From the NCBI GenBank assembly GCA_017461585.1, contig JAFTYM010000005.1:27909-91908 (forward strand): a DNA stretch of 64,000 nt, given 5' to 3'. Below, piece by piece: positions 1-64,000 of the stretch. The stretch's first letter is position 1. Each line of letters begins with the position of its first letter. The position numbers and the translations under genes are program-made. The notes below the pieces were generated by a model that worked only from the letters and a program-made list of their open reading frames with translations, did no database searches and was not told the DNA's origin. The stretch is from Oscillospiraceae bacterium (GTDB lineage Bacteria; Bacillota; Clostridia; Oscillospirales; Oscillospiraceae).

Positions 1-1
1 T

Positions 2-895
2 AAGACACGTTTGTATTCAGCGAAGGATATAGAGGAAGGCTGGGGCACTTCAAATGCTCCCAAATCACGCTATCTGCCTGTTTCTCATGAAAATGCTGTT
101 ATGTACATGCGGGAAAACAGAGCTGCCCGTCTCATATTTGTGGGAACCTCGTGTGCGATCAGAGCCTTGCGCGCTGCAGTCTCCAAGCTGAGACTTGAGC
201 CCGAGCAGTATTTATTTATCGGTTTGTTCTGCGACAAGGTATTTAACTACAATGTGTGGTCATATTTTGAGGATAAATACTTAAATGGTGCACCGCTTAA
301 GGCAGTTCACTTTAAAAACAAGGAGAGCGGCGGATGGCCCGGTGACATGAAGTTTTATCCGAATGATGGTGAGCCTTTCTATGTGCCGCTGTCTGACAGG
401 GCAAGGGCAAAAGCATATTTTATGCCTGAGAGATGTCTGTATTGCGTCGATAAGCTGAATGTGACGGCTGATATCTCCGTTGGCGATAATTATACCGGAA
501 TTGATGAGTCTGAGTTGGGCAGCAATTCAGTTATAATCAGAACTGACAAAGGTATGGGCGCTTGGGCATCAGCTGCTGAAAAGCTGGAGCGCAGAGCGGT
601 ATCCTTCGAGGATATTTCGCGCGCGCAGGCAATTGACCTGCGATTGAAAAATATGTATTTCGGTGACTTGCGCACAGACTGCGATGATCTGAACTGCGGA
701 GTTCCGAGAGAGAAAAATGCTGCCGATTTTGAAAGCGAATGGAAAACAAGTATAAAAAGACTGCGCTCAGGTGCAGTTTATGCTGAGAAACCTGACGCAG
801 TTAAAAAACAGATTTATAAAGACAATAAAAAGCCCTGTATTGTAAAGCGGGCTTTGAAAAAAATATTCAGATACGCAAAGCGCCTGTTGAAATGA
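2..895 (+). CDS. Coenzyme F420 hydrogenase/dehydrogenase beta-subunit family protein, 5' end missing
   Basis: The reading frame is open through the left edge of the window, so this is the C-terminal part of a longer protein; the TTG at 11 is probably internal. Visible landmarks are FVGTSCAIRAL, the ERCLYCVDKLN pair of cysteines and ADISVGDNY, typical of the C-terminal domain of the F420 hydrogenase/dehydrogenase beta-subunit family. In Clostridia such proteins are often encoded in exopolysaccharide loci, near pyruvyl or glycosyl transferases, and need not use F420. The last residues are very basic. The stop lies 10 bases before the epimerase ATG, so the two are probably cotranscribed. The precise reaction cannot be read from the sequence. 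Confidence 0.8.
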   Translation, partial: KTRLYSAKDIEEGWGTSNAPKSRYLPVSHENAVMYMRENRAARLIFVGTSCAIRALRAAVSKLRLEPEQYLFIGLFCDKVFNYNVWSYFEDKYLNGAPLKAVHFKNKESGGWPGDMKFYPNDGEPFYVPLSDRARAKAYFMPERCLYCVDKLNVTADISVGDNYTGIDESELGSNSVIIRTDKGMGAWASAAEKLERRAVSFEDISRAQAIDLRLKNMYFGDLRTDCDDLNCGVPREKNAADFESEWKTSIKRLRSGAVYAEKPDAVKKQIYKDNKKPCIVKRALKKIFRYAKRLLK

Positions 896-905
896 GGTGA
901 TACGC

Positions 906-2000
906 ATGAAAAGAATAATGCTGGTATTCGGAACGAGACCGGAAGCGATAAAAATGTGTCCCTTGGTAAATGAGCTGAAATCAAGAAAAAACATAGAGAC
1001 CGTAGTGTGCGTAACAGGACAGCACCGTGAAATGCTTGATCAGGTGTTGAAAGCGTTTGGCGTTATACCGGACTATGACCTTTCAATTATGAGAGAAAAG
1101 CAGACGCTATTTGATATTACTGCGAATATTCTTGACAGGATCAAGAATGTACTGGAAGAGGTCAAGCCGGATATAGTTCTGGTACACGGTGATACGTCTA
1201 CGACATTTGCAACAGCTCTTGCCTGTTTCTATATGCAGATCCCTGTAGGACATGTTGAAGCGGGATTGCGCACATATAATATATACAGCCCTTACCCTGA
1301 AGAGTTCAACAGGCAGGCAGTAGGGATAATCAGCAAGTATAACTTTGCCCCAACAGAGATGTCGGCAAATAATCTCATAAGAGAGGGCAAAAAAGCTGAC
1401 TCCATATATGTGACGGGAAATACTGCCATAGATGCGCTGAAAACAACTGTAAGAGAAGACTACACTCACCCGGAGCTGGAATGGGCTAAAGACAGCAGAT
1501 TGATTTTGATAACAGCACACCGTCGTGAAAATCTTGGCGAGCCTATGGTGAATATGTTCCGAGCAATACGGCGATGCATGAACGAACACCCTGATGTGAA
1601 AGCAATTTATCCGATTCACATGAACCCAGAGGTCAGAAAGACAGCACGGGAAGTGTTGGGCGGCGATGACCGGATACATATAATAGAGCCTTTGGAAGTG
1701 CTTGATTTCCATAATTTCCTGGCAAGGAGTTATCTGGTACTTACGGATTCGGGAGGAATACAGGAAGAAGCACCGTCTTTGGGAATTCCTGTTCTTGTTA
1801 TGCGGGACACAACAGAACGCCCGGAAGGAATTGCTGCAGGTACATTAAAACTCGTGGGTACAAACGAGGAAGAGATATACAAGAATTTTAAATTGCTTCT
1901 CGAAAACAGCGAGGAGTATTCGAAAATGAGCAATGCATCAAATCCTTATGGCGACGGTTATGCCTCTGCAAGAATTGCAGATATACTCGAAGCACAATAG
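906..2000 (+). CDS. wecB: UDP-N-acetylglucosamine 2-epimerase (non-hydrolysing)
   Basis: It interconverts UDP-GlcNAc and UDP-ManNAc in the cytoplasm, supplying ManNAc-type precursors for surface polysaccharide. The 364-residue length fits the family. Diagnostic stretches are the N-terminal FGTRPEAIKMCPLV, VHGDTSTTFATALA, GHVEAGLRT, ITAHRRENLGEP and TDSGGIQEEAPSLG near the C terminus. I chose ATG 906 over GTG 897 because GAGGTG (894-899) overlaps the GTG and sits six bases from the ATG. It closes the first polysaccharide segment and is followed at once by a terminator. Identification is secure; whether the product feeds capsule or wall polymer is inference from the neighbours. Confidence 0.95.
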   Translation: MKRIMLVFGTRPEAIKMCPLVNELKSRKNIETVVCVTGQHREMLDQVLKAFGVIPDYDLSIMREKQTLFDITANILDRIKNVLEEVKPDIVLVHGDTSTTFATALACFYMQIPVGHVEAGLRTYNIYSPYPEEFNRQAVGIISKYNFAPTEMSANNLIREGKKADSIYVTGNTAIDALKTTVREDYTHPELEWAKDSRLILITAHRRENLGEPMVNMFRAIRRCMNEHPDVKAIYPIHMNPEVRKTAREVLGGDDRIHIIEPLEVLDFHNFLARSYLVLTDSGGIQEEAPSLGIPVLVMRDTTERPEGIAAGTLKLVGTNEEEIYKNFKLLLENSEEYSKMSNASNPYGDGYASARIADILEAQ

Positions 2001-2002
2001 TA

Positions 2003-2039
2003 AAAAAGCAGAAATCATATTTCATGATTTCTGCTTTTT
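2003..2039. terminator. Bidirectional intrinsic terminator between wecB and VanZ-like gene
   Basis: A 16-bp perfect stem (2003-2018 with 2024-2039, five-base loop) is flanked by A and T runs, so it can work on both strands. Its right arm encodes the last residues of the convergent VanZ-like protein, whose stop codon is at 2022-2024. Confidence 0.9.
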
Positions 2040-2576
2040 GTTATGAATATGCTCAAATATGATAAGTGCTCCGGTGCCGATAACAGCGCCGGCGACGTTG
2101 TGTATAATGTCGTCCGTCTGTGCATTACCGAGCAGCAAGGAAAACTGCAGCAGCTCAATGGCGGTACTCAGAACTAAAGATGCGAAAAAAGATATCAAAA
2201 GCTTGAAAAAAGGCTTTACGGTCTTCGGCAGGATAAGAGCCGCAATAAAACCGGCAGGGTAGAAGAGTACTGCGTTCATAAAATTGCTTCGCAAAAGCTC
2301 GCGCTGACCACCGGCTGTGAAAGCGCTGATATAAGAGGCGAGGGGACGCCAATTGGTGTCATACCTGTCGCTTACTGAGCGCAGGAATAATGTCTCGGAT
2401 AAAACTGCCGCCAGCCATAAGAATACCAGAAAGCCCATTGCAAACCTAAATACAGCTCTGTTTTTGACAAGTATATGGAGAATACAGAGAGCGAGAGAAA
2501 ACACCAGCAGCAATAGAATCACATCGTAATAGCTCATAGTGTATATCTTGAGGAAAATAGTCTCTAAAGTCGGCAA
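2022..2576 (-). CDS. VanZ-like family membrane protein
   Basis: A 184-residue integral membrane protein with four to five hydrophobic segments. The pattern ETLFLRSVSDRYDTNWRPLASY, then NAVLFYPAGF, then STAIELLQFSLLLG with TDDIIHNVAGAVIG matches the VanZ-like family, whose founding member gives low-level teicoplanin resistance; most family members have no known function. The start is a TTG at 2576 preceded by GAGGTAG about seven bases upstream; an internal ATG (MSYYDV, 2537) has no visible ribosome binding site. It is convergent with wecB and its end overlaps the shared terminator. Expression is monocistronic as far as can be seen. Resistance is not implied by the family match. Confidence 0.85.
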   Translation of the reverse strand: MPTLETIFLKIYTMSYYDVILLLLVFSLALCILHILVKNRAVFRFAMGFLVFLWLAAVLSETLFLRSVSDRYDTNWRPLASYISAFTAGGQRELLRSNFMNAVLFYPAGFIAALILPKTVKPFFKLLISFFASLVLSTAIELLQFSLLLGNAQTDDIIHNVAGAVIGTGALIIFEHIHNKKQKS

Positions 2577-2692
2577 AACGCAACTACCTCACATAATGTT
2601 ATATTAAAATTATAAGATAAAATAGGATAAAAGTAAACAGAGAAGTGATTTACATAAAATTTAAATTGTGCAGCGTTTTCTATTTATATCCA

Positions 2693-2721
2693 TTGACTTA
2701 TTTGAAATCTGGGGATATAAT
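2693..2721 (+). promoter_or_regulatory. Sigma-A promoter for the giant surface protein operon
   Basis: TTGACT (2693-2698) and TATAAT (2716-2721) are separated by 17 bases. The predicted transcript has a leader of about 105 nt before ATG 2835, with AAAGGAGG at 2819-2826. The rest of 2577-2692 is AT-rich and shows nothing further. Confidence 0.8.
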
Positions 2722-2834
2722 GTCAACTGTATAATTATCGATAATAAGGGTTATTGCGCCCTTTTACGGTAGTTGAGAGGTTTATTTAACATTGAGCCGT
2801 ATAAAAGCGGTGAAATGTAAAGGAGGAAAACAGC

Positions 2835-5800
2835 ATGAATGCAAAGAAGTTTTGCACAAGGGCGTTCACTTTGATGCTGGTTCTGTTTGTGGTCATTGGC
2901 TTAATGCCTATAAGCGCAATGGCTGTAGTGGAAGACAGCAACTTGGAAAAAGCTCTTAGCTTTATCGACGGAATCACCGTTGATAATTCAAGCAATGATC
3001 CCTCGACAGTTGTATCTAAATTTGGTACACACTTTACATGGGATAATGAGAAAAGAGAGGAAGGCAAGTCTTATCTTTTCGATTGGAGTTACTACAATGG
3101 CGTCGTTTTCGAGGGCATTGAGTATCTTTACGAAGTAACAAAAGATGAGAAGTATGCAGATTATGTTATCGAGTACATGTCTTCTCTTATTGCAGAAGAC
3201 GGCACATGGGCAACCTGCTCCAACAACTCTTCCAAAGAGTGCGCAGGATATAACTCCACTCATGGCGCTGACTGCTATAAGACAGCAAGCCTTCTGCTTG
3301 ATGCTTATGAGATGACAGATGACGAGCGCTATCTCACAATGGCAGCAACTCTGTATGCTGACCTTGACAGCGCTGCAAGCAAGTACTCTCTGAAAAATGC
3401 AGGTAATAACTATCGTCACACATGGGCAACGGATCCCTCTCCTGACCTGTGGCTCGACGGTCTTTACATGATCCTTCCCTTCAGAGCTGAATATGCAAAG
3501 TATATCGGCGACACAGAAGAGCTTGACCTTATTGTAGACCGCTTCCAGTGGGTAAGCGACAACATGTATAACAGCTCCAAGGGTCTGTTCTATCACGCAG
3601 CAGACTCTGCATCTTCCAACTCCGGAACATATTGGCTCCGCTCTATGGGTTGGTATGCTGCAGCTATGGTTGACGTAATGGACAGCATGGACGGCGAGAA
3701 CCTTGAGGCGATGCAGGCTCAGTTCAAGAAGTTCGTTGACGGCATGAAGGCTGTTCAGAACAGCTCCAACGGCATGTGGCTGAACAACATGAATGCATCC
3801 TACTCTTCCTCAAACCCCTACGAGACAAGCGGTACTTCTCTTGTCTGCTATGCGATCATGAAGGCTGTAAACAACGGCTGGCTTGATGCTTCCTATGCAG
3901 ATATGGCTGTCCTTGCCTTCAATGGCATTTGTAATGAAAAGCTGGACGGCGATACTCTTACAGACATCTGCTTTAAGGGAGCTCCCGGCAGCTCCAACTC
4001 CACCTTCTTTGATAACGAGGGAAAGGGTGTTGGTCCCTTCATCATGTTCTACGCTGAGGTTCTGGAGTATGTAAACAGCCAGACAATAACAGGCGTTGAA
4101 GTAACAACCGAGCCTACAGTAAAGGATTACTACATTGACGAGGATGCAGAGACTATTACTCTGGATACAGCAGGTCTTGTAGTAACAGCTACATATAAAA
4201 ACGGTGCAAAGAAGACTGTCAGCTATAATGAGGGCAGCACAGAGAAGGATGGCTATGCTCTGTCAATGACTTTGGAAGAGGGCGTACGTGAGCAGACAGT
4301 TACTGTCTCCTATGCGGGCTTTGAGGATACATTTACAATTAATGTATATGAGCTTGGCTATTCTTACACAGAGAGCGGTGTAGTTATCGAGCCTACAGCT
4401 CCCGGTGTAACAGGCGTAACTGTTGTGGATAACAGCGATGACGAGGCTGTTGCCGCAGCTCTTAAGAATGTTGTAACCTCCTATGTTTCTTATGATATAA
4501 ACCTTGACGGCTACACACAGGGCGATAAAGTTCTCGTAACATTGCCTATCCCCGAAGGCACAGTAAACCCCGTTGTATACTACGTTCCCGATGACGGCAG
4601 CGCTGCTGTAAAGCTGGATGCTTACATTTATGACGATGTTATCGTATTCGTAGCAGACCACTTCTCCACATACGCTGTCGGCGACGATATGGGTACCCGT
4701 GCAACAAGTGCTGCATCCGTTTCCGGCACAGGCAACCTTGTCGGCGAAGCAACATATAAACTCGATACAGATGGTGTTGACAATGGGGCACAGTACTTGA
4801 TTGTTAATAGAGGTACAGATGGAACAGGATATGCACTGCGTAATAATAATGGCGATGCTACTACTGCAACAGTAACTATTAGCAATGGTTATGCTACTTT
4901 TTCTAATGACAATTATGCAAGTACAAGCTTATGGACATTTGATGCTGATGGAGAATACTGGGATATATATAACAATGCAAGATATATTTATCTTGGAAAC
5001 GGTAGTGTTCTTAGTACATCCCAGCGAGATAATTTGCTTGTAAATGAGAATACAAACGGCAGCGTGGTTATTCGAAGAGATGGCAGCAGAAGACTGTACT
5101 TAAATGGTACTACTTATTCCAGCAGCAATAACAGTAGTACAAACTTCTATCTGTTTAAATATACACCTGGTGGTAACGGCGAAGCAGTAACATTCACAGT
5201 AACACCCGGCTCTGCAACAATTGCACCCGAGGGAACAACAACTCTCACAGGTACAGTTACAGTAGCAGGCGAGACAGTTGACCTTTCTGATTGCACAATC
5301 ACATGGGCAAGCTCAGACAGCACAAAGGCAACAGTATCAGGCGGCACAGTAACAGGTGTTGCGGACGGTACTGCAAACATCACAGCTACACTCTCTGCTG
5401 TTGACGGCAAAGCCCTTCAGAATAATATCGTTCTCACAGTTCCTGTAACGGTTGCAAGCAAGAAAATCGTTGGTGCAGAGCTACTTGGCGGTCCCGTTGA
5501 AGTAGCTACAGGTAAAGTACCCGATTACTCCGGTATTTCCGTTAAGGTTACATACGAAGACGAAGATGGAGACGGAGACGGGGAAACAGCTACTTTTGAT
5601 TATAAGAACCTGCAGTTCGGCGATGTTGACACAAGTGTTGAGGGAACTCACACAGTAACAGTTACTTACGGAGAGTGGGAGTTCGAACTCGAAGTAATCG
5701 TTTCTGCATTCGGCGGACTTGAACCGGCAACTACATATCCCGAATATCCCAACCCCGGTGCTGTTCGTGTTGACAAGACAGCAACTCATAACGCAGACGA

Positions 5801-8800
5801 GTTTAAGAGAACCGGTGTTACAAACGTTGAAATCGACGTTGCCGGTATCTCCTACAAAGCCGGTGTTGACGTTGTTCTGACTATCGACCTTTCAAACTCC
5901 ATGGCATGGGAAGTTGGTACAACCACAGATAATTTGAACAACAATAAACTGCATGCTGTTATGGCTGCTGTCAAGAATTTTGCTAATATCTTCCTCGCAG
6001 GTAATGTTGATGGCGCAACAAACAACAATACCATCACAATTGTTACTTTCGGTGGTTATGATGCAGATAACTTCAATCCTACAGACAGTTCTATGATAGA
6101 CGTAACGCGAACCCTTGTAAGCGCAACAGATGATTTAGATATTATTAATGCGATTTGCGATGGAACAAAGTTTACTGCTGTTGGTACTTATGAGCTGCAG
6201 CTTGCATATTATGATGAATCAACAGATACGGTTAAAACAGTAACTAACAATAACCGTGGTGACACAAACTACGACTTTGCATTTTGGCAGACTGAACAGG
6301 CTATTGATGCGGGAAATTTAGGTGCCGGAGACCGTGATGTATATGTTCTGTTTATGACAGACGGTTGTGCATCAAACTATAACGGCATTTACTATCGTAC
6401 ATCAACACCTGCTTTAATGCCCGGAACAGATACAAACTTCTCTGGTGATACTGATTATCGTACTGTGAACAACGGCGGTGAAGCTTGGACAGATTTGATC
6501 CTTGAGTCTATCGGTGAAAACGGCGGTAATATCTATGCAAAAAGACTTGTAAGCAAGGTAAAAGAAATCTATGCTATCGGATTTGATATGGCATACGGTT
6601 CTTTCAGCGGTATTAATGACTGGGATACAGATGGTATTGTATGGAGCGAAAGATTTAACGAAATTGTAAGCAAATCTATTATAGATGCAGATGGAAACGG
6701 TCTCATTGAGGTTACAGATGCAACAGATACAGATACACTCAATAATTTCTATACATCTCTTGCTTCTGAGCTTAAGCTTGCAGGTACAAACGCAGTAGTT
6801 CACGATACAGTTGGCAACAACTTCTCTGTACAGCTGGCAAGTTATGTTGTTGATAAAGATGGCAACAAGATTACTCTTACTATACCTCCCACTATTACCA
6901 TTAAAACATACGACCTCTATCCCGCTGGTTCAAAAGATGAAGACGGTAATGACATTACTGGTGATCGTACCGGAGTTTCTGAGAATGTTGAAATTGTAAG
7001 CTTCAACAACGAAGGCACAGAGGCATACTCAACACTCATTGATAACGGTGAGACCAATATCATGACAATTGCCGAAGACGGCGCTATTACCATCAATGCC
7101 AAGTACTTCACATATACAAAGACAAAGGACAGCGTTGAAAACTTTGTATGGCACATCGGAGATATTACCGACAAGGAAATTGCCCTTGCTTTCGGCGCAT
7201 ATCTCGACGGTGCAATGACAGGTGAACGTCCCGAGGACGTTTACTACACCAACGAAGAGGCAACTGTTGACTACATTGACGCATTTGGCAAGCATGCACA
7301 GCAGACCTTCCCTGTGCCCGGTGTTGCATGGGGCGGAGCTACAACAACAATCAGATTCTACCTTGTAAACCATAAGGGTGAACCTGTTAACCGTTATGGC
7401 GATGTTGTTCCCTGGGCTAACAGAGTTTACGTCGGTGAACCTGTTGTTGTATCTATCAACCTCAACCAGGATATGTCGATTGCTGCCCAGACGGTCGAGG
7501 CTGCTGCTCATGTTCCCTCCGGATTCTACTTGTACGATTATAATGCGTACTACACAATTCAGACGACATCAAACAATGATGCAATCACAGGTGGAATCTT
7601 CCCCTCCGAGCCCTCTGACGATGCAAAAAAGACAACCGGTACAGGCGATAATGTTGTAACTCAGACAGGTGCACAGACAACAAGAGTTATTGCGTATGAA
7701 GATCCGTACTACACATGGTCTTATGTCGGCTTTGGTGTTCGTTGGGATTTGACAGTTGAAAAGACACAGACTGTCCTCCAGCCTGATGCAGTAGTTATCG
7801 ACTACGGTAAGGCAGTACAGGTGGATGTTCTTGCAAATGACCCCGTTCGCGAGGGTTACACAAAAGAAATCGTTGGTTTTGTAAAGTATGACGCAAATGC
7901 TGATCTGACTATCGTTCAGCAGAATCCCGGCTCTGCAACATATACTGCAGATAATGGCACATTCTCAATTAAAGACGGTAAGGTACAGTTTGATCTGACA
8001 GGTCTTCTCTCTGAGGTACAGCGCGTATTCTACGTTGTTAAGTACACACCGACCGACGAGACACAGGCGCATAACTTCTACTACGTCTGGGGACAGCTGG
8101 ACATCATTCCCGCAACCATGATGTACTATGAGACAAACTTTGCAACAGGTGTATTTAATAACAATGGTTGGAATACAGAGGTTAATACGACATCAAATGA
8201 TAGTGCTGACGGTCCTCAGAACGCGGTAGCTATCGGCAGCTCTGATATTAAGAGCATTTACGGCTATGACTCTACATACACAAACGATGCAGGCTTATCC
8301 AACGCAACAAGCCTCTATGTAGAGGGTGAAGGTCTTGCAAGTACTTACACAACATTCACCTTTACAGGTACAGGCTTTGACATCATAAGCGGTACAGGTC
8401 CTGATCAGGGTCTTATCAAGGTCGTTGTTACAGATGCCAGCGGCAATGAAGTTAAGACGATATCCGTTCTTAACAAGAGCGAATCTGATCTTACTCTGTA
8501 TCAGATCCCCGTTGTTTCCGTAAATGGTCTTGACCACGGCACCTACACCGTAAAGATCGCTGTTGATAAGTCATTTACAAATACGACCGATAATGCAGCT
8601 CTTGATGTTCTGAACCGCGGCAACCAGTTCTTCTACGACGCTGTCCGTATCTACGATCCTATCGATGTTTCCGGCGGTGCAACAGCAGCCGAAGGTACCG
8701 ATGAAGCCGTAGCATTTGCCGCATACACCGCAGACGGCGAGGCGGATAATGAGATAAGCGAAGTTCGTGCAATGCTTATTGATGCAAATATGTTCGACGT

Positions 8801-9599
8801 TGAAGGTGACAACTCAGGTATCGTATTTGTTGACAAGATTAACGATGCAACAGGCACCGAAGGTGCGGATATAGCAACTTACGCTACAATCGGTCCCAAC
8901 AACGAGGTATACCTTGTCGGTGCTCAGGCAATCGGTTTCTACATTGATATTCCCGCAGACAACATTCCCGCTTCTATCCACATTGGTGCTAAGTCTGCTG
9001 ATGGAAAGCCCGTAGTACTGAGTGCAGTTGTTGATGATACAACAGTTTCGAATAGTGCAACATTTGAAATCAGCTCAAGCACATCGTTGTACTACGATAT
9101 TATGGGCGGTAATGTAGCAACAGGCGCGGATAAGCTGTATGTCTATGTTTCCAATGAAGGCGAAGGAATCCTTTCCATTACTGACATTAAAGTTGCTTAC
9201 GGCAGTGCTGGTACAGGTACTGTAAGCATTGGCTCTGATGCAGAGACACTTGAAAAGACAATTTCCAATGTTGAAAAGAGACTTGGAATTGTTCAGGAAG
9301 CTGCAAATTATGATGTAATTTCTGCAGAGTTTGCAGAGGAGTCAATTAAGAAAGGCAAAACAGCAACTCTTGTTATCACAACACCTGAAGCAGTTGAGTC
9401 CATTACTGTTACAAACAGCTTTGGCAGAACTGAGAATATTACTGTTGTAAGCACAGAACTTGTTGATGGTGTAAAGGTTTGGACAGTAACATTGAAGATA
9501 GCTGCTGTTGGTACAAAGACATTCTCGGCAACAGGTTACAGTGCAGACGGCCTTGCGGGTGCATCTGCAGATGCAACAATCCAAGTTACAATAAGATAA
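2835..9599 (+). CDS. Giant secreted multidomain surface protein (GH88/105-like, Ig-like, von Willebrand A)
   Basis: A 2254-residue exported protein. Residues 1-30 are a signal peptide ending SAMA. About 45-417 resemble GH88/GH105 unsaturated uronyl hydrolases (DLWLDGLYMILPFRAEY, GLFYH, YWLRSMGWYAAAM). About 418-505 and 879-956 look like Big_3 Ig folds, and about 784-872 is a Big_2 fold. Residues about 1009-1318 form a von Willebrand A domain with MIDAS motif DLSNS at 1018-1022 and MTDG near 1174. A VDVLANDP segment near 1655 and a probable jelly-roll region (about 1760-1945, ending FFYDAVRIYDP) follow, then a C-terminal Ig-like segment. No LPXTG, SLH or C-terminal anchor is visible, so attachment is unknown. 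Its stop overlaps the ribosome binding site of the small peptide gene. Glycan cleavage or adhesion is inference; catalytic residues were not verified. Confidence 0.85.
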   Translation: MNAKKFCTRAFTLMLVLFVVIGLMPISAMAVVEDSNLEKALSFIDGITVDNSSNDPSTVVSKFGTHFTWDNEKREEGKSYLFDWSYYNGVVFEGIEYLYEVTKDEKYADYVIEYMSSLIAEDGTWATCSNNSSKECAGYNSTHGADCYKTASLLLDAYEMTDDERYLTMAATLYADLDSAASKYSLKNAGNNYRHTWATDPSPDLWLDGLYMILPFRAEYAKYIGDTEELDLIVDRFQWVSDNMYNSSKGLFYHAADSASSNSGTYWLRSMGWYAAAMVDVMDSMDGENLEAMQAQFKKFVDGMKAVQNSSNGMWLNNMNASYSSSNPYETSGTSLVCYAIMKAVNNGWLDASYADMAVLAFNGICNEKLDGDTLTDICFKGAPGSSNSTFFDNEGKGVGPFIMFYAEVLEYVNSQTITGVEVTTEPTVKDYYIDEDAETITLDTAGLVVTATYKNGAKKTVSYNEGSTEKDGYALSMTLEEGVREQTVTVSYAGFEDTFTINVYELGYSYTESGVVIEPTAPGVTGVTVVDNSDDEAVAAALKNVVTSYVSYDINLDGYTQGDKVLVTLPIPEGTVNPVVYYVPDDGSAAVKLDAYIYDDVIVFVADHFSTYAVGDDMGTRATSAASVSGTGNLVGEATYKLDTDGVDNGAQYLIVNRGTDGTGYALRNNNGDATTATVTISNGYATFSNDNYASTSLWTFDADGEYWDIYNNARYIYLGNGSVLSTSQRDNLLVNENTNGSVVIRRDGSRRLYLNGTTYSSSNNSSTNFYLFKYTPGGNGEAVTFTVTPGSATIAPEGTTTLTGTVTVAGETVDLSDCTITWASSDSTKATVSGGTVTGVADGTANITATLSAVDGKALQNNIVLTVPVTVASKKIVGAELLGGPVEVATGKVPDYSGISVKVTYEDEDGDGDGETATFDYKNLQFGDVDTSVEGTHTVTVTYGEWEFELEVIVSAFGGLEPATTYPEYPNPGAVRVDKTATHNADEFKRTGVTNVEIDVAGISYKAGVDVVLTIDLSNSMAWEVGTTTDNLNNNKLHAVMAAVKNFANIFLAGNVDGATNNNTITIVTFGGYDADNFNPTDSSMIDVTRTLVSATDDLDIINAICDGTKFTAVGTYELQLAYYDESTDTVKTVTNNNRGDTNYDFAFWQTEQAIDAGNLGAGDRDVYVLFMTDGCASNYNGIYYRTSTPALMPGTDTNFSGDTDYRTVNNGGEAWTDLILESIGENGGNIYAKRLVSKVKEIYAIGFDMAYGSFSGINDWDTDGIVWSERFNEIVSKSIIDADGNGLIEVTDATDTDTLNNFYTSLASELKLAGTNAVVHDTVGNNFSVQLASYVVDKDGNKITLTIPPTITIKTYDLYPAGSKDEDGNDITGDRTGVSENVEIVSFNNEGTEAYSTLIDNGETNIMTIAEDGAITINAKYFTYTKTKDSVENFVWHIGDITDKEIALAFGAYLDGAMTGERPEDVYYTNEEATVDYIDAFGKHAQQTFPVPGVAWGGATTTIRFYLVNHKGEPVNRYGDVVPWANRVYVGEPVVVSINLNQDMSIAAQTVEAAAHVPSGFYLYDYNAYYTIQTTSNNDAITGGIFPSEPSDDAKKTTGTGDNVVTQTGAQTTRVIAYEDPYYTWSYVGFGVRWDLTVEKTQTVLQPDAVVIDYGKAVQVDVLANDPVREGYTKEIVGFVKYDANADLTIVQQNPGSATYTADNGTFSIKDGKVQFDLTGLLSEVQRVFYVVKYTPTDETQAHNFYYVWGQLDIIPATMMYYETNFATGVFNNNGWNTEVNTTSNDSADGPQNAVAIGSSDIKSIYGYDSTYTNDAGLSNATSLYVEGEGLASTYTTFTFTGTGFDIISGTGPDQGLIKVVVTDASGNEVKTISVLNKSESDLTLYQIPVVSVNGLDHGTYTVKIAVDKSFTNTTDNAALDVLNRGNQFFYDAVRIYDPIDVSGGATAAEGTDEAVAFAAYTADGEADNEISEVRAMLIDANMFDVEGDNSGIVFVDKINDATGTEGADIATYATIGPNNEVYLVGAQAIGFYIDIPADNIPASIHIGAKSADGKPVVLSAVVDDTTVSNSATFEISSSTSLYYDIMGGNVATGADKLYVYVSNEGEGILSITDIKVAYGSAGTGTVSIGSDAETLEKTISNVEKRLGIVQEAANYDVISAEFAEESIKKGKTATLVITTPEAVESITVTNSFGRTENITVVSTELVDGVKVWTVTLKIAAVGTKTFSATGYSADGLAGASADATIQVTIR

Positions 9600-9612
9600 G
9601 GAGGAATCTACA

Positions 9613-9870
9613 ATGAAAAAGTCTTATAACAAGCCCTATATAGCTGTGGAATTCTTCCAGCTTGATGCTGCAATTGCTTCCGCTTGCTCACGAAATAACA
9701 AAATAGCGCTGAACTTTGGTATTAACAGATGCACTTTGGAAGAAGAAGTGCCCGAGCTTGGATATTTCGGAAATGCGTGTGATCACAACATAAACGTTCC
9801 CGGCGGTGACGGTAATGATGAGATTTGTTATCACGGACCGCAGTTTGCCGACATATTCATGGAGTCCTAA
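9613..9870 (+). CDS. Small cysteine-containing peptide, candidate RiPP precursor
   Basis: An 85-residue peptide whose ribosome binding site AAGGAGG (9598-9604) overlaps the stop codon of the giant protein. The N terminus MKKSYNKPYIAVEFFQLD followed by an alanine-rich AAIASAC resembles a leader with a recognition helix and a possible processing site, rather than a secretion signal. Cysteines fall at 25, 40, 56 and 72, spaced 15, 16 and 16 residues. The C-terminal half is acidic and Gly/Asn/Asp-rich (VPGGDGNDE). Downstream lie an HPr-kinase-like protein, a radical SAM/SPASM enzyme and a PqqD-like carrier, the usual partners of a modified peptide. The precursor role is inferred from size, composition and context; I do not recognise a named family. 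Confidence 0.6.
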   Translation: MKKSYNKPYIAVEFFQLDAAIASACSRNNKIALNFGINRCTLEEEVPELGYFGNACDHNINVPGGDGNDEICYHGPQFADIFMES

Positions 9871-9884
9871 ACAATAATTAAACG

Positions 9885-9912
9885 AACGGGGGCGTCTGCT
9901 GATGCCCCCGTT
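9885..9912 (+). terminator. Strong GC hairpin after the small peptide gene
   Basis: A nine-bp stem, AACGGGGGC (9885-9893) with GCCCCCGTT (9904-9912), lies between the peptide gene and the HPr-kinase-like gene. The T tract behind it is weak (GCTGTTAG). It may act as a leaky terminator or 3' stabilising stem, giving more peptide mRNA than enzyme mRNA. Confidence 0.6.
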
Positions 9913-9945
9913 GCTGTTAGAACACTCAGGAAAGGGGGAGAACCT

Positions 9946-10800
9946 GTGGCAAAGTTCCTTATTGGAGATGTCCTGCTGGAAATCGATTACAGCAGTATGC
10001 CTGTTGAAGGCGGAGAAAATTTGGACAAGTTTTCATATAACGCTGTTTGGCATGGAGAAAAGCTGACACTTCAAACGGAATTTAAAGAGCTTGATTTCAG
10101 TGGTGCCGAACTTAAAGTCGGCGACAACCGAGTTTGCGAAGTGTACAAAGTCGGGAACGAAAACATGCTTGTATACCATTGGGGAAACCTTTTTCGTGGG
10201 TTTGCTGTGTGGCCGGAAAGATTTGCGGTCACATATTCGCCCGAGATGCGAGGGCAGCCGGCACTGCGTGAGGACTGGTTTTTCAGCATAATTTCATTTC
10301 ACAGGCAAATGCTCCTTCGCGGAGGATGTGTTTTTCACGCGTCTTACATTGACATAGGCGACAAAGCGGTGCTGTTTACGGCTCCGTCCAATACGGGCAA
10401 ATCTACGCAGGCTGATCTGTGGTGCAGATTTGCAGACGCTGAGGTCATAAATGGCGACCGAGTGCTTTTAAAACAGAAAAACGGTGTTTGGTGCGCTTAC
10501 GGATACCCAAGCTGCGGCACATCGGGTATCTGTCAAAACCGCACGCTTCCTGTTGCGGCTATCGTAGTGTTGGAGCAGGGGCAGGAAAACAAAATCGTGC
10601 AGCTTACTGCTGCACAGAAAATACGCGCGCTTGTGTCTGCCACGGAGGTATATCTGTGGGATCAGACGGAAATTGACAAGGCATTTGAAATCGCGGGGAA
10701 CATTATTGCGGATGTTCCCGTCATAAAACTGTCGTGCAGACCCGATGAGGATGCTGTGAGAGTTTTGCAAAGTTTTCTGGAGGAAAGCATCGATGTATAA
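9946..10800 (+). CDS. HPr kinase/PEP-carboxykinase-like P-loop protein of a peptide-modification cassette
   Basis: A 284-residue cytoplasmic protein. A Walker A motif, TAPSNTGKST at about 145-154, follows a conserved CVFHASYI stretch and precedes EVINGDRVLL, the arrangement of HPr kinase/phosphorylase-related proteins. It lacks the normal HprK N-terminal domain and is not next to HPr genes. Homologous kinases occur in lasso-peptide and radical-SAM peptide cassettes, where some phosphorylate a serine of the peptide. The start is GTG 9946 behind AAAGGGGGAG. Its stop overlaps the radical SAM gene by 8 bases, indicating translational coupling. Phosphorylation of the 85-residue peptide (its last residue is Ser85) is a hypothesis. 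Confidence 0.75.
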   Translation: MAKFLIGDVLLEIDYSSMPVEGGENLDKFSYNAVWHGEKLTLQTEFKELDFSGAELKVGDNRVCEVYKVGNENMLVYHWGNLFRGFAVWPERFAVTYSPEMRGQPALREDWFFSIISFHRQMLLRGGCVFHASYIDIGDKAVLFTAPSNTGKSTQADLWCRFADAEVINGDRVLLKQKNGVWCAYGYPSCGTSGICQNRTLPVAAIVVLEQGQENKIVQLTAAQKIRALVSATEVYLWDQTEIDKAFEIAGNIIADVPVIKLSCRPDEDAVRVLQSFLEESIDV

Positions 10801-11902
10801 CTTATCTGATTATCTTCACAGCAAAGCATCCCGAAATAAAGTCCCTCTGTCGGGAACATTTGAGCTTTCTCCCGTGTGCAACTTTGCGTGTAAAATGTGC
10901 TATGTTCGCAGAACACCGGAACAGATAAAAAATGACGGAAAAGAGATAATCACGTGGGACAAGTGGTTAGAGCTTGCAAAGCAATGCAGGGATGCGGGCA
11001 CGCTTTATCTGCTGCTTACGGGCGGAGAACCCTTTCTGTATCCCGGTTTTAAGGAGCTTTATACAGAGCTTCACAAAATGGGATTTATTTTATACATAAA
11101 TTCCAATGGTACGCTTATAGACGAAGCTGCTGTTGAGTGGCTGAAAAAGTACGCACCGGGACGCGTAAATGTTACGCTTTACGGTGCATCTCCCGAGACT
11201 TATGAGAGGATATGCGGAAATCCCAAGGGCTTTGAACTGGCGATGGACGCAATCAAAATGCTTACAGAGGCTAAGATACCTGTGGTAATTAATGCCAGCA
11301 TGATCCCTGAAAATGAGTGTGATCTCGAAAAAATTATCGAGATAGGCAAAAGCTTGGGACTAAATACGAGAATGAGCACATATATGTTTCCTCCGATGCG
11401 CCGCGAAAGAGAAGATTGTGATTCCCGTTTTACGGCAGAACAATCGGCGCAAATGTATATGCGTAAAATAAAATGTCTGTATTCAAAAGAGGAATATTTT
11501 GAATTTCTTGAGAGAAATGCCAAAGGGAATACAGAGGAAGATAACGACGAAACATGGGGAACAGACACAGAGTTCATGCGCTGCAGAGCAGGACGCAGTT
11601 CGTTTTGGGTGAATTGGGAAGGAAATATGACCGCGTGCGGAATGATGGATTTTCCTATGAAAACCACACCCTTTACGGAAAATTTTTGCGACTGCTGGAT
11701 GAAGCTTACGGACAGCGTCAGAAATGCGCATGTTCTTAAAGGCTGTGCCGGATGCAAAAAACGCAATAATTGCAATCCCTGTGTTGCTATGATATACGGC
11801 GAAACAGGTACTGTAGATGAAAAAGCACCGTATATGTGCAGATTATCGGAGTGCGTTTCGGAGATTATAAAGAAGGAACTGGAGGAGCTGCGAGATGAGT
11901 AG
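10793..11902 (+). CDS. Radical SAM/SPASM domain protein
   Basis: A 369-residue enzyme with the radical SAM cluster motif CNFACKMC (Cys29, Cys33, Cys36) after FELSPV, and LLTGGEPFLYPGF in the SAM-binding region. The C-terminal third carries a cysteine-rich SPASM region beginning with FMRCRAG near 264, continuing with TACGMM, CAGCKKRNNCNPCVA and YMCRLSEC, which would bind auxiliary [4Fe-4S] clusters. Such enzymes install thioether, carbon-carbon or epimerised residues in ribosomal peptides. GGAGG lies nine bases before the ATG. It overlaps the kinase-like gene upstream and the next gene downstream by 8 bases each. The substrate is inferred to be the neighbouring 85-residue peptide. Confidence 0.9.
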   Translation: MYNLSDYLHSKASRNKVPLSGTFELSPVCNFACKMCYVRRTPEQIKNDGKEIITWDKWLELAKQCRDAGTLYLLLTGGEPFLYPGFKELYTELHKMGFILYINSNGTLIDEAAVEWLKKYAPGRVNVTLYGASPETYERICGNPKGFELAMDAIKMLTEAKIPVVINASMIPENECDLEKIIEIGKSLGLNTRMSTYMFPPMRREREDCDSRFTAEQSAQMYMRKIKCLYSKEEYFEFLERNAKGNTEEDNDETWGTDTEFMRCRAGRSSFWVNWEGNMTACGMMDFPMKTTPFTENFCDCWMKLTDSVRNAHVLKGCAGCKKRNNCNPCVAMIYGETGTVDEKAPYMCRLSECVSEIIKKELEELRDE

Positions 11903-12836
11903 AGGAAGACATGTTAAGAATAAAACGGTAGATAAAATGTTTATAGCTATTGTTGCGGCTCTTATTATTGTAGTTGCAATACTGCTGATAGTGCTGCGTG
12001 CAAACGCCAACAGACCTGATGACGATGCTGCAGGCGGCAATATAACGGCATCGGGAAATACAGACGGAGTTGGTTCTGATATTACAGACTCACCTGAAAA
12101 TGGTGACACCGACAGCGGTGCGGATTCAAATGTTGAAAGCAGCGTCGGTGCCGGAAATACAGGCGGCAATACTGAAACAGAAAGCGGAAATTCAAACGCA
12201 AATACCGGTAATTCAAACGCAGATACCGGTAATGGAAATAGCAGCACAGGCGGAAACACCGGAAACGGCAATAATAACACCAGCGGAAATAACAACGATA
12301 ACAACAATAACAGCAACAACGACAACAACAGCAATGACAACAACGACAACGGCAGCAATAACGATGGTGATGCCGATGACGGTGATGAAGAAAATGATAA
12401 CAGCGGGAATACAACAGGCGGCGGAGATATAACGGTATCACAGCCTAATATTGAGATCACCGAAAGAGCAGATGCGGATTATGAGCAGTGGCTTGCTGCG
12501 ACTATGGTTGTATGTATTTCCATGGAGTATCCCGATTTTGAGCTTGACGGAATTTATACTGCATCTGAGACATCTTTTGAGAATAAATTCAGCAGCGATG
12601 GTACATATATCGTATTCACAAGCGGCGGAAAGACAATGGCTGTACACAGCGTTGCGTTAAGCGGCGAGAGAACAGCGTCAGGCACGAGAGATATTTCGTC
12701 TCAGACATTGGGATTTGCAACTTTTGACGTTGTAAGTCCTTCAAGCGTAAACACATCAAGTATGACAGAAATCTCTGTTGATGATCTTGATGAGCTTATA
12801 GAGCAATCACTTTTAATATCTGTTTATACACATTGA
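11895..12836 (+). CDS. Membrane-anchored protein with Asn/Asp/Ser-rich stalk, unknown function
   Basis: A 313-residue protein with a basic N terminus (MSRGRHVKNK), one membrane helix at about residues 16-36, then a roughly 150-residue low-complexity linker of Asn, Asp, Ser, Thr and Gly (about 40-185), and a folded C-terminal domain of about 125 residues (from NIEITERADADYEQW to LLISVYTH). The topology suggests the C-terminal domain lies outside the cell. I do not recognise the domain. It starts inside the end of the radical SAM gene (8-base overlap, GGAGGAG upstream) and precedes the PqqD gene, so it belongs to the cassette. It could be a partner, receptor or immunity-like factor; no function can be assigned. 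Confidence 0.75.
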   Translation: MSRGRHVKNKTVDKMFIAIVAALIIVVAILLIVLRANANRPDDDAAGGNITASGNTDGVGSDITDSPENGDTDSGADSNVESSVGAGNTGGNTETESGNSNANTGNSNADTGNGNSSTGGNTGNGNNNTSGNNNDNNNNSNNDNNSNDNNDNGSNNDGDADDGDEENDNSGNTTGGGDITVSQPNIEITERADADYEQWLAATMVVCISMEYPDFELDGIYTASETSFENKFSSDGTYIVFTSGGKTMAVHSVALSGERTASGTRDISSQTLGFATFDVVSPSSVNTSSMTEISVDDLDELIEQSLLISVYTH

Positions 12837-12846
12837 GGCGAAAGAT

Positions 12847-13110
12847 ATGAAGCTTAAATATGAATTTGTCGTTAGAGAGATCATGGGAGAGTATGTTCTT
12901 GTGCCGTCAGGGGAAGCGGCGCTGACATTCGGCGGCATGATAACAACAAGCGAGGTCGGAGCATTTCTTATAGATGTGCTGAAAGATGAAGTGACAAAAG
13001 AAGAAATGGCAGACAGGCTTATGGCTGAATATGATGTGGACATTGATACTGCAAATGCAGATATTGATGAGTTCTTGTCAAAGCTGGATCAGCTCGGAAT
13101 AATTGAATAG
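12847..13110 (+). CDS. PqqD-like peptide-binding (RRE) protein
   Basis: An 87-residue protein with the PqqD fold signature: three short beta strands (FVVREIMGEYVLVP, MITTSEVGAFLIDVL) followed by a helical region (TKEEMADRLMAEYDVD, ANADIDEFLSKLDQLGIIE). PqqD-family proteins are RiPP recognition elements that bind the leader of a precursor peptide and hand it to the radical SAM enzyme. GAGGCG sits seven bases before the ATG and overlaps the stop of the preceding gene. It is the last gene before a strong terminator, so the giant protein, peptide, kinase-like, radical SAM, membrane protein and PqqD genes form one transcription unit, apart from the internal hairpin at 9885. Confidence 0.88.
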   Translation: MKLKYEFVVREIMGEYVLVPSGEAALTFGGMITTSEVGAFLIDVLKDEVTKEEMADRLMAEYDVDIDTANADIDEFLSKLDQLGIIE

Positions 13111-13114
13111 AGTA

Positions 13115-13147
13115 AAAATAACACCTGTAATCAACAGGTGTTATTTT
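13115..13147 (+). terminator. Intrinsic terminator after the PqqD-like gene
   Basis: A 14-bp perfect stem (13115-13128 with 13134-13147) with a five-base loop, rich in A on the left and T on the right. Confidence 0.9.
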
Positions 13148-13171
13148 ATTATCAAATTATCTCAAAGATAC

Positions 13172-13199
13172 TTGAGATTTGACGATAATTTGATATAAT
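13172..13199 (+). promoter_or_regulatory. Candidate promoter for the sugar transferase gene
   Basis: TTGAGA (13172-13177), 16-base spacer, TATAAT (13194-13199). A TTGACG at 13179 is too close to be the -35 element. The site lies directly after the terminator, so a new transcript probably starts here. Confidence 0.55.
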
Positions 13200-13236
13200 A
13201 ACATGTTGAGAAAGATTTGCTTGATGAGGTTAAACA

Positions 13237-13866
13237 ATGTACCGACGATTTTTTAAAAGATTCTTTGATATAATCGTTTCTGCAGTAATACTTTTGATAC
13301 TGATAGTACCTATGTTAGTGTTTGCGCTTATAATAAAGCTGGATTCACCGGGACCTGTCATATTTTGGCAGAAGCGCATAGGAATACATAAATCAACATT
13401 TTTAATGCCGAAGTTCAGAACGATGTATTATGACACACCGAAAGAGGTGCCGACTCATCTTCTGGATAATCCCGACAGGTGGATAACAAGGTGCGGCAGG
13501 TGGATGCGCAAAATGTCCATTGATGAGCTTCCGCAGATGATCTGCATTCTTACGGGCAAGATGAGTATCGTAGGTCCAAGACCTGCGCTGTGGAATCAGG
13601 ACGACCTTGTAGAAGAACGCGACAAATACGGCGCAAACGATATACGTCCCGGACTTACAGGCTGGGCGCAGATAAACGGACGCGACGAACTGGAAATAGA
13701 AGAGAAAGCCCGTCTGGACGGATACTATGCCGAAAACTACGGCCTGCGTTTGGATTTAAAATGCTTTTTTTATACTTTTATTTCTGTTGCAAAGCATGAC
13801 GGATACCTTGAAGGTGGTACAGGGAGTGCTGAAAATAAGATGCCGGAACACACGACCGGAGAATGA
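13237..13866 (+). CDS. Undecaprenyl-phosphate sugar phosphotransferase (bacterial sugar transferase, PglC-like)
   Basis: A 209-residue monotopic membrane enzyme that moves a phosphosugar from a UDP-sugar to undecaprenyl phosphate, the first membrane step of polysaccharide repeat-unit assembly. One hydrophobic segment (about 9-34) is followed by the catalytic region: KLDSPGPVIFWQKRIG, KFRTMYYDT, SIDELPQ with the Asp-Glu dyad, GKMSIVGPRPAL and RPGLTGWAQINGRDE. The length corresponds to the minimal PglC-type enzyme, without the extra WbaP/WcaJ membrane domain. GATGAGGT lies six bases before the ATG. Its TGA overlaps the first possible ATG of the next gene. The sugar is not predictable. Confidence 0.93.
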   Translation: MYRRFFKRFFDIIVSAVILLILIVPMLVFALIIKLDSPGPVIFWQKRIGIHKSTFLMPKFRTMYYDTPKEVPTHLLDNPDRWITRCGRWMRKMSIDELPQMICILTGKMSIVGPRPALWNQDDLVEERDKYGANDIRPGLTGWAQINGRDELEIEEKARLDGYYAENYGLRLDLKCFFYTFISVAKHDGYLEGGTGSAENKMPEHTTGE

Positions 13867-13868
13867 AT

Positions 13869-15104
13869 ATGATAAACAAACTTTTTTTAGAGGCTTTACA
13901 AGCCTCTTTAAAAATTGAAAAAGTTAAATGGGAACACGATATATCAAGTGAGAACTGGCAAGAGCTTTTTGCTCTGGCAGAAGCACAGCACGTTCTGCCC
14001 ATGATATACGATGCTGTGTACTCCTGTCCTGCTGCAAAGAAATCCGACCCAAAGTTTTTTTCTGCAATCAAGGGACGTGTGTATAAAAAGGTAATGCTGC
14101 AGGCGATGAAGACGGAAGAGTTTTTAAAACTGTACGGCCATTTGGTGAAGAACGGCATCAGACCTATTCTGGTGAAAGGACTCATTTGCAGACAGCTTTA
14201 TCCAAATCCTGATTACAGAAGCTCGTCTGATGAAGACCTTTTGGTAAGCGCTGATGAGTTTGTGGCTTGCCATAAAGCCTTGCTGGAATACGGAATGACG
14301 GCAGATCCTGAGAAGTCTGACGTTGAAAACTATGATGAGATCGCGTATCGGAAAGAGGGAAGTCCTTTATACATAGAGCTGCACCGCAGCCTGTTTGCTG
14401 AAAAGTCAGAGGCTTACGGTGATTTCAACAGATTTTTTAAAGCTGCACACCAAGAGACGGTAACTGTCAGCGTGAGTGGTACAGACATAAACACAATGAG
14501 CCATACGCTGCATCTGCTGTATCTTATCCTTCACGCTTTCAAACACTTTTTGCACGGTGGTGTAGGTATAAGGCAGGTTTGCGATATCTCACTCTATGCC
14601 AATGAATACGGCAGATATATCGATTGGGCAGATGTTACCGATAAGTGTGCAGAGGTGCGTGCCGATAAGTTTGCTTTTGCGCTTATAAAAATCGGAAAGA
14701 GCTGTTTTGAACTCTCAGCAGAAAAATCATGCTGTCATGCGGCAATTTATAATACGGATATTGACGAGACTTATCTGTTGGAAGATATTTTGAGCGGCGG
14801 AGTGTACGGTGGAGCAACTAAAGGAAGAAAGCACAGCAGTAATGTGACGCTTAATGCCGTTTCCTCACAGAAAAAGGGAAATGCAGTTCGCGGAAGTGTA
14901 ATTCGGACTTTGCTGCCGTCTGTTAAAAAGCTGTCAGGTAAGTATAAATACCTTGAAAAGTACCCGTTTTTACTTCCCGTGGCATGGTATGACAGAATAG
15001 TCGGATATATCAAAGAGTCTAGGAGAGAGGGCGGAGTATCAGAAGCTGCAAAGATAGGTAAAGACCGAATTGAGCTTCTTAAAATTTATAATGTAATAGA
15101 TTAA
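13869..15104 (+). CDS. Nucleotidyltransferase-like protein (NTP_transf_5 family)
   Basis: About 411 residues. The stretch RPILVKGLICRQLYPNP followed by RSSSDEDLLV is the Lys-Gly...Asp-x-Asp-like signature of the uncharacterised nucleotidyltransferase family PF14907; HTLHLLYLILHAFKHFLHGGVGIRQVCDI is a second family landmark. Members recur in lasso-peptide and other RiPP cassettes with HPr-kinase-like and PqqD-like proteins, and also in capsule loci. An ATG at 13863 overlaps the previous stop as ATGA but is one base from GGAG (13858-13861); ATG 13869 has a seven-base gap, so I prefer it. The substrate is unknown: a peptide or a sugar intermediate are both possible. Confidence 0.8.
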   Translation: MINKLFLEALQASLKIEKVKWEHDISSENWQELFALAEAQHVLPMIYDAVYSCPAAKKSDPKFFSAIKGRVYKKVMLQAMKTEEFLKLYGHLVKNGIRPILVKGLICRQLYPNPDYRSSSDEDLLVSADEFVACHKALLEYGMTADPEKSDVENYDEIAYRKEGSPLYIELHRSLFAEKSEAYGDFNRFFKAAHQETVTVSVSGTDINTMSHTLHLLYLILHAFKHFLHGGVGIRQVCDISLYANEYGRYIDWADVTDKCAEVRADKFAFALIKIGKSCFELSAEKSCCHAAIYNTDIDETYLLEDILSGGVYGGATKGRKHSSNVTLNAVSSQKKGNAVRGSVIRTLLPSVKKLSGKYKYLEKYPFLLPVAWYDRIVGYIKESRREGGVSEAAKIGKDRIELLKIYNVID

Positions 15105-15131
15105 AAGCTCCGTGAAACGGGGCTTTTAATG
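15103..15131 (+). terminator. Intrinsic terminator after the nucleotidyltransferase-like gene
   Basis: Stem 15103-15113 with 15117-15127 (11 bp including one G-T pair), three-base loop and a 3' TTTTAAT. Confidence 0.8.
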
Positions 15132-15168
15132 CTTATCGTCGATGGCAAACGGCAGAAAATTCATCACG

Positions 15169-15197
15169 TTGACAGTAAGAATTGTATGTGATATTCT
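15169..15197 (+). promoter_or_regulatory. Sigma-A promoter for the ABC exporter operon
   Basis: TTGACA (15169-15174), 17-base spacer, TATTCT (15192-15197). The predicted start site near 15204 lies downstream of an in-frame TTG at 15182, which argues that translation starts at ATG 15281. Confidence 0.75.
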
Positions 15198-15280
15198 TAT
15201 TTAATAACTGTTTTTATAATAGTATAACTGTGCGTATTTTTACGCCTGAAGAGAATTTTAAGAGTTGTGAGAGTTCGGAT

Positions 15281-16993
15281 ATGAAGGTTTTCGATTCGAT
15301 AAAAAAACAATTCTATAATGAAGATCCGAAGCAGCTTAAGTATGAGCTGAGCTGGCTGTGGAAGCGTGTGAAGCAGTATAAGATTATGGTTTTTATGGTG
15401 GGACTGCTTGGCCTTGCCGGTACTGTTATGTCCCTTGCCTCCAGCGTCACTTCCAAGTATCTTATAGACGCTGTAACAGCGCTTGATGGCGACAAACTGC
15501 TGATTGCTGCAGTTGTTATGGCGGTAATGTTGCTGGGCAGTATTGCCCTGCAGGCTGTTTCGTCCCGCACGGGTGCGACAGTTCATGTTAAAGTTAAAAA
15601 TCAGATGCAGCAAAAAACATACGGGTGCATTCTCCATGCAAAATGGGAGTCTTTGGAAGGCTTTCGCAACGGAGACCTTATCAGCAGACTTAACTCTGAT
15701 ATTAATGCAGTATCTGACAGCATAATAGGGTTCATTCCCAATTTTGTGACGGCTTCCGTTAAGTTTGCAGGTGCGTTCGGCATTATGCTGTTTTACGACC
15801 CTGTAATGGCGCTGATAGCACTTTTGGGTGCACCTGTTACTATGGTGATGTCCAAAATATTAATGCGCAAGCTGCGTGACCATAACCGTCATATGAAGGA
15901 ACTGAGCGGTGAGATAATGTCTTTTCAGGAGGATTCTTTCAGAAACCTCACCAGCATCAAGGCGTTTTCCGTTACAGGATATTATGAGGACGAGATGGGC
16001 AGACTTCACGGCACTTATGAGAATGCATATCTCTCCTTCAATTCGTTCCAAATCAAGATTTCCACAGTAATGTCGCTTGTGGGGGTTGTGGTGACTACAG
16101 CCTGCTTCGGTTGGGGCATTTACAGACTGTGGACAGGTCACATTACATACGGCTCGCTGACGCTGTTTCTGCAGCTTGCATCAACTCTGCGCGGAGCATT
16201 TTCCTCCCTTGTGTCAATGGCGCAGCAGGCGATATCAATTACAACTTCTGCAGGCAGAATAATCGCTGTTGAAGATCTTGCAAAAGAAGATGCAAGCGTA
16301 CCCGAAGGCTTTAAAGACGAAGCTGAGCTTTCTGTATTGCTTGAAAACGTCTCTTTCAGATATCAGAGCGGAGAGACGGTTCTGGAGACATTTGATTTTG
16401 CGGCGTATCCCGGAGATCAGATAGCCATTACAGGGCCTTCCGGTGAGGGCAAAACCACACTTCTTAGAATACTGCTTGGCCTTGTTGATCCTGTGGAGGG
16501 AAAGGCGGAACTTGCAGGTAAAAACAGATATACCGTTTCAGCCGGTACAAGAGGGGCATTTGCGTATGTACCTCAGGGCAACAGCATATTTACGGGCACA
16601 GTTGCGCAAAATCTTCGCATAGTAAAGCCAGATGCATCTGATGAGGAGATTGAAGCTGCGCTGAAGACCGCGTGCGCATGGGAGTTTGTAAGCAGCTTTG
16701 CTGACGGTACAGAGCACATGCTGGGTGCGGGAGGAAGAGGTATTTCCGAAGGACAGGCTCAACGAATCGCCATAGCACGTGCGCTTCTGAGAAAAGCGCC
16801 CATACTGCTGCTTGATGAAGCCACTTCAGGCTTGGATATAGAGACCGAAAAGAAGCTTATGAGCAATCTGAAAGAGAGCGGTATGGTGCATACATGCATA
16901 CTGGTAACTCACAGACCTGAAAGCACCCGGTACTGCAACCGCGCGTATGAGGTTCAGGGCGGCAGCGTTAGAGAGGTTCACCATGGAGCATAA
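15281..16993 (+). CDS. ABC transporter with fused permease and ATPase domains
   Basis: A 570-residue half-transporter. Residues about 20-310 hold the six-helix ABC exporter membrane domain; the ATPase follows with Walker A GPSGEGKTT, signature ISEGQAQR (a variant of LSGGQ), and Walker B ILLLDEATSGLD. There is no N-terminal C39 peptidase domain, so it does not cleave leaders itself. I chose ATG 15281 because the promoter at 15169-15197 would place an earlier TTG outside the transcript. It overlaps the next gene, an S24/S26-type peptidase, by 11 bases. Together they could export and process the modified peptide; export of a lipid-linked or other substrate cannot be excluded. Confidence 0.9.
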   Translation: MKVFDSIKKQFYNEDPKQLKYELSWLWKRVKQYKIMVFMVGLLGLAGTVMSLASSVTSKYLIDAVTALDGDKLLIAAVVMAVMLLGSIALQAVSSRTGATVHVKVKNQMQQKTYGCILHAKWESLEGFRNGDLISRLNSDINAVSDSIIGFIPNFVTASVKFAGAFGIMLFYDPVMALIALLGAPVTMVMSKILMRKLRDHNRHMKELSGEIMSFQEDSFRNLTSIKAFSVTGYYEDEMGRLHGTYENAYLSFNSFQIKISTVMSLVGVVVTTACFGWGIYRLWTGHITYGSLTLFLQLASTLRGAFSSLVSMAQQAISITTSAGRIIAVEDLAKEDASVPEGFKDEAELSVLLENVSFRYQSGETVLETFDFAAYPGDQIAITGPSGEGKTTLLRILLGLVDPVEGKAELAGKNRYTVSAGTRGAFAYVPQGNSIFTGTVAQNLRIVKPDASDEEIEAALKTACAWEFVSSFADGTEHMLGAGGRGISEGQAQRIAIARALLRKAPILLLDEATSGLDIETEKKLMSNLKESGMVHTCILVTHRPESTRYCNRAYEVQGGSVREVHHGA

Positions 16994-17438
16994 TGTTAAA
17001 GTAGTGCCTTCAGATGTGATGACTGAACATATCTGTGAGCTTCTTGAGGAAACTGATAACGTTCCGCTGGTTATAAGCGGCAGCAGCATGTCTCCGTTTT
17101 TGGTGCACGGCAGAGATACTGTGTATTTATCAAAAATCAGAAGCACGGTTAAACGCGGAAATATGATCTTTTACAGAAGAGATAACGGAAAGGTCATACT
17201 TCACCGTGTTATTAAAGTGAAAGAAAACGGCTGCGACATGGTCGGCGATGCTCAGACTGTCATAGAGCCGAATGTCAGTTATGACAATATGATAGCCGTT
17301 GTAACGGCGGTCACAAGAAAAGGCAAGCTGCTGAAACGCAGCAGCATTTGCTGGCTGTTTTTTGAAAAACTGTGGATCAGAATGATAAAACTCAGACCTT
17401 TTATTGTAAAGGTTTATACTAAACTTGTCGGTAGATGA
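16983..17438 (+). CDS. S24/S26-family peptidase, signal-peptidase-like
   Basis: A 151-residue protein with the signal peptidase box ISGSSMSPFL (probable nucleophile Ser35), HGRDTVYL, RGNMIFYRR and VILHRVIKV. In the position where type I signal peptidases use Lys, the visible candidate is His74 of the LHRV motif, as in SipW/archaeal-type enzymes; Lys70 lies close by. GDAQT follows. No clear membrane helix is present, unlike housekeeping SipS/LepB, so it may act at the membrane face or inside the cell. GAGAGG lies six bases before the ATG, within the end of the ABC gene. Similar small peptidases accompany ABC transporters in RiPP cassettes; leader removal is inferred. Confidence 0.8.
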   Translation: MEHNVKVVPSDVMTEHICELLEETDNVPLVISGSSMSPFLVHGRDTVYLSKIRSTVKRGNMIFYRRDNGKVILHRVIKVKENGCDMVGDAQTVIEPNVSYDNMIAVVTAVTRKGKLLKRSSICWLFFEKLWIRMIKLRPFIVKVYTKLVGR

Positions 17439-17462
17439 TAAGCGGAAAGTGGAGAAAGACTT

Positions 17463-18191
17463 ATGATAGATATGCATTGTCATATTTTGCCCGGAGTTGA
17501 TGATGGGTCAAGTGATCTTCAAGACTCTGTTGAAATGGCGCGTCTGGCTGCGGAGAGCGGCGTTGTCGGCATAGTGGCAACGCCTCATTGTGCAGGCGAC
17601 GGGGCTGATATGATGCGTAAGAGTTTTTCTCTTTTGCGTGAAGTTATTAAGGATGAGAAGATACCTGTTGAGCTGTTTTTGGGTATGGAAATATTCGGAA
17701 CATGGGCAACAGCAGAGCTTTTGAAGGAAGGCAGGCTGTTTACGCTTAACGGATCTGATTATCCTCTTATAGAGTTTGATTTTCACGCAGACGGTAATGA
17801 ATGTGTGAGAATACTGCGCGAAGTATCGCGTGAGGGATACAGACCTGTTGTTGCCCACCCGGAACGATATGATTTTATTGCGAGAGATCCCGGACTTATA
17901 AAGACTATGTGCGATATGGGCTGCCTGCTTCAGATCAACAGAGGAAGCTTACTCGGCAGATTCGGAAAGAAAGCGCAGAGTCTGGCGTTTATGCTGGTTG
18001 AGCGTGATCTGGCAGCGATGGTGGCTAGTGATGCACACTCATCTGCGGTAAGAACAACGTGGATGAGAGACGTGAAAGAATTGCTGGAAAGAGAGTTTTC
18101 TGCTGAAACTGCGGAAAAACTGCTTGTTGCAAATCCGCTAAGTATTCTGAAAAACGAAAAACTTGTATATGAGCCGAAATGGTTTAAATAA
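17463..18191 (+). CDS. CpsB/CapC-type PHP-fold tyrosine-protein phosphatase
   Basis: A 242-residue metal-dependent phosphatase of the PHP superfamily that dephosphorylates BY-kinases and so controls polymer length and export. Metal ligands are visible in MHCHILPGVDDGS, ATPHCAGDG, EIFGTW, AHPERYDF and ASDAHSS. It is 24 bases after the peptidase gene and precedes an Ig-like membrane protein and two BY-kinase genes on the same strand, the usual phosphatase-kinase grouping of Wzy-type capsule loci. Confidence 0.92.
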   Translation: MIDMHCHILPGVDDGSSDLQDSVEMARLAAESGVVGIVATPHCAGDGADMMRKSFSLLREVIKDEKIPVELFLGMEIFGTWATAELLKEGRLFTLNGSDYPLIEFDFHADGNECVRILREVSREGYRPVVAHPERYDFIARDPGLIKTMCDMGCLLQINRGSLLGRFGKKAQSLAFMLVERDLAAMVASDAHSSAVRTTWMRDVKELLEREFSAETAEKLLVANPLSILKNEKLVYEPKWFK

Positions 18192-18206
18192 AGAGGCGAA
18201 CTGCTT

Positions 18207-19043
18207 ATGAAAAACAAAAAGTGGGTATATCCGCTGCTGATAATTCTGTGTCTTGCTGTTTTTGCGGGATATAAACTGATAGTCAGCGCGGCGACGGATA
18301 CAAAGGCGCCTGTTATCAGCGCTTTAGGAGACATACAGGTTGAGGTGGCGGCTGACTACAGCGCATTCCTCACAGGTGTTTCCGCTTCTGACAACAGAGA
18401 CGGTGATGTTACAGGAAGTATAGTTGTTGAGAAAGTTGAACTGCTTGACAGCGACGGAACCATATCTGTAACTTACGCAGCGTTTGACAGCGCAGGCAAT
18501 GTTGCAAAAACTGAGCGTACGGGAATGTACACAGACTATGAAAGCCCGAGATTTACTCTCAGCGCTCCTCTTGCGTTCAGCTCTTCAAACTTTGACGTTT
18601 TAAAAATCGTAGGCGCTACAGACAAGATCGACGGCAATATCCAGCACCGTGTAAGAGCAACTCTGATGGATGATGCTTCCATAACATCAATGGGTGTACA
18701 CGATGTTCAGTTCCGCGTAACAAACTCGTTGGGTGATGCTGTTGAGATCATTTTGCCTGTAGAGGTCTACTCCGGAAGCGGATATAACGCAAAGCTTACG
18801 CTTACGGACTATCTCATCTATCTGCCTGTTGGTGCGGATTTTGACGAGGACGATTATCTTAATGCCATGGTTTGCTACGGCGAAGAGGTGGCTTTGAGCG
18901 GAGAAAACAGAAATAAGTACAGCGTGCATACCAACGGATATGTCGATACGGATACTCCGGGGGTTTACACAATTTCGTACGAAGTGGTATATAATCAGAT
19001 TTATATTGGTTATTCAAAACTGATAGTAGTGGTGGAAGGATAG
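18207..19043 (+). CDS. Membrane-anchored protein with Ig-like DUF5011-type domains
   Basis: A 278-residue protein with a short basic N terminus (MKNKKWVYP) and one hydrophobic helix that acts as signal anchor. The extracytoplasmic part begins with TDTKAPVISALGDIQVEV and SDNRDGDVTGSI, the hallmark of DUF5011/HYR-like Ig folds, followed by a second repeat (ATDKIDGNIQHRV) and a third beta-rich region ending TPGVYTISYEV. No catalytic motif is visible. Placed between the phosphatase and kinase genes, with 15 and 4 base gaps, it is probably an accessory factor of the polysaccharide export machinery or a surface protein. Function is not known. Confidence 0.75.
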   Translation: MKNKKWVYPLLIILCLAVFAGYKLIVSAATDTKAPVISALGDIQVEVAADYSAFLTGVSASDNRDGDVTGSIVVEKVELLDSDGTISVTYAAFDSAGNVAKTERTGMYTDYESPRFTLSAPLAFSSSNFDVLKIVGATDKIDGNIQHRVRATLMDDASITSMGVHDVQFRVTNSLGDAVEIILPVEVYSGSGYNAKLTLTDYLIYLPVGADFDEDDYLNAMVCYGEEVALSGENRNKYSVHTNGYVDTDTPGVYTISYEVVYNQIYIGYSKLIVVVEG

Positions 19044-19047
19044 AAAT

Positions 19048-20511
19048 ATGGAACATAGCAATGAATATAATTCTGTACAGTCTGCTGCTTTACCCTTCGA
19101 TCCAATTGTTATCGTTATTGATGTGCTGAAAAGATGGCTTCTTATCGTTTTGGCTGCGCTTATTGTGGGCGTTTGTACTTATATCGCGGTGGATGCTGCT
19201 TACAAACCCATATACCAGACGAACACAACTTTTGTTGTTACAAACAGAAGCAGTTCTTCCACGGTTTACTCAAACCTTTCCTCAGCAAACTCTCTGGCAA
19301 CTGTTTTTACTGATTTATTAAACAGCTCCATTCTGCATAAGACCATAGCTGGGGAGACAGGCATCACAAATTTTGACGGAACGGTTACGGCGGCTGTTAT
19401 TCCTGAGACAAACCTTATAACGATGAAGGTTGCAGCCTCCGACCCCAGAACGGCATTTCTTGTAACAAGAGCGATCATTGAGCACCACGAAGAATTGACG
19501 TATCAGGTGGTGGGTGGAATATCCCTTGAAGTTCTGCAGAGCCCTTCTGTGCCTTCGGCACCTGTTAACAGAAGCAATGCAGCAGGACAGATGAAGCGCA
19601 TGATGCTTATTGCGGCTGTGGGTATGTGTATTGTCATAGCATGGTACTCTTACACCCGTGACAAGATACGCAGCGAACGTGAAGTACGGCGCAAGCTGGA
19701 TTGCTCCTGCTTGGGTGAGATACCTCATGAGGACAAATACAAGACATTGCGTGCACGGATAAAGCGCCGCAAGACAAGCATTCTCATTACAAAGCCCGCT
19801 ACGGGATTCAGGTTTACAGAAGCTGTCCGCAAGCTCAGACAGAGAGTTGAGCAGCGTATGGGTGACGGAAATGTGCTGATGGTTACAAGCCTTCTGGAAA
19901 ACGAGGGTAAGTCTACGATCGCTGTAAACCTTGCACTTGCGCTTGCAAAAAAGCACGGCAACGTTCTGCTTATAGACTGCGATATGCATAAGCCTGCGTG
20001 CCACATGCTTCTGGAGCAGAAAAATGTAGAAAAAGGCTTGAGAGATGTTCTTGCAGGCAGCGTTAAGCTTGCCGATACTGTGCGTCAGTACAAGAACACG
20101 AATCTGTACCTGCTGTTGGAGCGTAAGTCCAATCTCAGCAGCGGCGATCTGCTGGCGTCTGAGAGAATGCAGGCTCTTATCAATTGGGCAAAAAATGAGT
20201 TTGACTATGTAGTGCTGGATCTTCCTCCGATGTCTGTTGTGTCGGATGCGGAAACAGTAATGGAACTTGCAGATGCAAGCATACTGGTAGTTCGCCAGAA
20301 TATGTCAACTGCACGCGGAATCAATAAAGCAATTGCAGCGCTTGATTCCGGTAAGGCGAAGCTTTTGGGATGCGTGCTGAACAACACATATTCAACATTC
20401 CTGTATTCCGGTCAGGGCTCGCGTTACGGAGTATATGGTAAGTACGGAAAGTATAGATACGGTCACTACGGAAACTACGGTGTAAAGGCTTCCGACAAAT
20501 CAGGCAGATGA
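19048..20511 (+). CDS. Polysaccharide co-polymerase/BY-type tyrosine autokinase (first copy)
   Basis: A 487-residue fused Wzz-like and kinase protein. Two membrane helices (about residues 28-50 and 183-203) enclose the extracytoplasmic chain-length domain. The cytoplasmic kinase shows Walker A NEGKSTIAVNLALALA, Walker A' VLLIDCDMHKPA and Walker B YVVLDLPPMSVVSDA. The C-terminal tail (YGVYGKYGKYRYGHYGNYG) is a tyrosine cluster for trans-autophosphorylation. It controls chain length and export of polysaccharide together with the PHP phosphatase upstream. A single fused chain is unusual among Firmicutes CpsC/CpsD systems, where the two parts are separate, though common in some Clostridia. A paralogue follows 13 bases downstream. 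Confidence 0.92.
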   Translation: MEHSNEYNSVQSAALPFDPIVIVIDVLKRWLLIVLAALIVGVCTYIAVDAAYKPIYQTNTTFVVTNRSSSSTVYSNLSSANSLATVFTDLLNSSILHKTIAGETGITNFDGTVTAAVIPETNLITMKVAASDPRTAFLVTRAIIEHHEELTYQVVGGISLEVLQSPSVPSAPVNRSNAAGQMKRMMLIAAVGMCIVIAWYSYTRDKIRSEREVRRKLDCSCLGEIPHEDKYKTLRARIKRRKTSILITKPATGFRFTEAVRKLRQRVEQRMGDGNVLMVTSLLENEGKSTIAVNLALALAKKHGNVLLIDCDMHKPACHMLLEQKNVEKGLRDVLAGSVKLADTVRQYKNTNLYLLLERKSNLSSGDLLASERMQALINWAKNEFDYVVLDLPPMSVVSDAETVMELADASILVVRQNMSTARGINKAIAALDSGKAKLLGCVLNNTYSTFLYSGQGSRYGVYGKYGKYRYGHYGNYGVKASDKSGR

Positions 20512-20524
20512 GAAAGGTCTAACA

Positions 20525-21925
20525 ATGAAAACTGAAGAAAAAGATGAACATAAAATTGATTTGACCGTTTTGCTTGATAACTTTTTGCGTGAAGCAAAAC
20601 GAATTTGGCTGCTTGCGCTGATTTTAGTGCTTGTCTGCGCATTGGCGTTGACCGCCTTCGGATACATGTCATACCGACCAATGTATGAGGCGACTGCGTC
20701 TTTTACTGTTAAGGTGGCAAATCCCCTGTATTCTGATGTGATATCATATAACAGCGCAACGGCAATGCAGATGGCAAAGACATTTCCGTCCATTCTTACA
20801 AGCGGCGTCCTGCAAAAACGCGTGATGGATCATTTGGATATATCCTATATGCCATCTGTAAATATCTCAGTAATGGAGAATACAAGCATCCTTACAGTAT
20901 CGGTAAGAGACGGCGATCCGCAAAGAGCGTATGATGTTTTAAACGCTGTAATTACCTATTATCCCGAGATAGCAGAGTTTGTTGTCGGTTTTACGAGACT
21001 GGTGCTTTTAGACGAAAGCGGAGTTCCGACGCATCCTTATAACAGCTTTAGTTTTAAAAGTCCCTTGATAAAAGGTGCACTTGTTGGTGCTGTTATCTGG
21101 TGCGTGATAGTGATCATTATTGCGCTCTCAAAAAATACAGTACACACAGAAGAACAGCTTAAACGTGTTCTGAATACTCCTTGTATCGGACAGATACCTG
21201 CACTTAAGCTTACAGCCAAAAGCGTGTGTCCACTTATAAATAAGGGCAAGCGTCATCAGGGCTTCAATGAAGCGATACGTTTGCTTCGCATGAGGGTAGA
21301 GAAGACCTTTGAAGATAAGCATAAAAAGGTACTTCTGATATCCAGCGCCATACCGGGCGAGGGAAAGACAACGGTATCGGTCAATTTGGCGATTTCTATG
21401 GCGCAGAAGGGAAAGCATGTTTTGCTTATTGACTGCGATCTGCGCAATCCCTCTGTTGCAAAGGCTTTACATGTAGGCGGCGGCAGCGATGTTACGGATT
21501 ATCTCAGCGGAAAAGCCTCTATGCGGGACATTCTGATACCGACTAGTGTTGAACAGCTGTATGTCATTACAGGCGGAAACGGTGCGAAAACTGAGACGAC
21601 AGAGGCACTAAACAGTGAAATGTTTGAAAAGCTTTTACAGGAGTGCCGCGGTATATATGATTTCATCATACTGGATACGCCTCCTTGCTCAATGCTTGCT
21701 GATGCTTCTGAGATCGCAGGCTTGGCTGATTACGGTGTTATGGTAGTCCGTCAAGACTTTGCGTCCAAGGATCAGATTCTTGACGGTGTTATGCGTCTTG
21801 GAGATTGTGATCTTTCGCTGGCGGGCTGTGTGCTCAATGTTATGAAGAAAACTGTGGCTGACGGCTACGGTTACGGATATGGTTACGGCTATGGATATGG
21901 CTATGGCTACGGAAGCAGCAAATAA
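20525..21925 (+). CDS. Polysaccharide co-polymerase/BY-type tyrosine autokinase (second copy)
   Basis: A 466-residue paralogue of the preceding protein with the same layout: membrane helix at about 25-47, Wzz-like extracytoplasmic part, second helix near 178-198, then the kinase with Walker A PGEGKTTVSVNLA, Walker A' VLLIDCDLRNPS and Walker B FIILDTPPCSMLADA. Its C terminus is a perfect run of eight Gly-Tyr dipeptides before SSK, a dense phosphoacceptor tail. The two kinases differ clearly in sequence, so the pair is an old duplication or recruitment, not a recent copy. The terminator at 21932 ends the unit. Confidence 0.92.
   Translation: MKTEEKDEHKIDLTVLLDNFLREAKRIWLLALILVLVCALALTAFGYMSYRPMYEATASFTVKVANPLYSDVISYNSATAMQMAKTFPSILTSGVLQKRVMDHLDISYMPSVNISVMENTSILTVSVRDGDPQRAYDVLNAVITYYPEIAEFVVGFTRLVLLDESGVPTHPYNSFSFKSPLIKGALVGAVIWCVIVIIIALSKNTVHTEEQLKRVLNTPCIGQIPALKLTAKSVCPLINKGKRHQGFNEAIRLLRMRVEKTFEDKHKKVLLISSAIPGEGKTTVSVNLAISMAQKGKHVLLIDCDLRNPSVAKALHVGGGSDVTDYLSGKASMRDILIPTSVEQLYVITGGNGAKTETTEALNSEMFEKLLQECRGIYDFIILDTPPCSMLADASEIAGLADYGVMVVRQDFASKDQILDGVMRLGDCDLSLAGCVLNVMKKTVADGYGYGYGYGYGYGYGYGSSK
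21863..21910 (+). repeat. (Gly-Tyr)8 coding repeat in the kinase tail
   Basis: Eight GGN-TAY units in 48 bases. Codons vary (TAC and TAT, GGC, GGT and GGA), so the amino-acid pattern rather than the DNA repeat appears to be maintained. Confidence 0.9.
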
Positions 21926-21931
21926 AGATAG

Positions 21932-21966
21932 AAAGACCGCTTTATTATAGGTAAAGCGGTCTTTTG
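21932..21966 (+). terminator. Intrinsic terminator of the polysaccharide operon
   Basis: AAAGACCGCTTTA pairs with TAAAGCGGTCTTT across a short loop, followed by TTTTG. Confidence 0.9.
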
Positions 21967-21972
21967 TCATTA

Positions 21973-22001
21973 TTGTATTTGAGTTTTTGATTTGCTATAC
22001 T
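21973..22001 (+). promoter_or_regulatory. Candidate extended -10 promoter for the MBL-fold hydrolase gene
   Basis: TTGTAT (21973-21978), 17-base spacer, TATACT (21996-22001) with a TG one base upstream of the -10. Confidence 0.55.
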
Positions 22002-22031
22002 GAACTAAATTAAGAAAAGTCGGGTGTTTTT

Positions 22032-22850
22032 ATGGAACTTTACAGACATGAACGTGTAAACGAGCATATAACGAGGATATTCGATATTTCAAAAACCATA
22101 ATTTATCTCGTAGAGGGCACAGAGCGCGCACTTGTAATAGATACGGGCAGCGGTATCGGCGACCTTAAAGCTTACATCGAAACGCTGACGGAGCTGCCTA
22201 TTACTGTGTGCGTTACTCACGGTCATGTTGACCACGTAAGCGGCGCAGGTTGGTTTGATGAGGTATACCTCAACGAAAAGGATTGGGCGCTTGCGAGAGA
22301 GCACGCTGTGAACGAGATAAAGAGAGGTTATACTGCAAGCGTTATCGGCGATAAGGTCGATGAGATCGGTGAAGAGCATTATTCTCCTGATTGCAAAAAG
22401 TTTTTGCCGATGGAAGACGGACATGTGTTTGATCTTGGCGGTATTACCGTTGAAATGCTTGATGCAAAGGGGCATACACAGGGGATGATGTGTCCTTTGG
22501 TTCGAGAGGACAGAGTGATTGTTTTCGGTGATGCCTGCAACACGGCTACATTCATGTTCGGTGATGTGTGCACCACAATTTTGGAGTATACAAAGACACT
22601 TGATTATTTGAAGAGTAAGGAACACCTTTGGGACAGGGTTCTGCTGTCACACGGCCCCGGAGATATTCCCAAAAGTGTGCTTGATGACAATATTGAGCTT
22701 TGTGAGATAATTTTAGACGGCAAGGCAGATGATATGCCGTTTGAATTCATGGGCAGCAAGCAGCTGCTTGCAAAGCGTGTAACAAAGCACTTTATGCGTG
22801 AGGACGGAAAATTAGGCAACATCGTATATAATCACGGGAAAATCAGATAA
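22032..22850 (+). CDS. MBL-fold metallo-hydrolase
   Basis: A 272-residue cytoplasmic protein of the metallo-beta-lactamase fold. The metal motif THGHVDHVSGAG (HxHxDH) is intact, further ligands are expected in KGHTQGMMC and FGDAC, and LLSHGPGD supplies the last histidine. This group contains hydrolases of many thioesters and lactones as well as lactamases; the substrate cannot be deduced, and there is no signal peptide as in secreted beta-lactamases. The ribosome binding site is weak. A DUF3237 gene follows 12 bases downstream in the same unit. Confidence 0.85.
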   Translation: MELYRHERVNEHITRIFDISKTIIYLVEGTERALVIDTGSGIGDLKAYIETLTELPITVCVTHGHVDHVSGAGWFDEVYLNEKDWALAREHAVNEIKRGYTASVIGDKVDEIGEEHYSPDCKKFLPMEDGHVFDLGGITVEMLDAKGHTQGMMCPLVREDRVIVFGDACNTATFMFGDVCTTILEYTKTLDYLKSKEHLWDRVLLSHGPGDIPKSVLDDNIELCEIILDGKADDMPFEFMGSKQLLAKRVTKHFMREDGKLGNIVYNHGKIR

Positions 22851-22862
22851 GGAGAAATTTTT

Positions 22863-23294
22863 ATGGAAAAGAAACTCATACTTGAAGTTCACGTAACTAT
22901 TGACCCTAAAGATATTTCTGCCCTCAGCGGTCCTGCGGGCGATGTTGTTATGATACCATTCGGAGGAACTGTAACAGGTGAGATATTCAACGGCGTGGTA
23001 AGACCGGGCGGTGTTGATGTACAGCGCACAAATCTCTCAAAGATTCGCCACATGGGCGCAAGATATATGCTGGAGGGAACAGACTCAGCAGGTGAGAAGT
23101 GCATGATTTTCGTAGACAACAACGGCTGGTTTGACGATGAGCTTCCTCAGAGTGAAGGTGAATTCAAAACTGTACCCACCTTTATTACAAACAGCAAAAC
23201 TCTGGCGCCTTATCTCCATCAGAACAAATTCATCGGCATCGGAACTCCTGCCGAAGGCGGCGTGCTCATCAGCATGTACGAGGTAATTGAGTAA
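22863..23294 (+). CDS. DUF3237 domain-containing protein
   Basis: A 143-residue soluble protein matching the DUF3237 pattern: a beta-rich chain with IPFGGTVTGEIFNGVVRPGGVDVQ, ARYMLEGTDSAGEKCMIFVDNNGW and a C-terminal IGIGTPAEGGVLISMYEV. Members are small beta-barrel proteins without assigned activity. AAGGAGA precedes the ATG. It is cotranscribed with the MBL-fold hydrolase, which suggests a shared small-molecule substrate, but this is inference. Confidence 0.8.
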   Translation: MEKKLILEVHVTIDPKDISALSGPAGDVVMIPFGGTVTGEIFNGVVRPGGVDVQRTNLSKIRHMGARYMLEGTDSAGEKCMIFVDNNGWFDDELPQSEGEFKTVPTFITNSKTLAPYLHQNKFIGIGTPAEGGVLISMYEVIE

Positions 23295-23318
23295 ATTAAA
23301 ATATGTTATAAAACATTT

Positions 23319-23351
23319 AAACCGACCTGTGAAAAATCACAGGTCGGTTTT
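23319..23351. terminator. Intrinsic terminator between convergent genes
   Basis: Stem AAACCGACCTGTGA with TCACAGGTCGGTTT and a four-base loop, followed by T residues; it can serve both the DUF3237 gene and the convergent acetyltransferase gene. Confidence 0.9.
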
Positions 23352-23379
23352 GTTGACGTTAGGTACTGATATTGCGTTG

Positions 23380-23814
23380 TTAAATATGTTTAGTAAGACA
23401 AATAATGCGGTTTGCTTCACAAAATCCCATTGAAATATGGAAGTTTAAGCTGTTTATGTTGCTCAATTCACAGTCACTGGCAAATTCAGTACACCCCATG
23501 GTTTTTGCCCATTTTTCACAGGCAGCCAGCAATTCTTTGGCATATCCTTTATTACGGTGTTCTTCCTTAACAAAAATTCCTTCCAAGTATCCTACAGGAG
23601 AACTGTCGGTGCCTTCGACATAATCGTTTCGCAATCCGCATTGGGCAAAACCAACAGGTACGGTATCGATGTATTTTATATAACAAACAGACGTATCGCT
23701 GCTTATAATTTTGGAAAAGTCCTCGGTAAGCTCTTCCGTTGTAGAATTGTCCCACATCTGAATTGCCAATTCTGCCAAAGTGTTGCAATCGTCATTCTTA
23801 GCTGCTTTTATCAA
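23380..23814 (-). CDS. GNAT acetyltransferase resembling aminoglycoside 6'-N-acetyltransferase AAC(6')-I
   Basis: A 144-residue GNAT-fold enzyme transferring acetyl from acetyl-CoA. The central block RNDYVEGTDSSPVGYLEGI, the acetyl-CoA loop EEHRNKGYAKELL and CTEFASDCELSN closely follow the pattern I recall for the AAC(6')-Ig subgroup of aminoglycoside acetyltransferases. The start is TTG 23814 with GAGGTGG six bases upstream. It lies 26 bases after an XRE regulator gene and a DUF2975 gene on the same strand. Resistance is plausible but unproven; many chromosomal relatives are silent or act on other amines. Confidence 0.75.
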   Translation of the reverse strand: MIKAAKNDDCNTLAELAIQMWDNSTTEELTEDFSKIISSDTSVCYIKYIDTVPVGFAQCGLRNDYVEGTDSSPVGYLEGIFVKEEHRNKGYAKELLAACEKWAKTMGCTEFASDCELSNINSLNFHISMGFCEANRIICLTKHI

Positions 23815-23840
23815 AATTATCCACCTCGCATGAATTAGAT

Positions 23841-24053
23841 TTATTTCACTTCACGTTCGTATTCCAAAATATCTCCGGGCTGACAATCGAGGACATCGCA
23901 GATAGCCTCAAGGGTTGAAAAGCGGATCGCGCTGACGTGTCCGTTTTTCAGCTTTGAGAGGTTTACGTTTGCCACACCGACTTTTTCGGACAGCTCGTTG
24001 AGCGACATTTTTCGGTCCGCCATTACGCGGTCAAGTCTTAAAATTATAGGCAT
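23841..24053 (-). CDS. XRE-family helix-turn-helix regulator (YozG-like)
   Basis: A 70-residue DNA-binding protein consisting of one Cro/CI helix-turn-helix domain (LNELSEKVGVANVNLSKLKNGHVSAIRFSTLEAICDVLDCQPGDILEY). Minimal regulators of this type are commonly encoded next to a DUF2975 membrane protein, as here (12-base gap). It probably binds the palindromic sites in the promoter upstream of the DUF2975 gene and so regulates its own operon, including the acetyltransferase. Target binding is inferred. Confidence 0.9.
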   Translation of the reverse strand: MPIILRLDRVMADRKMSLNELSEKVGVANVNLSKLKNGHVSAIRFSTLEAICDVLDCQPGDILEYEREVK

Positions 24054-24065
24054 ACCGCACGCTCC

Positions 24066-24668
24066 TTACAATGTCTCGTCAGATTCCTGCTGGAGCTTTT
24101 GACCGTAGGAGAAAATGTACGACAGGAACAGAATGACAAGAAATATAAGAACAAAGGTGAAATCAAAATTGAAGTTATATTCAACATCTGAAATCAAAGC
24201 CGAGGAGAAGATGTCGTCCATTGGGTATACGAATGTGAGAAGAACACGCTCTGCAATGCCTGCTGCTTGGGCAATTATACCTGCGATAAGAGATACCCAT
24301 GCGATTTTTCTCAAGTTTGCAGGAATATCTGCCTCGAAGGGGCGTCCTTCCTTCATGGGAACGAGGATCTTACGAAGGATGACCGCAATATAGCTGACGA
24401 GAAAACACACGCAGGCGACTACCAGAAGCCCTGTAACGGCATATGCTTTCATGTGAGCCTCGGACAGCTGAAAGCTGTCGGCAAGTTTAAGGGTGACGTA
24501 ATCCAGCTCCAAAGTGAGGGTAGAGACATCGTACATTTTGCTGCCGAAGATGAGAACGAGAACGGCAAAGATTGCGCAGATGATACTGCAAACCTTAAAT
24601 ATTGTGCCTGCTACTTTGACAAAGGTATCAAGCCCTTTTGCTGTGTTTATAAGTTTTTTGTTTTCCAT
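24066..24668 (-). CDS. DUF2975 domain-containing membrane protein
   Basis: A 200-residue protein with four predicted membrane helices (around residues 20-42, 75-102, 125-148 and 172-192) and the AHMKAYAVTGLLVVACVCFLVSYI region typical of DUF2975. GGAGG lies nine bases before the ATG. DUF2975 proteins are nearly always encoded with a small XRE regulator and are thought to be membrane partners or sensors for it; their role is not established. It is the first gene of the three-gene unit. Confidence 0.82.
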   Translation of the reverse strand: MENKKLINTAKGLDTFVKVAGTIFKVCSIICAIFAVLVLIFGSKMYDVSTLTLELDYVTLKLADSFQLSEAHMKAYAVTGLLVVACVCFLVSYIAVILRKILVPMKEGRPFEADIPANLRKIAWVSLIAGIIAQAAGIAERVLLTFVYPMDDIFSSALISDVEYNFNFDFTFVLIFLVILFLSYIFSYGQKLQQESDETL

Positions 24669-24702
24669 GAGCTAAGCCTCCGAAATCGTTAAAAATTTAA
24701 TG

Positions 24703-24764
24703 TTTATCGTTAAATACACGATAACAGTATATTTAACATTTGTCAATACTTTTTTAACGATAAA
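24703..24764 (-). promoter_or_regulatory. Promoter and palindromic operators of the DUF2975/XRE operon
   Basis: On the minus strand TTGACA (24741-24746) and TATCGT (24718-24723, with TG one base upstream) are 17 bases apart. TTTATCGTTAAA at 24703-24714 and its exact complement TTTAACGATAAA at 24753-24764 flank the promoter as a 12-bp inverted repeat; a partial copy AATCGTTAAA lies at 24684-24693, closer to the start codon. The arrangement suggests repression by the XRE protein. Confidence 0.7.
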
Positions 24765-24767
24765 CGT

Positions 24768-24806
24768 AAAAAATACCTCTTGTCGTGTGACAAGAGGTAT
24801 TTTTTA
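24768..24806. terminator. Intrinsic terminator downstream of metQ
   Basis: AAAAAATACCTCTTGTC pairs with GACAAGAGGTATTTTTT around GTGT. It ends the metNIQ transcript (minus strand) ten bases after the stop codon. Confidence 0.9.
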
Positions 24807-24816
24807 AAAACAAGTC

Positions 24817-25626
24817 TTAGAAAATGGGAACAACAGCGCCTGCGTATGTTTCTTCAATGTAAGCAGCTACTTCGTCGCTCATGAGAGCCTTAACGAGAGC
24901 TACGATCTTGTCGCTGTTTTCATTGCCTTCCTTAACTGCGATGATGTTTGCGTATGTCTGAGCTGCGTCGCCGCTTGCATCTTCAAGAGCAAGAGCGTCT
25001 GCAACCTTCAGACCGCCGCCGATTGCGTAGTTACCGTTGATAACTGCAGCGTCAACGTCGGGAAGTGCGAGAACGAGCTGAGCAGCTTCCATCTCAACGA
25101 TGTTGAGGTTCAGGGGGTTCTCTGCGATGTCAAGGATTGTAGCAGAAGCAACGCTTGTGCCTTCCTTAAGTGTGATGAGACCTTCCTGCTGGAGGAGGAA
25201 CAGAGCACGTGCTTCGTTGGAACCGTCGTTGGGAACTGCGATTGTAGCACCCTCTGCGATCTGGTCTACACCTGTGAGAGTGTTGGAGTAGATTCCAAAG
25301 GGCTCGTAGTGGATAGCTGCAGCGGAAACGATGTGTGTGTTGTTGTTTAAGTTGAAGTCGTCAAGGTAGGGCTTGTGCTGGAAGTAGTTAGCATCAAGGC
25401 TGCCGTCTTCAACAGCTGTGTTGGGGAGAACGTAGTCGTTGTACTCTACGATCTCAAGTGTGTAACCCTGCTCTGCGAGAACGTCCTTAACTACTGCAAG
25501 GATCTCAGCGTGGGGTGTGGGGCTTGCGCCGATTTTGATTGTCTTCTCATCCTTCTTTGAGCCGCAGCCTGCCAGGCAGCCAACGATCATAACAACAGCA
25601 AGGATAAGTGCGATTGTCTTTTTCAC
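24817..25626 (-). CDS. metQ: D/L-methionine ABC transporter substrate-binding lipoprotein
   Basis: A 269-residue lipoprotein with signal and lipobox (VMIVGCLAGC) followed by a NlpA/MetQ domain: KIGASPTPHAEILAVV, VEYNDYVLPNTAVEDGSLDANYFQHKPYLDDF, HYEPFGIYS. It captures methionine outside the membrane for MetNI. The start is GTG 25626 behind AGGAGAG. Third gene of metN-metI-metQ. Methionine specificity is inferred from family and operon; some NlpA proteins bind methionine derivatives or dipeptides. Confidence 0.93.
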   Translation of the reverse strand: MKKTIALILAVVMIVGCLAGCGSKKDEKTIKIGASPTPHAEILAVVKDVLAEQGYTLEIVEYNDYVLPNTAVEDGSLDANYFQHKPYLDDFNLNNNTHIVSAAAIHYEPFGIYSNTLTGVDQIAEGATIAVPNDGSNEARALFLLQQEGLITLKEGTSVASATILDIAENPLNLNIVEMEAAQLVLALPDVDAAVINGNYAIGGGLKVADALALEDASGDAAQTYANIIAVKEGNENSDKIVALVKALMSDEVAAYIEETYAGAVVPIF

Positions 25627-25640
25627 TAGTGGTCTCTCCT

Positions 25641-26303
25641 TTATTTGTTAATGCGTTTATCGGAACGGTTTGCAATTCGCATACCGACTTCCTGAAAGAT
25701 CTGAACTATGATAACAAGCAGCGCAACGGTAATGAGCATTACGCCTGTGTCATAGCGGTAATAGCCATAGTTGATGGCTGTTGTTCCCAGACCGCCGCCG
25801 CCTGTAAAGCCTGCCATTGCGGAGTATCCGAGAATTGTTGTGATTGCGATAGCAGCGCCTACGATAAGGGAAGGCTTTGCCTCGGGGAGAAGTACCTTCC
25901 AGATGATCTGGAGGCGTGTGGATCCCATGGATTCAGCTGCTTCGATAACGCCGATGTCCACTTCTTTAAGAGAGGACTCTACCATTCTTGTAACGAATGG
26001 GGCTGCGGAAACAACCAGGGGAACGATTGTAGCTGTAGAACCGATCGTTGTACCGATGAGTGCTCTTGTAAAGGGGATGATGGCGATAAGAAGGATGATG
26101 AAGGGGATAGAACGCAGAAGATTTACGATGATACCCAGAATTGTGTTTACCCAGCGGTTGGGGCAGATGCCCGTCTTATCGGTTATGTAGAGAATTACAC
26201 CGATGGGAATACCTAAAATGTAGGCACACAGGGTGGATGTGAGCACCATGTAGAGAGTCTGCAGAATGCCCTCGCCCAAAAGGCCCCAGATATCAGTTGG
26301 CAT
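25641..26303 (-). CDS. metI: Methionine ABC transporter permease
   Basis: A 220-residue integral membrane protein with five to six helices and the EAA-loop sequence EAAESMGSTRLQIIWKVLLPEAKPSLI that contacts the ATPase, followed by YSAMAGFTGGGGLGTTAINYGY, characteristic of MetI. It overlaps the end of metN by 11 bases and is 14 bases before metQ, so the three subunits are made from one message. Confidence 0.95.
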   Translation of the reverse strand: MPTDIWGLLGEGILQTLYMVLTSTLCAYILGIPIGVILYITDKTGICPNRWVNTILGIIVNLLRSIPFIILLIAIIPFTRALIGTTIGSTATIVPLVVSAAPFVTRMVESSLKEVDIGVIEAAESMGSTRLQIIWKVLLPEAKPSLIVGAAIAITTILGYSAMAGFTGGGGLGTTAINYGYYRYDTGVMLITVALLVIIVQIFQEVGMRIANRSDKRINK

Positions 26304-27294
26304 CTAAAGTTCCCTCCTCATAGCGGATTTTTCTTGAATCGAGGTATGCCTTGATTCTGTAAACGGAGGCTTCATCGTCAGGTAGCTGTAAAAGCATCTG
26401 ACCGTAAGCCTTGCCGTCTATGTTCTTGGTGTCAGCGCCGAGAATGTTAACGGCTGTGTGACACTCAAGGGAAAGATTTGAGATTACAGGCTCGAAAGAG
26501 GAGTTACCGTCAAATACAATGCGGAGAAGCTGTTTTCCGTCAACTCTCTCAACTGCTGCGCTCTTGGGAAGGATAAGCTCACGAGCCATTGCGGACTTGG
26601 GAGCGAGAAATACTTCCTTAACCGTGCCTGTTTCGACCACTTCGCCCTTGTTTAAAACTGCTACCTTGTTGCAGATCTGCTCAACAACGCGCATTTCGTG
26701 GGTGATGACGATAATGGTTACGCCCATTGTTTCGTTGATGTGCTTTAAAAGATCAAGGATGCTGTGGGTGGTGGTGGGGTCTAGAGCAGAGGTTGCCTCG
26801 TCGCAGAGGAGCACCTTGGGGTCTGTTGCCAGCGCTCTTGCGATTGCAATACGCTGCTTCTGACCGCCGGAGAGCTGAGAGGGGTAAGAATCTGCCTTGT
26901 CGGAAAGACCGACAATTTCAAGAAGCTTCATTGCCTTTTCTCTTGCCTCTTTCTTGGGAACACCTGTTATCTCCATGGGATAGCAGATATTTTTAAGAGC
27001 TGTGCGCTGGGAGAGAAGGTTAAAGCCCTGGAAGATCATTGAAATTGAATGTCTGACATTTAAAAGCTCTTTGCGGCTTAAAGATGCCAGATCAACTCCG
27101 TCAAATAAAACGGAGCCTGATGTGGGGCGCTCAAGCAGGTTGATGCAGCGCACCAATGTGGATTTACCGGCACCGGACAGACCGATAATACCGAAAATAT
27201 CGCCGTCTTCAATGGTGAGGTTGACGTTTTTAACAGCTTCAACGTCTCCGCTCTCCATGGAGAAGGTTTTACAGAGATCAACAAGCTCTATCAT
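26293..27294 (-). CDS. metN: Methionine ABC transporter ATP-binding protein
   Basis: A 333-residue ATPase: Walker A GLSGAGKST, Q-loop IFQGFNLL, signature LSGGQKQR, Walker B VLLCDEATSALD and H-loop ITHEM, then a C-terminal NIL regulatory domain (about 255-333) that binds methionine and inhibits transport. I set the start at ATG 27294 (MIELVDLCKTF), with AAAGGAAG seven bases upstream; an upstream in-frame extension has no ribosome binding site and crosses the promoter. The leader is only about 50 nt and no SAM or T-box riboswitch fits. Confidence 0.95.
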   Translation of the reverse strand: MIELVDLCKTFSMESGDVEAVKNVNLTIEDGDIFGIIGLSGAGKSTLVRCINLLERPTSGSVLFDGVDLASLSRKELLNVRHSISMIFQGFNLLSQRTALKNICYPMEITGVPKKEAREKAMKLLEIVGLSDKADSYPSQLSGGQKQRIAIARALATDPKVLLCDEATSALDPTTTHSILDLLKHINETMGVTIIVITHEMRVVEQICNKVAVLNKGEVVETGTVKEVFLAPKSAMARELILPKSAAVERVDGKQLLRIVFDGNSSFEPVISNLSLECHTAVNILGADTKNIDGKAYGQMLLQLPDDEASVYRIKAYLDSRKIRYEEGTLDAN

Positions 27295-27351
27295 GTGTTT
27301 TCTTCCTTTATTTTTACTGCGAAAAATGCGATAAACGCAAAGTTTCATAAT

Positions 27352-27379
27352 ATTATACCACACAATTACAATGTTTCAA
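27352..27379 (-). promoter_or_regulatory. Promoter of metNIQ
   Basis: On the minus strand TTGAAA (27374-27379), 16-base spacer, TATAAT (27352-27357) with an upstream TG. The start site is predicted near 27345. Confidence 0.7.
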
Positions 27380-27483
27380 GAAAGTATTTTGTCATACTTA
27401 TAATATTTTTGTGATTTTGAGTGCATTTTTGATAAATAACAGTTATAATAGGTAAAAACGCATATAAAGGAGTGCTGCCTTTT

Positions 27484-28149
27484 ATGAATATATTTGATAT
27501 TTTAGGTCCTGTTATGGTAGGACCCTCCAGCTCACATACGGCAGGTGCAGCGCGCATGGGATATATGACGCGCAGACTTCTCGGTGAAGAGCCTGTACGC
27601 GCACATATCGGAATGTACGGTTCTTTTGCCGCAACAGGCAAGGGTCATGGTACGGACAAGGCTTTGGTAGGCGGTCTTATGGGAATGCAGCCTGACGATA
27701 TGGACATTCCCGCGAGCTTCAAAATTGCCAAAGAGCGCGGTCTTGAAGTTGAGATAGGCACCGTTACGCTGCGTGATGCACATCCAAACACAGCTGTCAT
27801 TACTGCCGAGGGCGCCAGCGGAAGAAGTGTAAAGGTGCAGGCTTCATCCTTGGGCGGCGGCAGAATAATGATAAACAAGCTGGATGACATTGAGGTCAAC
27901 TGCAGCTGTGAGATACCTACCCTTATAATACACAATCAGGACACACCGGGTTATGTAGCCGATATCACTCTGCGTCTTTTGGAGCATGATGTAAATATTG
28001 CCAACATGTCCCTTTACCGCCGCAAAAGAGGCGGCGTTGCGGTAATGGTAATTGAGGTGGATCAGCCTATACCTGCGGAGACAATAAAGCGTCTTGAGAG
28101 CCGAAAGGGCATTATAAAGGTTACTTACATCGATATTGGGGAGAACTGA
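27484..28149 (+). CDS. sdaAB: L-serine dehydratase, iron-sulfur-dependent, beta subunit
   Basis: A 221-residue subunit of the [4Fe-4S] enzyme that deaminates L-serine to pyruvate and ammonia. The N-terminal region shows GPVMVGPSSSHTAGAARMG; the C-terminal 75 residues form an ACT domain (TLIIHNQDTPGYVADITLRLL...VNIANMSLYRR) implicated in serine regulation. I prefer ATG 27484 over GTG 27472, which overlaps the AAAGGAG site itself. The alpha-subunit gene starts two bases after the stop. A TATAAT at 27444-27449 may be the -10 element; no good -35 is visible. Confidence 0.95.
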   Translation: MNIFDILGPVMVGPSSSHTAGAARMGYMTRRLLGEEPVRAHIGMYGSFAATGKGHGTDKALVGGLMGMQPDDMDIPASFKIAKERGLEVEIGTVTLRDAHPNTAVITAEGASGRSVKVQASSLGGGRIMINKLDDIEVNCSCEIPTLIIHNQDTPGYVADITLRLLEHDVNIANMSLYRRKRGGVAVMVIEVDQPIPAETIKRLESRKGIIKVTYIDIGEN

Positions 28150-28150
28150 T

Positions 28151-29017
28151 ATGGGATTTGGTTCATTAAAAGAGATACTAGCAGTATGTGAGCAGTATGA
28201 AATTTCATTTTGCGAGGCAGTACTGCGCGATGATATATCCGAGCGCGGAGTTACACAGGAAGAGTCCGTTTCTGAAATGAACAGGCTTTGGCAGCAGATG
28301 AAGCTATCTGCAAATAGCTATGACAGATGCGACCGATCTGCCAGCGGACTTTCAGGCGGTGACGGCGGCAAGATGCGTGACAGAGCAGACGCAGGCTGCA
28401 TCAGCGGCGGCTTTATGGGAAAGGTCATTGCATCTGCTCTTGAGATGGGCGAGTGCAACGCCTGCATGAAGCGTATCGTAGCTGCGCCTACAGCCGGCTC
28501 CTGCGGTGTTTTGCCTGCTGTGCTCATAAATTATGCAAATGAATATGATGCGCCTGAAGAGAAAATCGTAGAGGCTTTGTATACTGCTGCGGGCATCGGT
28601 CAGGTAATCGCAGAGAGAGCATCCATAGCGGGTGCAACAGGCGGATGTCAGGCTGAGATCGGAACAGCTTCAGCTATGGCTGCAGGTGCTGTTGTTTATC
28701 TTTCGGGAGGAGACAGCGAGGCAATATGCCACGCTGCGGCAATGGCGCTGAAAAACCTTATGGGTCTTGTCTGCGACCCTGTCGGCGGACTTGTAGAGGT
28801 GCCCTGTGTCAAGCGTAATGTTATCGGAGCTATCAACGCCATATCGGCTGCGGACATGGCGCTGGCAGGAATTAAGAGCAAAATTTTGCCAGATGACGTT
28901 ATAGATGCCATGAAGGATGTTGGTGATAAGATGCACTCATCACTTCGTGAAACAGGTGAGGGAGGAGTTGCAGGAACTCATTCTGCCCGGGAACAGATAT
29001 CAAAAATGCAGTTTTAA
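28151..29017 (+). CDS. sdaAA: L-serine dehydratase, iron-sulfur-dependent, alpha subunit
   Basis: The 289-residue catalytic subunit. Cluster ligands lie in AAPTAGSCGVLPAV, GATGGCQAEIGTA and CDPVGGLVEVPCVKR, all characteristic of the type-2 serine dehydratase alpha chain. GGGGAG is seven bases before ATG 28151. The gene ends in the typical GTHSAREQI region. The two-subunit form is common in anaerobic Firmicutes. Confidence 0.95.
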   Translation: MGFGSLKEILAVCEQYEISFCEAVLRDDISERGVTQEESVSEMNRLWQQMKLSANSYDRCDRSASGLSGGDGGKMRDRADAGCISGGFMGKVIASALEMGECNACMKRIVAAPTAGSCGVLPAVLINYANEYDAPEEKIVEALYTAAGIGQVIAERASIAGATGGCQAEIGTASAMAAGAVVYLSGGDSEAICHAAAMALKNLMGLVCDPVGGLVEVPCVKRNVIGAINAISAADMALAGIKSKILPDDVIDAMKDVGDKMHSSLRETGEGGVAGTHSAREQISKMQF

Positions 29018-29095
29018 GCTGAAAATTCTTTAACACTTTGGCTAAGTGATGTGCAAAATTGCATAAATATTTGATAAATATCCACAAATTAGAAA

Positions 29096-29131
29096 AAATC
29101 CACAAAAAAGTCTTGACTTTTTTGTGGATTT
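29096..29131. terminator. Long palindromic hairpin after sdaAA
   Basis: AAATCCACAAAAAAGT pairs with ACTTTTTTGTGGATTT (16 bp, loop CTTG). There is no separate T run, but the stem ends in T-rich sequence on both strands. It probably ends the sda transcript. The right arm contains TTGACT (29113-29118), a possible -35 for the riboswitch RNA; a convincing -10 was not found (TAGCCT at 29136 or TATATG at 29141). Confidence 0.55.
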
Positions 29132-29161
29132 GAAATAGCCTATATGTGCAACAAGTAAATA

Positions 29162-29332
29162 TTAAACGATAGAGGCGCGGTCATAATGAGTAATGCTTTG
29201 TAAAGTCGGCAAGCTGCAAAGCAAGAAAGGTGTGACTGCCGAAGTTACCGATTCCTTGCCGGGATAGGTCGCTGGGATGTCTGCAGAATATGCAGCGTAC
29301 TGTCACAAATTGTGGAGCGCTATCTTAATTAA
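29162..29332 (+). promoter_or_regulatory. Lysine riboswitch (L-box) aptamer
   Basis: Conserved L-box blocks appear in order: AGAGGCGCGGTCATAATGAG (from 29171), GTAAAG, GAAAGGTGTGACTGCCGAAG (from 29225), CGCTGGGATGTCTGCAG (from 29270), ACTGTCAC and TGTGGAGCGCTATC. The closing P1 helix is GATAG (29168-29172) with CTATC (29320-29324). It is followed by a terminator at 29367, so it should switch off transcription of the downstream amino-acid transporter when lysine is bound. Confidence 0.92.
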
Positions 29333-29366
29333 GTTTGTACGTGTATCTGTACAAATATAGATTTTG

Positions 29367-29395
29367 CCATAACGTTTCCACCGTTATGGTTTTTT
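29367..29395 (+). terminator. Riboswitch-controlled terminator
   Basis: CCATAACG pairs with CGTTATGG, followed by six T residues, 35 bases after the lysine aptamer and 52 bases before the transporter ATG. Confidence 0.85.
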
Positions 29396-29446
29396 ATTTG
29401 CCTGATGCGAGAAAGATAATCCATATTTTTTAAGGAGAGATTAATT

Positions 29447-30277
29447 ATGAAGAAGACACTTTGCTTGATCCTCGCACTTGTTATGATCGCCTCATGCCTC
29501 GTTGGCTGCGGCAAGAAGGACGACGACAATGTTCTCCGTGTTGCTATGGAATGTGCATACGCTCCTTACAACTGGACACAGAGCGACGACTCCAACGGTG
29601 CAGTTCCCATCGAAGGAACAGACAGCTATGCATACGGCTATGACGTTATGTGGGCTAAGAAGATCGCAGAGACTCTCGATAAAGAACTTGTTATTGTTAA
29701 GTCTGATTGGGACTCCCTCGTACCCGGCATCCAGTCCGGCGCATTTGATCTCGTTATCGCAGGTCAGTCTCCCACACCCGAGCGTGCAGCAGTTGTAGAT
29801 TTCACACTTCCTTACTACTATGCATCCATCGTTGTTCTGGTAAGATCTGATAACGCTTATGCAAGCGCAACAACAGTTGCAGACCTTGACGGTGCAGTTT
29901 GCACAAGCCAGATCGGTACAATCTGGTATGACACATGTCTCCCTCAGATCCCCAATGCTGAGATCCAGCCCGCACAGGAAACAGCTCCCGCAATGCTCAT
30001 CGCTCTTGACTCCGGCGCTGTTGACGTTGTTGTAACAGACCAGCCCACAGGTCTTGCAGCTCTCGAAGCTTATGACAACTTTGTTATGATCGAGATCCCC
30101 ATGGATCAGGGCGGCTTCCAGGTAACACAGGAAGACATCAACATCTGCATGTCCGTACAGAAGGGCAACACAGAGCTTGCTGATGCCATCAACGGTATTC
30201 TTGATGACTACACAGAGGAAGATTACAAGAATATGATGAACGAAGCTATTCTGCTTCAGCCTGTTACCGAAGACTGA
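29447..30277 (+). CDS. Amino-acid ABC transporter substrate-binding lipoprotein, probably lysine
   Basis: A 276-residue lipoprotein with lipobox ASCLVGC and a family-3 solute-binding domain: VAMECAYAPYNWTQ, YGYDVMWAKKIAETL, FDLVIAGQSPTPERAAVVDFT and DVVVTDQPTG. It binds a polar amino acid outside the membrane for the permease and ATPase encoded downstream. The lysine riboswitch in its leader makes lysine the best guess; sequence alone would fit any polar amino acid. AAGGAGAG precedes the ATG. A hairpin at 30294 separates it from the permease gene and should give excess binding protein. Confidence 0.88.
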   Translation: MKKTLCLILALVMIASCLVGCGKKDDDNVLRVAMECAYAPYNWTQSDDSNGAVPIEGTDSYAYGYDVMWAKKIAETLDKELVIVKSDWDSLVPGIQSGAFDLVIAGQSPTPERAAVVDFTLPYYYASIVVLVRSDNAYASATTVADLDGAVCTSQIGTIWYDTCLPQIPNAEIQPAQETAPAMLIALDSGAVDVVVTDQPTGLAALEAYDNFVMIEIPMDQGGFQVTQEDINICMSVQKGNTELADAINGILDDYTEEDYKNMMNEAILLQPVTED

Positions 30278-30293
30278 TTATTAAGTTTTTTCG

Positions 30294-30326
30294 CGAAAAC
30301 CTCCTTAAAATACAGGGAGGTTTTCG
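30294..30326 (+). terminator. Partial terminator between binding-protein and permease genes
   Basis: GAAAACCTCC (30295-30304) pairs with GGAGGTTTTC (30316-30325). Genes of one transporter lie on both sides, so it is probably leaky. Confidence 0.75.
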
Positions 30327-30362
30327 TTCGTGTTTGAAATAAATCCAATTTGGGAGTAAGTT

Positions 30363-31139
30363 ATGAAGTTTATTAATGATATACTTAAAATCATAACCGA
30401 ATACGGCTCTTCATACCTCACAGGTGCAGGCAATACTCTCCTGCTTGCGCTTATCGGTACTGTTATCGGCTGTATTATCGGTTTTGCCGTAGGTACTGTG
30501 CAGGCAACTCCTCTGCCGGAAAAGGGTGGAAAGAGAGTGCTTATGCGCATTGTACGCGGCATCCTTCGCGGATATGTAGAGATTTTCCGCGGCACACCTA
30601 TGATCGTTCAGGCTGTTTTCATCCACTACGGTATGTTTTACATGGGACTTAAGCCTGCTATCTGGTTTTCCGGTATTCTGGTCGTCTCAATCAACACAGG
30701 CGCATATATGGCAGAGACGGTCCGCGGCGGCATCATGTCCATCGACCAGGGACAGTTCGAAGGCGCTAAGGCTATCGGCATGACCCACAATCAGACAATG
30801 ATAAATGTTATTCTTCCTCAGGCGCTGAGAAATATTATTCCTCAGATCGGAAACAACTTTATAATCAACGTTAAAGATACCGCGGTTATGTCCATCATCG
30901 CTTTCATGGATCTTTTCAGCATCCACAAGAGCGTTGTCGGCAGCAACTACCTGTATTTCCCCTCCGCAGTTCTGACAATGGCTATCTACCTCACCATGAC
31001 ACTCGTCTCATCTGTTCTTCTCAGATGGTGGGAGGATAAGATGGCAGGCGATGCAAACTATGATATCGTCAACACCAAGGACACTCTTGCACAGACAAGC
31101 GGTCTTTACAGAGCAAAGAAAAAGGAGGCGAAGAGATAA
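30363..31139 (+). CDS. Amino-acid ABC transporter permease (HisMQ type)
   Basis: A 258-residue membrane protein with about five helices and the polar-amino-acid permease motif GQFEGAKAIGMTHNQTMINVILPQALRNIIP (EAA loop), preceded by RGTPMIVQAVFIHYG. The basic C-terminal tail (RAKKKEAKR) is cytoplasmic. Its stop codon shares a base with the ATG of the ATPase gene (TAATG), so the two are translationally coupled. Substrate is inferred as lysine from the upstream riboswitch. Confidence 0.93.
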   Translation: MKFINDILKIITEYGSSYLTGAGNTLLLALIGTVIGCIIGFAVGTVQATPLPEKGGKRVLMRIVRGILRGYVEIFRGTPMIVQAVFIHYGMFYMGLKPAIWFSGILVVSINTGAYMAETVRGGIMSIDQGQFEGAKAIGMTHNQTMINVILPQALRNIIPQIGNNFIINVKDTAVMSIIAFMDLFSIHKSVVGSNYLYFPSAVLTMAIYLTMTLVSSVLLRWWEDKMAGDANYDIVNTKDTLAQTSGLYRAKKKEAKR

Positions 31140-31879
31140 TGAGCCACAGCGTACTTGAGGTAAAAAACCTCTCCAAAACATTCGGTACACATCTGGTTTT
31201 GCAGGATGTGAGCCTTACGGTTAATCCCGGAGATGTTACAAGTATTATCGGCTCCTCCGGTTCCGGCAAGTCTACATTTTTAAGATGCATCAATCTGCTG
31301 GAAACTCCCACATCGGGACAGATCATCTTCCACGGCGATGAAGTTACAGCTCCCGGATTCGATGCCCCCTCTTACAGAGCAAAGGTAGGCATGGTTTTCC
31401 AGAGCTTTAACCTTTTCAACAATATGACAGTTCTTGATAACTGCCTTGTGGGTCAGACGAAGGTCCTTAAAAAGGACAAGAAGGATGCGCAGGATATGGC
31501 TATGATGTATCTCGAGAGAGTTGGCATGGCACCTTATATAAATGCACGTCCCTCTCAGCTTTCGGGCGGTCAGAAGCAGCGTGTTGCCATCGCAAGAGCA
31601 CTTGCTATGGAGCCTGAGATACTGCTCTTTGACGAACCTACATCCGCTCTCGATCCTGAAATGGTCGGTGAGGTTTTGGATGTTATGCATGACCTTGCGG
31701 GAAGCGGCATGACAATGCTGGTCGTAACCCACGAGATGGCATTTGCAAGAGATGTCAGCAACCATGTTGTTTTCCTCTCCGACGGACTTGTCTGTGAAGA
31801 GGGCAGCGCAGAAGAAATCTTCGGAAACCCCCAGCAGGAGAGAACAAGAGAATTTCTGGCACGTTATATGGCAAGATAA
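31139..31879 (+). CDS. Amino-acid ABC transporter ATP-binding protein
   Basis: A 246-residue ATPase with Walker A GSSGSGKST, VFQSFNLFNNM, signature LSGGQKQR, Walker B ILLFDEPTSALD and H-loop THEM. The D-loop and the MVGEVLDVM stretch are typical of the HisP/GlnQ group. AAAGGAGG within the permease gene precedes the ATG. It completes the riboswitch-controlled importer. Confidence 0.95.
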   Translation: MSHSVLEVKNLSKTFGTHLVLQDVSLTVNPGDVTSIIGSSGSGKSTFLRCINLLETPTSGQIIFHGDEVTAPGFDAPSYRAKVGMVFQSFNLFNNMTVLDNCLVGQTKVLKKDKKDAQDMAMMYLERVGMAPYINARPSQLSGGQKQRVAIARALAMEPEILLFDEPTSALDPEMVGEVLDVMHDLAGSGMTMLVVTHEMAFARDVSNHVVFLSDGLVCEEGSAEEIFGNPQQERTREFLARYMAR

Positions 31880-31890
31880 CTACACAGTTA

Positions 31891-31937
31891 AAGAACAGGC
31901 GTTTAGGGTGTACCCTTTACAACGTCTGTTCTTTTTT
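31891..31937 (+). terminator. Intrinsic terminator of the amino-acid transporter operon
   Basis: AAGAACAG-G-CGTT (31891-31903) pairs with AACG-T-CTGTTCTT (31921-31933); a small GGGT/ACCC hairpin sits in the loop and a T run follows. Confidence 0.85.
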
Positions 31938-31954
31938 GTATATTTTAAGAAAAG

Positions 31955-31990
31955 TGTAACCTAAGGATGCAAAAAGACGCTTATTATAGT
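31955..31990 (+). promoter_or_regulatory. Candidate autoregulated ECF-type promoter
   Basis: TGTAACC at 31955-31961 resembles the AAC-containing -35 element of ECF-type sigma factors. A TATAGT at 31985-31990 is present, but no sigma-A -35 stands at the right distance. Autoregulation by the downstream sigma factor is a guess. Confidence 0.3.
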
Positions 31991-32028
31991 GAAGGCCTTT
32001 TATTTTTGGAAGAAAGGAGATGAAAGCC

Positions 32029-32589
32029 TTGGATGACAACAGAATTGTTAAGCTGTATTTGGAAAGAGACGAAAGCGCAATCAGGGAAACTGCTGAAAAA
32101 TACGGAAACCGTTTGCGTACGTTGTCTTATGGAATAACCTGCGATGATCAGACTTCTGAAGAATGTGAAAATGAAACATATTGGCAGGCGTGGAATCTAA
32201 TTCCGCCCAATGAGCCTAGAAGCTATCTGTACGCTTTTTTGGCGAGGATAACCAGACATATTTCCATAAGCATCTGCAGAAACCGCAGCAGACTAAAGCG
32301 CAGCGCTTTTATCTGCGAATTGAGCAATGAACTTGAAGAGTGTATTCCTGATTCTTACGACATGGAGCGAAAGCTGGACGAAATAGCATTTGCCGAAGTG
32401 CTCAACGGTTTTCTTGCTGTGCTTGATAAGGAGAAGAGAAATATTTTTGTCCGCAGATACTGGTATTTAGATTCCATAGCAGACATCTCCAAGCGATTTG
32501 GTATTTCTGAGAGCAAGGTTAAAACAACTTTGCACCGATGCCGAAATCAGCTCCGCAAACACCTTAAAGAGGAGGGCTATGCTTTATGA
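32029..32589 (+). CDS. ECF-like RNA polymerase sigma factor
   Basis: A 186-residue sigma-70-family protein. A region-2 segment (YLERDESAIRETAEKYGNRLRTL...YWQAWNLIPP) and a region-4 helix-turn-helix (YLDSIADISKRFGISESKVKTTLHRCRNQLRKHL) are visible with no region 1 or 3. I chose TTG 32029 because AAAGGAG ends at 32019, nine bases upstream and directly abutting the ATG at 32020; the resulting MDDNRIVKLY start fits the family. Its stop overlaps the ATG of the next gene (ATGA), which encodes a membrane protein likely to restrain it. Confidence 0.88.
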   Translation: MDDNRIVKLYLERDESAIRETAEKYGNRLRTLSYGITCDDQTSEECENETYWQAWNLIPPNEPRSYLYAFLARITRHISISICRNRSRLKRSAFICELSNELEECIPDSYDMERKLDEIAFAEVLNGFLAVLDKEKRNIFVRRYWYLDSIADISKRFGISESKVKTTLHRCRNQLRKHLKEEGYAL

Positions 32590-33701
32590 ACGGACAAGAA
32601 CTTTTGGATAAAATGGGTTTTATCGATCCTGAGTATATTGAAAATGCGGCAGCCGAACCGAGGAAAATAAGGACGTGGGTAAAATGGTATGCAGTAGCTG
32701 CGTGTATCTGCATTATCATCGGCGGCGTGATATTCTGGGGTGCAGCTGGCGCAAGGGATATTACAAATCAGACAGACGGTACTGCTGACGCAGAGACGGA
32801 TTTTAATGAGCAGGATATTTCTGATGTTCAGATAACCGGCGAATCTCAGACCAATGAATCTGAAGATCAAAACGATGTAGAGGAAGAACAGGAGGAAGGG
32901 ATGTACATTCCCCCTATGGAGCTTCCGGATACAGTTGATACTGCCACGATGGATATGATAGGTGTAGTGGTATATAAAGGCGGTATTTATACTCAATCTT
33001 ATTCATATTTTGATGATGAGGCAGAGAGAATAAGACATCTTGTAGGGGAACATCTTGGTACGGCTACAGGCACGATCAATGAGTGGTCAAAGCAGGACGA
33101 TTATGCGCAGGAATTTGCGTCTTCCTTGTCCGGCGAAGTGTATACCGTAAACGGATATGATTCGGATTTTCGCATTTGTATCTGTATTGAATACACAAGA
33201 GAAGATGGAGAAAACTTTTTGATGATCCAGTTCCTTGACAGGCTCAACGGTATAACACTTGCGAACGGAGAGGGGCTGTTCGAGGACAGACTTCATATTC
33301 GTGAACGTACAGAGAAGATTCAGTGGCAGTCACACGATGAGTGGAATTATGGCGGAGAGGTGCACGGGATATCCTTTGATGATACAGAGTGGGAAGCCTT
33401 CCTTGATGTGTTGTACCGGGGAGAGCTTGTATACACATACGTGTATGATGAGAACGATCCCACCAAAGGATTTTATGAGGATAAACCGTACAGCAGTATA
33501 TTTGACAACCCAAATCAGGTGCATCTCATACTGAATATGGATGACGGAACAACAGTAAGATTGCGGCTTATTGAAGGCGGTTATGTGGGACTTGAGCACG
33601 TTGGATGGTGGTATTTTATTAAAATGCCGGGCGAAGCCTTTGATACAATATATGATGCCTGCGAAGGTACCCATATTGATGGTTGGGTAGTGGCAAGATA
33701 G
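32586..33701 (+). CDS. Putative membrane-bound anti-sigma factor with sensor domain
   Basis: A 371-residue protein: a short cytoplasmic N terminus (MNGQELLDKMGFIDPEYIENAA), a membrane helix at about 37-55 (WYAVAACICIIIGGVIFWGA), an acidic Glu/Asp/Gln/Thr-rich linker to about 105, and an extracytoplasmic domain of about 260 residues with no motif I recognise. The N-terminal pattern is common in Clostridia beside ECF-like sigma genes. Overlap with the sigma gene (ATGA) supports a sigma/anti-sigma pair. The signal sensed is unknown. Confidence 0.7.
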   Translation: MNGQELLDKMGFIDPEYIENAAAEPRKIRTWVKWYAVAACICIIIGGVIFWGAAGARDITNQTDGTADAETDFNEQDISDVQITGESQTNESEDQNDVEEEQEEGMYIPPMELPDTVDTATMDMIGVVVYKGGIYTQSYSYFDDEAERIRHLVGEHLGTATGTINEWSKQDDYAQEFASSLSGEVYTVNGYDSDFRICICIEYTREDGENFLMIQFLDRLNGITLANGEGLFEDRLHIRERTEKIQWQSHDEWNYGGEVHGISFDDTEWEAFLDVLYRGELVYTYVYDENDPTKGFYEDKPYSSIFDNPNQVHLILNMDDGTTVRLRLIEGGYVGLEHVGWWYFIKMPGEAFDTIYDACEGTHIDGWVVAR

Positions 33702-33703
33702 TA

Positions 33704-33742
33704 AAAAACAGCTCGAACGAAGTATATGTTCGGGCTGTTTTT
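33704..33742 (+). terminator. Intrinsic terminator after the anti-sigma gene
   Basis: AAAAACAGC-T-CGAAC pairs with GTTCG-G-GCTGTTTTT, with a nine-base loop and T-rich 3' side. Confidence 0.88.
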
Positions 33743-33831
33743 CCTATTGTTTAACTTGCATATTTTTTGCTTTTACGATTTAGTGAATGTGACAAAAATG
33801 TGTTTGTATGGTACTTATTGCCAAAAACCTA

Positions 33832-33860
33832 TTGACAAAACTATGCGACTTTTGTATATT
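33832..33860 (+). promoter_or_regulatory. Promoter of the unassigned structured RNA
   Basis: TTGACA (33832-33837), 17-base spacer, TATATT (33855-33860), overlapping a TATAAT at 33860-33865. The start site would be near 33867. Confidence 0.7.
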
Positions 33861-33866
33861 ATAATC

Positions 33867-34205
33867 ACAATCAACCGAAAGAGGTTGTTAAGATAAACGG
33901 ATTAGCATCTGTATTGAAAGAGGTGAGTCCCGTGAAATAAGCGGTACCGGCACTTTGAAAATAAGTGGCCCGGAGGAGTTTATGGGAGATGCGTGTAATC
34001 TTTTTATCAATCTTTTGAATTGCTGAAGTTGAACTTCAAACCCGATATTGAATGGAACAGATCTGACAGTCTCATGTGCAGATAAAGGGTCGGTGAGCGA
34101 GAGGAAGAGATGGAGGCGTAATTCAAAGAAAGGCAGGTAACCAATGATAGAACCCATCGCAAAGAGATAGCCCCTTGAATCACGTTTTGTGATCAGGGGG
34201 CTATT
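33867..34205 (+). ncRNA. Unassigned structured non-coding RNA of about 340 nt
   Basis: A stretch with its own promoter and intrinsic terminator but no convincing reading frame on either strand. Strong helices are visible. The 5' hairpin is CAACC/GGTTG (33872-33888). GATTA-GCATCT (33899-33909) pairs with AGATGC-GTG-TAATC (about 33988-34001), closing a domain of about 100 nt that contains the CCGG-CACTT/AAGTG-GC-CCGG hairpin. Later elements include GAAGTTGAACTTC, ATCTG/CAGAT and GATGG/CCATC. It lacks the marks of tmRNA (no TWC arm or CCA), RNase P RNA (no GAGGAAAGUCC), SRP RNA and 6S RNA. The downstream gene is convergent, so it is not a leader. I cannot assign a family; an Rfam class such as raiA or another large Firmicutes RNA is possible. 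Confidence 0.65.
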
Positions 34206-34206
34206 T
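34167..34206. terminator. Terminator of the structured RNA, facing sigE
   Basis: ATAGCCCC (34167-34174) pairs with GGGGCTAT (34197-34204), extended by TGA/TCA and TCAC/GTGA pairs; TTTCGTTTT follows on the plus strand. On the minus strand it lies just after the sigE stop. Confidence 0.85.
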
Positions 34207-34210
34207 CGTT

Positions 34211-34915
34211 TTATATATTTTTAACTATCTCCCGTTTTAAACGGGCGATTATTCTTTTTTCCAGACGGCTGATGTATGATTGGGAAATGCCCATCATATC
34301 AGCCACTTCTTTTTGCGTTTTTTCATCTGTACCGCCGATTCCGAAACGCAATGTTATTATCTCTTTTTCCCGTGGAGACAGCAGCTCAATTGCGTCCATC
34401 AGCAGCTTTTTGTCCACATCATCCTCGATTGGCTGCATTACAATATCTGGATCTGTGCCGAGAATGTCTGACAGTAAAAGCTCATTGCCGTCCCAGTCTG
34501 TGTTCAAAGGTTCGTCGAAGGATACCTCTGCCTTTTGATTGCCAACTTTGCGCAGGTACATAAGTATCTCATTTTCGATGCAGCGCGATGCGTAGGTGGC
34601 GAGCTTTATCTTCTTGTCAGGGTCAAAGGTGTTAATTGCCTTGATAAGACCGATAGTTCCGATGGAGATAAGATCCTCGATGTTTATACCTGTGTTTTCA
34701 AATCTGCGCGCTATGTAGACTACAAGTCTGAGATTGTGTTCTATAAGCACGCTGCGCGCTGTATCGGGTGCGGTTTTTAATTGCTGCAGCCACATTGCCT
34801 CGTCCTCGCGGTTTAACGGAGGCGGAAGCGTTTCGGGGCCTGCTATGTACATAATTGCAGGATGCTTTAAAAGTCCCAGCTTTATTAAAAATGCTTCTAT
34901 TATTCTTTTTATCAT
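34211..34915 (-). CDS. sigE: Sporulation sigma factor sigma-E (pro-form)
   Basis: A 234-residue sigma factor controlling early mother-cell genes during endospore formation. The hydrophobic pro-sequence ([16 protein letters not shown]) precedes [12 protein letters not shown], where SpoIIGA cleavage is expected. Region 2 ([39 protein letters not shown]) and region 4 ([30 protein letters not shown]) are intact, with FGIGG before region 4. AAGGAGG lies five bases before the ATG. It is the second gene of the spoIIGA-sigE pair. Confidence 0.95.
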
Positions 34916-34925
34916 GTTATCCTCC

Positions 34926-35744
34926 TTATATTCCCATTAGAGCAGAGTACGCACCGCCGTCCGAAACATTTGTGGGAGATAAGGCGATAAGCGTTTGCGG
35001 TGATGGTTTTCCATCTATTTTCACATCGGCGCGAAGTGCAAGCAGCATACTGTTTTCCACGCCTACTGCGCTGTATGGCAGAAGGCGGAACTTATCTGCA
35101 TATGCGCTGCCTGAAAGGGCTTCAAGTACCTCTGCGGGGCCAAGCGTTGAGACAAGTCGGTAAAGCTCTCCGGGAAGCAGCGGTTTAAGGTCTGCTGTTG
35201 AGACGATGATAGCAGGTGCGCCGCTTAAAGGGTCTTTCAGGCTGTTTCCGGTGTCAACAAAGGCCGTGAGCTCAATGCTCTTTCCGAAACATGAGATATG
35301 AACCTTGTGAGTTTCAGCGGAAGCTTTTCCGCTTCGTCGGAAAACTGCGGCGATTATGGCGACGGACACCAGAAATGACAGCGCCAGCGATCGAATGCCG
35401 GGAGGGGAGAATATGCCGTCTGTGCCTAAGCTCACGGCGTATACTACTCCGCCAAGTGAGGCAGAAACCGCAAGGAATACACAGTACAGACGCAGAATGG
35501 CTTTGCGAAAACCAAAGGTCAAAAGGGCCATAACAGCAGCGGAAAGTGCCTTTGCGGCAAGGGTATTCAGATAGTCATAAGTCGGTATTGCGGCAAAGAC
35601 GGAGTATACACCTCCTGCCAATGCAGCGAAAAATATACGGCGGCGAAGGGTGTACACATCGCAGATTTTTGCGCTTGCCAAAAGCAGCAGATAGTTTGCC
35701 GCTGTGTTTGTTAAAAAGAGAATGTCTATATATATGACCTGCAT
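34926..35744 (-). CDS. spoIIGA: Sigma-E processing peptidase SpoIIGA
   Basis: A 272-residue membrane aspartic protease that activates pro-sigma-E. Five hydrophobic helices occupy residues 1-130, starting with [20 protein letters not shown], followed by a cytoplasmic protease domain with the catalytic motif [15 protein letters not shown] and the conserved LLPYSAVG. I chose ATG 35744 (MQVIYIDI) with GAGGTG six bases upstream; a GTG at 35753 overlaps that site. sigE follows 10 bases downstream. Confidence 0.93.
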
Positions 35745-35830
35745 GATTCTCACCTCGTGGATTAAGTATATTTCCCGAGACGCGTGAAAACGGTCATATT
35801 AAGCCGTGCTGATATGATTATTTATCGGCA

Positions 35831-35863
35831 AAAAAACGCCTGAAAGATGTCTTTCCGGCGTTT
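35831..35863 (-). terminator. Intrinsic terminator of the lipoprotein gene
   Basis: On the minus strand AAACGCC-G-GAAAGA pairs with TCTTTC-A-GGCGTTT, followed by seven T residues, directly after the stop codon. Confidence 0.88.
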
Positions 35864-35864
35864 A

Positions 35865-36374
35865 CTATTTAAATTCCACAGTTGCTGTTTTAAGTGCGTC
35901 CGATACATCTTCAAGGGTATCACGTATTGCCTCGTTGTTCAAAGTGCCGCAGGTGGGAAAGGAGATATACACAATATCAGACCCGTTTTCTGAGACTTTG
36001 TAAGTCCAGAACTCATCGGTATAATCAGATGCGCTGCAGCAGACAAATTGACATACGAAATCGCCGCCGTCCTTCATCGTGAACATAATGGAGTCCCCGG
36101 AAATTGTGAAATCGCAGTTTTCTGCTGCAACGTCGGGGAGCGTTACGGTGAAGTTTTCGGCTTCTGCGACAACAGCTGAGGGGAGCACGGCATCGGGCGG
36201 TGCATTGTCGGGGATATCTGTCATCTCGGGCTCGGTTTTATCGTCGATAGTGCCTGTCTCTGAGATTTCAGGCTCATCGGGGGAAGCGTAGCAGGTGATA
36301 GTGTCACTTTGGCTGCAGCCGAACGCTGTGATGATAAATATAAGTGCCAGTAAAACTGCGGTAAGTTTTTTCAT
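35865..36374 (-). CDS. Hypothetical lipoprotein
   Basis: A 169-residue exported lipoprotein: signal peptide with lipobox ITAFGC (Cys20), an acidic Pro/Glu/Asp-rich linker (about 30-65), then a beta-rich domain (VTLPDVAAENCDFTISGDSIMFTMKDGGDFVCQFVCC) with several cysteines, ending TVEFK. No family recognised. It stands alone between spoIIGA and a GNAT gene, on the same strand, with its own terminator. Confidence 0.75.
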   Translation of the reverse strand: MKKLTAVLLALIFIITAFGCSQSDTITCYASPDEPEISETGTIDDKTEPEMTDIPDNAPPDAVLPSAVVAEAENFTVTLPDVAAENCDFTISGDSIMFTMKDGGDFVCQFVCCSASDYTDEFWTYKVSENGSDIVYISFPTCGTLNNEAIRDTLEDVSDALKTATVEFK

Positions 36375-36446
36375 AAAATCAACTCCTTCATTTATTAAGA
36401 CGAAGGAGTTGTAAAAAAGTTCCGCAGAAAATGAAAAAATAACGGG

Positions 36447-36887
36447 TCACAAAGTCAGAATATATTTTTCGGTATCGGCTTGCTTAAAGCCCACACTCTC
36501 AAACATCTTTTGAGACTGTATATTGAAAGAATAGATAGTTGCGTGTAATTCGTGCATGTTCTCTTCTTTTGCTAACTTTATTATTTCGCTTATCACTCTT
36601 CTGCCGATGTGCTTATTTTGAAAAGACTTTGCAATTACAATATTTATCTCGCCGTTTTTCTGGAGGCAAACATCGCCGCATAATCTGTTTTTGTACTTTA
36701 TGTAGTACAGGTCTCCGTTTTTATTTAAATACTTATACATGGCTTTCAACAGCTTTAAATCATATACAGTATCTCTGTTGTCCACCTGTTTGCACAGAAC
36801 AGGATCTTGATACCATGGGAGTGAAACGGCATAGTTTGGATAATATTCGACAAGTTTAATGTCTTTGTCAACTATTCTGAAGCTCAT
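36447..36887 (-). CDS. GNAT-family N-acetyltransferase
   Basis: A 146-residue GNAT-fold protein. The acetyl-CoA-binding loop reads FQNKHIGRRVISEIIKLAKE, a variant of the Q/RxxGxG/A motif, and HATIYSFNIQSQKMFESVGF gives the C-terminal motif B. The N-terminal third (PNYAVSLPWYQDPVLCKQVDN) is typical of uncharacterised clostridial acetyltransferases. AGGAGC precedes the ATG. The substrate is unknown. Confidence 0.82.
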   Translation of the reverse strand: MSFRIVDKDIKLVEYYPNYAVSLPWYQDPVLCKQVDNRDTVYDLKLLKAMYKYLNKNGDLYYIKYKNRLCGDVCLQKNGEINIVIAKSFQNKHIGRRVISEIIKLAKEENMHELHATIYSFNIQSQKMFESVGFKQADTEKYILTL

Positions 36888-36936
36888 TGTAACTGCTCCT
36901 TATGTAATACTGTATTTCAATATATCACGGCATAAC

Positions 36937-36970
36937 AACAGGCACAACAGTAAATACTGCTGTGCCTGTT
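36937..36970 (-). terminator. Hairpin downstream of the TPM-domain operon
   Basis: AACAGGCACA-A-CAGTA pairs with TACTG-C-TGTGCCTGTT; the T tract on the minus strand is short, so its strength is uncertain. Confidence 0.65.
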
Positions 36971-36982
36971 TTACGGTTCGAA

Positions 36983-37897
36983 TTATCTGCGGCCACCGCC
37001 ACCGCCGCCGAAGCCGCCACCGCCGCCTCCGCGACCGCTGAAACCGCCGCCACCGCCGAAGCCACCAAAGCCCCCGAAGCCACCGCCGCCGCGGCTGCCG
37101 CCAGAGGATCCGCCGCCAAAGCCGCCGCCACCGAAGTGGTCGTCATCGTCATCCCAAGGATTGTTTGGGGGACGGTGAGATCTGTAGTTTCGGTTGTTGC
37201 GCTGAGAGTTAAAGAACAGGAGCCAAGGCAGGATGTTACCGCTGTTGGAGCGTGTTCTGTAGGTTCTTCTGCCGCCGCGATTGCTGAACAGGAAGATTAT
37301 GACGATAATAATGAGAATTATCCAAATCACGGAAATTCCTCTGCCGCCACCTGTTTCATGCTCAACCCTGACGGTACTGTTCTGAGAGGAGCTTCCGCTG
37401 TCTGTCTCTACGTTGTACTCATCAGTATACCAGAGCACAAGCGCATCGATCATCGCCTCGGTTGCCTCTTCGTAGTTGCCGCGGTCAAAGTCTTTCCAGA
37501 AGTGATCTTCAAACAGCTCGTCGATCTCACTTGTGGAGAGGGAAATGCCTTTGCCCACGGTGAGCCATGCCTTGTTTTCCTTGACAGCCAGCAGGAGCAG
37601 CATGCCGTTGTTCTCATCGGCATCGCCAACACCCCAGCTGTTGAAGAGCTTCATGGCGTATTCGTCGCTGTACATGCCGTCGAGGTAATCAACCGTGACA
37701 ACAACAAGCTGAGCGCCGCCGCAATAGTGCTCAAGGTCACCGTTGAGCTGGATTATGCGCTCTTCAAAATCGCTGGAAAAGACATCCGCATAGTCGGCAA
37801 CATAGAACTCGTCGCTCTGATCAACTATGGCAAACGCGGGAAATGCGGAAAATATTGTAAATAATGAAATCAAAAGGATTATAAGTGCTTTTTTCAA
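36983..37897 (-). CDS. TPM-domain membrane protein with Gly-rich tail (YgcG-like)
   Basis: A 304-residue protein with a signal peptide (residues 1-23), an extracytoplasmic TPM domain (about 28-165: FYVADYADVFSS, LVVVTVDYLDG, NNGMLLLLAVKENKAWLTVGKGI), one membrane helix at about 190-207 (SVIWIILIIIVIIFLFS), a basic/Asn region, and a long Gly/Phe/Ser-rich tail. TPM domains (also called TPM_phosphatase) occur in photosystem repair protein TLP18.3 and in bacterial YgcG proteins; the bacterial role is unknown. It lies 11 bases after a LemA-like gene, a common pairing. Confidence 0.88.
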   Translation of the reverse strand: MKKALIILLISLFTIFSAFPAFAIVDQSDEFYVADYADVFSSDFEERIIQLNGDLEHYCGGAQLVVVTVDYLDGMYSDEYAMKLFNSWGVGDADENNGMLLLLAVKENKAWLTVGKGISLSTSEIDELFEDHFWKDFDRGNYEEATEAMIDALVLWYTDEYNVETDSGSSSQNSTVRVEHETGGGRGISVIWIILIIIVIIFLFSNRGGRRTYRTRSNSGNILPWLLFFNSQRNNRNYRSHRPPNNPWDDDDDHFGGGGFGGGSSGGSRGGGGFGGFGGFGGGGGFSGRGGGGGGFGGGGGGRR

Positions 37898-37908
37898 TTT
37901 ATAACTCC

Positions 37909-38454
37909 TTAGTCCCCGAAGTATTCGGGCTTACCCGCAAAGGCGGGATATTTTAAGATGCTCAGAGGGAACGAGCCGAGAATGTCATCCTCAAACTCTG
38001 CCGCTGCCTCATTGTAGCCGCTGTTTTCGATAAGACGCTGGGCATTGTCCATGGTGCTGCAGTAATCGTTAAAGCCGCCGAGGGTGCGCTCGTCAAACAT
38101 GGAAGCATCCACGCTTTGCAGCATATCCTCATAGGCCGCCTGCAGCATTTCGTTGGCATCATATTTCTCGGAAAAAGTCTCAGCCTCTATAAGAAAATCA
38201 CATGCATCTCTGAGGTCTCCTGCAAGCTCAGAAGGAATGAGAGAGATAATACCGATAGCGGCGTCATATCTGTCATCCAGCTGCTGCTGAACGGAAGGGT
38301 GAGCATAGCCGTCTGCGTGTACGCCGTTATAAAATGCATCCTCCAGCTTGTTCAGCTGACGGTTCACACTTAAGTGTACACCCAAAAGCAGAGAGATTAT
38401 GCACACGACGATGCAAATCGCAGTCGCTGTTGATCTTTTCTTTAAAACTTCCAT
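37909..38454 (-). CDS. LemA-like membrane-anchored protein
   Basis: A 181-residue protein with one N-terminal membrane helix (about 10-27) and a helical extracytoplasmic domain; QLNKLEDAFYNGV...VQQQLDDRYDAAIGIISLIP resembles the opening of LemA proteins, though the match is weaker than for true LemA. Its ATG shares a base with the telA stop (TAATG) and the TPM gene follows. LemA plus TPM pairs are widespread and of unknown function. The family assignment rests partly on context. Confidence 0.6.
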   Translation of the reverse strand: MEVLKKRSTATAICIVVCIISLLLGVHLSVNRQLNKLEDAFYNGVHADGYAHPSVQQQLDDRYDAAIGIISLIPSELAGDLRDACDFLIEAETFSEKYDANEMLQAAYEDMLQSVDASMFDERTLGGFNDYCSTMDNAQRLIENSGYNEAAAEFEDDILGSFPLSILKYPAFAGKPEYFGD

Positions 38455-39605
38455 TATTCTGCACGCAGATTAAGAAGCTTCTGCTTGAGCTCGCCTTCGA
38501 TACGACCCAGTTCTGCCTCTGCTTCCTTGCGCTTTACAGAGCCTTCCTTCTGGATCTGCTGTACTTCTTCCAATGTTTCGATGAGCATCTGGTTTGTGTT
38601 TGTAAGAGTCTCGATGTCTACGATGCCGCGCTCAGACTCCTTGGCGATCTCAACGCTGCCCTGCTTAAGCATTTCAGCGTTCTTCTTAAGGAGCGCGTTG
38701 GTCATATCTGTGACTTCACGCTGAGCTTCCATTGCCTGCTGTGCATGGTACTGACCGAGAGCGAGAACCATCTGGCTCTTCCACAGGGGGATAGTGTTTA
38801 CGAGAGATGTCTGGATCTTCTCAATGAGCATTGTGTCGTTGTTCTGAATAAGACGGATCTGGGGAGCCATCTGAACGGAGATCATTCTTGTGAGCTCGAG
38901 GTCGTAGATCTTCTTCTCAAAACGGTTGATCATGTTTGCAAAGTCGTTTGCAGCCTGTGCATCCTCAGGCAGACCGGACTCTTCAGCCTTCTTCTGAAGT
39001 GCGGGGAGAGTAACTGTTTTGCACTCTTCGATCTTCTGCTTGCCTGCGAGGATGTACATTGTCAGCTCTTTGAAGTAGTTCTGGTTTGTGTCGTACATCT
39101 TATCGAGCATTGCTGTATCCTTCATCAGAGTGATCTGATGCTTTTCCAGCATTTCGGCGATCTTATCTACATTTACTTCAGCCTTTGCATAATCAGCCTT
39201 CAGCTCTTCGATCTGCTTTTTGATTCTGCGCTTAAAGCCGAGGAAACCCTTCTTTTCGCCGACTTCGTCAAAGTCGAAGCCCTTGAGCTCAACAACGAGA
39301 TCGGACAGCATGTCGCCGACTTCGCCCATGTCCTTAGTGCGGACAGCCTGCAGAGCAGTATCGGAGAAATCGGAGATCTGCTTCTGGGAAGCAGCGCCGT
39401 AGGTCAAAACTGTGTTTGTGTCTGTGATGTCTATCTGCTTAGAGAAGTCAACGACCATTTTCTGCTCGTCGGGAGAAAGCTGCTCCAGCTCAAGAACAAC
39501 GGCGTTCTTGTCGCGCTCTTCGTTGGAAGCTGCTGTCTGTGCAGCCTCTGCAGCTGCGCCTGTGGGGTCTAATGTGAGCTTGGGTACATATTCTGACATG
39601 GTCAT
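38454..39605 (-). CDS. telA: TelA/KlaA-family toxic anion resistance protein
   Basis: A 383-residue, largely alpha-helical soluble protein. Family landmarks are FSKQIDITDTNTVLTYGAASQKQISDFSDTAL, VKTKDMGEVGD-like KDMGEVGDMLSDLVVELKGF and PLWKSQMVLALGQYHAQQAMEAQREVTDMTNALL. TelA was named for tellurite resistance on plasmids, but chromosomal Firmicutes copies are linked to envelope stress and to xpaC. AAAGGAA precedes the ATG; a second ATG lies two codons in. It is 21 bases after xpaC. Confidence 0.9.
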   Translation of the reverse strand: MTMSEYVPKLTLDPTGAAAEAAQTAASNEERDKNAVVLELEQLSPDEQKMVVDFSKQIDITDTNTVLTYGAASQKQISDFSDTALQAVRTKDMGEVGDMLSDLVVELKGFDFDEVGEKKGFLGFKRRIKKQIEELKADYAKAEVNVDKIAEMLEKHQITLMKDTAMLDKMYDTNQNYFKELTMYILAGKQKIEECKTVTLPALQKKAEESGLPEDAQAANDFANMINRFEKKIYDLELTRMISVQMAPQIRLIQNNDTMLIEKIQTSLVNTIPLWKSQMVLALGQYHAQQAMEAQREVTDMTNALLKKNAEMLKQGSVEIAKESERGIVDIETLTNTNQMLIETLEEVQQIQKEGSVKRKEAEAELGRIEGELKQKLLNLRAE

Positions 39606-39626
39606 AATTCCTTTCTGTGTGTATAT

Positions 39627-40256
39627 TTAAAAGTCTGAACTGCTGAGTCCTTCTTTTTTCAACATGTTTTCCAGTACGATAATGTCTGTCTCTATATCGA
39701 GTGCCTGATTTGCAAACAGAGCATCATACTGCTTTTCATAAGCTGTGATCGTGGTGTCGAGAATTTCGTTTATACGCTGCTTTGTGGCGTTGATATTCTC
39801 GCCGTTTACATTTATCTCACCCATACGGTCATAAGCGTTGAGGAGCTTTATGGTTGTGGGCAGGAAATAGTTTGAAAAGCGCTTTATCATCTTATAGTCG
39901 TTGGGGTCGTCTTTAAGGTCTGCAAAGATCTTGTCTGTCAGCTCTATGAGACGGTCAACTTTTGCTTTTACAGATGTATCGGCTATGGAATCTTTTATGC
40001 GCTTCATCTCGGAAACGGCTGTTTTGCCTTCTTCCAAAAGTGCATCATGGTCGGGAATACCTGTTGAAACAGGCTCTTCAATGTATTCAACCGTGCCGGG
40101 GAATACTTTTGAAAGAATAAAGTATGCTGCGACACATAATACTGCAAGAATTATGAAATGGAACAGTCTGTACAGGGGGAAAAACAGACAGTAAATAAGA
40201 CAAACAGCAGCGATGCCGTAGATGGGTATTGGAGATTTTTTTCTTACTTCACGCAA
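39627..40256 (-). CDS. xpaC: XpaC-like protein (5-bromo-4-chloroindolyl phosphate hydrolysis family)
   Basis: About 209 residues: two adjacent hydrophobic segments near residues 12-50 and a helical cytoplasmic region (DHDALLEEGKTAVSEMKRIKDSI, YFLPTTIKLLNAYDRM) typical of XpaC, the usual partner of TelA. The start is inferred as TTG 40256 with GAGGTG six bases upstream; any earlier start would lie upstream of the promoter at 40288-40316. The historical name reflects a hydrolysis phenotype in Bacillus and not a proven activity. Confidence 0.85.
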   Translation of the reverse strand: MREVRKKSPIPIYGIAAVCLIYCLFFPLYRLFHFIILAVLCVAAYFILSKVFPGTVEYIEEPVSTGIPDHDALLEEGKTAVSEMKRIKDSIADTSVKAKVDRLIELTDKIFADLKDDPNDYKMIKRFSNYFLPTTIKLLNAYDRMGEINVNGENINATKQRINEILDTTITAYEKQYDALFANQALDIETDIIVLENMLKKEGLSSSDF

Positions 40257-40287
40257 AGCGGTCACCTCTGATAATACTTTAAATAAT

Positions 40288-40316
40288 ATTGTATTACTCC
40301 CATAAAACAATGTCAA
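40288..40316 (-). promoter_or_regulatory. Promoter of the xpaC-telA-LemA-TPM operon
   Basis: On the minus strand TTGACA (40311-40316), 17-base spacer, TACAAT (40288-40293). Confidence 0.8.
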
Positions 40317-40366
40317 GAAAAGCAGGACGGACATAATGTAAAAATTGTGTGACGGACAAAAGCTTA

Positions 40367-40395
40367 TTGAAAAGCATGGGATAATGGGGTATAAT
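40367..40395 (+). promoter_or_regulatory. Promoter of murD
   Basis: TTGAAA (40367-40372), 17-base spacer, TATAAT (40390-40395); divergent from the xpaC promoter. Confidence 0.8.
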
Positions 40396-40455
40396 AACTT
40401 GTTAAATAATGGCCGTGCTGTACCCTAAAATAATGTGCGGCGGAAAGAGAGTATT

Positions 40456-41823
40456 ATGACACTTTCTGAGTATATTTCAACTGTTAAGGATAAACGAATA
40501 ACCGTTATCGGTATAGGCGTGAGCAATATTCCGCTTATCAAAAAACTGGCGGAAAACGGATGCTCTGTTACAGCCTGTGACAGACGAGCGAAAAGTGATA
40601 TTGCGGTAAGCCAGGAGCTCGAAAACATGGGTGTAAAGCTGTCTTTGGGAGAGCGTTATCTGGACGGTATTGAGGCAGATATCATCTTCCGCACACCCGG
40701 TATAAGACATGATCTTCCGCAGATAGCGAAGGCAGTAAGTGGTGGCGCTGAGCTTACATCAGAGATGGAGGTTTTCTTTAAAGTTTGCCCCTGTGAGATA
40801 ATCGGTATTACAGGCAGCGACGGAAAAACAACAACGACCACACTTATTTCCGAGCTTTTGAAGGCGGAAGGCAAAACTGTACACATCGGCGGCAACATCG
40901 GAACGCCCCTTTTGTGCTCTGCCGACGATATGGATAAAGATGATATTGCGGTTGTGGAGCTTTCATCCTTCCAGCTCATGACCATGAAGCAGGGGTCAAA
41001 TACTGCCGTTGTCACAAATCTCTCGCCAAACCATCTTGATGTCCACCGTGACATGGAAGAATATGTTGAGGCGAAGCGAAATATCTGCAGCGGAAACAGT
41101 TTGACGGTTCTCAATCTCGACAATGAGATAACCGCAGGCTTTGCAGGTATCTCAAGCGGTAAGATAAGATATTTCAGCATGAAACAGCCTGTGGAAAATG
41201 GCGTTTTCTGTGAGGATGAGAAGATTTATGCGGTGCGCAGCGGAGTCAAAAAATACGTTCTCGACACAGCGGATATCAGAATTCCCGGACGACACAATAT
41301 TGAAAACTATATGGCGGCTTATGCTGCGGTTATGGATCATGTAAGTGCCGAAACTCTCAAAAAGGTTGCCCGCGAATTCGGCGGAGTTGCCCACAGAATA
41401 GAGTTTGTAAGAGAACTGGACGGGGTTAAGTATTATAACGACTCCATAGCATCAAGTCCCAGCAGAACAATTGCAGGACTTAAGTCTTTTGACAAGAAGC
41501 TTGTTCTCATCGCAGGCGGAAAGGATAAGGGCGTGCCCTTTGATGAACTGGGAAGAGAGATAGTAAAGCGTGTTAAAAAGCTTGTGGTAACCGGCTATAC
41601 CAAGGAAAAGATACATGATGCGGTTGTTAATGCTCCCGAGTATAACGGGAAGCCTGAGATACACGTTATCGAAGACTTTAAGGAAGCGGTTTTGAGAGCA
41701 CGGGCGATTGCAGAAGAGGGAGATATTGTAATTCTCTCTCCTGCGTGTACGTCATTTGATAAATTTAAAAACTTTGAAGAAAGGGGCAATACTTTTAAAA
41801 AGATTGTCCTGGAAATGGAGTAA
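40456..41823 (+). CDS. murD: UDP-N-acetylmuramoyl-L-alanine--D-glutamate ligase
   Basis: A 455-residue Mur ligase adding D-Glu to UDP-MurNAc-L-Ala in peptidoglycan precursor synthesis. The ATP-binding motif GITGSDGKTTTTTL, VVELSSFQLMTM, NLSPNHLDVHRDMEEY, GRHNIENYMAAYA and NDSIASSPSRTIAGL are all present. I prefer ATG 40456 (MTLSEYISTV) over GTG 40435; both lie in the short leader of the promoter. It stands outside a dcw cluster, followed four bases later by an M42 peptidase gene. Confidence 0.95.
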   Translation: MTLSEYISTVKDKRITVIGIGVSNIPLIKKLAENGCSVTACDRRAKSDIAVSQELENMGVKLSLGERYLDGIEADIIFRTPGIRHDLPQIAKAVSGGAELTSEMEVFFKVCPCEIIGITGSDGKTTTTTLISELLKAEGKTVHIGGNIGTPLLCSADDMDKDDIAVVELSSFQLMTMKQGSNTAVVTNLSPNHLDVHRDMEEYVEAKRNICSGNSLTVLNLDNEITAGFAGISSGKIRYFSMKQPVENGVFCEDEKIYAVRSGVKKYVLDTADIRIPGRHNIENYMAAYAAVMDHVSAETLKKVAREFGGVAHRIEFVRELDGVKYYNDSIASSPSRTIAGLKSFDKKLVLIAGGKDKGVPFDELGREIVKRVKKLVVTGYTKEKIHDAVVNAPEYNGKPEIHVIEDFKEAVLRARAIAEEGDIVILSPACTSFDKFKNFEERGNTFKKIVLEME

Positions 41824-41827
41824 AGAT

Positions 41828-42847
41828 ATGGAAACAGCAAAAATTATTACTGAGCTTTGCTCAATGGCAGGTCCTTCAGGCTTTGAAGACAGCGTTGCTC
41901 TCCGCGCAAAGGAAATGCTGGAAGAGTACATGGACGAAGTCAGCATTGACGTTATGGGCAACGTCATCGGCGTTAAAAAGTGCGGCAAGGAAAACGCACC
42001 CAAGCTGATGTTTGATGCGCATATCGATGAAATAGGCTTTATCGTAACAGGTATCGAAGAGGGCTTTCTTAAAATCGCAACTATCGGCGGAGTTGACCCC
42101 CGAATGATGCCTGCATGTGAAATTATGCTTATGACAGAGCCTCCCATTTACGGTATCGTAGGCACAATGCCTCCTCACGTTCTCACTCCCAAAGAGCAGG
42201 AAGAGGCTGTGAAGATAGAGGATATGTATGTTGATATCGGTCTTTCTCAGGAGGAGGCAGAAAAGGCTGTCCCTCTGGGAACTCCCGGTGTATATAAGAC
42301 AGGAGCAGTTGAGTTTGGAGAGAACCTTATCTGCGGCAAAACTCTGGACGACAGAGCATGCTTTGCATGTTTAGTCCGTGCAGCGGAGCTTTTGAAGGAT
42401 GCAGAGCTGAATGTTGACCTTTACATCATGGGCAGCACACAGGAAGAGGTTGGCCTCCGTGGTGCCACAACAGGCGCTTTCTCTGTTTATCCCGACTATG
42501 CAATCGCAGTTGACGTTTGCCATGCAAAGACACCTGACTGCAAGACATGGCACACTATGGATATCGGCGGCGGTGCTGCTATCGCAATCGGCCCCAACAT
42601 GAACAGAGCGTTTGTAAAGAAGATCACAGGCGTCGCTGACGAAAAAGGTCTGAAATATCAGATGGAAGTTGCCCCCGGCGGTCAGAGCGGCACAAACACA
42701 ACAGTTATCCAGACCACAAGAGAGGGCGTTTGCACAGCACTTCTGAGCCTTCCCTTAAAGTATATGCACACACCTGTTGAGGTCATTTCTCTTGAAGATG
42801 CGGAAGCCACAGCTCAGATTCTGGCAGAAGTTGCCAAGTCCATGTAA
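41828..42847 (+). CDS. M42-family metallopeptidase (first copy)
   Basis: A 339-residue zinc/cobalt aminopeptidase of the glutamyl-aminopeptidase/TET type. Metal-binding signatures are FDAHIDEIGFIV (His-x-Asp), TLDDRACFACLV, GSTQEEVGLRGA (catalytic Glu-Glu) and AVDVCHA, with HTPVEVISLED near the end. GGAG precedes ATG 41828 by seven bases. It probably trims peptides from intracellular protein turnover. A second, divergent M42 gene follows 15 bases downstream. Confidence 0.92.
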   Translation: METAKIITELCSMAGPSGFEDSVALRAKEMLEEYMDEVSIDVMGNVIGVKKCGKENAPKLMFDAHIDEIGFIVTGIEEGFLKIATIGGVDPRMMPACEIMLMTEPPIYGIVGTMPPHVLTPKEQEEAVKIEDMYVDIGLSQEEAEKAVPLGTPGVYKTGAVEFGENLICGKTLDDRACFACLVRAAELLKDAELNVDLYIMGSTQEEVGLRGATTGAFSVYPDYAIAVDVCHAKTPDCKTWHTMDIGGGAAIAIGPNMNRAFVKKITGVADEKGLKYQMEVAPGGQSGTNTTVIQTTREGVCTALLSLPLKYMHTPVEVISLEDAEATAQILAEVAKSM

Positions 42848-42862
42848 GGAGGTTTTCTGAAT

Positions 42863-43891
42863 ATGCTTAGTACACTTAAAACTCTGTGCGCACTTGACGG
42901 CGTAACAGGCAATGAAGATAAAGTAAGAGAATACATCAAGGCTCAGGTAGAGCCTTATGCAGATGAGATCATCACCGACGCGATGGGCAACCTTATCGTT
43001 TTCAAAAAGGGTAAGAAGAGCATCGGCAAGACAGTTATGCTGGCTGCCCACATGGACGAAGTCGGCATTATGGTAACTCATGTTACAGATGATGGATATG
43101 TCAAGTTTGCTGCAGCAGGCGGAATTGACAGACGTGTTCTTATCGGTAAGGAAGTATTTATCGGTGATGACCGTGTATACGGCGTAATCGGCAACAAGGC
43201 TATCCACCTTGTAAAGCCCGAAGAGCGCACAAAGATACCCAAGGTTGACGATATGTATATTGATATCGGTGTAAACACAAAGGAAGATGCTCTTAAGCTG
43301 GTTTCTCTCGGTGACACAGGCGCATTTGACAACAGCGTTTATGAGTACGGCAACGGTATGCTGAAGGCAAAAGCTATAGACGACCGCGTAGGCTGCGCTG
43401 TTATGGTAGAGCTTATTAAGAAAGAACTGCCCATAGACTGCTGGTTTGCCTTTACGGTACAGGAAGAGGTTGGAACCCGCGGTGCTTTCGGTGCTGCTTT
43501 CAGAGTAAAGCCCGATGTATGCCTTGTAGTTGAGGGTACAACAGCTGCAGACCTGCCCTCCGTTCAGGGAGTTAAGAAAGTCTGCGCACCCAAAAAGGGC
43601 GTTGTCATACCCTTTATGGACAGAGGTACTATCTATGACAAGAACTTGTACAAATTCGTAACAAAGCTTGCTGACGATAACGGTATCAAATGGCAGGTAA
43701 AGTCAATGATCGCAGGCGGCACAGACGCTCAGGCTGTCCAGAGATCCAGAGCCGGTGTTCGCACTGTAGGTATTGCCGCTGCTATCCGCAATATCCATTC
43801 GCCCGCAAGCACAGCAAGCATTGAGGATATAAAGGGACTTTACACTCTTGCACAGCGGTTCCTTGAAAATATCGAGGCGGAGCTGAACTGA
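42863..43891 (+). CDS. M42-family metallopeptidase (second copy)
   Basis: A 342-residue paralogue of the preceding protein, with AAHMDEVGIMVTHV, AIDDRVGCAVMVE, TVQEEVGTRGAFGAAF, VVEGTTAADLP and AGGTDAQAVQRSRAG carrying the metal ligands and catalytic Glu pair. It is clearly divergent, and two or more M42 paralogues in one operon could form mixed TET-type dodecamers with different side-chain preference; that is inference. AAGGAGG lies upstream. Its stop shares a base with the next ATG (TGATG). Confidence 0.92.
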   Translation: MLSTLKTLCALDGVTGNEDKVREYIKAQVEPYADEIITDAMGNLIVFKKGKKSIGKTVMLAAHMDEVGIMVTHVTDDGYVKFAAAGGIDRRVLIGKEVFIGDDRVYGVIGNKAIHLVKPEERTKIPKVDDMYIDIGVNTKEDALKLVSLGDTGAFDNSVYEYGNGMLKAKAIDDRVGCAVMVELIKKELPIDCWFAFTVQEEVGTRGAFGAAFRVKPDVCLVVEGTTAADLPSVQGVKKVCAPKKGVVIPFMDRGTIYDKNLYKFVTKLADDNGIKWQVKSMIAGGTDAQAVQRSRAGVRTVGIAAAIRNIHSPASTASIEDIKGLYTLAQRFLENIEAELN

Positions 43892-45144
43892 TGAGCAGAA
43901 TAAACATTTCACCCGAAATACGCGCCATGGCTGCAAAAGCCATGGCGGAGATAGAACCCCAGTTTAAGAAAATTGACGAGATAGCTGAAATCAACACCGA
44001 GAAGGTTTTAGCAGCATTTCGTGAAAACAGAGTATCCGACGGCTGCTTTGCGGGCACAACAGGCTATGGCTATGACGACAAGGGCAGAGATGTGCTGGAT
44101 AATATCTACGCACAGGTTTTCGGAACAGAGGCGGCTTTAGTTCGCATCGGCATCGTAAACGGAACTCATGCTATCACAGCATCTCTTTTTGCCGCGGTCA
44201 GACCCGGAGATACGATGCTGGCTGCAACGGGCATACCCTATGATACGCTGCAGACAGCAATTGGCATATCAGGGGACTATCCCGGCTCTCTTAAATACTA
44301 CGGTGTAAACTACGCACAGGTAGACCTTACAGAAGATGGAAAGCCCGACTATGAGGCTATTGAAAAAGCAGCAGCGGATCCCAAGGTAACTGCCGTTACT
44401 GTTCAGCGCTCCAGAGGTTATTCCTCCCGTGATGCGTTTACGGTTGCCGAAATCGGCAAGATATGCGATATCGTACATAGAGTAAATCCCAAGGCTGCTG
44501 TCATCGTTGACAACTGCTACGGCGAATTTACCGAAACACTTGAGCCTACAGATGTTGGAGCTGACCTTATGGCAGGCTCTCTCATCAAAAACCCCGGTGG
44601 CGGACTTGCCCCCACGGGCGGTTATTTAGCGGGCAGACGCGACCTTATTGAGGCTGCGTCCTACCGCCTTACTTCTCCCGGAATCGGCGGAGAGTGCGGC
44701 GCTACACTTGGCAACAATAGGCTTCTGTATCAGGGATTTTTTATGGCTCCTCACACAACTGCGCAGGCGCTTAAAACTGCGGTTTTCTGCGCAAAGATGA
44801 TGGAACTTATGGGCTATGAATCCTCTCCCAAGTGGGATGCTGTCCGCTCTGATATTGTTCAGACGGTAACATTCAGAGATCCCGATATGCTGGTTAAATT
44901 CTGCCGCGGAATACAGTCCGGTGCGCCTGTAGATTCCTTCGTAACTCCCGAACCCTGGGAGATGCCGGGCTATGACTGTCAGGTGGTCATGGCGGCAGGT
45001 GCTTTTGTACAGGGAAGCACCATGGAACTTTCAGCAGACGGACCCATGAGAGATCCTTATACAGCATACCTTCAGGGAGGTCTTACATTCGAGTCAGGCA
45101 AGCTGGGCGTAATGCTGGCGGCTGAGCTAATGGCTGAAAAATAA
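43891..45144 (+). CDS. Methionine gamma-lyase family PLP protein (aluminium-resistance-protein family)
   Basis: A 417-residue pyridoxal-phosphate protein of the Cys/Met-metabolism fold. ENRVSDGCFAGTTGYGYDDKGRD, VRIGIVNGTHAI, VDNCYGEFTETLEP and the PLP-lysine region AGSLIKNPGGGLAPTGGY identify the PF06838 group, often annotated aluminum resistance protein, which lies near hfq and miaA in many Firmicutes. Its true substrate is unresolved; a C-S lyase role on methionine or cystathionine-like compounds is expected. It is translationally coupled to the M42 gene upstream. Confidence 0.9.
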   Translation: MSRINISPEIRAMAAKAMAEIEPQFKKIDEIAEINTEKVLAAFRENRVSDGCFAGTTGYGYDDKGRDVLDNIYAQVFGTEAALVRIGIVNGTHAITASLFAAVRPGDTMLAATGIPYDTLQTAIGISGDYPGSLKYYGVNYAQVDLTEDGKPDYEAIEKAAADPKVTAVTVQRSRGYSSRDAFTVAEIGKICDIVHRVNPKAAVIVDNCYGEFTETLEPTDVGADLMAGSLIKNPGGGLAPTGGYLAGRRDLIEAASYRLTSPGIGGECGATLGNNRLLYQGFFMAPHTTAQALKTAVFCAKMMELMGYESSPKWDAVRSDIVQTVTFRDPDMLVKFCRGIQSGAPVDSFVTPEPWEMPGYDCQVVMAAGAFVQGSTMELSADGPMRDPYTAYLQGGLTFESGKLGVMLAAELMAEK

Positions 45145-45187
45145 ATAATGAGTTTTACGCATAAAGTTTACTTAAGAGGTGAGCTTT

Positions 45188-45868
45188 ATGTGGAAAAGAA
45201 AACTTGATCGGTTTTTAAGACGTTTACAGGTAAGATTTCGGCACATGCCGAAGGGAAAATATATACTTACAAAGGTGCTTGTTGTATTGCTTGTTTTAAC
45301 CGCAGCGTTTGCTGTTATCATGGCAGAGCTTGAGCCTGCTCTTGAGAAAATGGCGGCAATTATGATAAGCAATGATGTGACGGAGTATTTAAACGACGCT
45401 GTTGCCGAAACGGTAAAGGACGGAGAGTTCCGTTACGGTGATTTGGTAACCATAGAGCGCGACTCAAACGGTGATGTGGCGGCAATATCGTCCAACATGG
45501 CGAGGATAAATCTTCTGCAGACGGAGATAGCGTCATACGTTATGGAAAAGCTGTCAGACCGGATGAAAACATCCATCAAGATACCTTTCGGAAATCTTGT
45601 GGGCGGCACAATAATGTCTGGCAGAGGACCCGATATACCTGTGAGGATACTGTCCGTGTCAAATTTCTATACCGATTTTTCCAATGACTTTACAGAGGCA
45701 GGGATAAATCAGACACGGCACAGGATAATAATCGATTTTGAAGTTGAGATAGATATGCTTATACCGGGCGGAACTGTGAGAGAATCCATTGACGCCTCGG
45801 TTGTTGTTGCCGAAACCGTTATAGTGGGCGATGTGCCGAATACTTTTACGGAATTTTCGGCAAGATAA
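45188..45868 (+). CDS. yunB: Sporulation protein YunB
   Basis: A 226-residue protein with a basic N terminus, one membrane helix (about 30-48, LTKVLVVLLVLTAAFAVIMAEL) and an extracytoplasmic YunB domain: NDAVAETVKDGEFRYGDLVTIERDSNGDVAAISSNM, IPFGNLVGGTIMSGRGPDIPVR and DFEVEIDMLIPGG. YunB is a sigma-E-dependent sporulation protein needed for normal spore formation in Bacillus. AGAGGTGA precedes ATG 45188; the GTG at 45179 overlaps it. Its sigE relation fits the sigE gene in this window. Confidence 0.9.
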   Translation: MWKRKLDRFLRRLQVRFRHMPKGKYILTKVLVVLLVLTAAFAVIMAELEPALEKMAAIMISNDVTEYLNDAVAETVKDGEFRYGDLVTIERDSNGDVAAISSNMARINLLQTEIASYVMEKLSDRMKTSIKIPFGNLVGGTIMSGRGPDIPVRILSVSNFYTDFSNDFTEAGINQTRHRIIIDFEVEIDMLIPGGTVRESIDASVVVAETVIVGDVPNTFTEFSAR

Positions 45869-45883
45869 AGGAGTGAATTACCA

Positions 45884-47101
45884 ATGAAAACATACGGAAA
45901 ATCACACAAACTTGATAATGTTTGTTATGACATCAGAGGTCCTGTATTAGACGAAGCAACACGCATGGAAGCTTTGGGAATGGACATTCTCAAGCTGAAT
46001 ATAGGTAATCCCTATCCCTTCGGATTTATGGCTCCTGATGAGATAGTTGTTGACATGATTTACAATCTGCGCAAGACAGAAGGTTATTCCGACTCCAAGG
46101 GCCTTTTCTCTGCCCGTAAGGCTATCATGCAGTACTGTCAGGTAAAGGGAATTCCCAATGTAGGCATCAATGATATCTATACAGGCAACGGTGCCAGCGA
46201 GCTTATAACAATGTCCATGCAGGGACTTCTGGATAACGGCGACGAGATACTTGTTCCCGCACCCGACTATCCTCTGTGGACAGCTTCCGTTACTCTTGCA
46301 GGCGGCACGGCTGTGCATTACATCTGCGACGAGCAGAGCGACTGGTATCCTGACCTTGAGGATATGAGAAGCAAGATTACAGACAAGACAAAGGGTATAG
46401 TTGTAATCAACCCCAATAATCCCACAGGCGCTCTGTATCCCAGAGAGATCCTTGAGGGGATAGTTGAGATAGCAAGAGAACATCAGCTCATCCTCTTCGC
46501 TGACGAGATATACGACAGACTTGTTTTGGAGGGAGAGCATATCGCTCTTGCATCCCTTGCTCCCGATCTTTTGACGGTTTGCATAAACGGACTTTCCAAG
46601 TCTCACCGTGTAGCTGGCTACCGCAGCGGCTGGATGTGTCTTGCAGGTAACAAAAAGCACGTTCAGGGATATATTGAGGGCCTTAACCTTCTGTCATCCA
46701 TGCGCCTTTGCTCCAATGTACCTGCACAGAGCATAATTCAGACAGCTCTCGGTGGATATCAGTCTGCAAATGAGCTGCTTTTACCCGGCGGAAGACTTTA
46801 TGAGCAGAGAGATTACATCTACAAGGCACTTAATGATATTCCCGGTATTTCCGCAGTAAAGCCCAAGGCAGCGTTCTATATCTTCCCCAAGCTGGATGTT
46901 GAAAAGTTCAATATTTTTGACGATGAGCAGTTTGCACTTGACCTGCTGCGTCAGAAGAAGATTCTCATCACCTGCGGTACAGGCTTTAACTGGCACAAAC
47001 CCGACCATTTCCGTGTCGTTTACCTACCCGAAATGCGTATTCTCGAGGAAGCTGTGGGCAAGCTTGAGGAATTCCTTTCCACATATAAGCAGAAAAAATA
47101 A
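45884..47101 (+). CDS. Class I/II PLP-dependent aminotransferase (alanine-aminotransferase-like)
   Basis: A 405-residue fold-type I aminotransferase. NIGNPYPFGFMAPDEI, YTGNGASELITM, VPAPDYPLW, VINPNNPTGALYP, FADEIYDRLV and the PLP lysine region INGLSKSHRVAGYRSGWM match the AlaA/AlaT group that converts pyruvate and glutamate to alanine. Substrate range cannot be fixed from sequence. AAAGGAG precedes the ATG; ligA follows 15 bases downstream. Confidence 0.92.
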   Translation: MKTYGKSHKLDNVCYDIRGPVLDEATRMEALGMDILKLNIGNPYPFGFMAPDEIVVDMIYNLRKTEGYSDSKGLFSARKAIMQYCQVKGIPNVGINDIYTGNGASELITMSMQGLLDNGDEILVPAPDYPLWTASVTLAGGTAVHYICDEQSDWYPDLEDMRSKITDKTKGIVVINPNNPTGALYPREILEGIVEIAREHQLILFADEIYDRLVLEGEHIALASLAPDLLTVCINGLSKSHRVAGYRSGWMCLAGNKKHVQGYIEGLNLLSSMRLCSNVPAQSIIQTALGGYQSANELLLPGGRLYEQRDYIYKALNDIPGISAVKPKAAFYIFPKLDVEKFNIFDDEQFALDLLRQKKILITCGTGFNWHKPDHFRVVYLPEMRILEEAVGKLEEFLSTYKQKK

Positions 47102-49090
<1,989 letters not shown>

Positions 49091-49113
49091 GGCATCGCCC
49101 GGAGGTAATACAA

Positions 49114-50982
49114 ATGAAAAAAACAGCTATTTTTCAGCCCCTTAAGGTAGGCCCCATTACACTTAAAAACAGAATTGAAGTAGCGCCTGCCGCACCTTTT
49201 CTCGCAGGACCTGACAGCGCGGTTTCCCGTGAGTTTTTTGAGTATACCTGCAACCTGGCAAAATCAGGAGCAGGTGTTGTAACCATCGGTGTAACATCTG
49301 TAGATCCCGGCCCGGGAGGGCGTACGCTTACACTTGCAAATCCCATGTGGATTTCTTACCTTGCGGACATAGCAGAGGGCATCAAGCGCTACGGCGCAGC
49401 GGCAAGCATCGAGATGGTGCACTCCCGCTATATGCTGTCTGACCCCATGAAGGTCGTTAACGAGACCACAACAGAAGAGGTGGAAGAGGTAATTGCCTGC
49501 TTTGCAAGAGCTGCTGCACTCGCCATGAACGCAGGTTTTGACATGGTGCTTATCCACGGCGGACACGGCAACGTTCCCTCTATGTTCTTTAATAAAAAGT
49601 TCAACCACAGAACTGACCGCTTCGGAGACAGAAACCGGTTCGGAATCGAGCTGTGCAAGGCTGTACGCGAGGCAACAAAGGGCAAAATCGCTATTGAATA
49701 CCGCATCAGCGCAGAAGAGATTCTGCCCGACATGACAACACTCGAGGAAACACTTGAGTATGCGAAGGTCATCGAGCCCTATATTGACATGCTCCATGTT
49801 TCCCGCGGACTTTTGGAAGAGGACAGCCTGCTGCCCGTTATCAATGCTCCTGTTTATCTGCCACGCGGTGCGAACATTCCTTACGCAAAGAAGTTTAAGG
49901 AAATTCTTAATATACCCGTAAACGTAGTCGGCAGCATGAACCTTGACCTTGCGGAAGAGGCAATAGAGCGCGGCGACGTTGACATGGCTGCTATGATAAG
50001 AACAATTTACGCTGACACAGGCTGTGTTGAAAAGGCACGAAAGGGTAAGGATGATGATATCCGTCCCTGCATCCGCTGCAACACATGTATTTCCCGTACA
50101 CACTCCATGTTCAAGACCGTAAGATGCGCTGTCAACCCCCTTATCGGCCGTGAGACATGGTATAACATGGATGTTCCCGCAAGAAAGGCAAAGTAAGTCG
50201 TTATTATCGGCGGCGGCCCTGCAGGTTTAGAGGCTGCACGCATTTGCGCAGACCGTGGACACACCGTAACTCTCTTTGAAAAGGAAGAGGTAATGGGCGG
50301 TAAGTTCCGTATGGCTTGCGCTGCAGAGTTTAAGGCTGAGATGAAGAAGTACCTTGACTGGTCAATCCGCACAGCAACCGAGCACCAAAATGTAACCGTA
50401 AAGCTGGGTGTTGAGGCAACTGTAGATGCTGTAAAGGCAGAAAATCCCGATGCGATCATCATCGCAGCAGGTGCAGACCCCATTAAGCCTCCCTTTACAG
50501 CTCTGGGAACAGACAAGCTTGTATGGGTCGGAGATGCTGAGGACGGCACAGTACCTCTCGGTGAGCACATCGCAGTTTGCGGCGGCGGTGTAACAGGTAT
50601 GGAGTTTGCTCTGTCCATGATCCGCATGGGCAAAAAGGTAACGATCGTTGACCTGCTGCCCGAAAATGAGCTTGGCGCAGGCGGCTCTCCCATCAACCTT
50701 ATTTGCCTTAAAGACCTTCTCAAAGAGGGCGGCGTAGAATTTATCTGCGAGGCACGCATTGAGGATATCGACGAGGGCGGCATACATATTCTTAAAAACG
50801 GCGAGAAGGCAACTGTTAAGTGCGACACAGCAGTCCTCTCTCTCGGTTTCCGTCCCGATGCAAAACTGGCTGCAATGTTCAGCGAAATTTGCGACGATGT
50901 ATATGTTGTCGGCGATGCTAAAAAGCCCGGCAACGTCTGGAATGCAAACACAACAGCATTTGACGCTGCAATGATGATATAA
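49114..50982 (+). pseudogene. NADH:flavin oxidoreductase (2-enoate reductase/BaiCD-type) with in-frame TAA
   Basis: Two consecutive segments in the same frame, 360 and 261 codons, are separated only by TAA at 50194-50196. The first has the old-yellow-enzyme TIM barrel (PLKVGPITLKNRIEVAPA, MVLIHGGHGNVPSMFF, FNHRTDRFGD) and the iron-sulfur cysteines (CIRCNTC, then RCAVNP). The second starts directly with the FAD motif VVIIGGGPAGLEAA and has a NAD motif (VCGGGVTGMEFA) and YVVGDA. Together they make a normal-length reductase of enoates or enoyl-steroid type substrates. As read, only the barrel half is made unless the stop is read through; the second half has no early start with a ribosome binding site. 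Sequencing error, recent mutation and readthrough are all possible. Confidence 0.85.
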
Positions 50983-50986
50983 ACAG

Positions 50987-51017
50987 AAGGTGCACTCATT
51001 TTTTTTGAGTGCACCTT
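50987..51017 (+). terminator. Intrinsic terminator after the flavin oxidoreductase gene
   Basis: AAGGTGCACTCA pairs with TGAGTGCACCTT around a T-rich loop. Confidence 0.85.
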
Positions 51018-51047
51018 TAACCAATTTAAAATTTGGGAGAGGCAGAT

Positions 51048-52280
51048 ATGGGATTGTTTTCGATATTTAAGAAAAAGAAAAAACAGCCGGAAAATACTGT
51101 TCGCGCTCTGGGTATGAATGTTCCGCTGTACAGAGGTGAGGAGAACCTGCCCGAAGACATAAATGAGCTGTGGAAAATGGCGGTATATTACGGTAACGAA
51201 AAATGTGATGATAATAATAAACAGCAGATACGCAAAAAGGTTATCAAAAAAGCGGATGATCTTGTAAAAGCTGGAAGGGCAGAGGATCCCGGTTGGGTCA
51301 AAAGCGGTATGGTGTATGAGTTTGGTACCGTAGAGGAGATCGTACAGTTTGAGTTTGACCGTTTTATGCAAAAGCTCAGAAACTGCCCTGTGACAGAACA
51401 GGACAGAGAAAAGCGGGATAATGCCCACCGTGATGATCCGAAAAACGGCTGGTATGCGCTTATTGACGGAACCATGCTGAACTGCAGCGTAAACTGGCAG
51501 AACTTTACATATTGGGAAAATGATGAAGGCAATCCGAAAAGGATTCAGGACAAGCGTTTTGTACAGATTTTTGAGAGTCACATGGAAGAGATAATTGATA
51601 TCGTGTGGGATATCGTAGAGACAGAGCGACAGCCGGGATGCTTTACACGCTTTGGATATCATATGTACAAAGATCTTGTACAGTTTTACACAGTAGATGC
51701 CCTGAAGGGAAGACGTTTTACCTTCAGCGTCTGGGATAAGAGTGACAAGTATGCAAGAAGCGCCGGATATGTACACGACATGGAGGATATCGCAAGAGAA
51801 AAGGATATTCAGACATATAATGAGCTTAAAGCAGAAGCGGATGCGGGTATGCACAGCATAGAAAAGCAGGCTCTTGTTGATGCTTATAATGCGTATGTCA
51901 GCAGGCGCAAAACTGAACCTTGCAATAACGCAGAGAAGAAAAAGGTAACAGAAACAAAAACAAAAACATCCGAGCCTTATAAAGCGCCAAGAATTTCTGC
52001 AAACAGCGGTGTGCGTATGGTGATAGTTTCAAACAGAACCATGGACAACATGTTTAACAAAACGGAAGTACATCTTGAACGTGGTACGATACGCGACAAG
52101 GATACGCTGTACAACGAAAAAACAGGCAAGGAAATCCGTATGTTCGCGCCTTTTGTAGTGGAGGATATTGATGGCTTTACTGAGAAAAAGACAGAGGTCA
52201 CGGGAAGTGCTGTCTTTACATACTATCCTCATTTCACAAATGCAAACTTTGATGTCGGTGATGTGTTTATAAGCAAATAG
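51048..52280 (+). CDS. Hypothetical protein
   Basis: A 410-residue, charged, soluble protein with no signal peptide or membrane helix. It begins MGLFSIFKKKKKQPEN; the middle region is rich in Trp and Tyr (WYALIDGTMLNCSVNWQNFTYW, DIVWDIVETERQPGCF), and a lysine/threonine-rich linker near residues 290-315 separates a beta-rich C-terminal part (VRMVIVSNRTMDNMFNKTEVHLERG). I recognise no family. GGGAGAGG precedes ATG 51048 by five bases. It is a single gene between two terminators or promoters. Confidence 0.75.
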   Translation: MGLFSIFKKKKKQPENTVRALGMNVPLYRGEENLPEDINELWKMAVYYGNEKCDDNNKQQIRKKVIKKADDLVKAGRAEDPGWVKSGMVYEFGTVEEIVQFEFDRFMQKLRNCPVTEQDREKRDNAHRDDPKNGWYALIDGTMLNCSVNWQNFTYWENDEGNPKRIQDKRFVQIFESHMEEIIDIVWDIVETERQPGCFTRFGYHMYKDLVQFYTVDALKGRRFTFSVWDKSDKYARSAGYVHDMEDIAREKDIQTYNELKAEADAGMHSIEKQALVDAYNAYVSRRKTEPCNNAEKKKVTETKTKTSEPYKAPRISANSGVRMVIVSNRTMDNMFNKTEVHLERGTIRDKDTLYNEKTGKEIRMFAPFVVEDIDGFTEKKTEVTGSAVFTYYPHFTNANFDVGDVFISK

Positions 52281-52283
52281 GGC

Positions 52284-52312
52284 TTGCCTTTATCGATGTA
52301 ATGTAGTAAAAT
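52284..52312 (+). promoter_or_regulatory. Candidate promoter of azlCD
   Basis: TTGCCT (52284-52289), 17-base spacer, TAAAAT (52307-52312). Confidence 0.5.
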
Positions 52313-52345
52313 GTCTCAACGCGTAAGACAAAAGAGGCGGTTTCC

Positions 52346-53065
52346 ATGAATGAAAAAAACAGTTTTTCCAAAGGCATAGTTGACGGTCTGCCGATCTGTT
52401 TCGGATACTTATCAGTGTCCTTTGCTTTTGGTATTTTTGCAACACAAAGCGGCCTTACAATATTTGAAGCGCTGCTCCTTTCCATGACAAATGTCACATC
52501 TGCAGGACAGTTTGCCGCTGTGCCCATTATCGTTTCGGGCGGAGCGCTTATAGAGCTTGCGATTGCCCAGCTTGTTATAAACCTGCGATATGCCCTTATG
52601 TCCATATCCCTGTCCCAGAAACTGGGCGACAGCGTGCGCCTGCCGGACAGATTTGTAATAGCCTTTGTAAATACTGACGAGGTTTTTGCGGTGGCATCAG
52701 GCAGCGACAGACCGGTTGGACGAAAATATCTTTACGGTCTTATCTTAACGCCATATCTTGGTTGGAGCATCGGAACACTTATCGGTGCAGGTGCGGGAAA
52801 CATCCTGCCTGCATCCGTGGTTTCCGCGCTGGGACTTGCGATTTACGGAATGTTTATCGCCATAGTCGTACCCGATATGAAGAAAGAAAAACCCGTTGCA
52901 CTTTGTGTGGTAATTGCGGTTGTTCTCAGCTGCGCATTTGAATATCTGCCGTTTTTACAGGCAGTGCCCGACGGATTTGTCATTATAATTTGCGCTGCCG
53001 TATCCAGTGCCCTTATGGCGGCATTAAAGCCTATTCCTGTACAGGAGGTGGCTGCAAATGACTAA
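52346..53065 (+). CDS. azlC: AzlC-family branched-chain amino acid exporter subunit
   Basis: A 239-residue integral membrane protein with the AzlC pattern: GLPICFGYLSVSFAFGIFATQSGLTIFEALLLSMTNVTSAGQF, LVINLRYALMSISLSQ and FVNTDEVFAVAS. AzlC is the large subunit of a branched-chain amino acid or analogue efflux pump, paired with AzlD. GAGGCGG precedes the ATG, and its end overlaps azlD by 8 bases. Export substrate is inferred from the family. Confidence 0.93.
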   Translation: MNEKNSFSKGIVDGLPICFGYLSVSFAFGIFATQSGLTIFEALLLSMTNVTSAGQFAAVPIIVSGGALIELAIAQLVINLRYALMSISLSQKLGDSVRLPDRFVIAFVNTDEVFAVASGSDRPVGRKYLYGLILTPYLGWSIGTLIGAGAGNILPASVVSALGLAIYGMFIAIVVPDMKKEKPVALCVVIAVVLSCAFEYLPFLQAVPDGFVIIICAAVSSALMAALKPIPVQEVAAND

Positions 53066-53369
53066 GTTTTGGGTATATCTTATCGTTATGGCAGGCGTCA
53101 CATATCTTGTCCGCATGGTGCCGCTGGTGCTGGTGAAAAAGAAGATAACAAACAGGTTTATTCTGTCATTTCTTCACTATCTGCCTTATGCGGTGCTTAG
53201 TGCCATGACTATTCCTGCTGTGTTTTATGCGACGAACTACGGTGCTTCGGCGGCTATTGGCTTTGTGGTTGCCGTGATACTGGCATATTTCGGAAAGAGT
53301 CTTGTAACAGTTGCGGCTTTTTCCTGCGTTGCAGTATTCCTTGCGGAACTTGTAATTAAGTTTATATGA
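53058..53369 (+). CDS. azlD: AzlD-family branched-chain amino acid exporter subunit
   Basis: A 103-residue protein with three to four membrane helices, matching AzlD (YLVRMVPLVLVKKKITNRFILSFLHYLPYAVLSAMTIPAVFYA). It overlaps azlC by 8 bases and has AGGAGGTGG upstream. Small subunit of the same exporter. Confidence 0.92.
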   Translation: MTKFWVYLIVMAGVTYLVRMVPLVLVKKKITNRFILSFLHYLPYAVLSAMTIPAVFYATNYGASAAIGFVVAVILAYFGKSLVTVAAFSCVAVFLAELVIKFI

Positions 53370-53371
53370 TT

Positions 53372-53402
53372 AAACGGCTCTGCTTTTGCAGAGCCGTTTT
53401 TG
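53372..53402 (+). terminator. Intrinsic terminator of azlCD
   Basis: AAACGGCTCTGC (53372-53383) pairs with GCAGAGCCGTTT (53388-53399), loop TTTT, then TT. Confidence 0.9.
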
Positions 53403-53416
53403 CTGACAAAATATGC

Positions 53417-53445
53417 TTGATTTAAATCTGAGATTATAGTAAAAT
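53417..53445 (+). promoter_or_regulatory. Promoter upstream of the truncated tRNA-Leu copy
   Basis: TTGATT (53417-53422), 17-base spacer, TAAAAT (53440-53445), about 22 bases before the tRNA 5' end. It is placed as the native tRNA-Leu promoter would be; now it first reads the tRNA fragment and the cargo gene. Confidence 0.55.
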
Positions 53446-53467
53446 AATTTGGCAATTAAAAACTTGC

Positions 53468-53506
53468 GCGCCTGTGATGGAATTGGTAGACATGCGAGAT
53501 TTAGGT
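53468..53506 (+). repeat. Duplicated 5' half of tRNA-Leu (39-nt direct repeat)
   Basis: These 39 bases are identical to nucleotides 1-39 of the intact tRNA-Leu at 54108-54146, starting exactly at the mature 5' end and ending at the 3' side of the anticodon loop. The sequence then diverges (CGTGTCACC against TCTCGTGCC), so no tRNA can form. The two copies are 640 bases apart and bracket the cargo gene. Confidence 0.95.
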
Positions 53507-53542
53507 CGTGTCACCTTGGTGTAGGATTTTCGGAGAAATGAT

Positions 53543-54064
53543 ATGAAAATGAATGAAAAAACGAAAAAGACATTGACCATGATAGGTGCAATCATATTTG
53601 TTGTGGTTGTGGGTGCATGGATCATACTTGGCGGCACTGATCACATCGAGGATACCAACGGTTCGGAGAATTTCTCCCTGCAAACGATTACCAACCAGGA
53701 TATCGTGGGCATGAGCACCGGCTCCATCGGCGGTCCCACCATTTCCAGAAGTACGCTCACGGGCGATACGGTCGAGTTTTCGGCGGAGAAGTTTACGGGC
53801 GTGTATGAGATCTTATACGACAACTTTATCGGCAAATCCGATTTTGTAGTGGATCTGACCGCGTATGAGATATATGGAGGCAACTTCGAATTGGTGGTTG
53901 TCCATAATGATGAGATCGTGGCGGTTCTGGAGCCGGGATTGTTTGTGAATTACCGTCTTGAGGATATTACCGGATACGTTTCTTTGAGAATTGCCGGAGA
54001 AAGCGCATCTTTCAGCTTCAGCATGACAGAACTGGAATATGATTATCACAGTCATGCAGAATAA
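53543..54064 (+). CDS. Signal-anchored protein of unknown function between tRNA-Leu repeats
   Basis: A 173-residue protein with an N-terminal membrane helix (about 9-29, LTMIGAIIFVVVVGAWIILGG) and an extracytoplasmic beta-rich domain (EFSAEKFTGVYEILYDNFIGKSDFVVDLTAYEIYGGNFELVVVHNDEIVAVL), ending DYHSHAE. No family recognised. GGAG lies seven bases before the ATG. Codon choice (many ACG, GTC, TCG, GCG, ACC) differs from the neighbours, which suggests separate origin. It fills the space between the tRNA-Leu fragment and the intact tRNA, and its message would begin with the tRNA half. Confidence 0.75.
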   Translation: MKMNEKTKKTLTMIGAIIFVVVVGAWIILGGTDHIEDTNGSENFSLQTITNQDIVGMSTGSIGGPTISRSTLTGDTVEFSAEKFTGVYEILYDNFIGKSDFVVDLTAYEIYGGNFELVVVHNDEIVAVLEPGLFVNYRLEDITGYVSLRIAGESASFSFSMTELEYDYHSHAE

Positions 54065-54074
54065 GTAATAAAAT

Positions 54075-54100
54075 AACAGCCGGGATCTAACTTGGCTGTT
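54075..54100 (+). terminator. Weak hairpin between cargo gene and tRNA-Leu
   Basis: AACAGCC pairs with GGCTGTT over a 12-base loop, followed by CATATTT. Seven-bp stem and poor T run; it may act as terminator or as a processing site before the tRNA. Confidence 0.5.
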
Positions 54101-54107
54101 CATATTT

Positions 54108-54192
54108 GCGCCTGTGATGGAATTGGTAGACATGCGAGATTTAGGTTCTCGTGCCGAGAGACGTGGGGGTTCGAGTCCCTTCAGGCGCACCA
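54108..54192 (+). tRNA. tRNA-Leu (anticodon UAG)
   Basis: An 85-nt class II tRNA with encoded CCA (54190-54192). Acceptor stem GCGCCTG/CAGGCGC, D arm ATG-GAATTGGTAGA-CAT, anticodon stem CGAGA/TCTCG with loop TTTAGGT (anticodon TAG), a long variable arm (TGCCGAGAGACGT) and T arm with GGTTCGAGTCC. It should read CUA and other CUN codons. No promoter of its own is visible in the 43 bases upstream, so it may depend on readthrough from 53417. Confidence 0.97.
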
Positions 54193-54193
54193 C

Positions 54194-54231
54194 GTCGGAG
54201 CAAGCTTTGCATCGCTTGCTCCGACTTTTTT
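54194..54231 (+). terminator. Intrinsic terminator after tRNA-Leu
   Basis: GTCGGAGCAAGC pairs with GCTTGCTCCGAC, followed by six T residues. Confidence 0.92.
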
Positions 54232-54382
54232 CAAAAGTCAGAGCGCTCTCACTCCGCTGCTCCTCCTTTTCAACTGCGACCCGCTTGCGCTGGGCTCGCG
54301 TCTGATGATGAGAACGGTTGGATACAGATTGTTCAACTGCTAACTCTCAACAAAATTTGAGACTGCGTTTACATTTCGTCTA
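54232..54382. other. Unassigned intergenic stretch after tRNA-Leu
   Basis: About 150 bases, with a CG-rich first half (CTCCGCTGCTCC, GCTTGCGCTGGGCTCGCG) and an AT-rich second half. No gene, promoter or clear hairpin was found. Confidence 0.4.
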
Positions 54383-54412
54383 TTGACTAAGAGTTGAAAA
54401 TTATGTTATAAA
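54383..54412 (+). promoter_or_regulatory. Promoter of the riboswitch-ATPase unit
   Basis: TTGACT (54383-54388), 18-base spacer, TATAAA (54407-54412) with TG one base upstream. Confidence 0.65.
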
Positions 54413-54415
54413 TAA

Positions 54416-54510
54416 AAGGATGAGGGAGTAGCGAGCGCAGCTTATTGCGTAGCAAGTCAACATCCTGACCGTTATCGGTCTGGCTTGCTTTAAATCGCCA
54501 GACTCATGCG
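54416..54510 (+). promoter_or_regulatory. yybP-ykoY-type (manganese) riboswitch
   Basis: The L1 block GAGGGAGTAGCG (from 54422), GTCAACATCCTGACC, GGTCTGGCTTGC and CGCCAGACTCATGC follow the yybP-ykoY pattern. P1 is ATGAG (54420-54424) with CTCAT (54503-54507). This class senses Mn2+ and turns on exporters; here it precedes a P-type cation ATPase and a terminator at 54563. The motif match is from memory and not scored. Confidence 0.8.
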
Positions 54511-54562
54511 AAGCTTAAAAAGCTGTGCGTGGGTCTGTGCCCATCGGATATACATGCTTTTT

Positions 54563-54591
54563 AAGTACGGCTTCGCTGCCGTACTTTTTTT
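54563..54591 (+). terminator. Riboswitch-controlled terminator
   Basis: AAGTACGGC (54563-54571) pairs with GCCGTACTT (54578-54586), loop TTCGCT, then a T run. It lies between aptamer and coding region; the segment AAGCTTAAAAAGC upstream could form an alternative structure. Confidence 0.88.
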
Positions 54592-54661
54592 GTGCGTGTG
54601 TGTATTCTTAAAGTAAATTATGGGGAGTATAAACTACCCCGGATAAATAGGAGGAGTATTG

Positions 54662-57328
54662 ATGAACAAGACCTATACACGGTCTGCTGAGGAAGTTTTA
54701 AACGACCTTGGCGTGGGCGTTGAAGGACTTTCTTCTGCACAGGCACAGGAGCGCCTTGCAAAATACGGTCCCAACAAGCTCAAGGAAGCCGAAAAACCGA
54801 CATTGCTTCAGCGTTTTCTCACACAGCTGAAGGATCCTATGCTGATCATCCTTCTCATTGCGGCTGCTGTAAGTGCGCTGACAGGTATGCTGGCAGGTGA
54901 GGCAGAGTGGGCAGAAGTAATTATCATTCTTGCCGTTGTTCTGCTTAATGCGATCCTTGGTGTTATTCAGGAGAGCAAGGCTGAGGCTGCTATTGAAGCC
55001 CTGCAGACCATGACGGCGGCGACATGTAAAGTAATGCGCGACGGAAAGATGACAGTTCTCCACTCCGATGAGCTTGTACCCGGTGACGTGGTACTGCTGG
55101 AGGCAGGCGATGCAGTTCCCGCTGACGGACGTATTATCGAAAATGCTTCTCTTAAGATAGAAGAGGCTGCACTTACAGGTGAGTCCGTTCCTGTAAACAA
55201 GGCTCTGGAAGCTCTTGGACTTGCTGAGGGACAGGACGATGTACCTCTGGGCGACCGTAAGAACATGTGCTACATGGGCTCCACCGTTGTATACGGACGC
55301 GGCAAGGCTGTTATCACAGCTACAGGTATGGATACCGAAATGGGCAAGATCGCAGGTGCCCTTGCTGCCACAACAGAAGAGCAGACTCCTCTTCAGCGTA
55401 AGCTGGATGAGCTGGGTAAGCTGCTCTCCAAGCTGGTTCTCGGTATCTGCATATTTATTTTCGCATTCAACCTCTTTATGGCACGCGGCGACCTGGCAGT
55501 TGAAGGTCATACGCTGACAGTTATCCTTGAGACATTCATGGTCGCAGTTTCTCTGGCTGTTGCTGCTATCCCCGAAGGTCTTGCAACTGTTGTTACAGTT
55601 GTTCTCTCCATCGGTGTTACAAAGATGTCCCAGCGCAACGCTGTTATCCGCAGACTTACTGCCGTTGAGACACTTGGCTGCACACAGGTCATCTGCTCCG
55701 ACAAGACAGGTACTCTTACTCAGAATAAGATGACCGTTGTTGACCACATCGGTGAGACAGAGCTTGTTGCCACAGCTATGGCGCTTTGCTCCGACGCAAA
55801 CCTCAACGATGAAAATCAGGCTGAGGGTGAGCCTACAGAGTGTGCACTTGTAAACTTTGCATATTCCGTAGGTCTTAAGAAGCAGGATCTTGAAAAGGCA
55901 ACTCCCCGTGTGGATGAGGCTCCCTTCGACTCCGGTCGAAAGATGATGTCCACAGTTCACGATCTGGGCGGCAAATACGTCCAGTACACAAAGGGCGGTC
56001 CCGATGTTGTTCTGGCTCGCTGCGCTTATTATTTGGAAAACGGCGAAGTTAAGCCCATGACAGATGCAAAGCGCGACGAGATCATGGCTGCCAACAAGGA
56101 AATGGCAGACAGAGCGCTCCGTGTTCTTGCTGCTGCAAAGCGTGATTGGGCAGAAAAGCCTGCTGACAACACAGCTGAATTCCTTGAAAAAGAGCTTGTA
56201 TTCCTCGGCCTTACAGGTATGATCGACCCGGTTCGTCCCGAGGTTAAGGCTGCTATTGAAGAGTGCCGCTCTGCAGGTATCCGCGCAGTTATGATCACAG
56301 GTGACCATAAGGATACTGCTGTTGCTATCGCAAAGGAGCTTGGCATTATCACAGACGCTTCTCAGGCTATCACAGGTGCAGAGCTTGATGCTATCCCCGA
56401 TGATCAGATCGGTGAGTTTGTAAAGCAGTACGGCGTTTATGCACGTGTTCAGCCCGAGCATAAGGTTCGTATCGTCAATGCATGGAAGATGAACGGTGCC
56501 ATCGTTGCCATGACAGGTGACGGTGTAAACGATGCTCCTTCCATTAAGTCCGCTGACATCGGTGTCGGCATGGGCATCACAGGCACAGACGTTACAAAGA
56601 ACGTCGCAGACATGGTTCTTGCAGACGACAACTTTGCAACTATCGTTTCAGCAGTAGGTGAGGGACGCCGCATTTACGACAATATCCGTAAGGCGATCCA
56701 GTTTCTGCTGGCATCCAATATGTCCGAGGTCCTTGGCGTGTTCTGCTCAACTCTTATGGGCTTCACACTCTTAAACCCCGTACATCTGCTGTTTATCAAC
56801 CTTGTAACTGACTGTTTCCCCGCACTTGCTCTCGGTATGGAAAAGGCTGAGCCCGACACAATGAAGCGTGCTCCCCGTGATTCCAAGGAGGGTATCTTCG
56901 CAGGCGGTCTGTTTGTTGACATTGCATATCAGGGTATTCTGGTAACAGTTCTGACCATCGTTTCCTATATTATCGGTAACTGCTTTGAAGTCGGTAAGTT
57001 TGCAATGCCTGTGGGCGTTTCCGAGCACGGTATGACAATGGCGTTCCTTACAATGTCCATGTGTGAGATTTTCCACTCCTTCAACCTGCGCTCACAGAGA
57101 AAGTCCATCTTCTCCCTTAAGGGACAGAACAAGATTCTCTGGGCTGCTATGATCGGCTCTCTGATCCTTACAACACTTGTACTGGAAGTACCCTTCCTTG
57201 CAAATGCCTTTGGCTTTACACCTATCGGCCTTGCTGAGTACGGTATCGCCATTGCACTTGCAATTGTCGTAATTCCCGTTGTTGAGATCGTAAAGCTCAT
57301 CCAGCGTGCTGTAAAGAAAAACAAGTAA
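54662..57328 (+). CDS. P-type cation-transporting ATPase (Ca2+/Mn2+ type, PIIA)
   Basis: An 888-residue ion pump. Cation-ATPase N-terminal domain (about 1-75), actuator domain with TGES (LTGESVPVN), membrane helix 4 with the ion-binding PEGL ([11 protein letters not shown]), phosphorylation site [16 protein letters not shown]-binding region (KGGPDVVL), hinge [10 protein letters not shown] and M6 INLVTD with Asn and Asp ligands. It resembles SERCA-like bacterial calcium pumps. AGGAGG precedes ATG 54662. The upstream yybP-ykoY-type riboswitch argues that the physiological job is manganese efflux. Monocistronic, with its own terminator. Confidence 0.95.
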
Positions 57329-57334
57329 TAATAT

Positions 57335-57369
57335 AAGAAGCATGCTTTATATAAAGCATGCTTCTTTTT
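57335..57369 (+). terminator. Intrinsic terminator of the P-type ATPase gene
   Basis: Near-perfect palindrome AAGAAGCATGCTTTAT with ATAAAGCATGCTTCTT, then TTTTAG. Confidence 0.9.
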
Positions 57370-57406
57370 AGTTTCAAATAAAAATCTTATAAAATACAAG
57401 TTCGGC

Positions 57407-57435
57407 TTGAATAATCAGATAGAATCATATATAAT
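57407..57435 (+). promoter_or_regulatory. Promoter of the UroD-family gene
   Basis: TTGAAT (57407-57412), 17-base spacer, TATAAT (57430-57435). The leader to ATG 57503 is about 60 nt. Confidence 0.75.
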
Positions 57436-57502
57436 AAACTCACTATGTAAATTAATAGAATTTAATTATTATATTGTACATATTTTGACAGGAGTGAAAA
57501 CA

Positions 57503-58522
57503 ATGTTAACAGAAAAAGAGAACTATCTGCGAGTGCTGACAGGTCAGGTTCCTGAGTGGATCCCTGAGTACACATTCGGCAAGATGCCCTGGGAAGACAA
57601 GGATCCCGCTAACGTTATGGTTGAGCCCTCCATCCTTTGCGGTCACCGTGACAACAACGGCGGTCTTGACCACTGGGGTGTTGAGTACATCACATCCAAG
57701 GAGTCCGCAGGTGCTATCATGCCCAAGACATGGGACTACATCCTTCCCGACATCACAAAGTGGCGCGATGTTATCAAGGCTCCTTCTCTTGAAGGTATTG
57801 ACTGGGAAGACATGGCTAAGAAGAGCGTTGCCAAGACAAGAGTAAACCGCGACGAGAGCGTTCTTGCTCTGAACCTCCACGTTGGTTACTTCCAGAACCT
57901 CATGGCTTTCATGGGCTTTGAGGAAGGCCTTATGGCACTTTATGAAGAGCCCGAAGAAGTAAAGGCTCTTATGGAGTACATGTGCGACTTCTACTGCACA
58001 GTATGTGAGAGAATCATCGACTACATCAAGCCCGATGTTATCACACTTATGGACGATACAGCTTCCTGGAACGCTCCCTTCGTATCTCACGAGATGTACA
58101 GAGAGTTCTTCCTGCCCTACTACGACAGACAGGCGAAGTTCGGCCGTGACCGTGGTCTGCCCATCACATTCCACAACTGCGGTAAGTGCGAAGCTTTCGT
58201 AGATGACATGGTAAGCATCGGCGTTAACGCTTGGGATCCCGCTCAGACATGTAACGACCTTGCAGGCATCAAGGCTAAGTACGGCAACAAGCTGACTATC
58301 ATGGGCGGCTGGGACTCCCGTGGAAGACTTCTTGATGACGACGTTTCCGATGATGAGATCCGTCAGTCTGTTATCGACACAGTTAACATGCTGGCTCCCG
58401 GCGGCGGCTTTGCTTGGTGCGGCGGCTTCATGGGCGTTGATCCTAACGATCCTATCATCACACACAAGAACAAGGTTCTGAAGGAAACATTCAACGAGCT
58501 GAGCAAGACATTCTACAAATAA
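57503..58522 (+). CDS. Uroporphyrinogen decarboxylase (URO-D) family protein, probable methyltransferase
   Basis: A 339-residue TIM-barrel protein. FTFHNCGKCEAFVDDMVSIGVNAWDPAQTCNDL contains the His-x-Cys(-Gly)-x-Cys zinc-type region of MtaA/CmuA-like corrinoid methyltransferases; DDTASWNAPFVSHEMYREFFLPY and MGGWDSRGRLLDDDVSDDEIRQSV complete the pattern. True heme-pathway UroD is unlikely because no heme genes are near. AGGAGTG precedes ATG 57503. The next genes encode a COG0523 metal GTPase and a His/Cys-rich protein, suggesting a metal-dependent methyl-transfer system. Unusually high use of C-ending codons suggests strong expression. Confidence 0.82.
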   Translation: MLTEKENYLRVLTGQVPEWIPEYTFGKMPWEDKDPANVMVEPSILCGHRDNNGGLDHWGVEYITSKESAGAIMPKTWDYILPDITKWRDVIKAPSLEGIDWEDMAKKSVAKTRVNRDESVLALNLHVGYFQNLMAFMGFEEGLMALYEEPEEVKALMEYMCDFYCTVCERIIDYIKPDVITLMDDTASWNAPFVSHEMYREFFLPYYDRQAKFGRDRGLPITFHNCGKCEAFVDDMVSIGVNAWDPAQTCNDLAGIKAKYGNKLTIMGGWDSRGRLLDDDVSDDEIRQSVIDTVNMLAPGGGFAWCGGFMGVDPNDPIITHKNKVLKETFNELSKTFYK

Positions 58523-58531
58523 GAATCAATT

Positions 58532-58561
58532 CACAGACTTGCTCTTATGAGCAAGTCTGTG
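58532..58561 (+). terminator. Palindromic terminator after the UroD-family gene
   Basis: CACAGACTTGCTC (58532-58544) pairs with GAGCAAGTCTGTG (58549-58561); a short GGCTTT follows, so termination may be incomplete. Confidence 0.8.
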
Positions 58562-58574
58562 GCTTTAAATTGGC

Positions 58575-58596
58575 ATTGAAACGGTTCAGTTTCAAT
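58575..58596. promoter_or_regulatory. Inverted repeat upstream of the COG0523 GTPase gene
   Basis: ATTGAAAC-ggttca-GTTTCAAT: eight-bp arms separated by six bases, 32 bases before GTG 58628. Possible operator for a metal-responsive or other regulator; a weak hairpin is the alternative. Confidence 0.4.
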
Positions 58597-58627
58597 TTAA
58601 GGCAAATTATTAGTGAGGTGTTTTTGA

Positions 58628-59227
58628 GTGAACGTATTGATATTCGGCGGCTTTTTAGGCTCAGGTAAGACAACTGCCCTTATGCAGATGGCAAGATATA
58701 TTGTTGAAACTTCTGTAAGTGATAACCCCAACAAGGTAATGATCCTTGAAAATGAGATCGGCGAAGTCGGTATAGACGATGCATTCCTGCGCGGCGGCGG
58801 TTTCCGCGTTGACAACCTCTTTGCAGGCTGTGCCTGCTGCACCGTATCAGGTGAGCTTGTAACTGCGGCTATCCGTATCCGCAAGGAATATGACCCTGAG
58901 TGGCTTATTATTGAGACTACAGGTCTTGCATATCCTGCAAAAATACAGCAGAATCTGAAAGAGGCTGCAAATATACCCTCCAGAATTGCTGTTCTTATCG
59001 ACGCTTCCCGTTGGGCAAGACTCCATATCCCCATGGAAGGCCTTTTTGCAGGACAGATTTACGGCTCTGACGCTGTTGTTATCAACAAGGTAGACCTTGT
59101 TGAAGCATCCGTTGTTGACACCGTTGCAAGCGATGTCAGAGAGTATGACGCAGATACACAGATTTTCCGCGTTTCTGCCCTCGACCCTGTAAACGCTGAG
59201 GTTTGGAAAGGAGTTCTGGGAATATGA
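58628..59227 (+). CDS. COG0523 (CobW-like) GTP-binding metallochaperone
   Basis: A 199-residue GTPase. Walker A GGFLGSGKTT, ENEIGEVGIDDAFL, the metal-binding motif GCACCTV (CxCC type), Walker B-region IIETTGLAYP and NKVD base-recognition are all present. It is shorter than most family members and lacks the CobW C-terminal domain; the adjacent His-rich protein may replace it. The start is GTG 58628 with GAGGTG seven bases upstream. It overlaps the following gene (ATGA). Such GTPases load Zn, Co, Ni or Fe into target enzymes; a client could be the upstream UroD-family protein. Confidence 0.9.
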   Translation: MNVLIFGGFLGSGKTTALMQMARYIVETSVSDNPNKVMILENEIGEVGIDDAFLRGGGFRVDNLFAGCACCTVSGELVTAAIRIRKEYDPEWLIIETTGLAYPAKIQQNLKEAANIPSRIAVLIDASRWARLHIPMEGLFAGQIYGSDAVVINKVDLVEASVVDTVASDVREYDADTQIFRVSALDPVNAEVWKGVLGI

Positions 59228-59763
59228 GTGAGCACATCCACCATCATCACGATGAGCATTGCGACTGCGGCTGCCATGACCATCACGAGCACCATCATCA
59301 CGATGAGCATTGCGACTGCGGCTGTCATGACCATCACGAACACCACCATCACGAGCATGACGAAAACTGTGATTGCGGCTGTCATGACCACGATCATCAC
59401 CACCATGGGGAAGAAAAGCTTCCCGGTGTTGCTTACACTAAGGTAAGACTTCACGACGACGCAAAGGTAGTTTCCGGAAGCCTGACAGTTTTCGGCGACT
59501 ATGAAAAGGTAAGAGCAGGTCTTAACCGCGGTCTTACAGAGTTTGCAGCTGCCGTTACGGAAAAGGGCGGCATTATCGGTCATATCAAGGCATCTGCCGA
59601 GGTCAAGAATGTTGAGATGTTCTCTGTTACCGATGTTGATGTTATGATAAAGACAGCGCCTGAGCAGGAGATAAATATTATCCTTGCAGCCATCGTTTTC
59701 TTTGTATCCGAAGAAGAGGCAGAGCAGTTGGGCAAAAAAGCGCTGGAATCTGCAATTTGCTGA
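59224..59763 (+). CDS. His/Cys-rich metal-binding protein
   Basis: A 179-residue protein. Residues about 6-60 are three tandem units of 17 or more residues (pattern HHHHDEHCDCGCHDHHE), a strong metal-binding region with many His and six or more Cys in CxCxCH clusters. The C-terminal domain (about 70-179) begins LPGVAYTKVRLHDDAKVVSGSL and ends SEEEAEQLGKKALESAIC; I do not recognise it. It starts inside the GTPase stop (ATGA) behind AAAGGAG, so the two are made together. It could store or deliver the metal used by the GTPase, which lacks its own His-rich or C-terminal domain. The metal is unknown. Confidence 0.82.
   Translation: MSEHIHHHHDEHCDCGCHDHHEHHHHDEHCDCGCHDHHEHHHHEHDENCDCGCHDHDHHHHGEEKLPGVAYTKVRLHDDAKVVSGSLTVFGDYEKVRAGLNRGLTEFAAAVTEKGGIIGHIKASAEVKNVEMFSVTDVDVMIKTAPEQEINIILAAIVFFVSEEEAEQLGKKALESAIC
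59239..59405 (+). repeat. Tandem 51-bp coding repeats of His/Cys motifs
   Basis: Two nearly identical 51-base units (59239-59289, 59290-59340) and a third diverged, longer unit (59341 to about 59405). Near-identity at DNA level points to recent unit duplication. Confidence 0.9.
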
Positions 59764-59800
59764 TAAAACTGAAATAATATGGTAAAATTACCGAAAAATT

Positions 59801-59830
59801 GCCCCCTGTTATGCAAATATAACAGGGGGC
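59801..59830 (+). terminator. Intrinsic hairpin after the His-rich protein gene
   Basis: GCCCCCTGTTAT (59801-59812) pairs with ATAACAGGGGGC (59819-59830); T-rich sequence after it is weak. Confidence 0.75.
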
Positions 59831-59899
59831 ATGCATATTGAAAAAACGGTGCATTTTAGTTAAAATTTAGAATATCATTTTGTAAACGAAGGTCATACC

Positions 59900-60703
59900 A
59901 TGAGAATTTTAGATGTACATGCCCATATATATCCGCCCAAAATCGAGGCAAAGGCAGTTAATGCGATCCGCGAGTTTTATGACAGACCATATATGGCACA
60001 TAAGGGCGCAGAAGAGGCGCTTTTGGAAAGCGGAAGAAACGCAGGAGTGACCGATTATCTGGTTTTCTCCACGGCAACTGTTCCGCAGCAGGTAGAGAAG
60101 ATAAACGACTTTATAATCGAAACAGTTTCCCACAGAAGTGAGTTTATCGGCGCGGGCACTATCCACATTGACTATGAGGACAATCTGGGTGAGCTGCAGC
60201 GCATTTTCGATGCAGGTATAAAGGGAATCAAATTCCATCCCGATTTTCAGAAGTTCAATATAGATGATGAACGACTTTATCCGTCTTATGAACTCCTGCA
60301 GGATAAGGGGATGTTCTTCATCACCCACGCAGGCGATCCCAGATACCCTTTCTCTCATCCCGAGAGGATCGCAAAGGTTGCAAAGCAGTTTCCGAAACTT
60401 AAAATTATCGCCGCACACTTCGGCGGCTGGATGACGTGGGATATAGCAAGACGTTGTCTTGCTGATTTGGAGAATGTGTATTATGACACCAGCAGCACTT
60501 ACGGTTTTGGCGGTATTGAGCCGATGATAGAGGGCTTTAAGACCTTTGATAATTCCCACCTGTTTTACGGCTGTGACTACCCAATGTGGGATCACAAGGA
60601 CGAGTTGGACATTTTATACTCTCTCAACCTTGACGAAAAGACACTTAAAGGCGTTCTTTACAACAATTTTGCAGCCTTTTACGGTTTGCCTTTGGACGAA
60701 TAA
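59900..60703 (+). CDS. Amidohydrolase-family (amidohydrolase 2) TIM-barrel protein
   Basis: A 267-residue metal-dependent hydrolase or decarboxylase. Metal-binding DVHAHIYP (His-x-His), GIKFHPDFQ, FITHAGDP, IIAAHFGG and the final Asp in YGCDYPMWD are visible. The family includes 2-pyrone dicarboxylate hydrolases and gamma-resorcylate-type decarboxylases; the substrate is unknown. No convincing ribosome binding site better than GAAGGTC is seen. Monocistronic, between two hairpins. Confidence 0.87.
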   Translation: MRILDVHAHIYPPKIEAKAVNAIREFYDRPYMAHKGAEEALLESGRNAGVTDYLVFSTATVPQQVEKINDFIIETVSHRSEFIGAGTIHIDYEDNLGELQRIFDAGIKGIKFHPDFQKFNIDDERLYPSYELLQDKGMFFITHAGDPRYPFSHPERIAKVAKQFPKLKIIAAHFGGWMTWDIARRCLADLENVYYDTSSTYGFGGIEPMIEGFKTFDNSHLFYGCDYPMWDHKDELDILYSLNLDEKTLKGVLYNNFAAFYGLPLDE

Positions 60704-60704
60704 G

Positions 60705-60738
60705 AAAACTCCCTGTGAATTTCACAGGGAGTTTTTGC
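60705..60738. terminator. Bidirectional terminator
   Basis: AAAACTCCCTGTGAA (60705-60719) pairs with TTCACAGGGAGTTTT (60721-60735). It sits between the convergent amidohydrolase and membrane-protein genes. Confidence 0.9.
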
Positions 60739-61251
60739 TTAGTCATGAAGCTTTGCTTTTTTAAGTCTGAGTATCTGCCATGAGATGATAATTCCAATTA
60801 CAGCTATCAGAATGGGGAAGACGGTGCTTGTTGTAAAGCCGAAGTTTGTGAAGAAGTTGCTGTTTCCTATCTCAGAAAGTGCAACTAAGGGAACAGATAA
60901 AAATGATGTGCCGTTTGCTTTGACATAATGGCATGCTGTGAAAAATGCAGGGAGCATGAATATTCCCAAAGCGGTGAAGATTATCTCACATACAAGACCG
61001 CCTTTGTTAAGGCTCCCCTTGAACACAAGGGACATGAAGCATACGCAAAGGGGGAAGAGGAAGAACAGAATATAGGGCATGCTGTCAAAAATTATGAATA
61101 CTGCGGTACACAGAATAAGCGCAATGAACATGCCCACAAGACCGCCCAGAACAGAAGCGGCAACGGAGCCTTCGTCTACATAGACATCCTCTTCGTATTC
61201 TTCAGTTTCATCGATCTCTTCGACTTCGTTGTTGATTTCAAATTCGCTCAT
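60739..61251 (-). CDS. Hypothetical four-helix membrane protein
   Basis: A 170-residue protein with a very acidic N terminus (EVEEIDETEEYEEDVYVDEGS) and about four membrane helices (around 34-56, 60-80, 88-110 and 142-163), ending in a basic LRLKKAKLHD. No family recognised. It lies 20 bases after the Mrp-type ATPase gene and is probably cotranscribed with it, but no functional link is evident. Confidence 0.72.
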   Translation of the reverse strand: MSEFEINNEVEEIDETEEYEEDVYVDEGSVAASVLGGLVGMFIALILCTAVFIIFDSMPYILFFLFPLCVCFMSLVFKGSLNKGGLVCEIIFTALGIFMLPAFFTACHYVKANGTSFLSVPLVALSEIGNSNFFTNFGFTTSTVFPILIAVIGIIISWQILRLKKAKLHD

Positions 61252-61271
61252 AGTGTTTCTCCTTAAATGTG

Positions 61272-62108
61272 TTACAGAAGCTCTTCGATTCTTGCTGCGA
61301 TATTGAACATGATGGGTACATCGCAGGTATCAATTGTGCCGTTGTCCATGCATTCGATAATGTCAGCATCAAATGGTATCTGGGCTGTGTAGTTTATATC
61401 AAACTCCTTTGCCAGCGCCTTTACCTTGCTTGAACCGAAAATGTGGTGCTCATTGCCGCAGTCGGGGCATTTATATGTTGCCATGTTCTCGATAAGAGCC
61501 ACAACGGGGATATTCAGAGCCTTTGCCATTTTCAAAGTTTTATGAGCCAGCATTGTTGCGATCTCCTGAGGTGTTGTGACAACGATGAGACCGTCAATAG
61601 GCAGATGCTGCAGAACAGTAATGGGTATTTCACCGGTACCGGAGGGCATATCGATGAACATGGCACGGACATCCTCCCAAAGAATATCAGACCAGAATTT
61701 TTTGAGAGTATTCTCAACGATATTGCCGCGGGCGAGAACAGGATCGGTTGCACGGGGGATAAGGCTGTTTACAGATGCAATCTGTACACCGGTATCGGAC
61801 TCCACGGGAAACATACCGCGCTCGTCTGCGTAAATTCTGCCCTTGAGGCCGAATGCGGCAGGAATTGTGGGACCTGTCAGGTCAGCGTCTAAAATAGCGC
61901 ACTGCGTGCCGGAATTCTGCAGCTGGGATGCTAAAAGAGCTGCCACGGCGGATTTGCCTGTGCCGCCCTTACTGCCTAAAACAGCAAAAACCTTATCAAC
62001 GGATGCATAAGGATTTAACGGTGCTTTCTGAGGTCCTGCATTGCTTCCGCAATCGGAAGAGCAGGTGCTGCAGTCATGAGTGCAATTTTCTGTGTTTTTA
62101 TCAGCCAT
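61272..62108 (-). CDS. Mrp/NBP35-family P-loop ATPase (Fe-S cluster carrier)
   Basis: A 278-residue ATPase of the Mrp/ApbC group that carries iron-sulfur clusters to target proteins. The deviant Walker A reads GSKGGTGKSAVAALLA, followed by ILDADLTGPTIP and FIDMPSGTGE. The CxxC pair CPDCGNEHHIFG near residue 215 binds the bridging cluster, and an N-terminal cysteine cluster (CTHDCSTCSSDCG) resembles NBP35. There is no MIP18-like N-terminal domain. Iron-sulfur clients in this window include serine dehydratase and the radical SAM enzyme. Confidence 0.92.
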   Translation of the reverse strand: MADKNTENCTHDCSTCSSDCGSNAGPQKAPLNPYASVDKVFAVLGSKGGTGKSAVAALLASQLQNSGTQCAILDADLTGPTIPAAFGLKGRIYADERGMFPVESDTGVQIASVNSLIPRATDPVLARGNIVENTLKKFWSDILWEDVRAMFIDMPSGTGEIPITVLQHLPIDGLIVVTTPQEIATMLAHKTLKMAKALNIPVVALIENMATYKCPDCGNEHHIFGSSKVKALAKEFDINYTAQIPFDADIIECMDNGTIDTCDVPIMFNIAARIEELL

Positions 62109-62181
62109 TTGGGTTTACCTCCAAAGTTAATATCTGAATTATATTATAGCATTTAATAAGCCAAGTAACAATATGCAAAAT

Positions 62182-62214
62182 AAAACTCCGAAAGAGATAA
62201 TCTTTCGGAGTTTT
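62182..62214 (-). terminator. Intrinsic terminator of the short-chain dehydrogenase gene
   Basis: AAAACTCCGAAAGA pairs with TCTTTCGGAGTTTT over GATAA; on the minus strand it lies 20 bases after the stop codon. Confidence 0.88.
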
Positions 62215-62233
62215 GCATTTTATTGAATATGGT

Positions 62234-63034
62234 TTACGGACGCAGTCCCATGCCGCCCTCAAGGGTGAGTGTCTCGCCGCTGAGGTATTTAAAGTCGGGA
62301 TGTGCAAGCTGTACACATACTCTGCCAATCTCGGTTTCGGGGTCGCCGTAATGACCCATGGGGGGCATTTTGACGTTTGCCTTGAATGCTTCGGGATATG
62401 CCTTTGCAAAGTTATCGAGCTGAGCTGTCCATGCAAGGGGGCAGATGACGTTTACGTTTATGCCGTCAGGACCCCACTCGGTGGCGGCGACGCGTGAAAG
62501 ACCGCGGATGCCCTCTTTGGCGGCAGCGTATGCACATTGACCGAAGTTTCCGAAAAGACCTGCGCCCGAGGCGAAGTTTATAACGCTGCCCTTTGTCTCT
62601 TTGAGGTGAGGATAGCAGGCTTTCATATAGTAAAACGCTGCGTAAAGACCTGAATACACAGCGAGGTCAAACTGCTCTGTTGTGTGGTCAGCGAGTGTAA
62701 CGCCCGATGCGGAAGCCTGTGCATTATTTATAAGAACGTCAATGCGTCCAAATTCTTCAATTGTTTTGGATACTACCATATTTGCTGCTGCTTCATTGTC
62801 TGAGCCTGCGGAAATATCTGCCTGCAGGGCAAGCACCTTGATGCCTTACTTGCCTTCAAGGTCTTCTTTTGCCTTTTCAAGCTTTGATACGTTGCGCCCT
62901 GTAATTACAAGGTTTGCGCCCTCTTTTGCATAGGCGGTGGCGATGCCGTATCCGATAGAGCCGCAGCGACCGTCTTCAAGGACGGAATAGCCCGCGCCTG
63001 TTATAATTGCTGTTTTACCTGTTAGAAATCCCAT
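62234..63034 (-). pseudogene. Short-chain dehydrogenase/reductase with in-frame TAA
   Basis: Two segments in one frame are separated by TAA at 62846-62848. The first (62 residues) has the NAD(P)-binding start KTAIITGAG with an expanded glycine loop (SIGYGIATAYAKEGANLVITGRN) and ends LEGK; the next codons give GIKVLALQADIS, so the stop replaces what is probably a Tyr codon of a KYG turn. The rest carries INNAQ, the catalytic Ser (NFASGAG), Tyr-x3-Lys (YAAAKEG), and a C-terminal SGETLTLEGGMG. The rejoined protein has normal SDR length, 266 residues. The product is presumably inactive unless the stop is read through or is a sequence error. Confidence 0.88.
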
Positions 63035-63123
63035 ATTGTCACGCCTTTCTGCATTATTTTAATATAAATAATTTAATACATTAAACTGATGAAAACAAGT
63101 CTGCCGGACCTGTTGTGTATTAT

Positions 63124-63202
63124 TATACCTAAATTCAGTAAAATATTTCATTTTTTACCTAATTTGATAAAGACTACAGAAAAATTGAAAAAATTAGGTA
63201 AA
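63124..63202. promoter_or_regulatory. Inverted-repeat motif between the SDR and glyS genes
   Basis: TTTACCTAATTT (63154-63165) and its exact complement AAATTAGGTAAA (63191-63202) are 25 bases apart; a similar TATACCTAAATT occurs at 63124-63135, overlapping a minus-strand TATAAT. Possible operator controlling the SDR gene, the glyS gene, or both. The rest of 63035-63123 shows nothing clear. Confidence 0.45.
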
Positions 63203-63220
63203 GCTTGTGATTTTCTACTG

Positions 63221-63248
63221 TTGACTTTAACGCACGTTGGTATATAAT
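63221..63248 (+). promoter_or_regulatory. Promoter of glyS
   Basis: TTGACT (63221-63226), 16-base spacer, TATAAT (63243-63248). The leader of about 65 nt holds a small CCGCCG/CGGTGG hairpin but is too short for a T-box. Confidence 0.75.
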
Positions 63249-63318
63249 TTTATTCGTACTTCTATACCCGCCGGACAGCCAGTTCGGTGGAGTCTTTATT
63301 TATTCAGGAGGACCATTC

Positions 63319-64000
63319 ATGTTAAAGAACACAGAAAAAACAATGGACAAAATTGTCGCACTTTGTAAAGGCAGAGGATTTATTTTCGCCGGCAGCGAGA
63401 TCTACGGCGGACTTGCAAATACATGGGATTACGGTCCTCTCGGCGTTGAGTTCAAGAACAACGTAAAGAAGGCTTGGTGGAAGAAGTTCGTTCAGGAGAA
63501 CCCCTACAACGTAGGTCTGGACGCAGCTATCCTTATGAACCCTCAGGTTTGGGTCGCTTCCGGTCACGTTGCAACCTTCAACGATCCCCTTATCGACTGC
63601 AAGGCTTGTAAGATGCGCCACAGAGCAGACAAGCTTGTTGAAGAGTGGAACCATGAAAACGGCGTAACAGATGTTGTTGTTGAAGCTATGGACAACGACG
63701 GTCTTATGGAATATATCCGTGAGAAGGGCATCACATGTCCCGGCTGCGGCAAGAGCGATTTTACAGACATCCGTAAGTTCAACCTTATGTTCAAGACATT
63801 CCAGGGCGTAACTGAGGACTCCGCTTCCACAGTTTATCTCCGTCCCGAGACAGCACAGGGTATCTTTGTTCAGTTCAAGAACATTCAGCGTACAACACGC
63901 CGCAAGCTGCCCTTCGGTGTATGCCAGGTAGGTAAGTCCTTCAGAAACGAGATCACTCCCGGTAACTTCACATTCCGTACAAGAGAGTTCGAGCAGATGG
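63319..64000 (+). CDS. glyS: Glycyl-tRNA synthetase, single-chain (alpha2) type, 3' end missing
   Basis: The first 227 codons of a class II aminoacyl-tRNA synthetase that charges tRNA-Gly. [35 protein letters not shown] is the N-terminal signature, motif 1 follows ([25 protein letters not shown]), and motif 2 appears at the edge ([37 protein letters not shown]). AGGAGGA precedes the ATG. The frame is open through the right edge of the window. This is the GRS1/eukaryote-like homodimeric form used by many Gram-positives. Confidence 0.96.

What the first reader, a model, noticed from the sequence alone, without database searches (positions are those of the whole stretch)
9613..17438. RiPP-like peptide-modification cassette built into an exopolysaccharide locus
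Within 8 kb lie a small Cys peptide, an HPr-kinase-like protein, a radical SAM/SPASM enzyme, an Asn/Asp-rich membrane protein, a PqqD-like carrier, an NTP_transf_5 protein, an ABC exporter without protease domain and an S24/S26 peptidase. Four of these overlap or abut. Small precursor, HprK-like, PqqD-like and radical SAM genes resemble the SynChlorMet type of cassette, and HprK/nucleotidyltransferase pairs resemble some lasso clusters, but the mix with a phosphosugar transferase, a CpsB phosphatase and two tyrosine kinases is not one I know. It suggests a modified peptide tied to the cell surface or polysaccharide.
Basis: partly seen in the sequence, partly recalled or inferred. Interest (0 to 1): 0.85.

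Follow-up and report, generated by a model that had tools for sequence, protein, structure and literature searches.

The report
Surface-protein-linked modified-peptide cassette
Inside its capsule gene cluster this gut bacterium carries a small cysteine-rich peptide gene right behind a giant surface protein, with enzymes that probably cross-link the peptide and put a phosphate on its last amino acid; the set recurs in relatives and may be a new way to build cell-surface peptides.

Summary
The genes are there as described; relatives show more. (1) The 85-aa peptide (PEP) has a conserved N-terminus, usually four Cys, and a nearly invariant C-terminal Ser: 53 of 59 complete homologues, against 29 of 399 control ORFs. 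C-terminal Ser is what HPr-kinase homologues of lasso clusters phosphorylate, and an HprK-like gene lies beside 54 of 62 relatives of the radical SAM gene. (2) PEP follows a giant secreted protein, typically by 12-20 nt; these proteins differ at the N-terminus (GH88, GH53, GH20, VWA) but share an unnamed C-terminal module. (3) In 400 genomes of the family all 32 with the module have PEP, and 31 of 34 with PEP have the enzyme. At gene level module and PEP are not strictly paired. (4) The capsule setting recurs only in some loci. Best reading: a radical-SAM-modified, C-terminally phosphorylated, here perhaps glycosylated peptide made as partner of a large surface protein. It is neither lasso nor SynChlorMet. 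The chemistry and the physical links to surface protein and capsule are inferred, not shown.

The parts
2835..9599 (+). Giant secreted surface protein (2254 aa): N-terminal signal-like stretch (read by eye), GH88 domain (res. 81-411), Big_2, C-terminal module (res. ~1640-2120)
   Evidence: ends 13 nt before the peptide gene
7752..9194 (+). C-terminal module shared by otherwise different surface proteins that precede PEP genes; no Pfam family; beta-sandwich model
9613..9870 (+). PEP: precursor-like peptide, 85 aa, 4 Cys (25, 40, 56, 72), conserved N-terminal motif, C-terminal Ser85; Shine-Dalgarno-like aaggagg at 9598-9604
9881..9918 (+). RNA hairpin just behind PEP (12-bp core stem 9885-9912, MFE -26.3, z -3.7): possible attenuator or stabiliser between the surface-protein-PEP unit and the enzyme genes
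   Evidence: z below -2 in 45 of 59 PEP 3' flanks; 11 of 62 RSAM and 4 of 56 HPRK 3' flanks
9946..10800 (+). HPRK: HprK/PEPCK-type kinase; H131, P-loop 147-154 and D171 align with Lactobacillus casei HprK/P
10793..11902 (+). RSAM: radical SAM enzyme with CX3CX2C (C29, C33, C36) and 7 SPASM-like C-terminal Cys
11895..12836 (+). MEMB: N-terminal TM, Asn/Asp-rich linker, small C-terminal domain; TM+linker proteins recur in other cassettes
12847..13110 (+). PQQD: PqqD-like leader-binding carrier
13237..13866 (+). Polyprenyl glycosylphosphotransferase (Bac_transf), capsule priming enzyme
13863..15104 (+). NTP_transf_5 nucleotidyltransferase, candidate phosphate-glycosylating enzyme
   Evidence: near 10 of 62 RSAM genes
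15281..16993 (+). ABC exporter without peptidase domain (ORF opens at TTG 15182; ATG 15281 judged the likelier start)
16983..17438 (+). S26-type signal-peptidase-like protein, below model cut-offs (ORF opens at 16947; ATG 16983 judged the likelier start)
17463..21925 (+). CpsB phosphatase, Ig-like surface protein, two Wzz/AAA_31 proteins (CpsC-CpsD-like tyrosine kinases; Wzz part just below cut-off)

Best explanation
The locus makes a ribosomal peptide (PEP) in step with a giant secreted surface protein. PqqD presents PEP to the radical SAM enzyme, which installs cross-links at the Cys-rich core; [quoted passage not shown] where NTP_transf_5 is present, as here, the phosphate is extended with sugar. 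The ABC exporter and the signal-peptidase-like protein export and trim the product, which is displayed near the surface protein and the membrane-tethered MEMB protein and works as a small partner. Shown here: gene content, co-occurrence, the C-terminal Ser, the kinase type, the shared module, the hairpin. Inferred: every chemical step, export, and any contact with surface protein or capsule.
For: C-terminal Ser in 53 of 59 complete PEPs (29 of 399 control ORFs, 7.3%), majority Ser in 39 of 44 clusters at 50% identity. HprK/PEPCK structures are the first matches of the kinase model, and H131, P-loop and D171 are kept; kinase gene within 3 kb of 54 of 62 RSAM genes. [quoted passage not shown] PEP shares genomes with RSAM (31) and with module (32): Fisher 7.8e-37 and 2.9e-45. 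Module ORF less than 300 nt upstream of 40 of 60 PEPs; in genus g79, where ten PEPs lie on other contigs than the one RSAM found, all ten follow their own large protein. Hairpins behind PEP. PEP distances follow module distances after correction for RSAM and HPRK (partial r 0.30, 1 of 2000 permutations).
Against: 13 of 18 further module ORFs have no adjacent PEP. 24 of 62 RSAM genes have no PEP within 3 kb; NTP_transf_5 and ABC are near only 10 and 13 of 62. Six complete PEPs do not end in Ser; three of these six (L129, L130, L139) have an HPRK gene in the locus, so Ser does not simply track the kinase. The kinase model's TM-scores to the L. casei HprK/P chains are modest (about 0.3 by query, 0.45-0.56 by target) and the profile match is weak (E 0.027). 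At least three of the large proteins before PEPs have SLH domains and so an anchor of their own. Linked inheritance can give the correlation without contact. No mass spectrometry or expression data.
Confidence: 0.55

Rival explanations
1. PEP is an ordinary secreted RiPP (bacteriocin or signal) with a radical SAM maturase; the surface protein is only a co-regulated neighbour.
For: ABC exporter, peptidase-like gene and PqqD beside RSAM are usual in secreted RiPP clusters (usual: recalled); the peptides vary strongly (median pairwise identity 0.33); 13 of 18 further module ORFs have no PEP beside them.
Against: An ABC exporter is within 9 kb on the same strand of only 13 of 62 RSAM genes in the stretches held; in genus g79 each of ten PEPs away from the maturase follows its own large protein.
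Confidence: 0.25
2. The peptide has a regulatory or chaperone role for the surface protein inside the cell, and the HprK homologue acts on it as a switch, not as a biosynthetic tailoring kinase.
For: HprK proper is a regulatory kinase (recalled); spacing of 12-20 nt in 22 of 37 cases suggests tight co-expression.
Against: Usually four Cys, PqqD and a SPASM-like radical SAM enzyme point to irreversible maturation; kinase homologues with C-terminal Ser substrates are known from RiPP clusters.
Confidence: 0.12
3. The capsule setting in this window is incidental: the cassette landed in an EPS locus (not exclusive of the other readings).
For: CpsD-type genes lie within 9 kb of only 6 of 62 RSAM genes; the second cassette of the same genome has none in the stretch (L054), and both CpsD-type matches of this genome are those of the window.
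Against: The 16 genomes have 1-5 CpsD-type matches each, usually with a tandem pair; besides the loci that I already knew, they lie within 20 kb of the cassette in 3 of the 10 genomes not picked for it (G143, G049, G594), where my rough density estimate is about 0.5.
Confidence: 0.35

Closest known systems
Paeninodin / pseudomycoidin-type lasso clusters (kinase K, nucleotidyltransferase N)
   Same: HPr-kinase homologue, nucleotidyltransferase, exporter, precursor ending in Ser (PMC8498205, passages); PqqD-like proteins (NCBIfam lasso PqqD models are the nearest to PQQD, below cut-off)
   Different: No match to the cyclase family PF00733 or to PF13471 in this genome (79% complete); a radical SAM enzyme instead; precursor is Cys-rich and tied to a surface protein
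SynChlorMet cassette (ScmC-F)
   Same: HprK-like ScmC is the only NCBIfam hit of HPRK; ScmD, ScmE, ScmF are weak hits of PQQD and RSAM
   Different: All far below cut-off (32.5/125, 13.3/100, 70.3/400, 56.3/400 bits); one radical SAM gene, not two
Sactipeptide / streptide radical SAM maturases (SkfB, SuiB)
   Same: Closest solved structures to RSAM by sequence: SkfB 6.9e-29; 5v1q 1.5e-17, named only 'Radical SAM' in the output and recalled as SuiB
   Different: Separate PqqD gene, companion kinase, other precursor, surface-protein partner
L. casei HprK/P and PEP carboxykinase
   Same: Among the first structural matches of the HPRK model; same P-loop, His and Asp
   Different: 16-19% identity to the best HprK/P chains, modest TM-scores, RiPP-like gene context

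Membership tests
SynChlorMet | ScmC/D/E/F models above curated cut-off | tested here: not met
SynChlorMet | two radical SAM genes (ScmE, ScmF) in the cassette | tested here: not met
   one here; two of this family only in L035 and L157 of 60 loci
Phosphorylated lasso peptides | Asn-synthase-like cyclase (PF00733) | tested here: not met
   0 matches in own genome, 11 of 14 controls ring; genome 79% complete, but the locus lies inside a contig
Phosphorylated lasso peptides | lasso leader peptidase (PF13471) | tested here: not met
   0 matches in own genome; 2 of 14 controls ring
Phosphorylated lasso peptides | HprK homologue plus precursor ending in Ser | tested here: met
   (says 'works like', not membership)
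RiPP (general) | encoded precursor beside modifying enzymes and a leader-binding protein | tested here: met
RiPP (general) | post-translational modification of the peptide | not testable with these tools
   needs mass spectrometry
Radical SAM/SPASM peptide maturases | CX3CX2C and C-terminal auxiliary-cluster Cys | tested here: met
   C33, C36 and 7 C-terminal Cys invariant in 26 of 26, C29 in at least 90%
Wzy-type capsule locus | glycosyltransferases, priming transferase, CpsB, CpsC/D-like proteins | tested here: met
   polymerase and flippase not identified
Known precursor families (NCBIfam, Pfam) | PEP matches a model | tested here: not met
   19 members: none in Pfam at E 0.01; in NCBIfam at E 0.1 only two chance-level hits, 0.094 and 0.095

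The most novel reading that the evidence does not exclude
PEP is a ribosomally made, radical-SAM-stapled linker: its phosphorylated C-terminal Ser is the glycan attachment point, and its cross-linked core binds the shared C-terminal module, so that giant surface enzymes and adhesins are tethered to, or decorated with, surface polysaccharide. This would be a new kind of protein-polysaccharide connection. (Lowered from 0.12 in my draft to 0.10 because three of the proteins prove to have SLH domains of their own.)
Probability: 0.1. Interest if true: 0.95.

Novelty: new variant of a known kind. Interest (0 to 1): 0.72.

Why it matters
It would extend C-terminal Ser phosphorylation (and perhaps phospho-glycosylation) from lasso peptides to a radical-SAM peptide class, and would tie RiPP chemistry to giant surface enzymes and adhesins of gut Clostridia. 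The peptide family has no model in Pfam or NCBIfam, was found in 16 of 106 sampled genera of the family (weak hits included) and gives a directly testable set of genes.

Tried and rejected
Rejected: SynChlorMet, lasso. Asked whether module and PEP are strictly paired: no. I fetched 18 module matches, nearly all of them matches outside the loci already held: 13 have no PEP beside them (one of these, L221, is the protein of L170, whose PEP lies elsewhere in the locus), 3 run off the contig, 1 has only 165 nt behind it, 1 is followed by a PEP fragment at a contig end. An apparent absence of HPRK in many loci was an ORF-picking artefact; stop-to-stop frames found it. Loss of the terminal Ser does not track loss of HPRK: L052 (no HPRK found, ends SF) fits, L129, L130 and L139 (HPRK present) do not. 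Fold search of the module gave low TM-scores (0.25 or less in the 50 rows shown) over assorted beta-sandwich proteins, so no function is read from it. Limits: searches scored at most four first-look candidates a genome, about 13, so match counts are lower bounds. Literature searches found no paper; others listed 3, 1, 1, 3 and 12, and from titles and abstract starts none describes a radical SAM + HprK + PqqD peptide cassette; preprints and most papers of subscription journals are not held. Papers seen: PMC8498205 and PMC4289311, passages only; the others, listing and start of abstract only.
Full report
What is there. The window lies at C13:27909-91908 of a 2.07-Mb, 79% complete draft genome. 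Upstream in the same direction run about 17.7 kb of genes; of 20 ORFs picked I scanned ten, which include four glycosyltransferases, a Branch-type transferase, UDP-sugar dehydrogenase, epimerase, acetyltransferase and pyruvyl transferase; one (504 aa) had no match. At the window's start are an FrhB_C protein and a UDP-GlcNAc 2-epimerase. Downstream are Bac_transf, CpsB, an Ig-like surface protein and two Wzz/AAA_31 proteins. So the cassette does sit inside a capsule locus.

The unit is larger than reported. The gene before the peptide (2835-9599, 2254 aa, GH88 domain, signal-like N-terminus) ends 13 nt before it. I collected relatives of the radical SAM gene from family genomes and named records and drew gene maps of 79 loci. 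The order surface protein - PEP - HPRK - RSAM - MEMB - PQQD recurs in L033 and L034 and, cut by the contig end, in L031; L032 shows HPRK to PQQD. Of 60 PEP ORFs, 37 have a gene of 600 aa or more ending within 250 nt upstream on the same strand, 32 of them within 50 nt and 22 at 12-20 nt; in the same 79 maps 106 of 878 picked ORFs are that long. By an HMM, 40 of 60 have an ORF with the shared module less than 300 nt upstream, 6 have it elsewhere in the locus, 14 not in the stretch. One of the 6 (L147) is in truth adjacent, its start having been misplaced by the script; two of the 14 (L053, L157) hold pieces of the module in the adjacent ORF; two more of the 14 (L031, L166) start within 500 nt of a contig end.

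The shared module. The large proteins have unlike N-terminal parts: of ten scanned, GH88, GH53, GH20 (two), VWA (three, two below the Pfam cut-off), PA14/MG3-like below cut-off, SdrD_B, and one Cna_B/CHAP/LPXTG protein that lacks the module. Three more have SLH domains, one of these with ricin-type lectin and PA14 domains and one with an endonuclease I domain. By BLAST 28 of the other 99 ORFs of 600 aa or more in these loci match the window protein, all 28 in its C-terminal part. The stretch 1640-2120 has no Pfam model. An AlphaFold2 model (pLDDT 81.9) is a chain of beta-sandwich domains; fold search gave only weak matches. The assembly holds two copies, each before a PEP. In 400 family genomes 32 have the module, and all 32 are among the 34 with PEP (Fisher 2.9e-45). 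But the pairing is not strict at gene level: of 18 further module regions, nearly all taken because they lay outside the loci held, 13 have no PEP beside them.

The peptide. In 19 aligned homologues M1, Y5, P8, C25, C56 and the C-terminal Ser are invariant columns (L052 has one residue after that Ser). In the larger set 53 of 59 complete peptides end in Ser, 30 of the 53 with Phe two places before it; 29 of 399 other ORFs (150 aa or more) of the same loci end in Ser. Reduced to 44 clusters at 50% identity, 39 are mostly Ser (58 peptides, L152 left out). 38 of 58 have four Cys and 46 of 58 a Cys-Tyr or Cys-Phe pair near the C-terminus. The six exceptions are L052 (SF), L129 and L139 (SY), L130 and L138 (SA), and L152 (W), which is doubtful; L129, L130 and L139 have a kinase gene in the locus. 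No Pfam model at E 0.01 and no NCBIfam model beyond chance matches any of the 19.

The kinase. HPRK matches HprK/P of L. casei (1jb1) weakly by profile (E 0.027); H131, G151, K152 and D171, aligned to that structure, are invariant among 18 relatives. The model (pLDDT 93.5) finds HprK/P and PEP carboxykinase structures first, with modest TM-scores. [quoted passage not shown] The meeting of such a kinase with a peptide family that keeps its last Ser while most of the rest varies is the main argument for the mechanism.

Co-occurrence. Of 400 family genomes 34 have PEP (E up to 0.01; G005 and G037 weak), 37 RSAM (E up to 1e-60); 31 have both (Fisher 7.8e-37; the three searches show the same draw of handles). 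PEP without RSAM: G005, G124, G549. RSAM without PEP: G024, G096, G587, G682, G759, G785. Fisher's test ignores kinship, but within the window's own genus PEP and module go together (both in G000 and G060, neither in G141, G587, G633). In a class-wide sample PEP is rare: 5 of 391 genomes, of which two belong to the family, two are weak and one (G443) is strong. Near 62 RSAM genes in 60 loci: HPRK 54, PQQD 41, PEP 38, MEMB-type by HMM 12 (within 3 kb, same strand); ABC 13, NTP_transf_5 10, S24/S26 10 (9 kb, same strand); module 31, CpsD 6, g278 (Ig-like protein) 4, CpsB 2, Bac_transf 2 (9 kb, either strand). By eye on a crude filter about 25 of the 60 loci have a small protein with an N-terminal TM and a polar linker, of which MEMB is one type. 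In genus g79 (G640, G676, G709, G740, G766) ten PEPs lie on other contigs than the one RSAM found, each behind its own large protein; another member, G596, has the usual cassette. The surface protein-PEP pair is thus more constant than the place of the enzymes.

Expression. Directly behind PEP stands a strong RNA hairpin in 45 of 59 cases (z below -2), against 11 of 62 for RSAM and 4 of 56 for HPRK (mononucleotide shuffles). In the window it spans 9881-9918. A partial terminator there would let surface protein and PEP be made in excess over the enzymes; this is inference.

Capsule link. CpsD-type genes give 1-5 matches in each of 16 genomes. They lie within 9 kb of RSAM in the window, L048, L050, L051, L055 and L168, and near a PEP without RSAM in L138. 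Among the 10 genomes that I had not picked for this they lie within 20 kb in three (G143, G049, G594; about 9, 12 and 18 kb from RSAM). I estimate about 0.5 by density, but most cassettes have no capsule genes beside them. The tie is real as neighbourhood in some lineages and unproven as function.

Coevolution. For 30 loci with all four parts, PEP distances correlate with module distances after removing RSAM and HPRK distances (partial r 0.30, 1 of 2000 permutations), about as strongly as with RSAM (0.27, 0 of 2000); with HPRK 0.15 (p 0.056). Linkage could cause part of this.

Verdict. A real, conserved gene set: a radical-SAM peptide cassette with a probable C-terminal Ser kinase, tied to a peptide made with giant surface proteins; the peptide and the module are unnamed in the libraries searched. 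It works like phosphorylated lasso systems in one step (kinase, sometimes nucleotidyltransferase) but is not one of them, and it is not SynChlorMet. I file it as a new variant of a known kind (RiPP-type cassette); if the peptide proves to join surface protein and glycan, it would be a new kind.

Noticed in passing
L054 (own genome C54:14000-33500): A second cassette in the same genome: 2555-aa surface protein with module, PEP, TM+linker protein, HPRK, RSAM, PQQD, without capsule genes in the stretch.
   Followed up: partly
L168:10280-11146 and L174:11383-12270: A 288/295-aa TM protein between PQQD and NTP_transf_5, in L168 a calcineurin-like phosphoesterase by Pfam, in L174 similar by eye; could act on the phosphate of the peptide.
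   Followed up: no
L035, L157: Two radical SAM genes of the family in one cassette.
   Followed up: no
L050, L051: Shorter PEPs (64 and 60 aa, 'ELRPEERLA.C'-like start) that also end in Ser, in cassettes beside CpsD-type genes and without the surface-protein module in the stretch.
   Followed up: partly
L040, L155: Cassettes where the large protein lies downstream after an S24/S26-type gene; in L040 it has Cna_B, CHAP and an LPXTG anchor and no module.
   Followed up: no
L126, L133, L143: Large proteins before PEPs that carry both the module and three SLH repeats.
   Followed up: partly
window 22032-23294: Metallo-beta-lactamase-fold protein and DUF3237 protein behind the capsule genes, apparently unrelated.
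   Followed up: no
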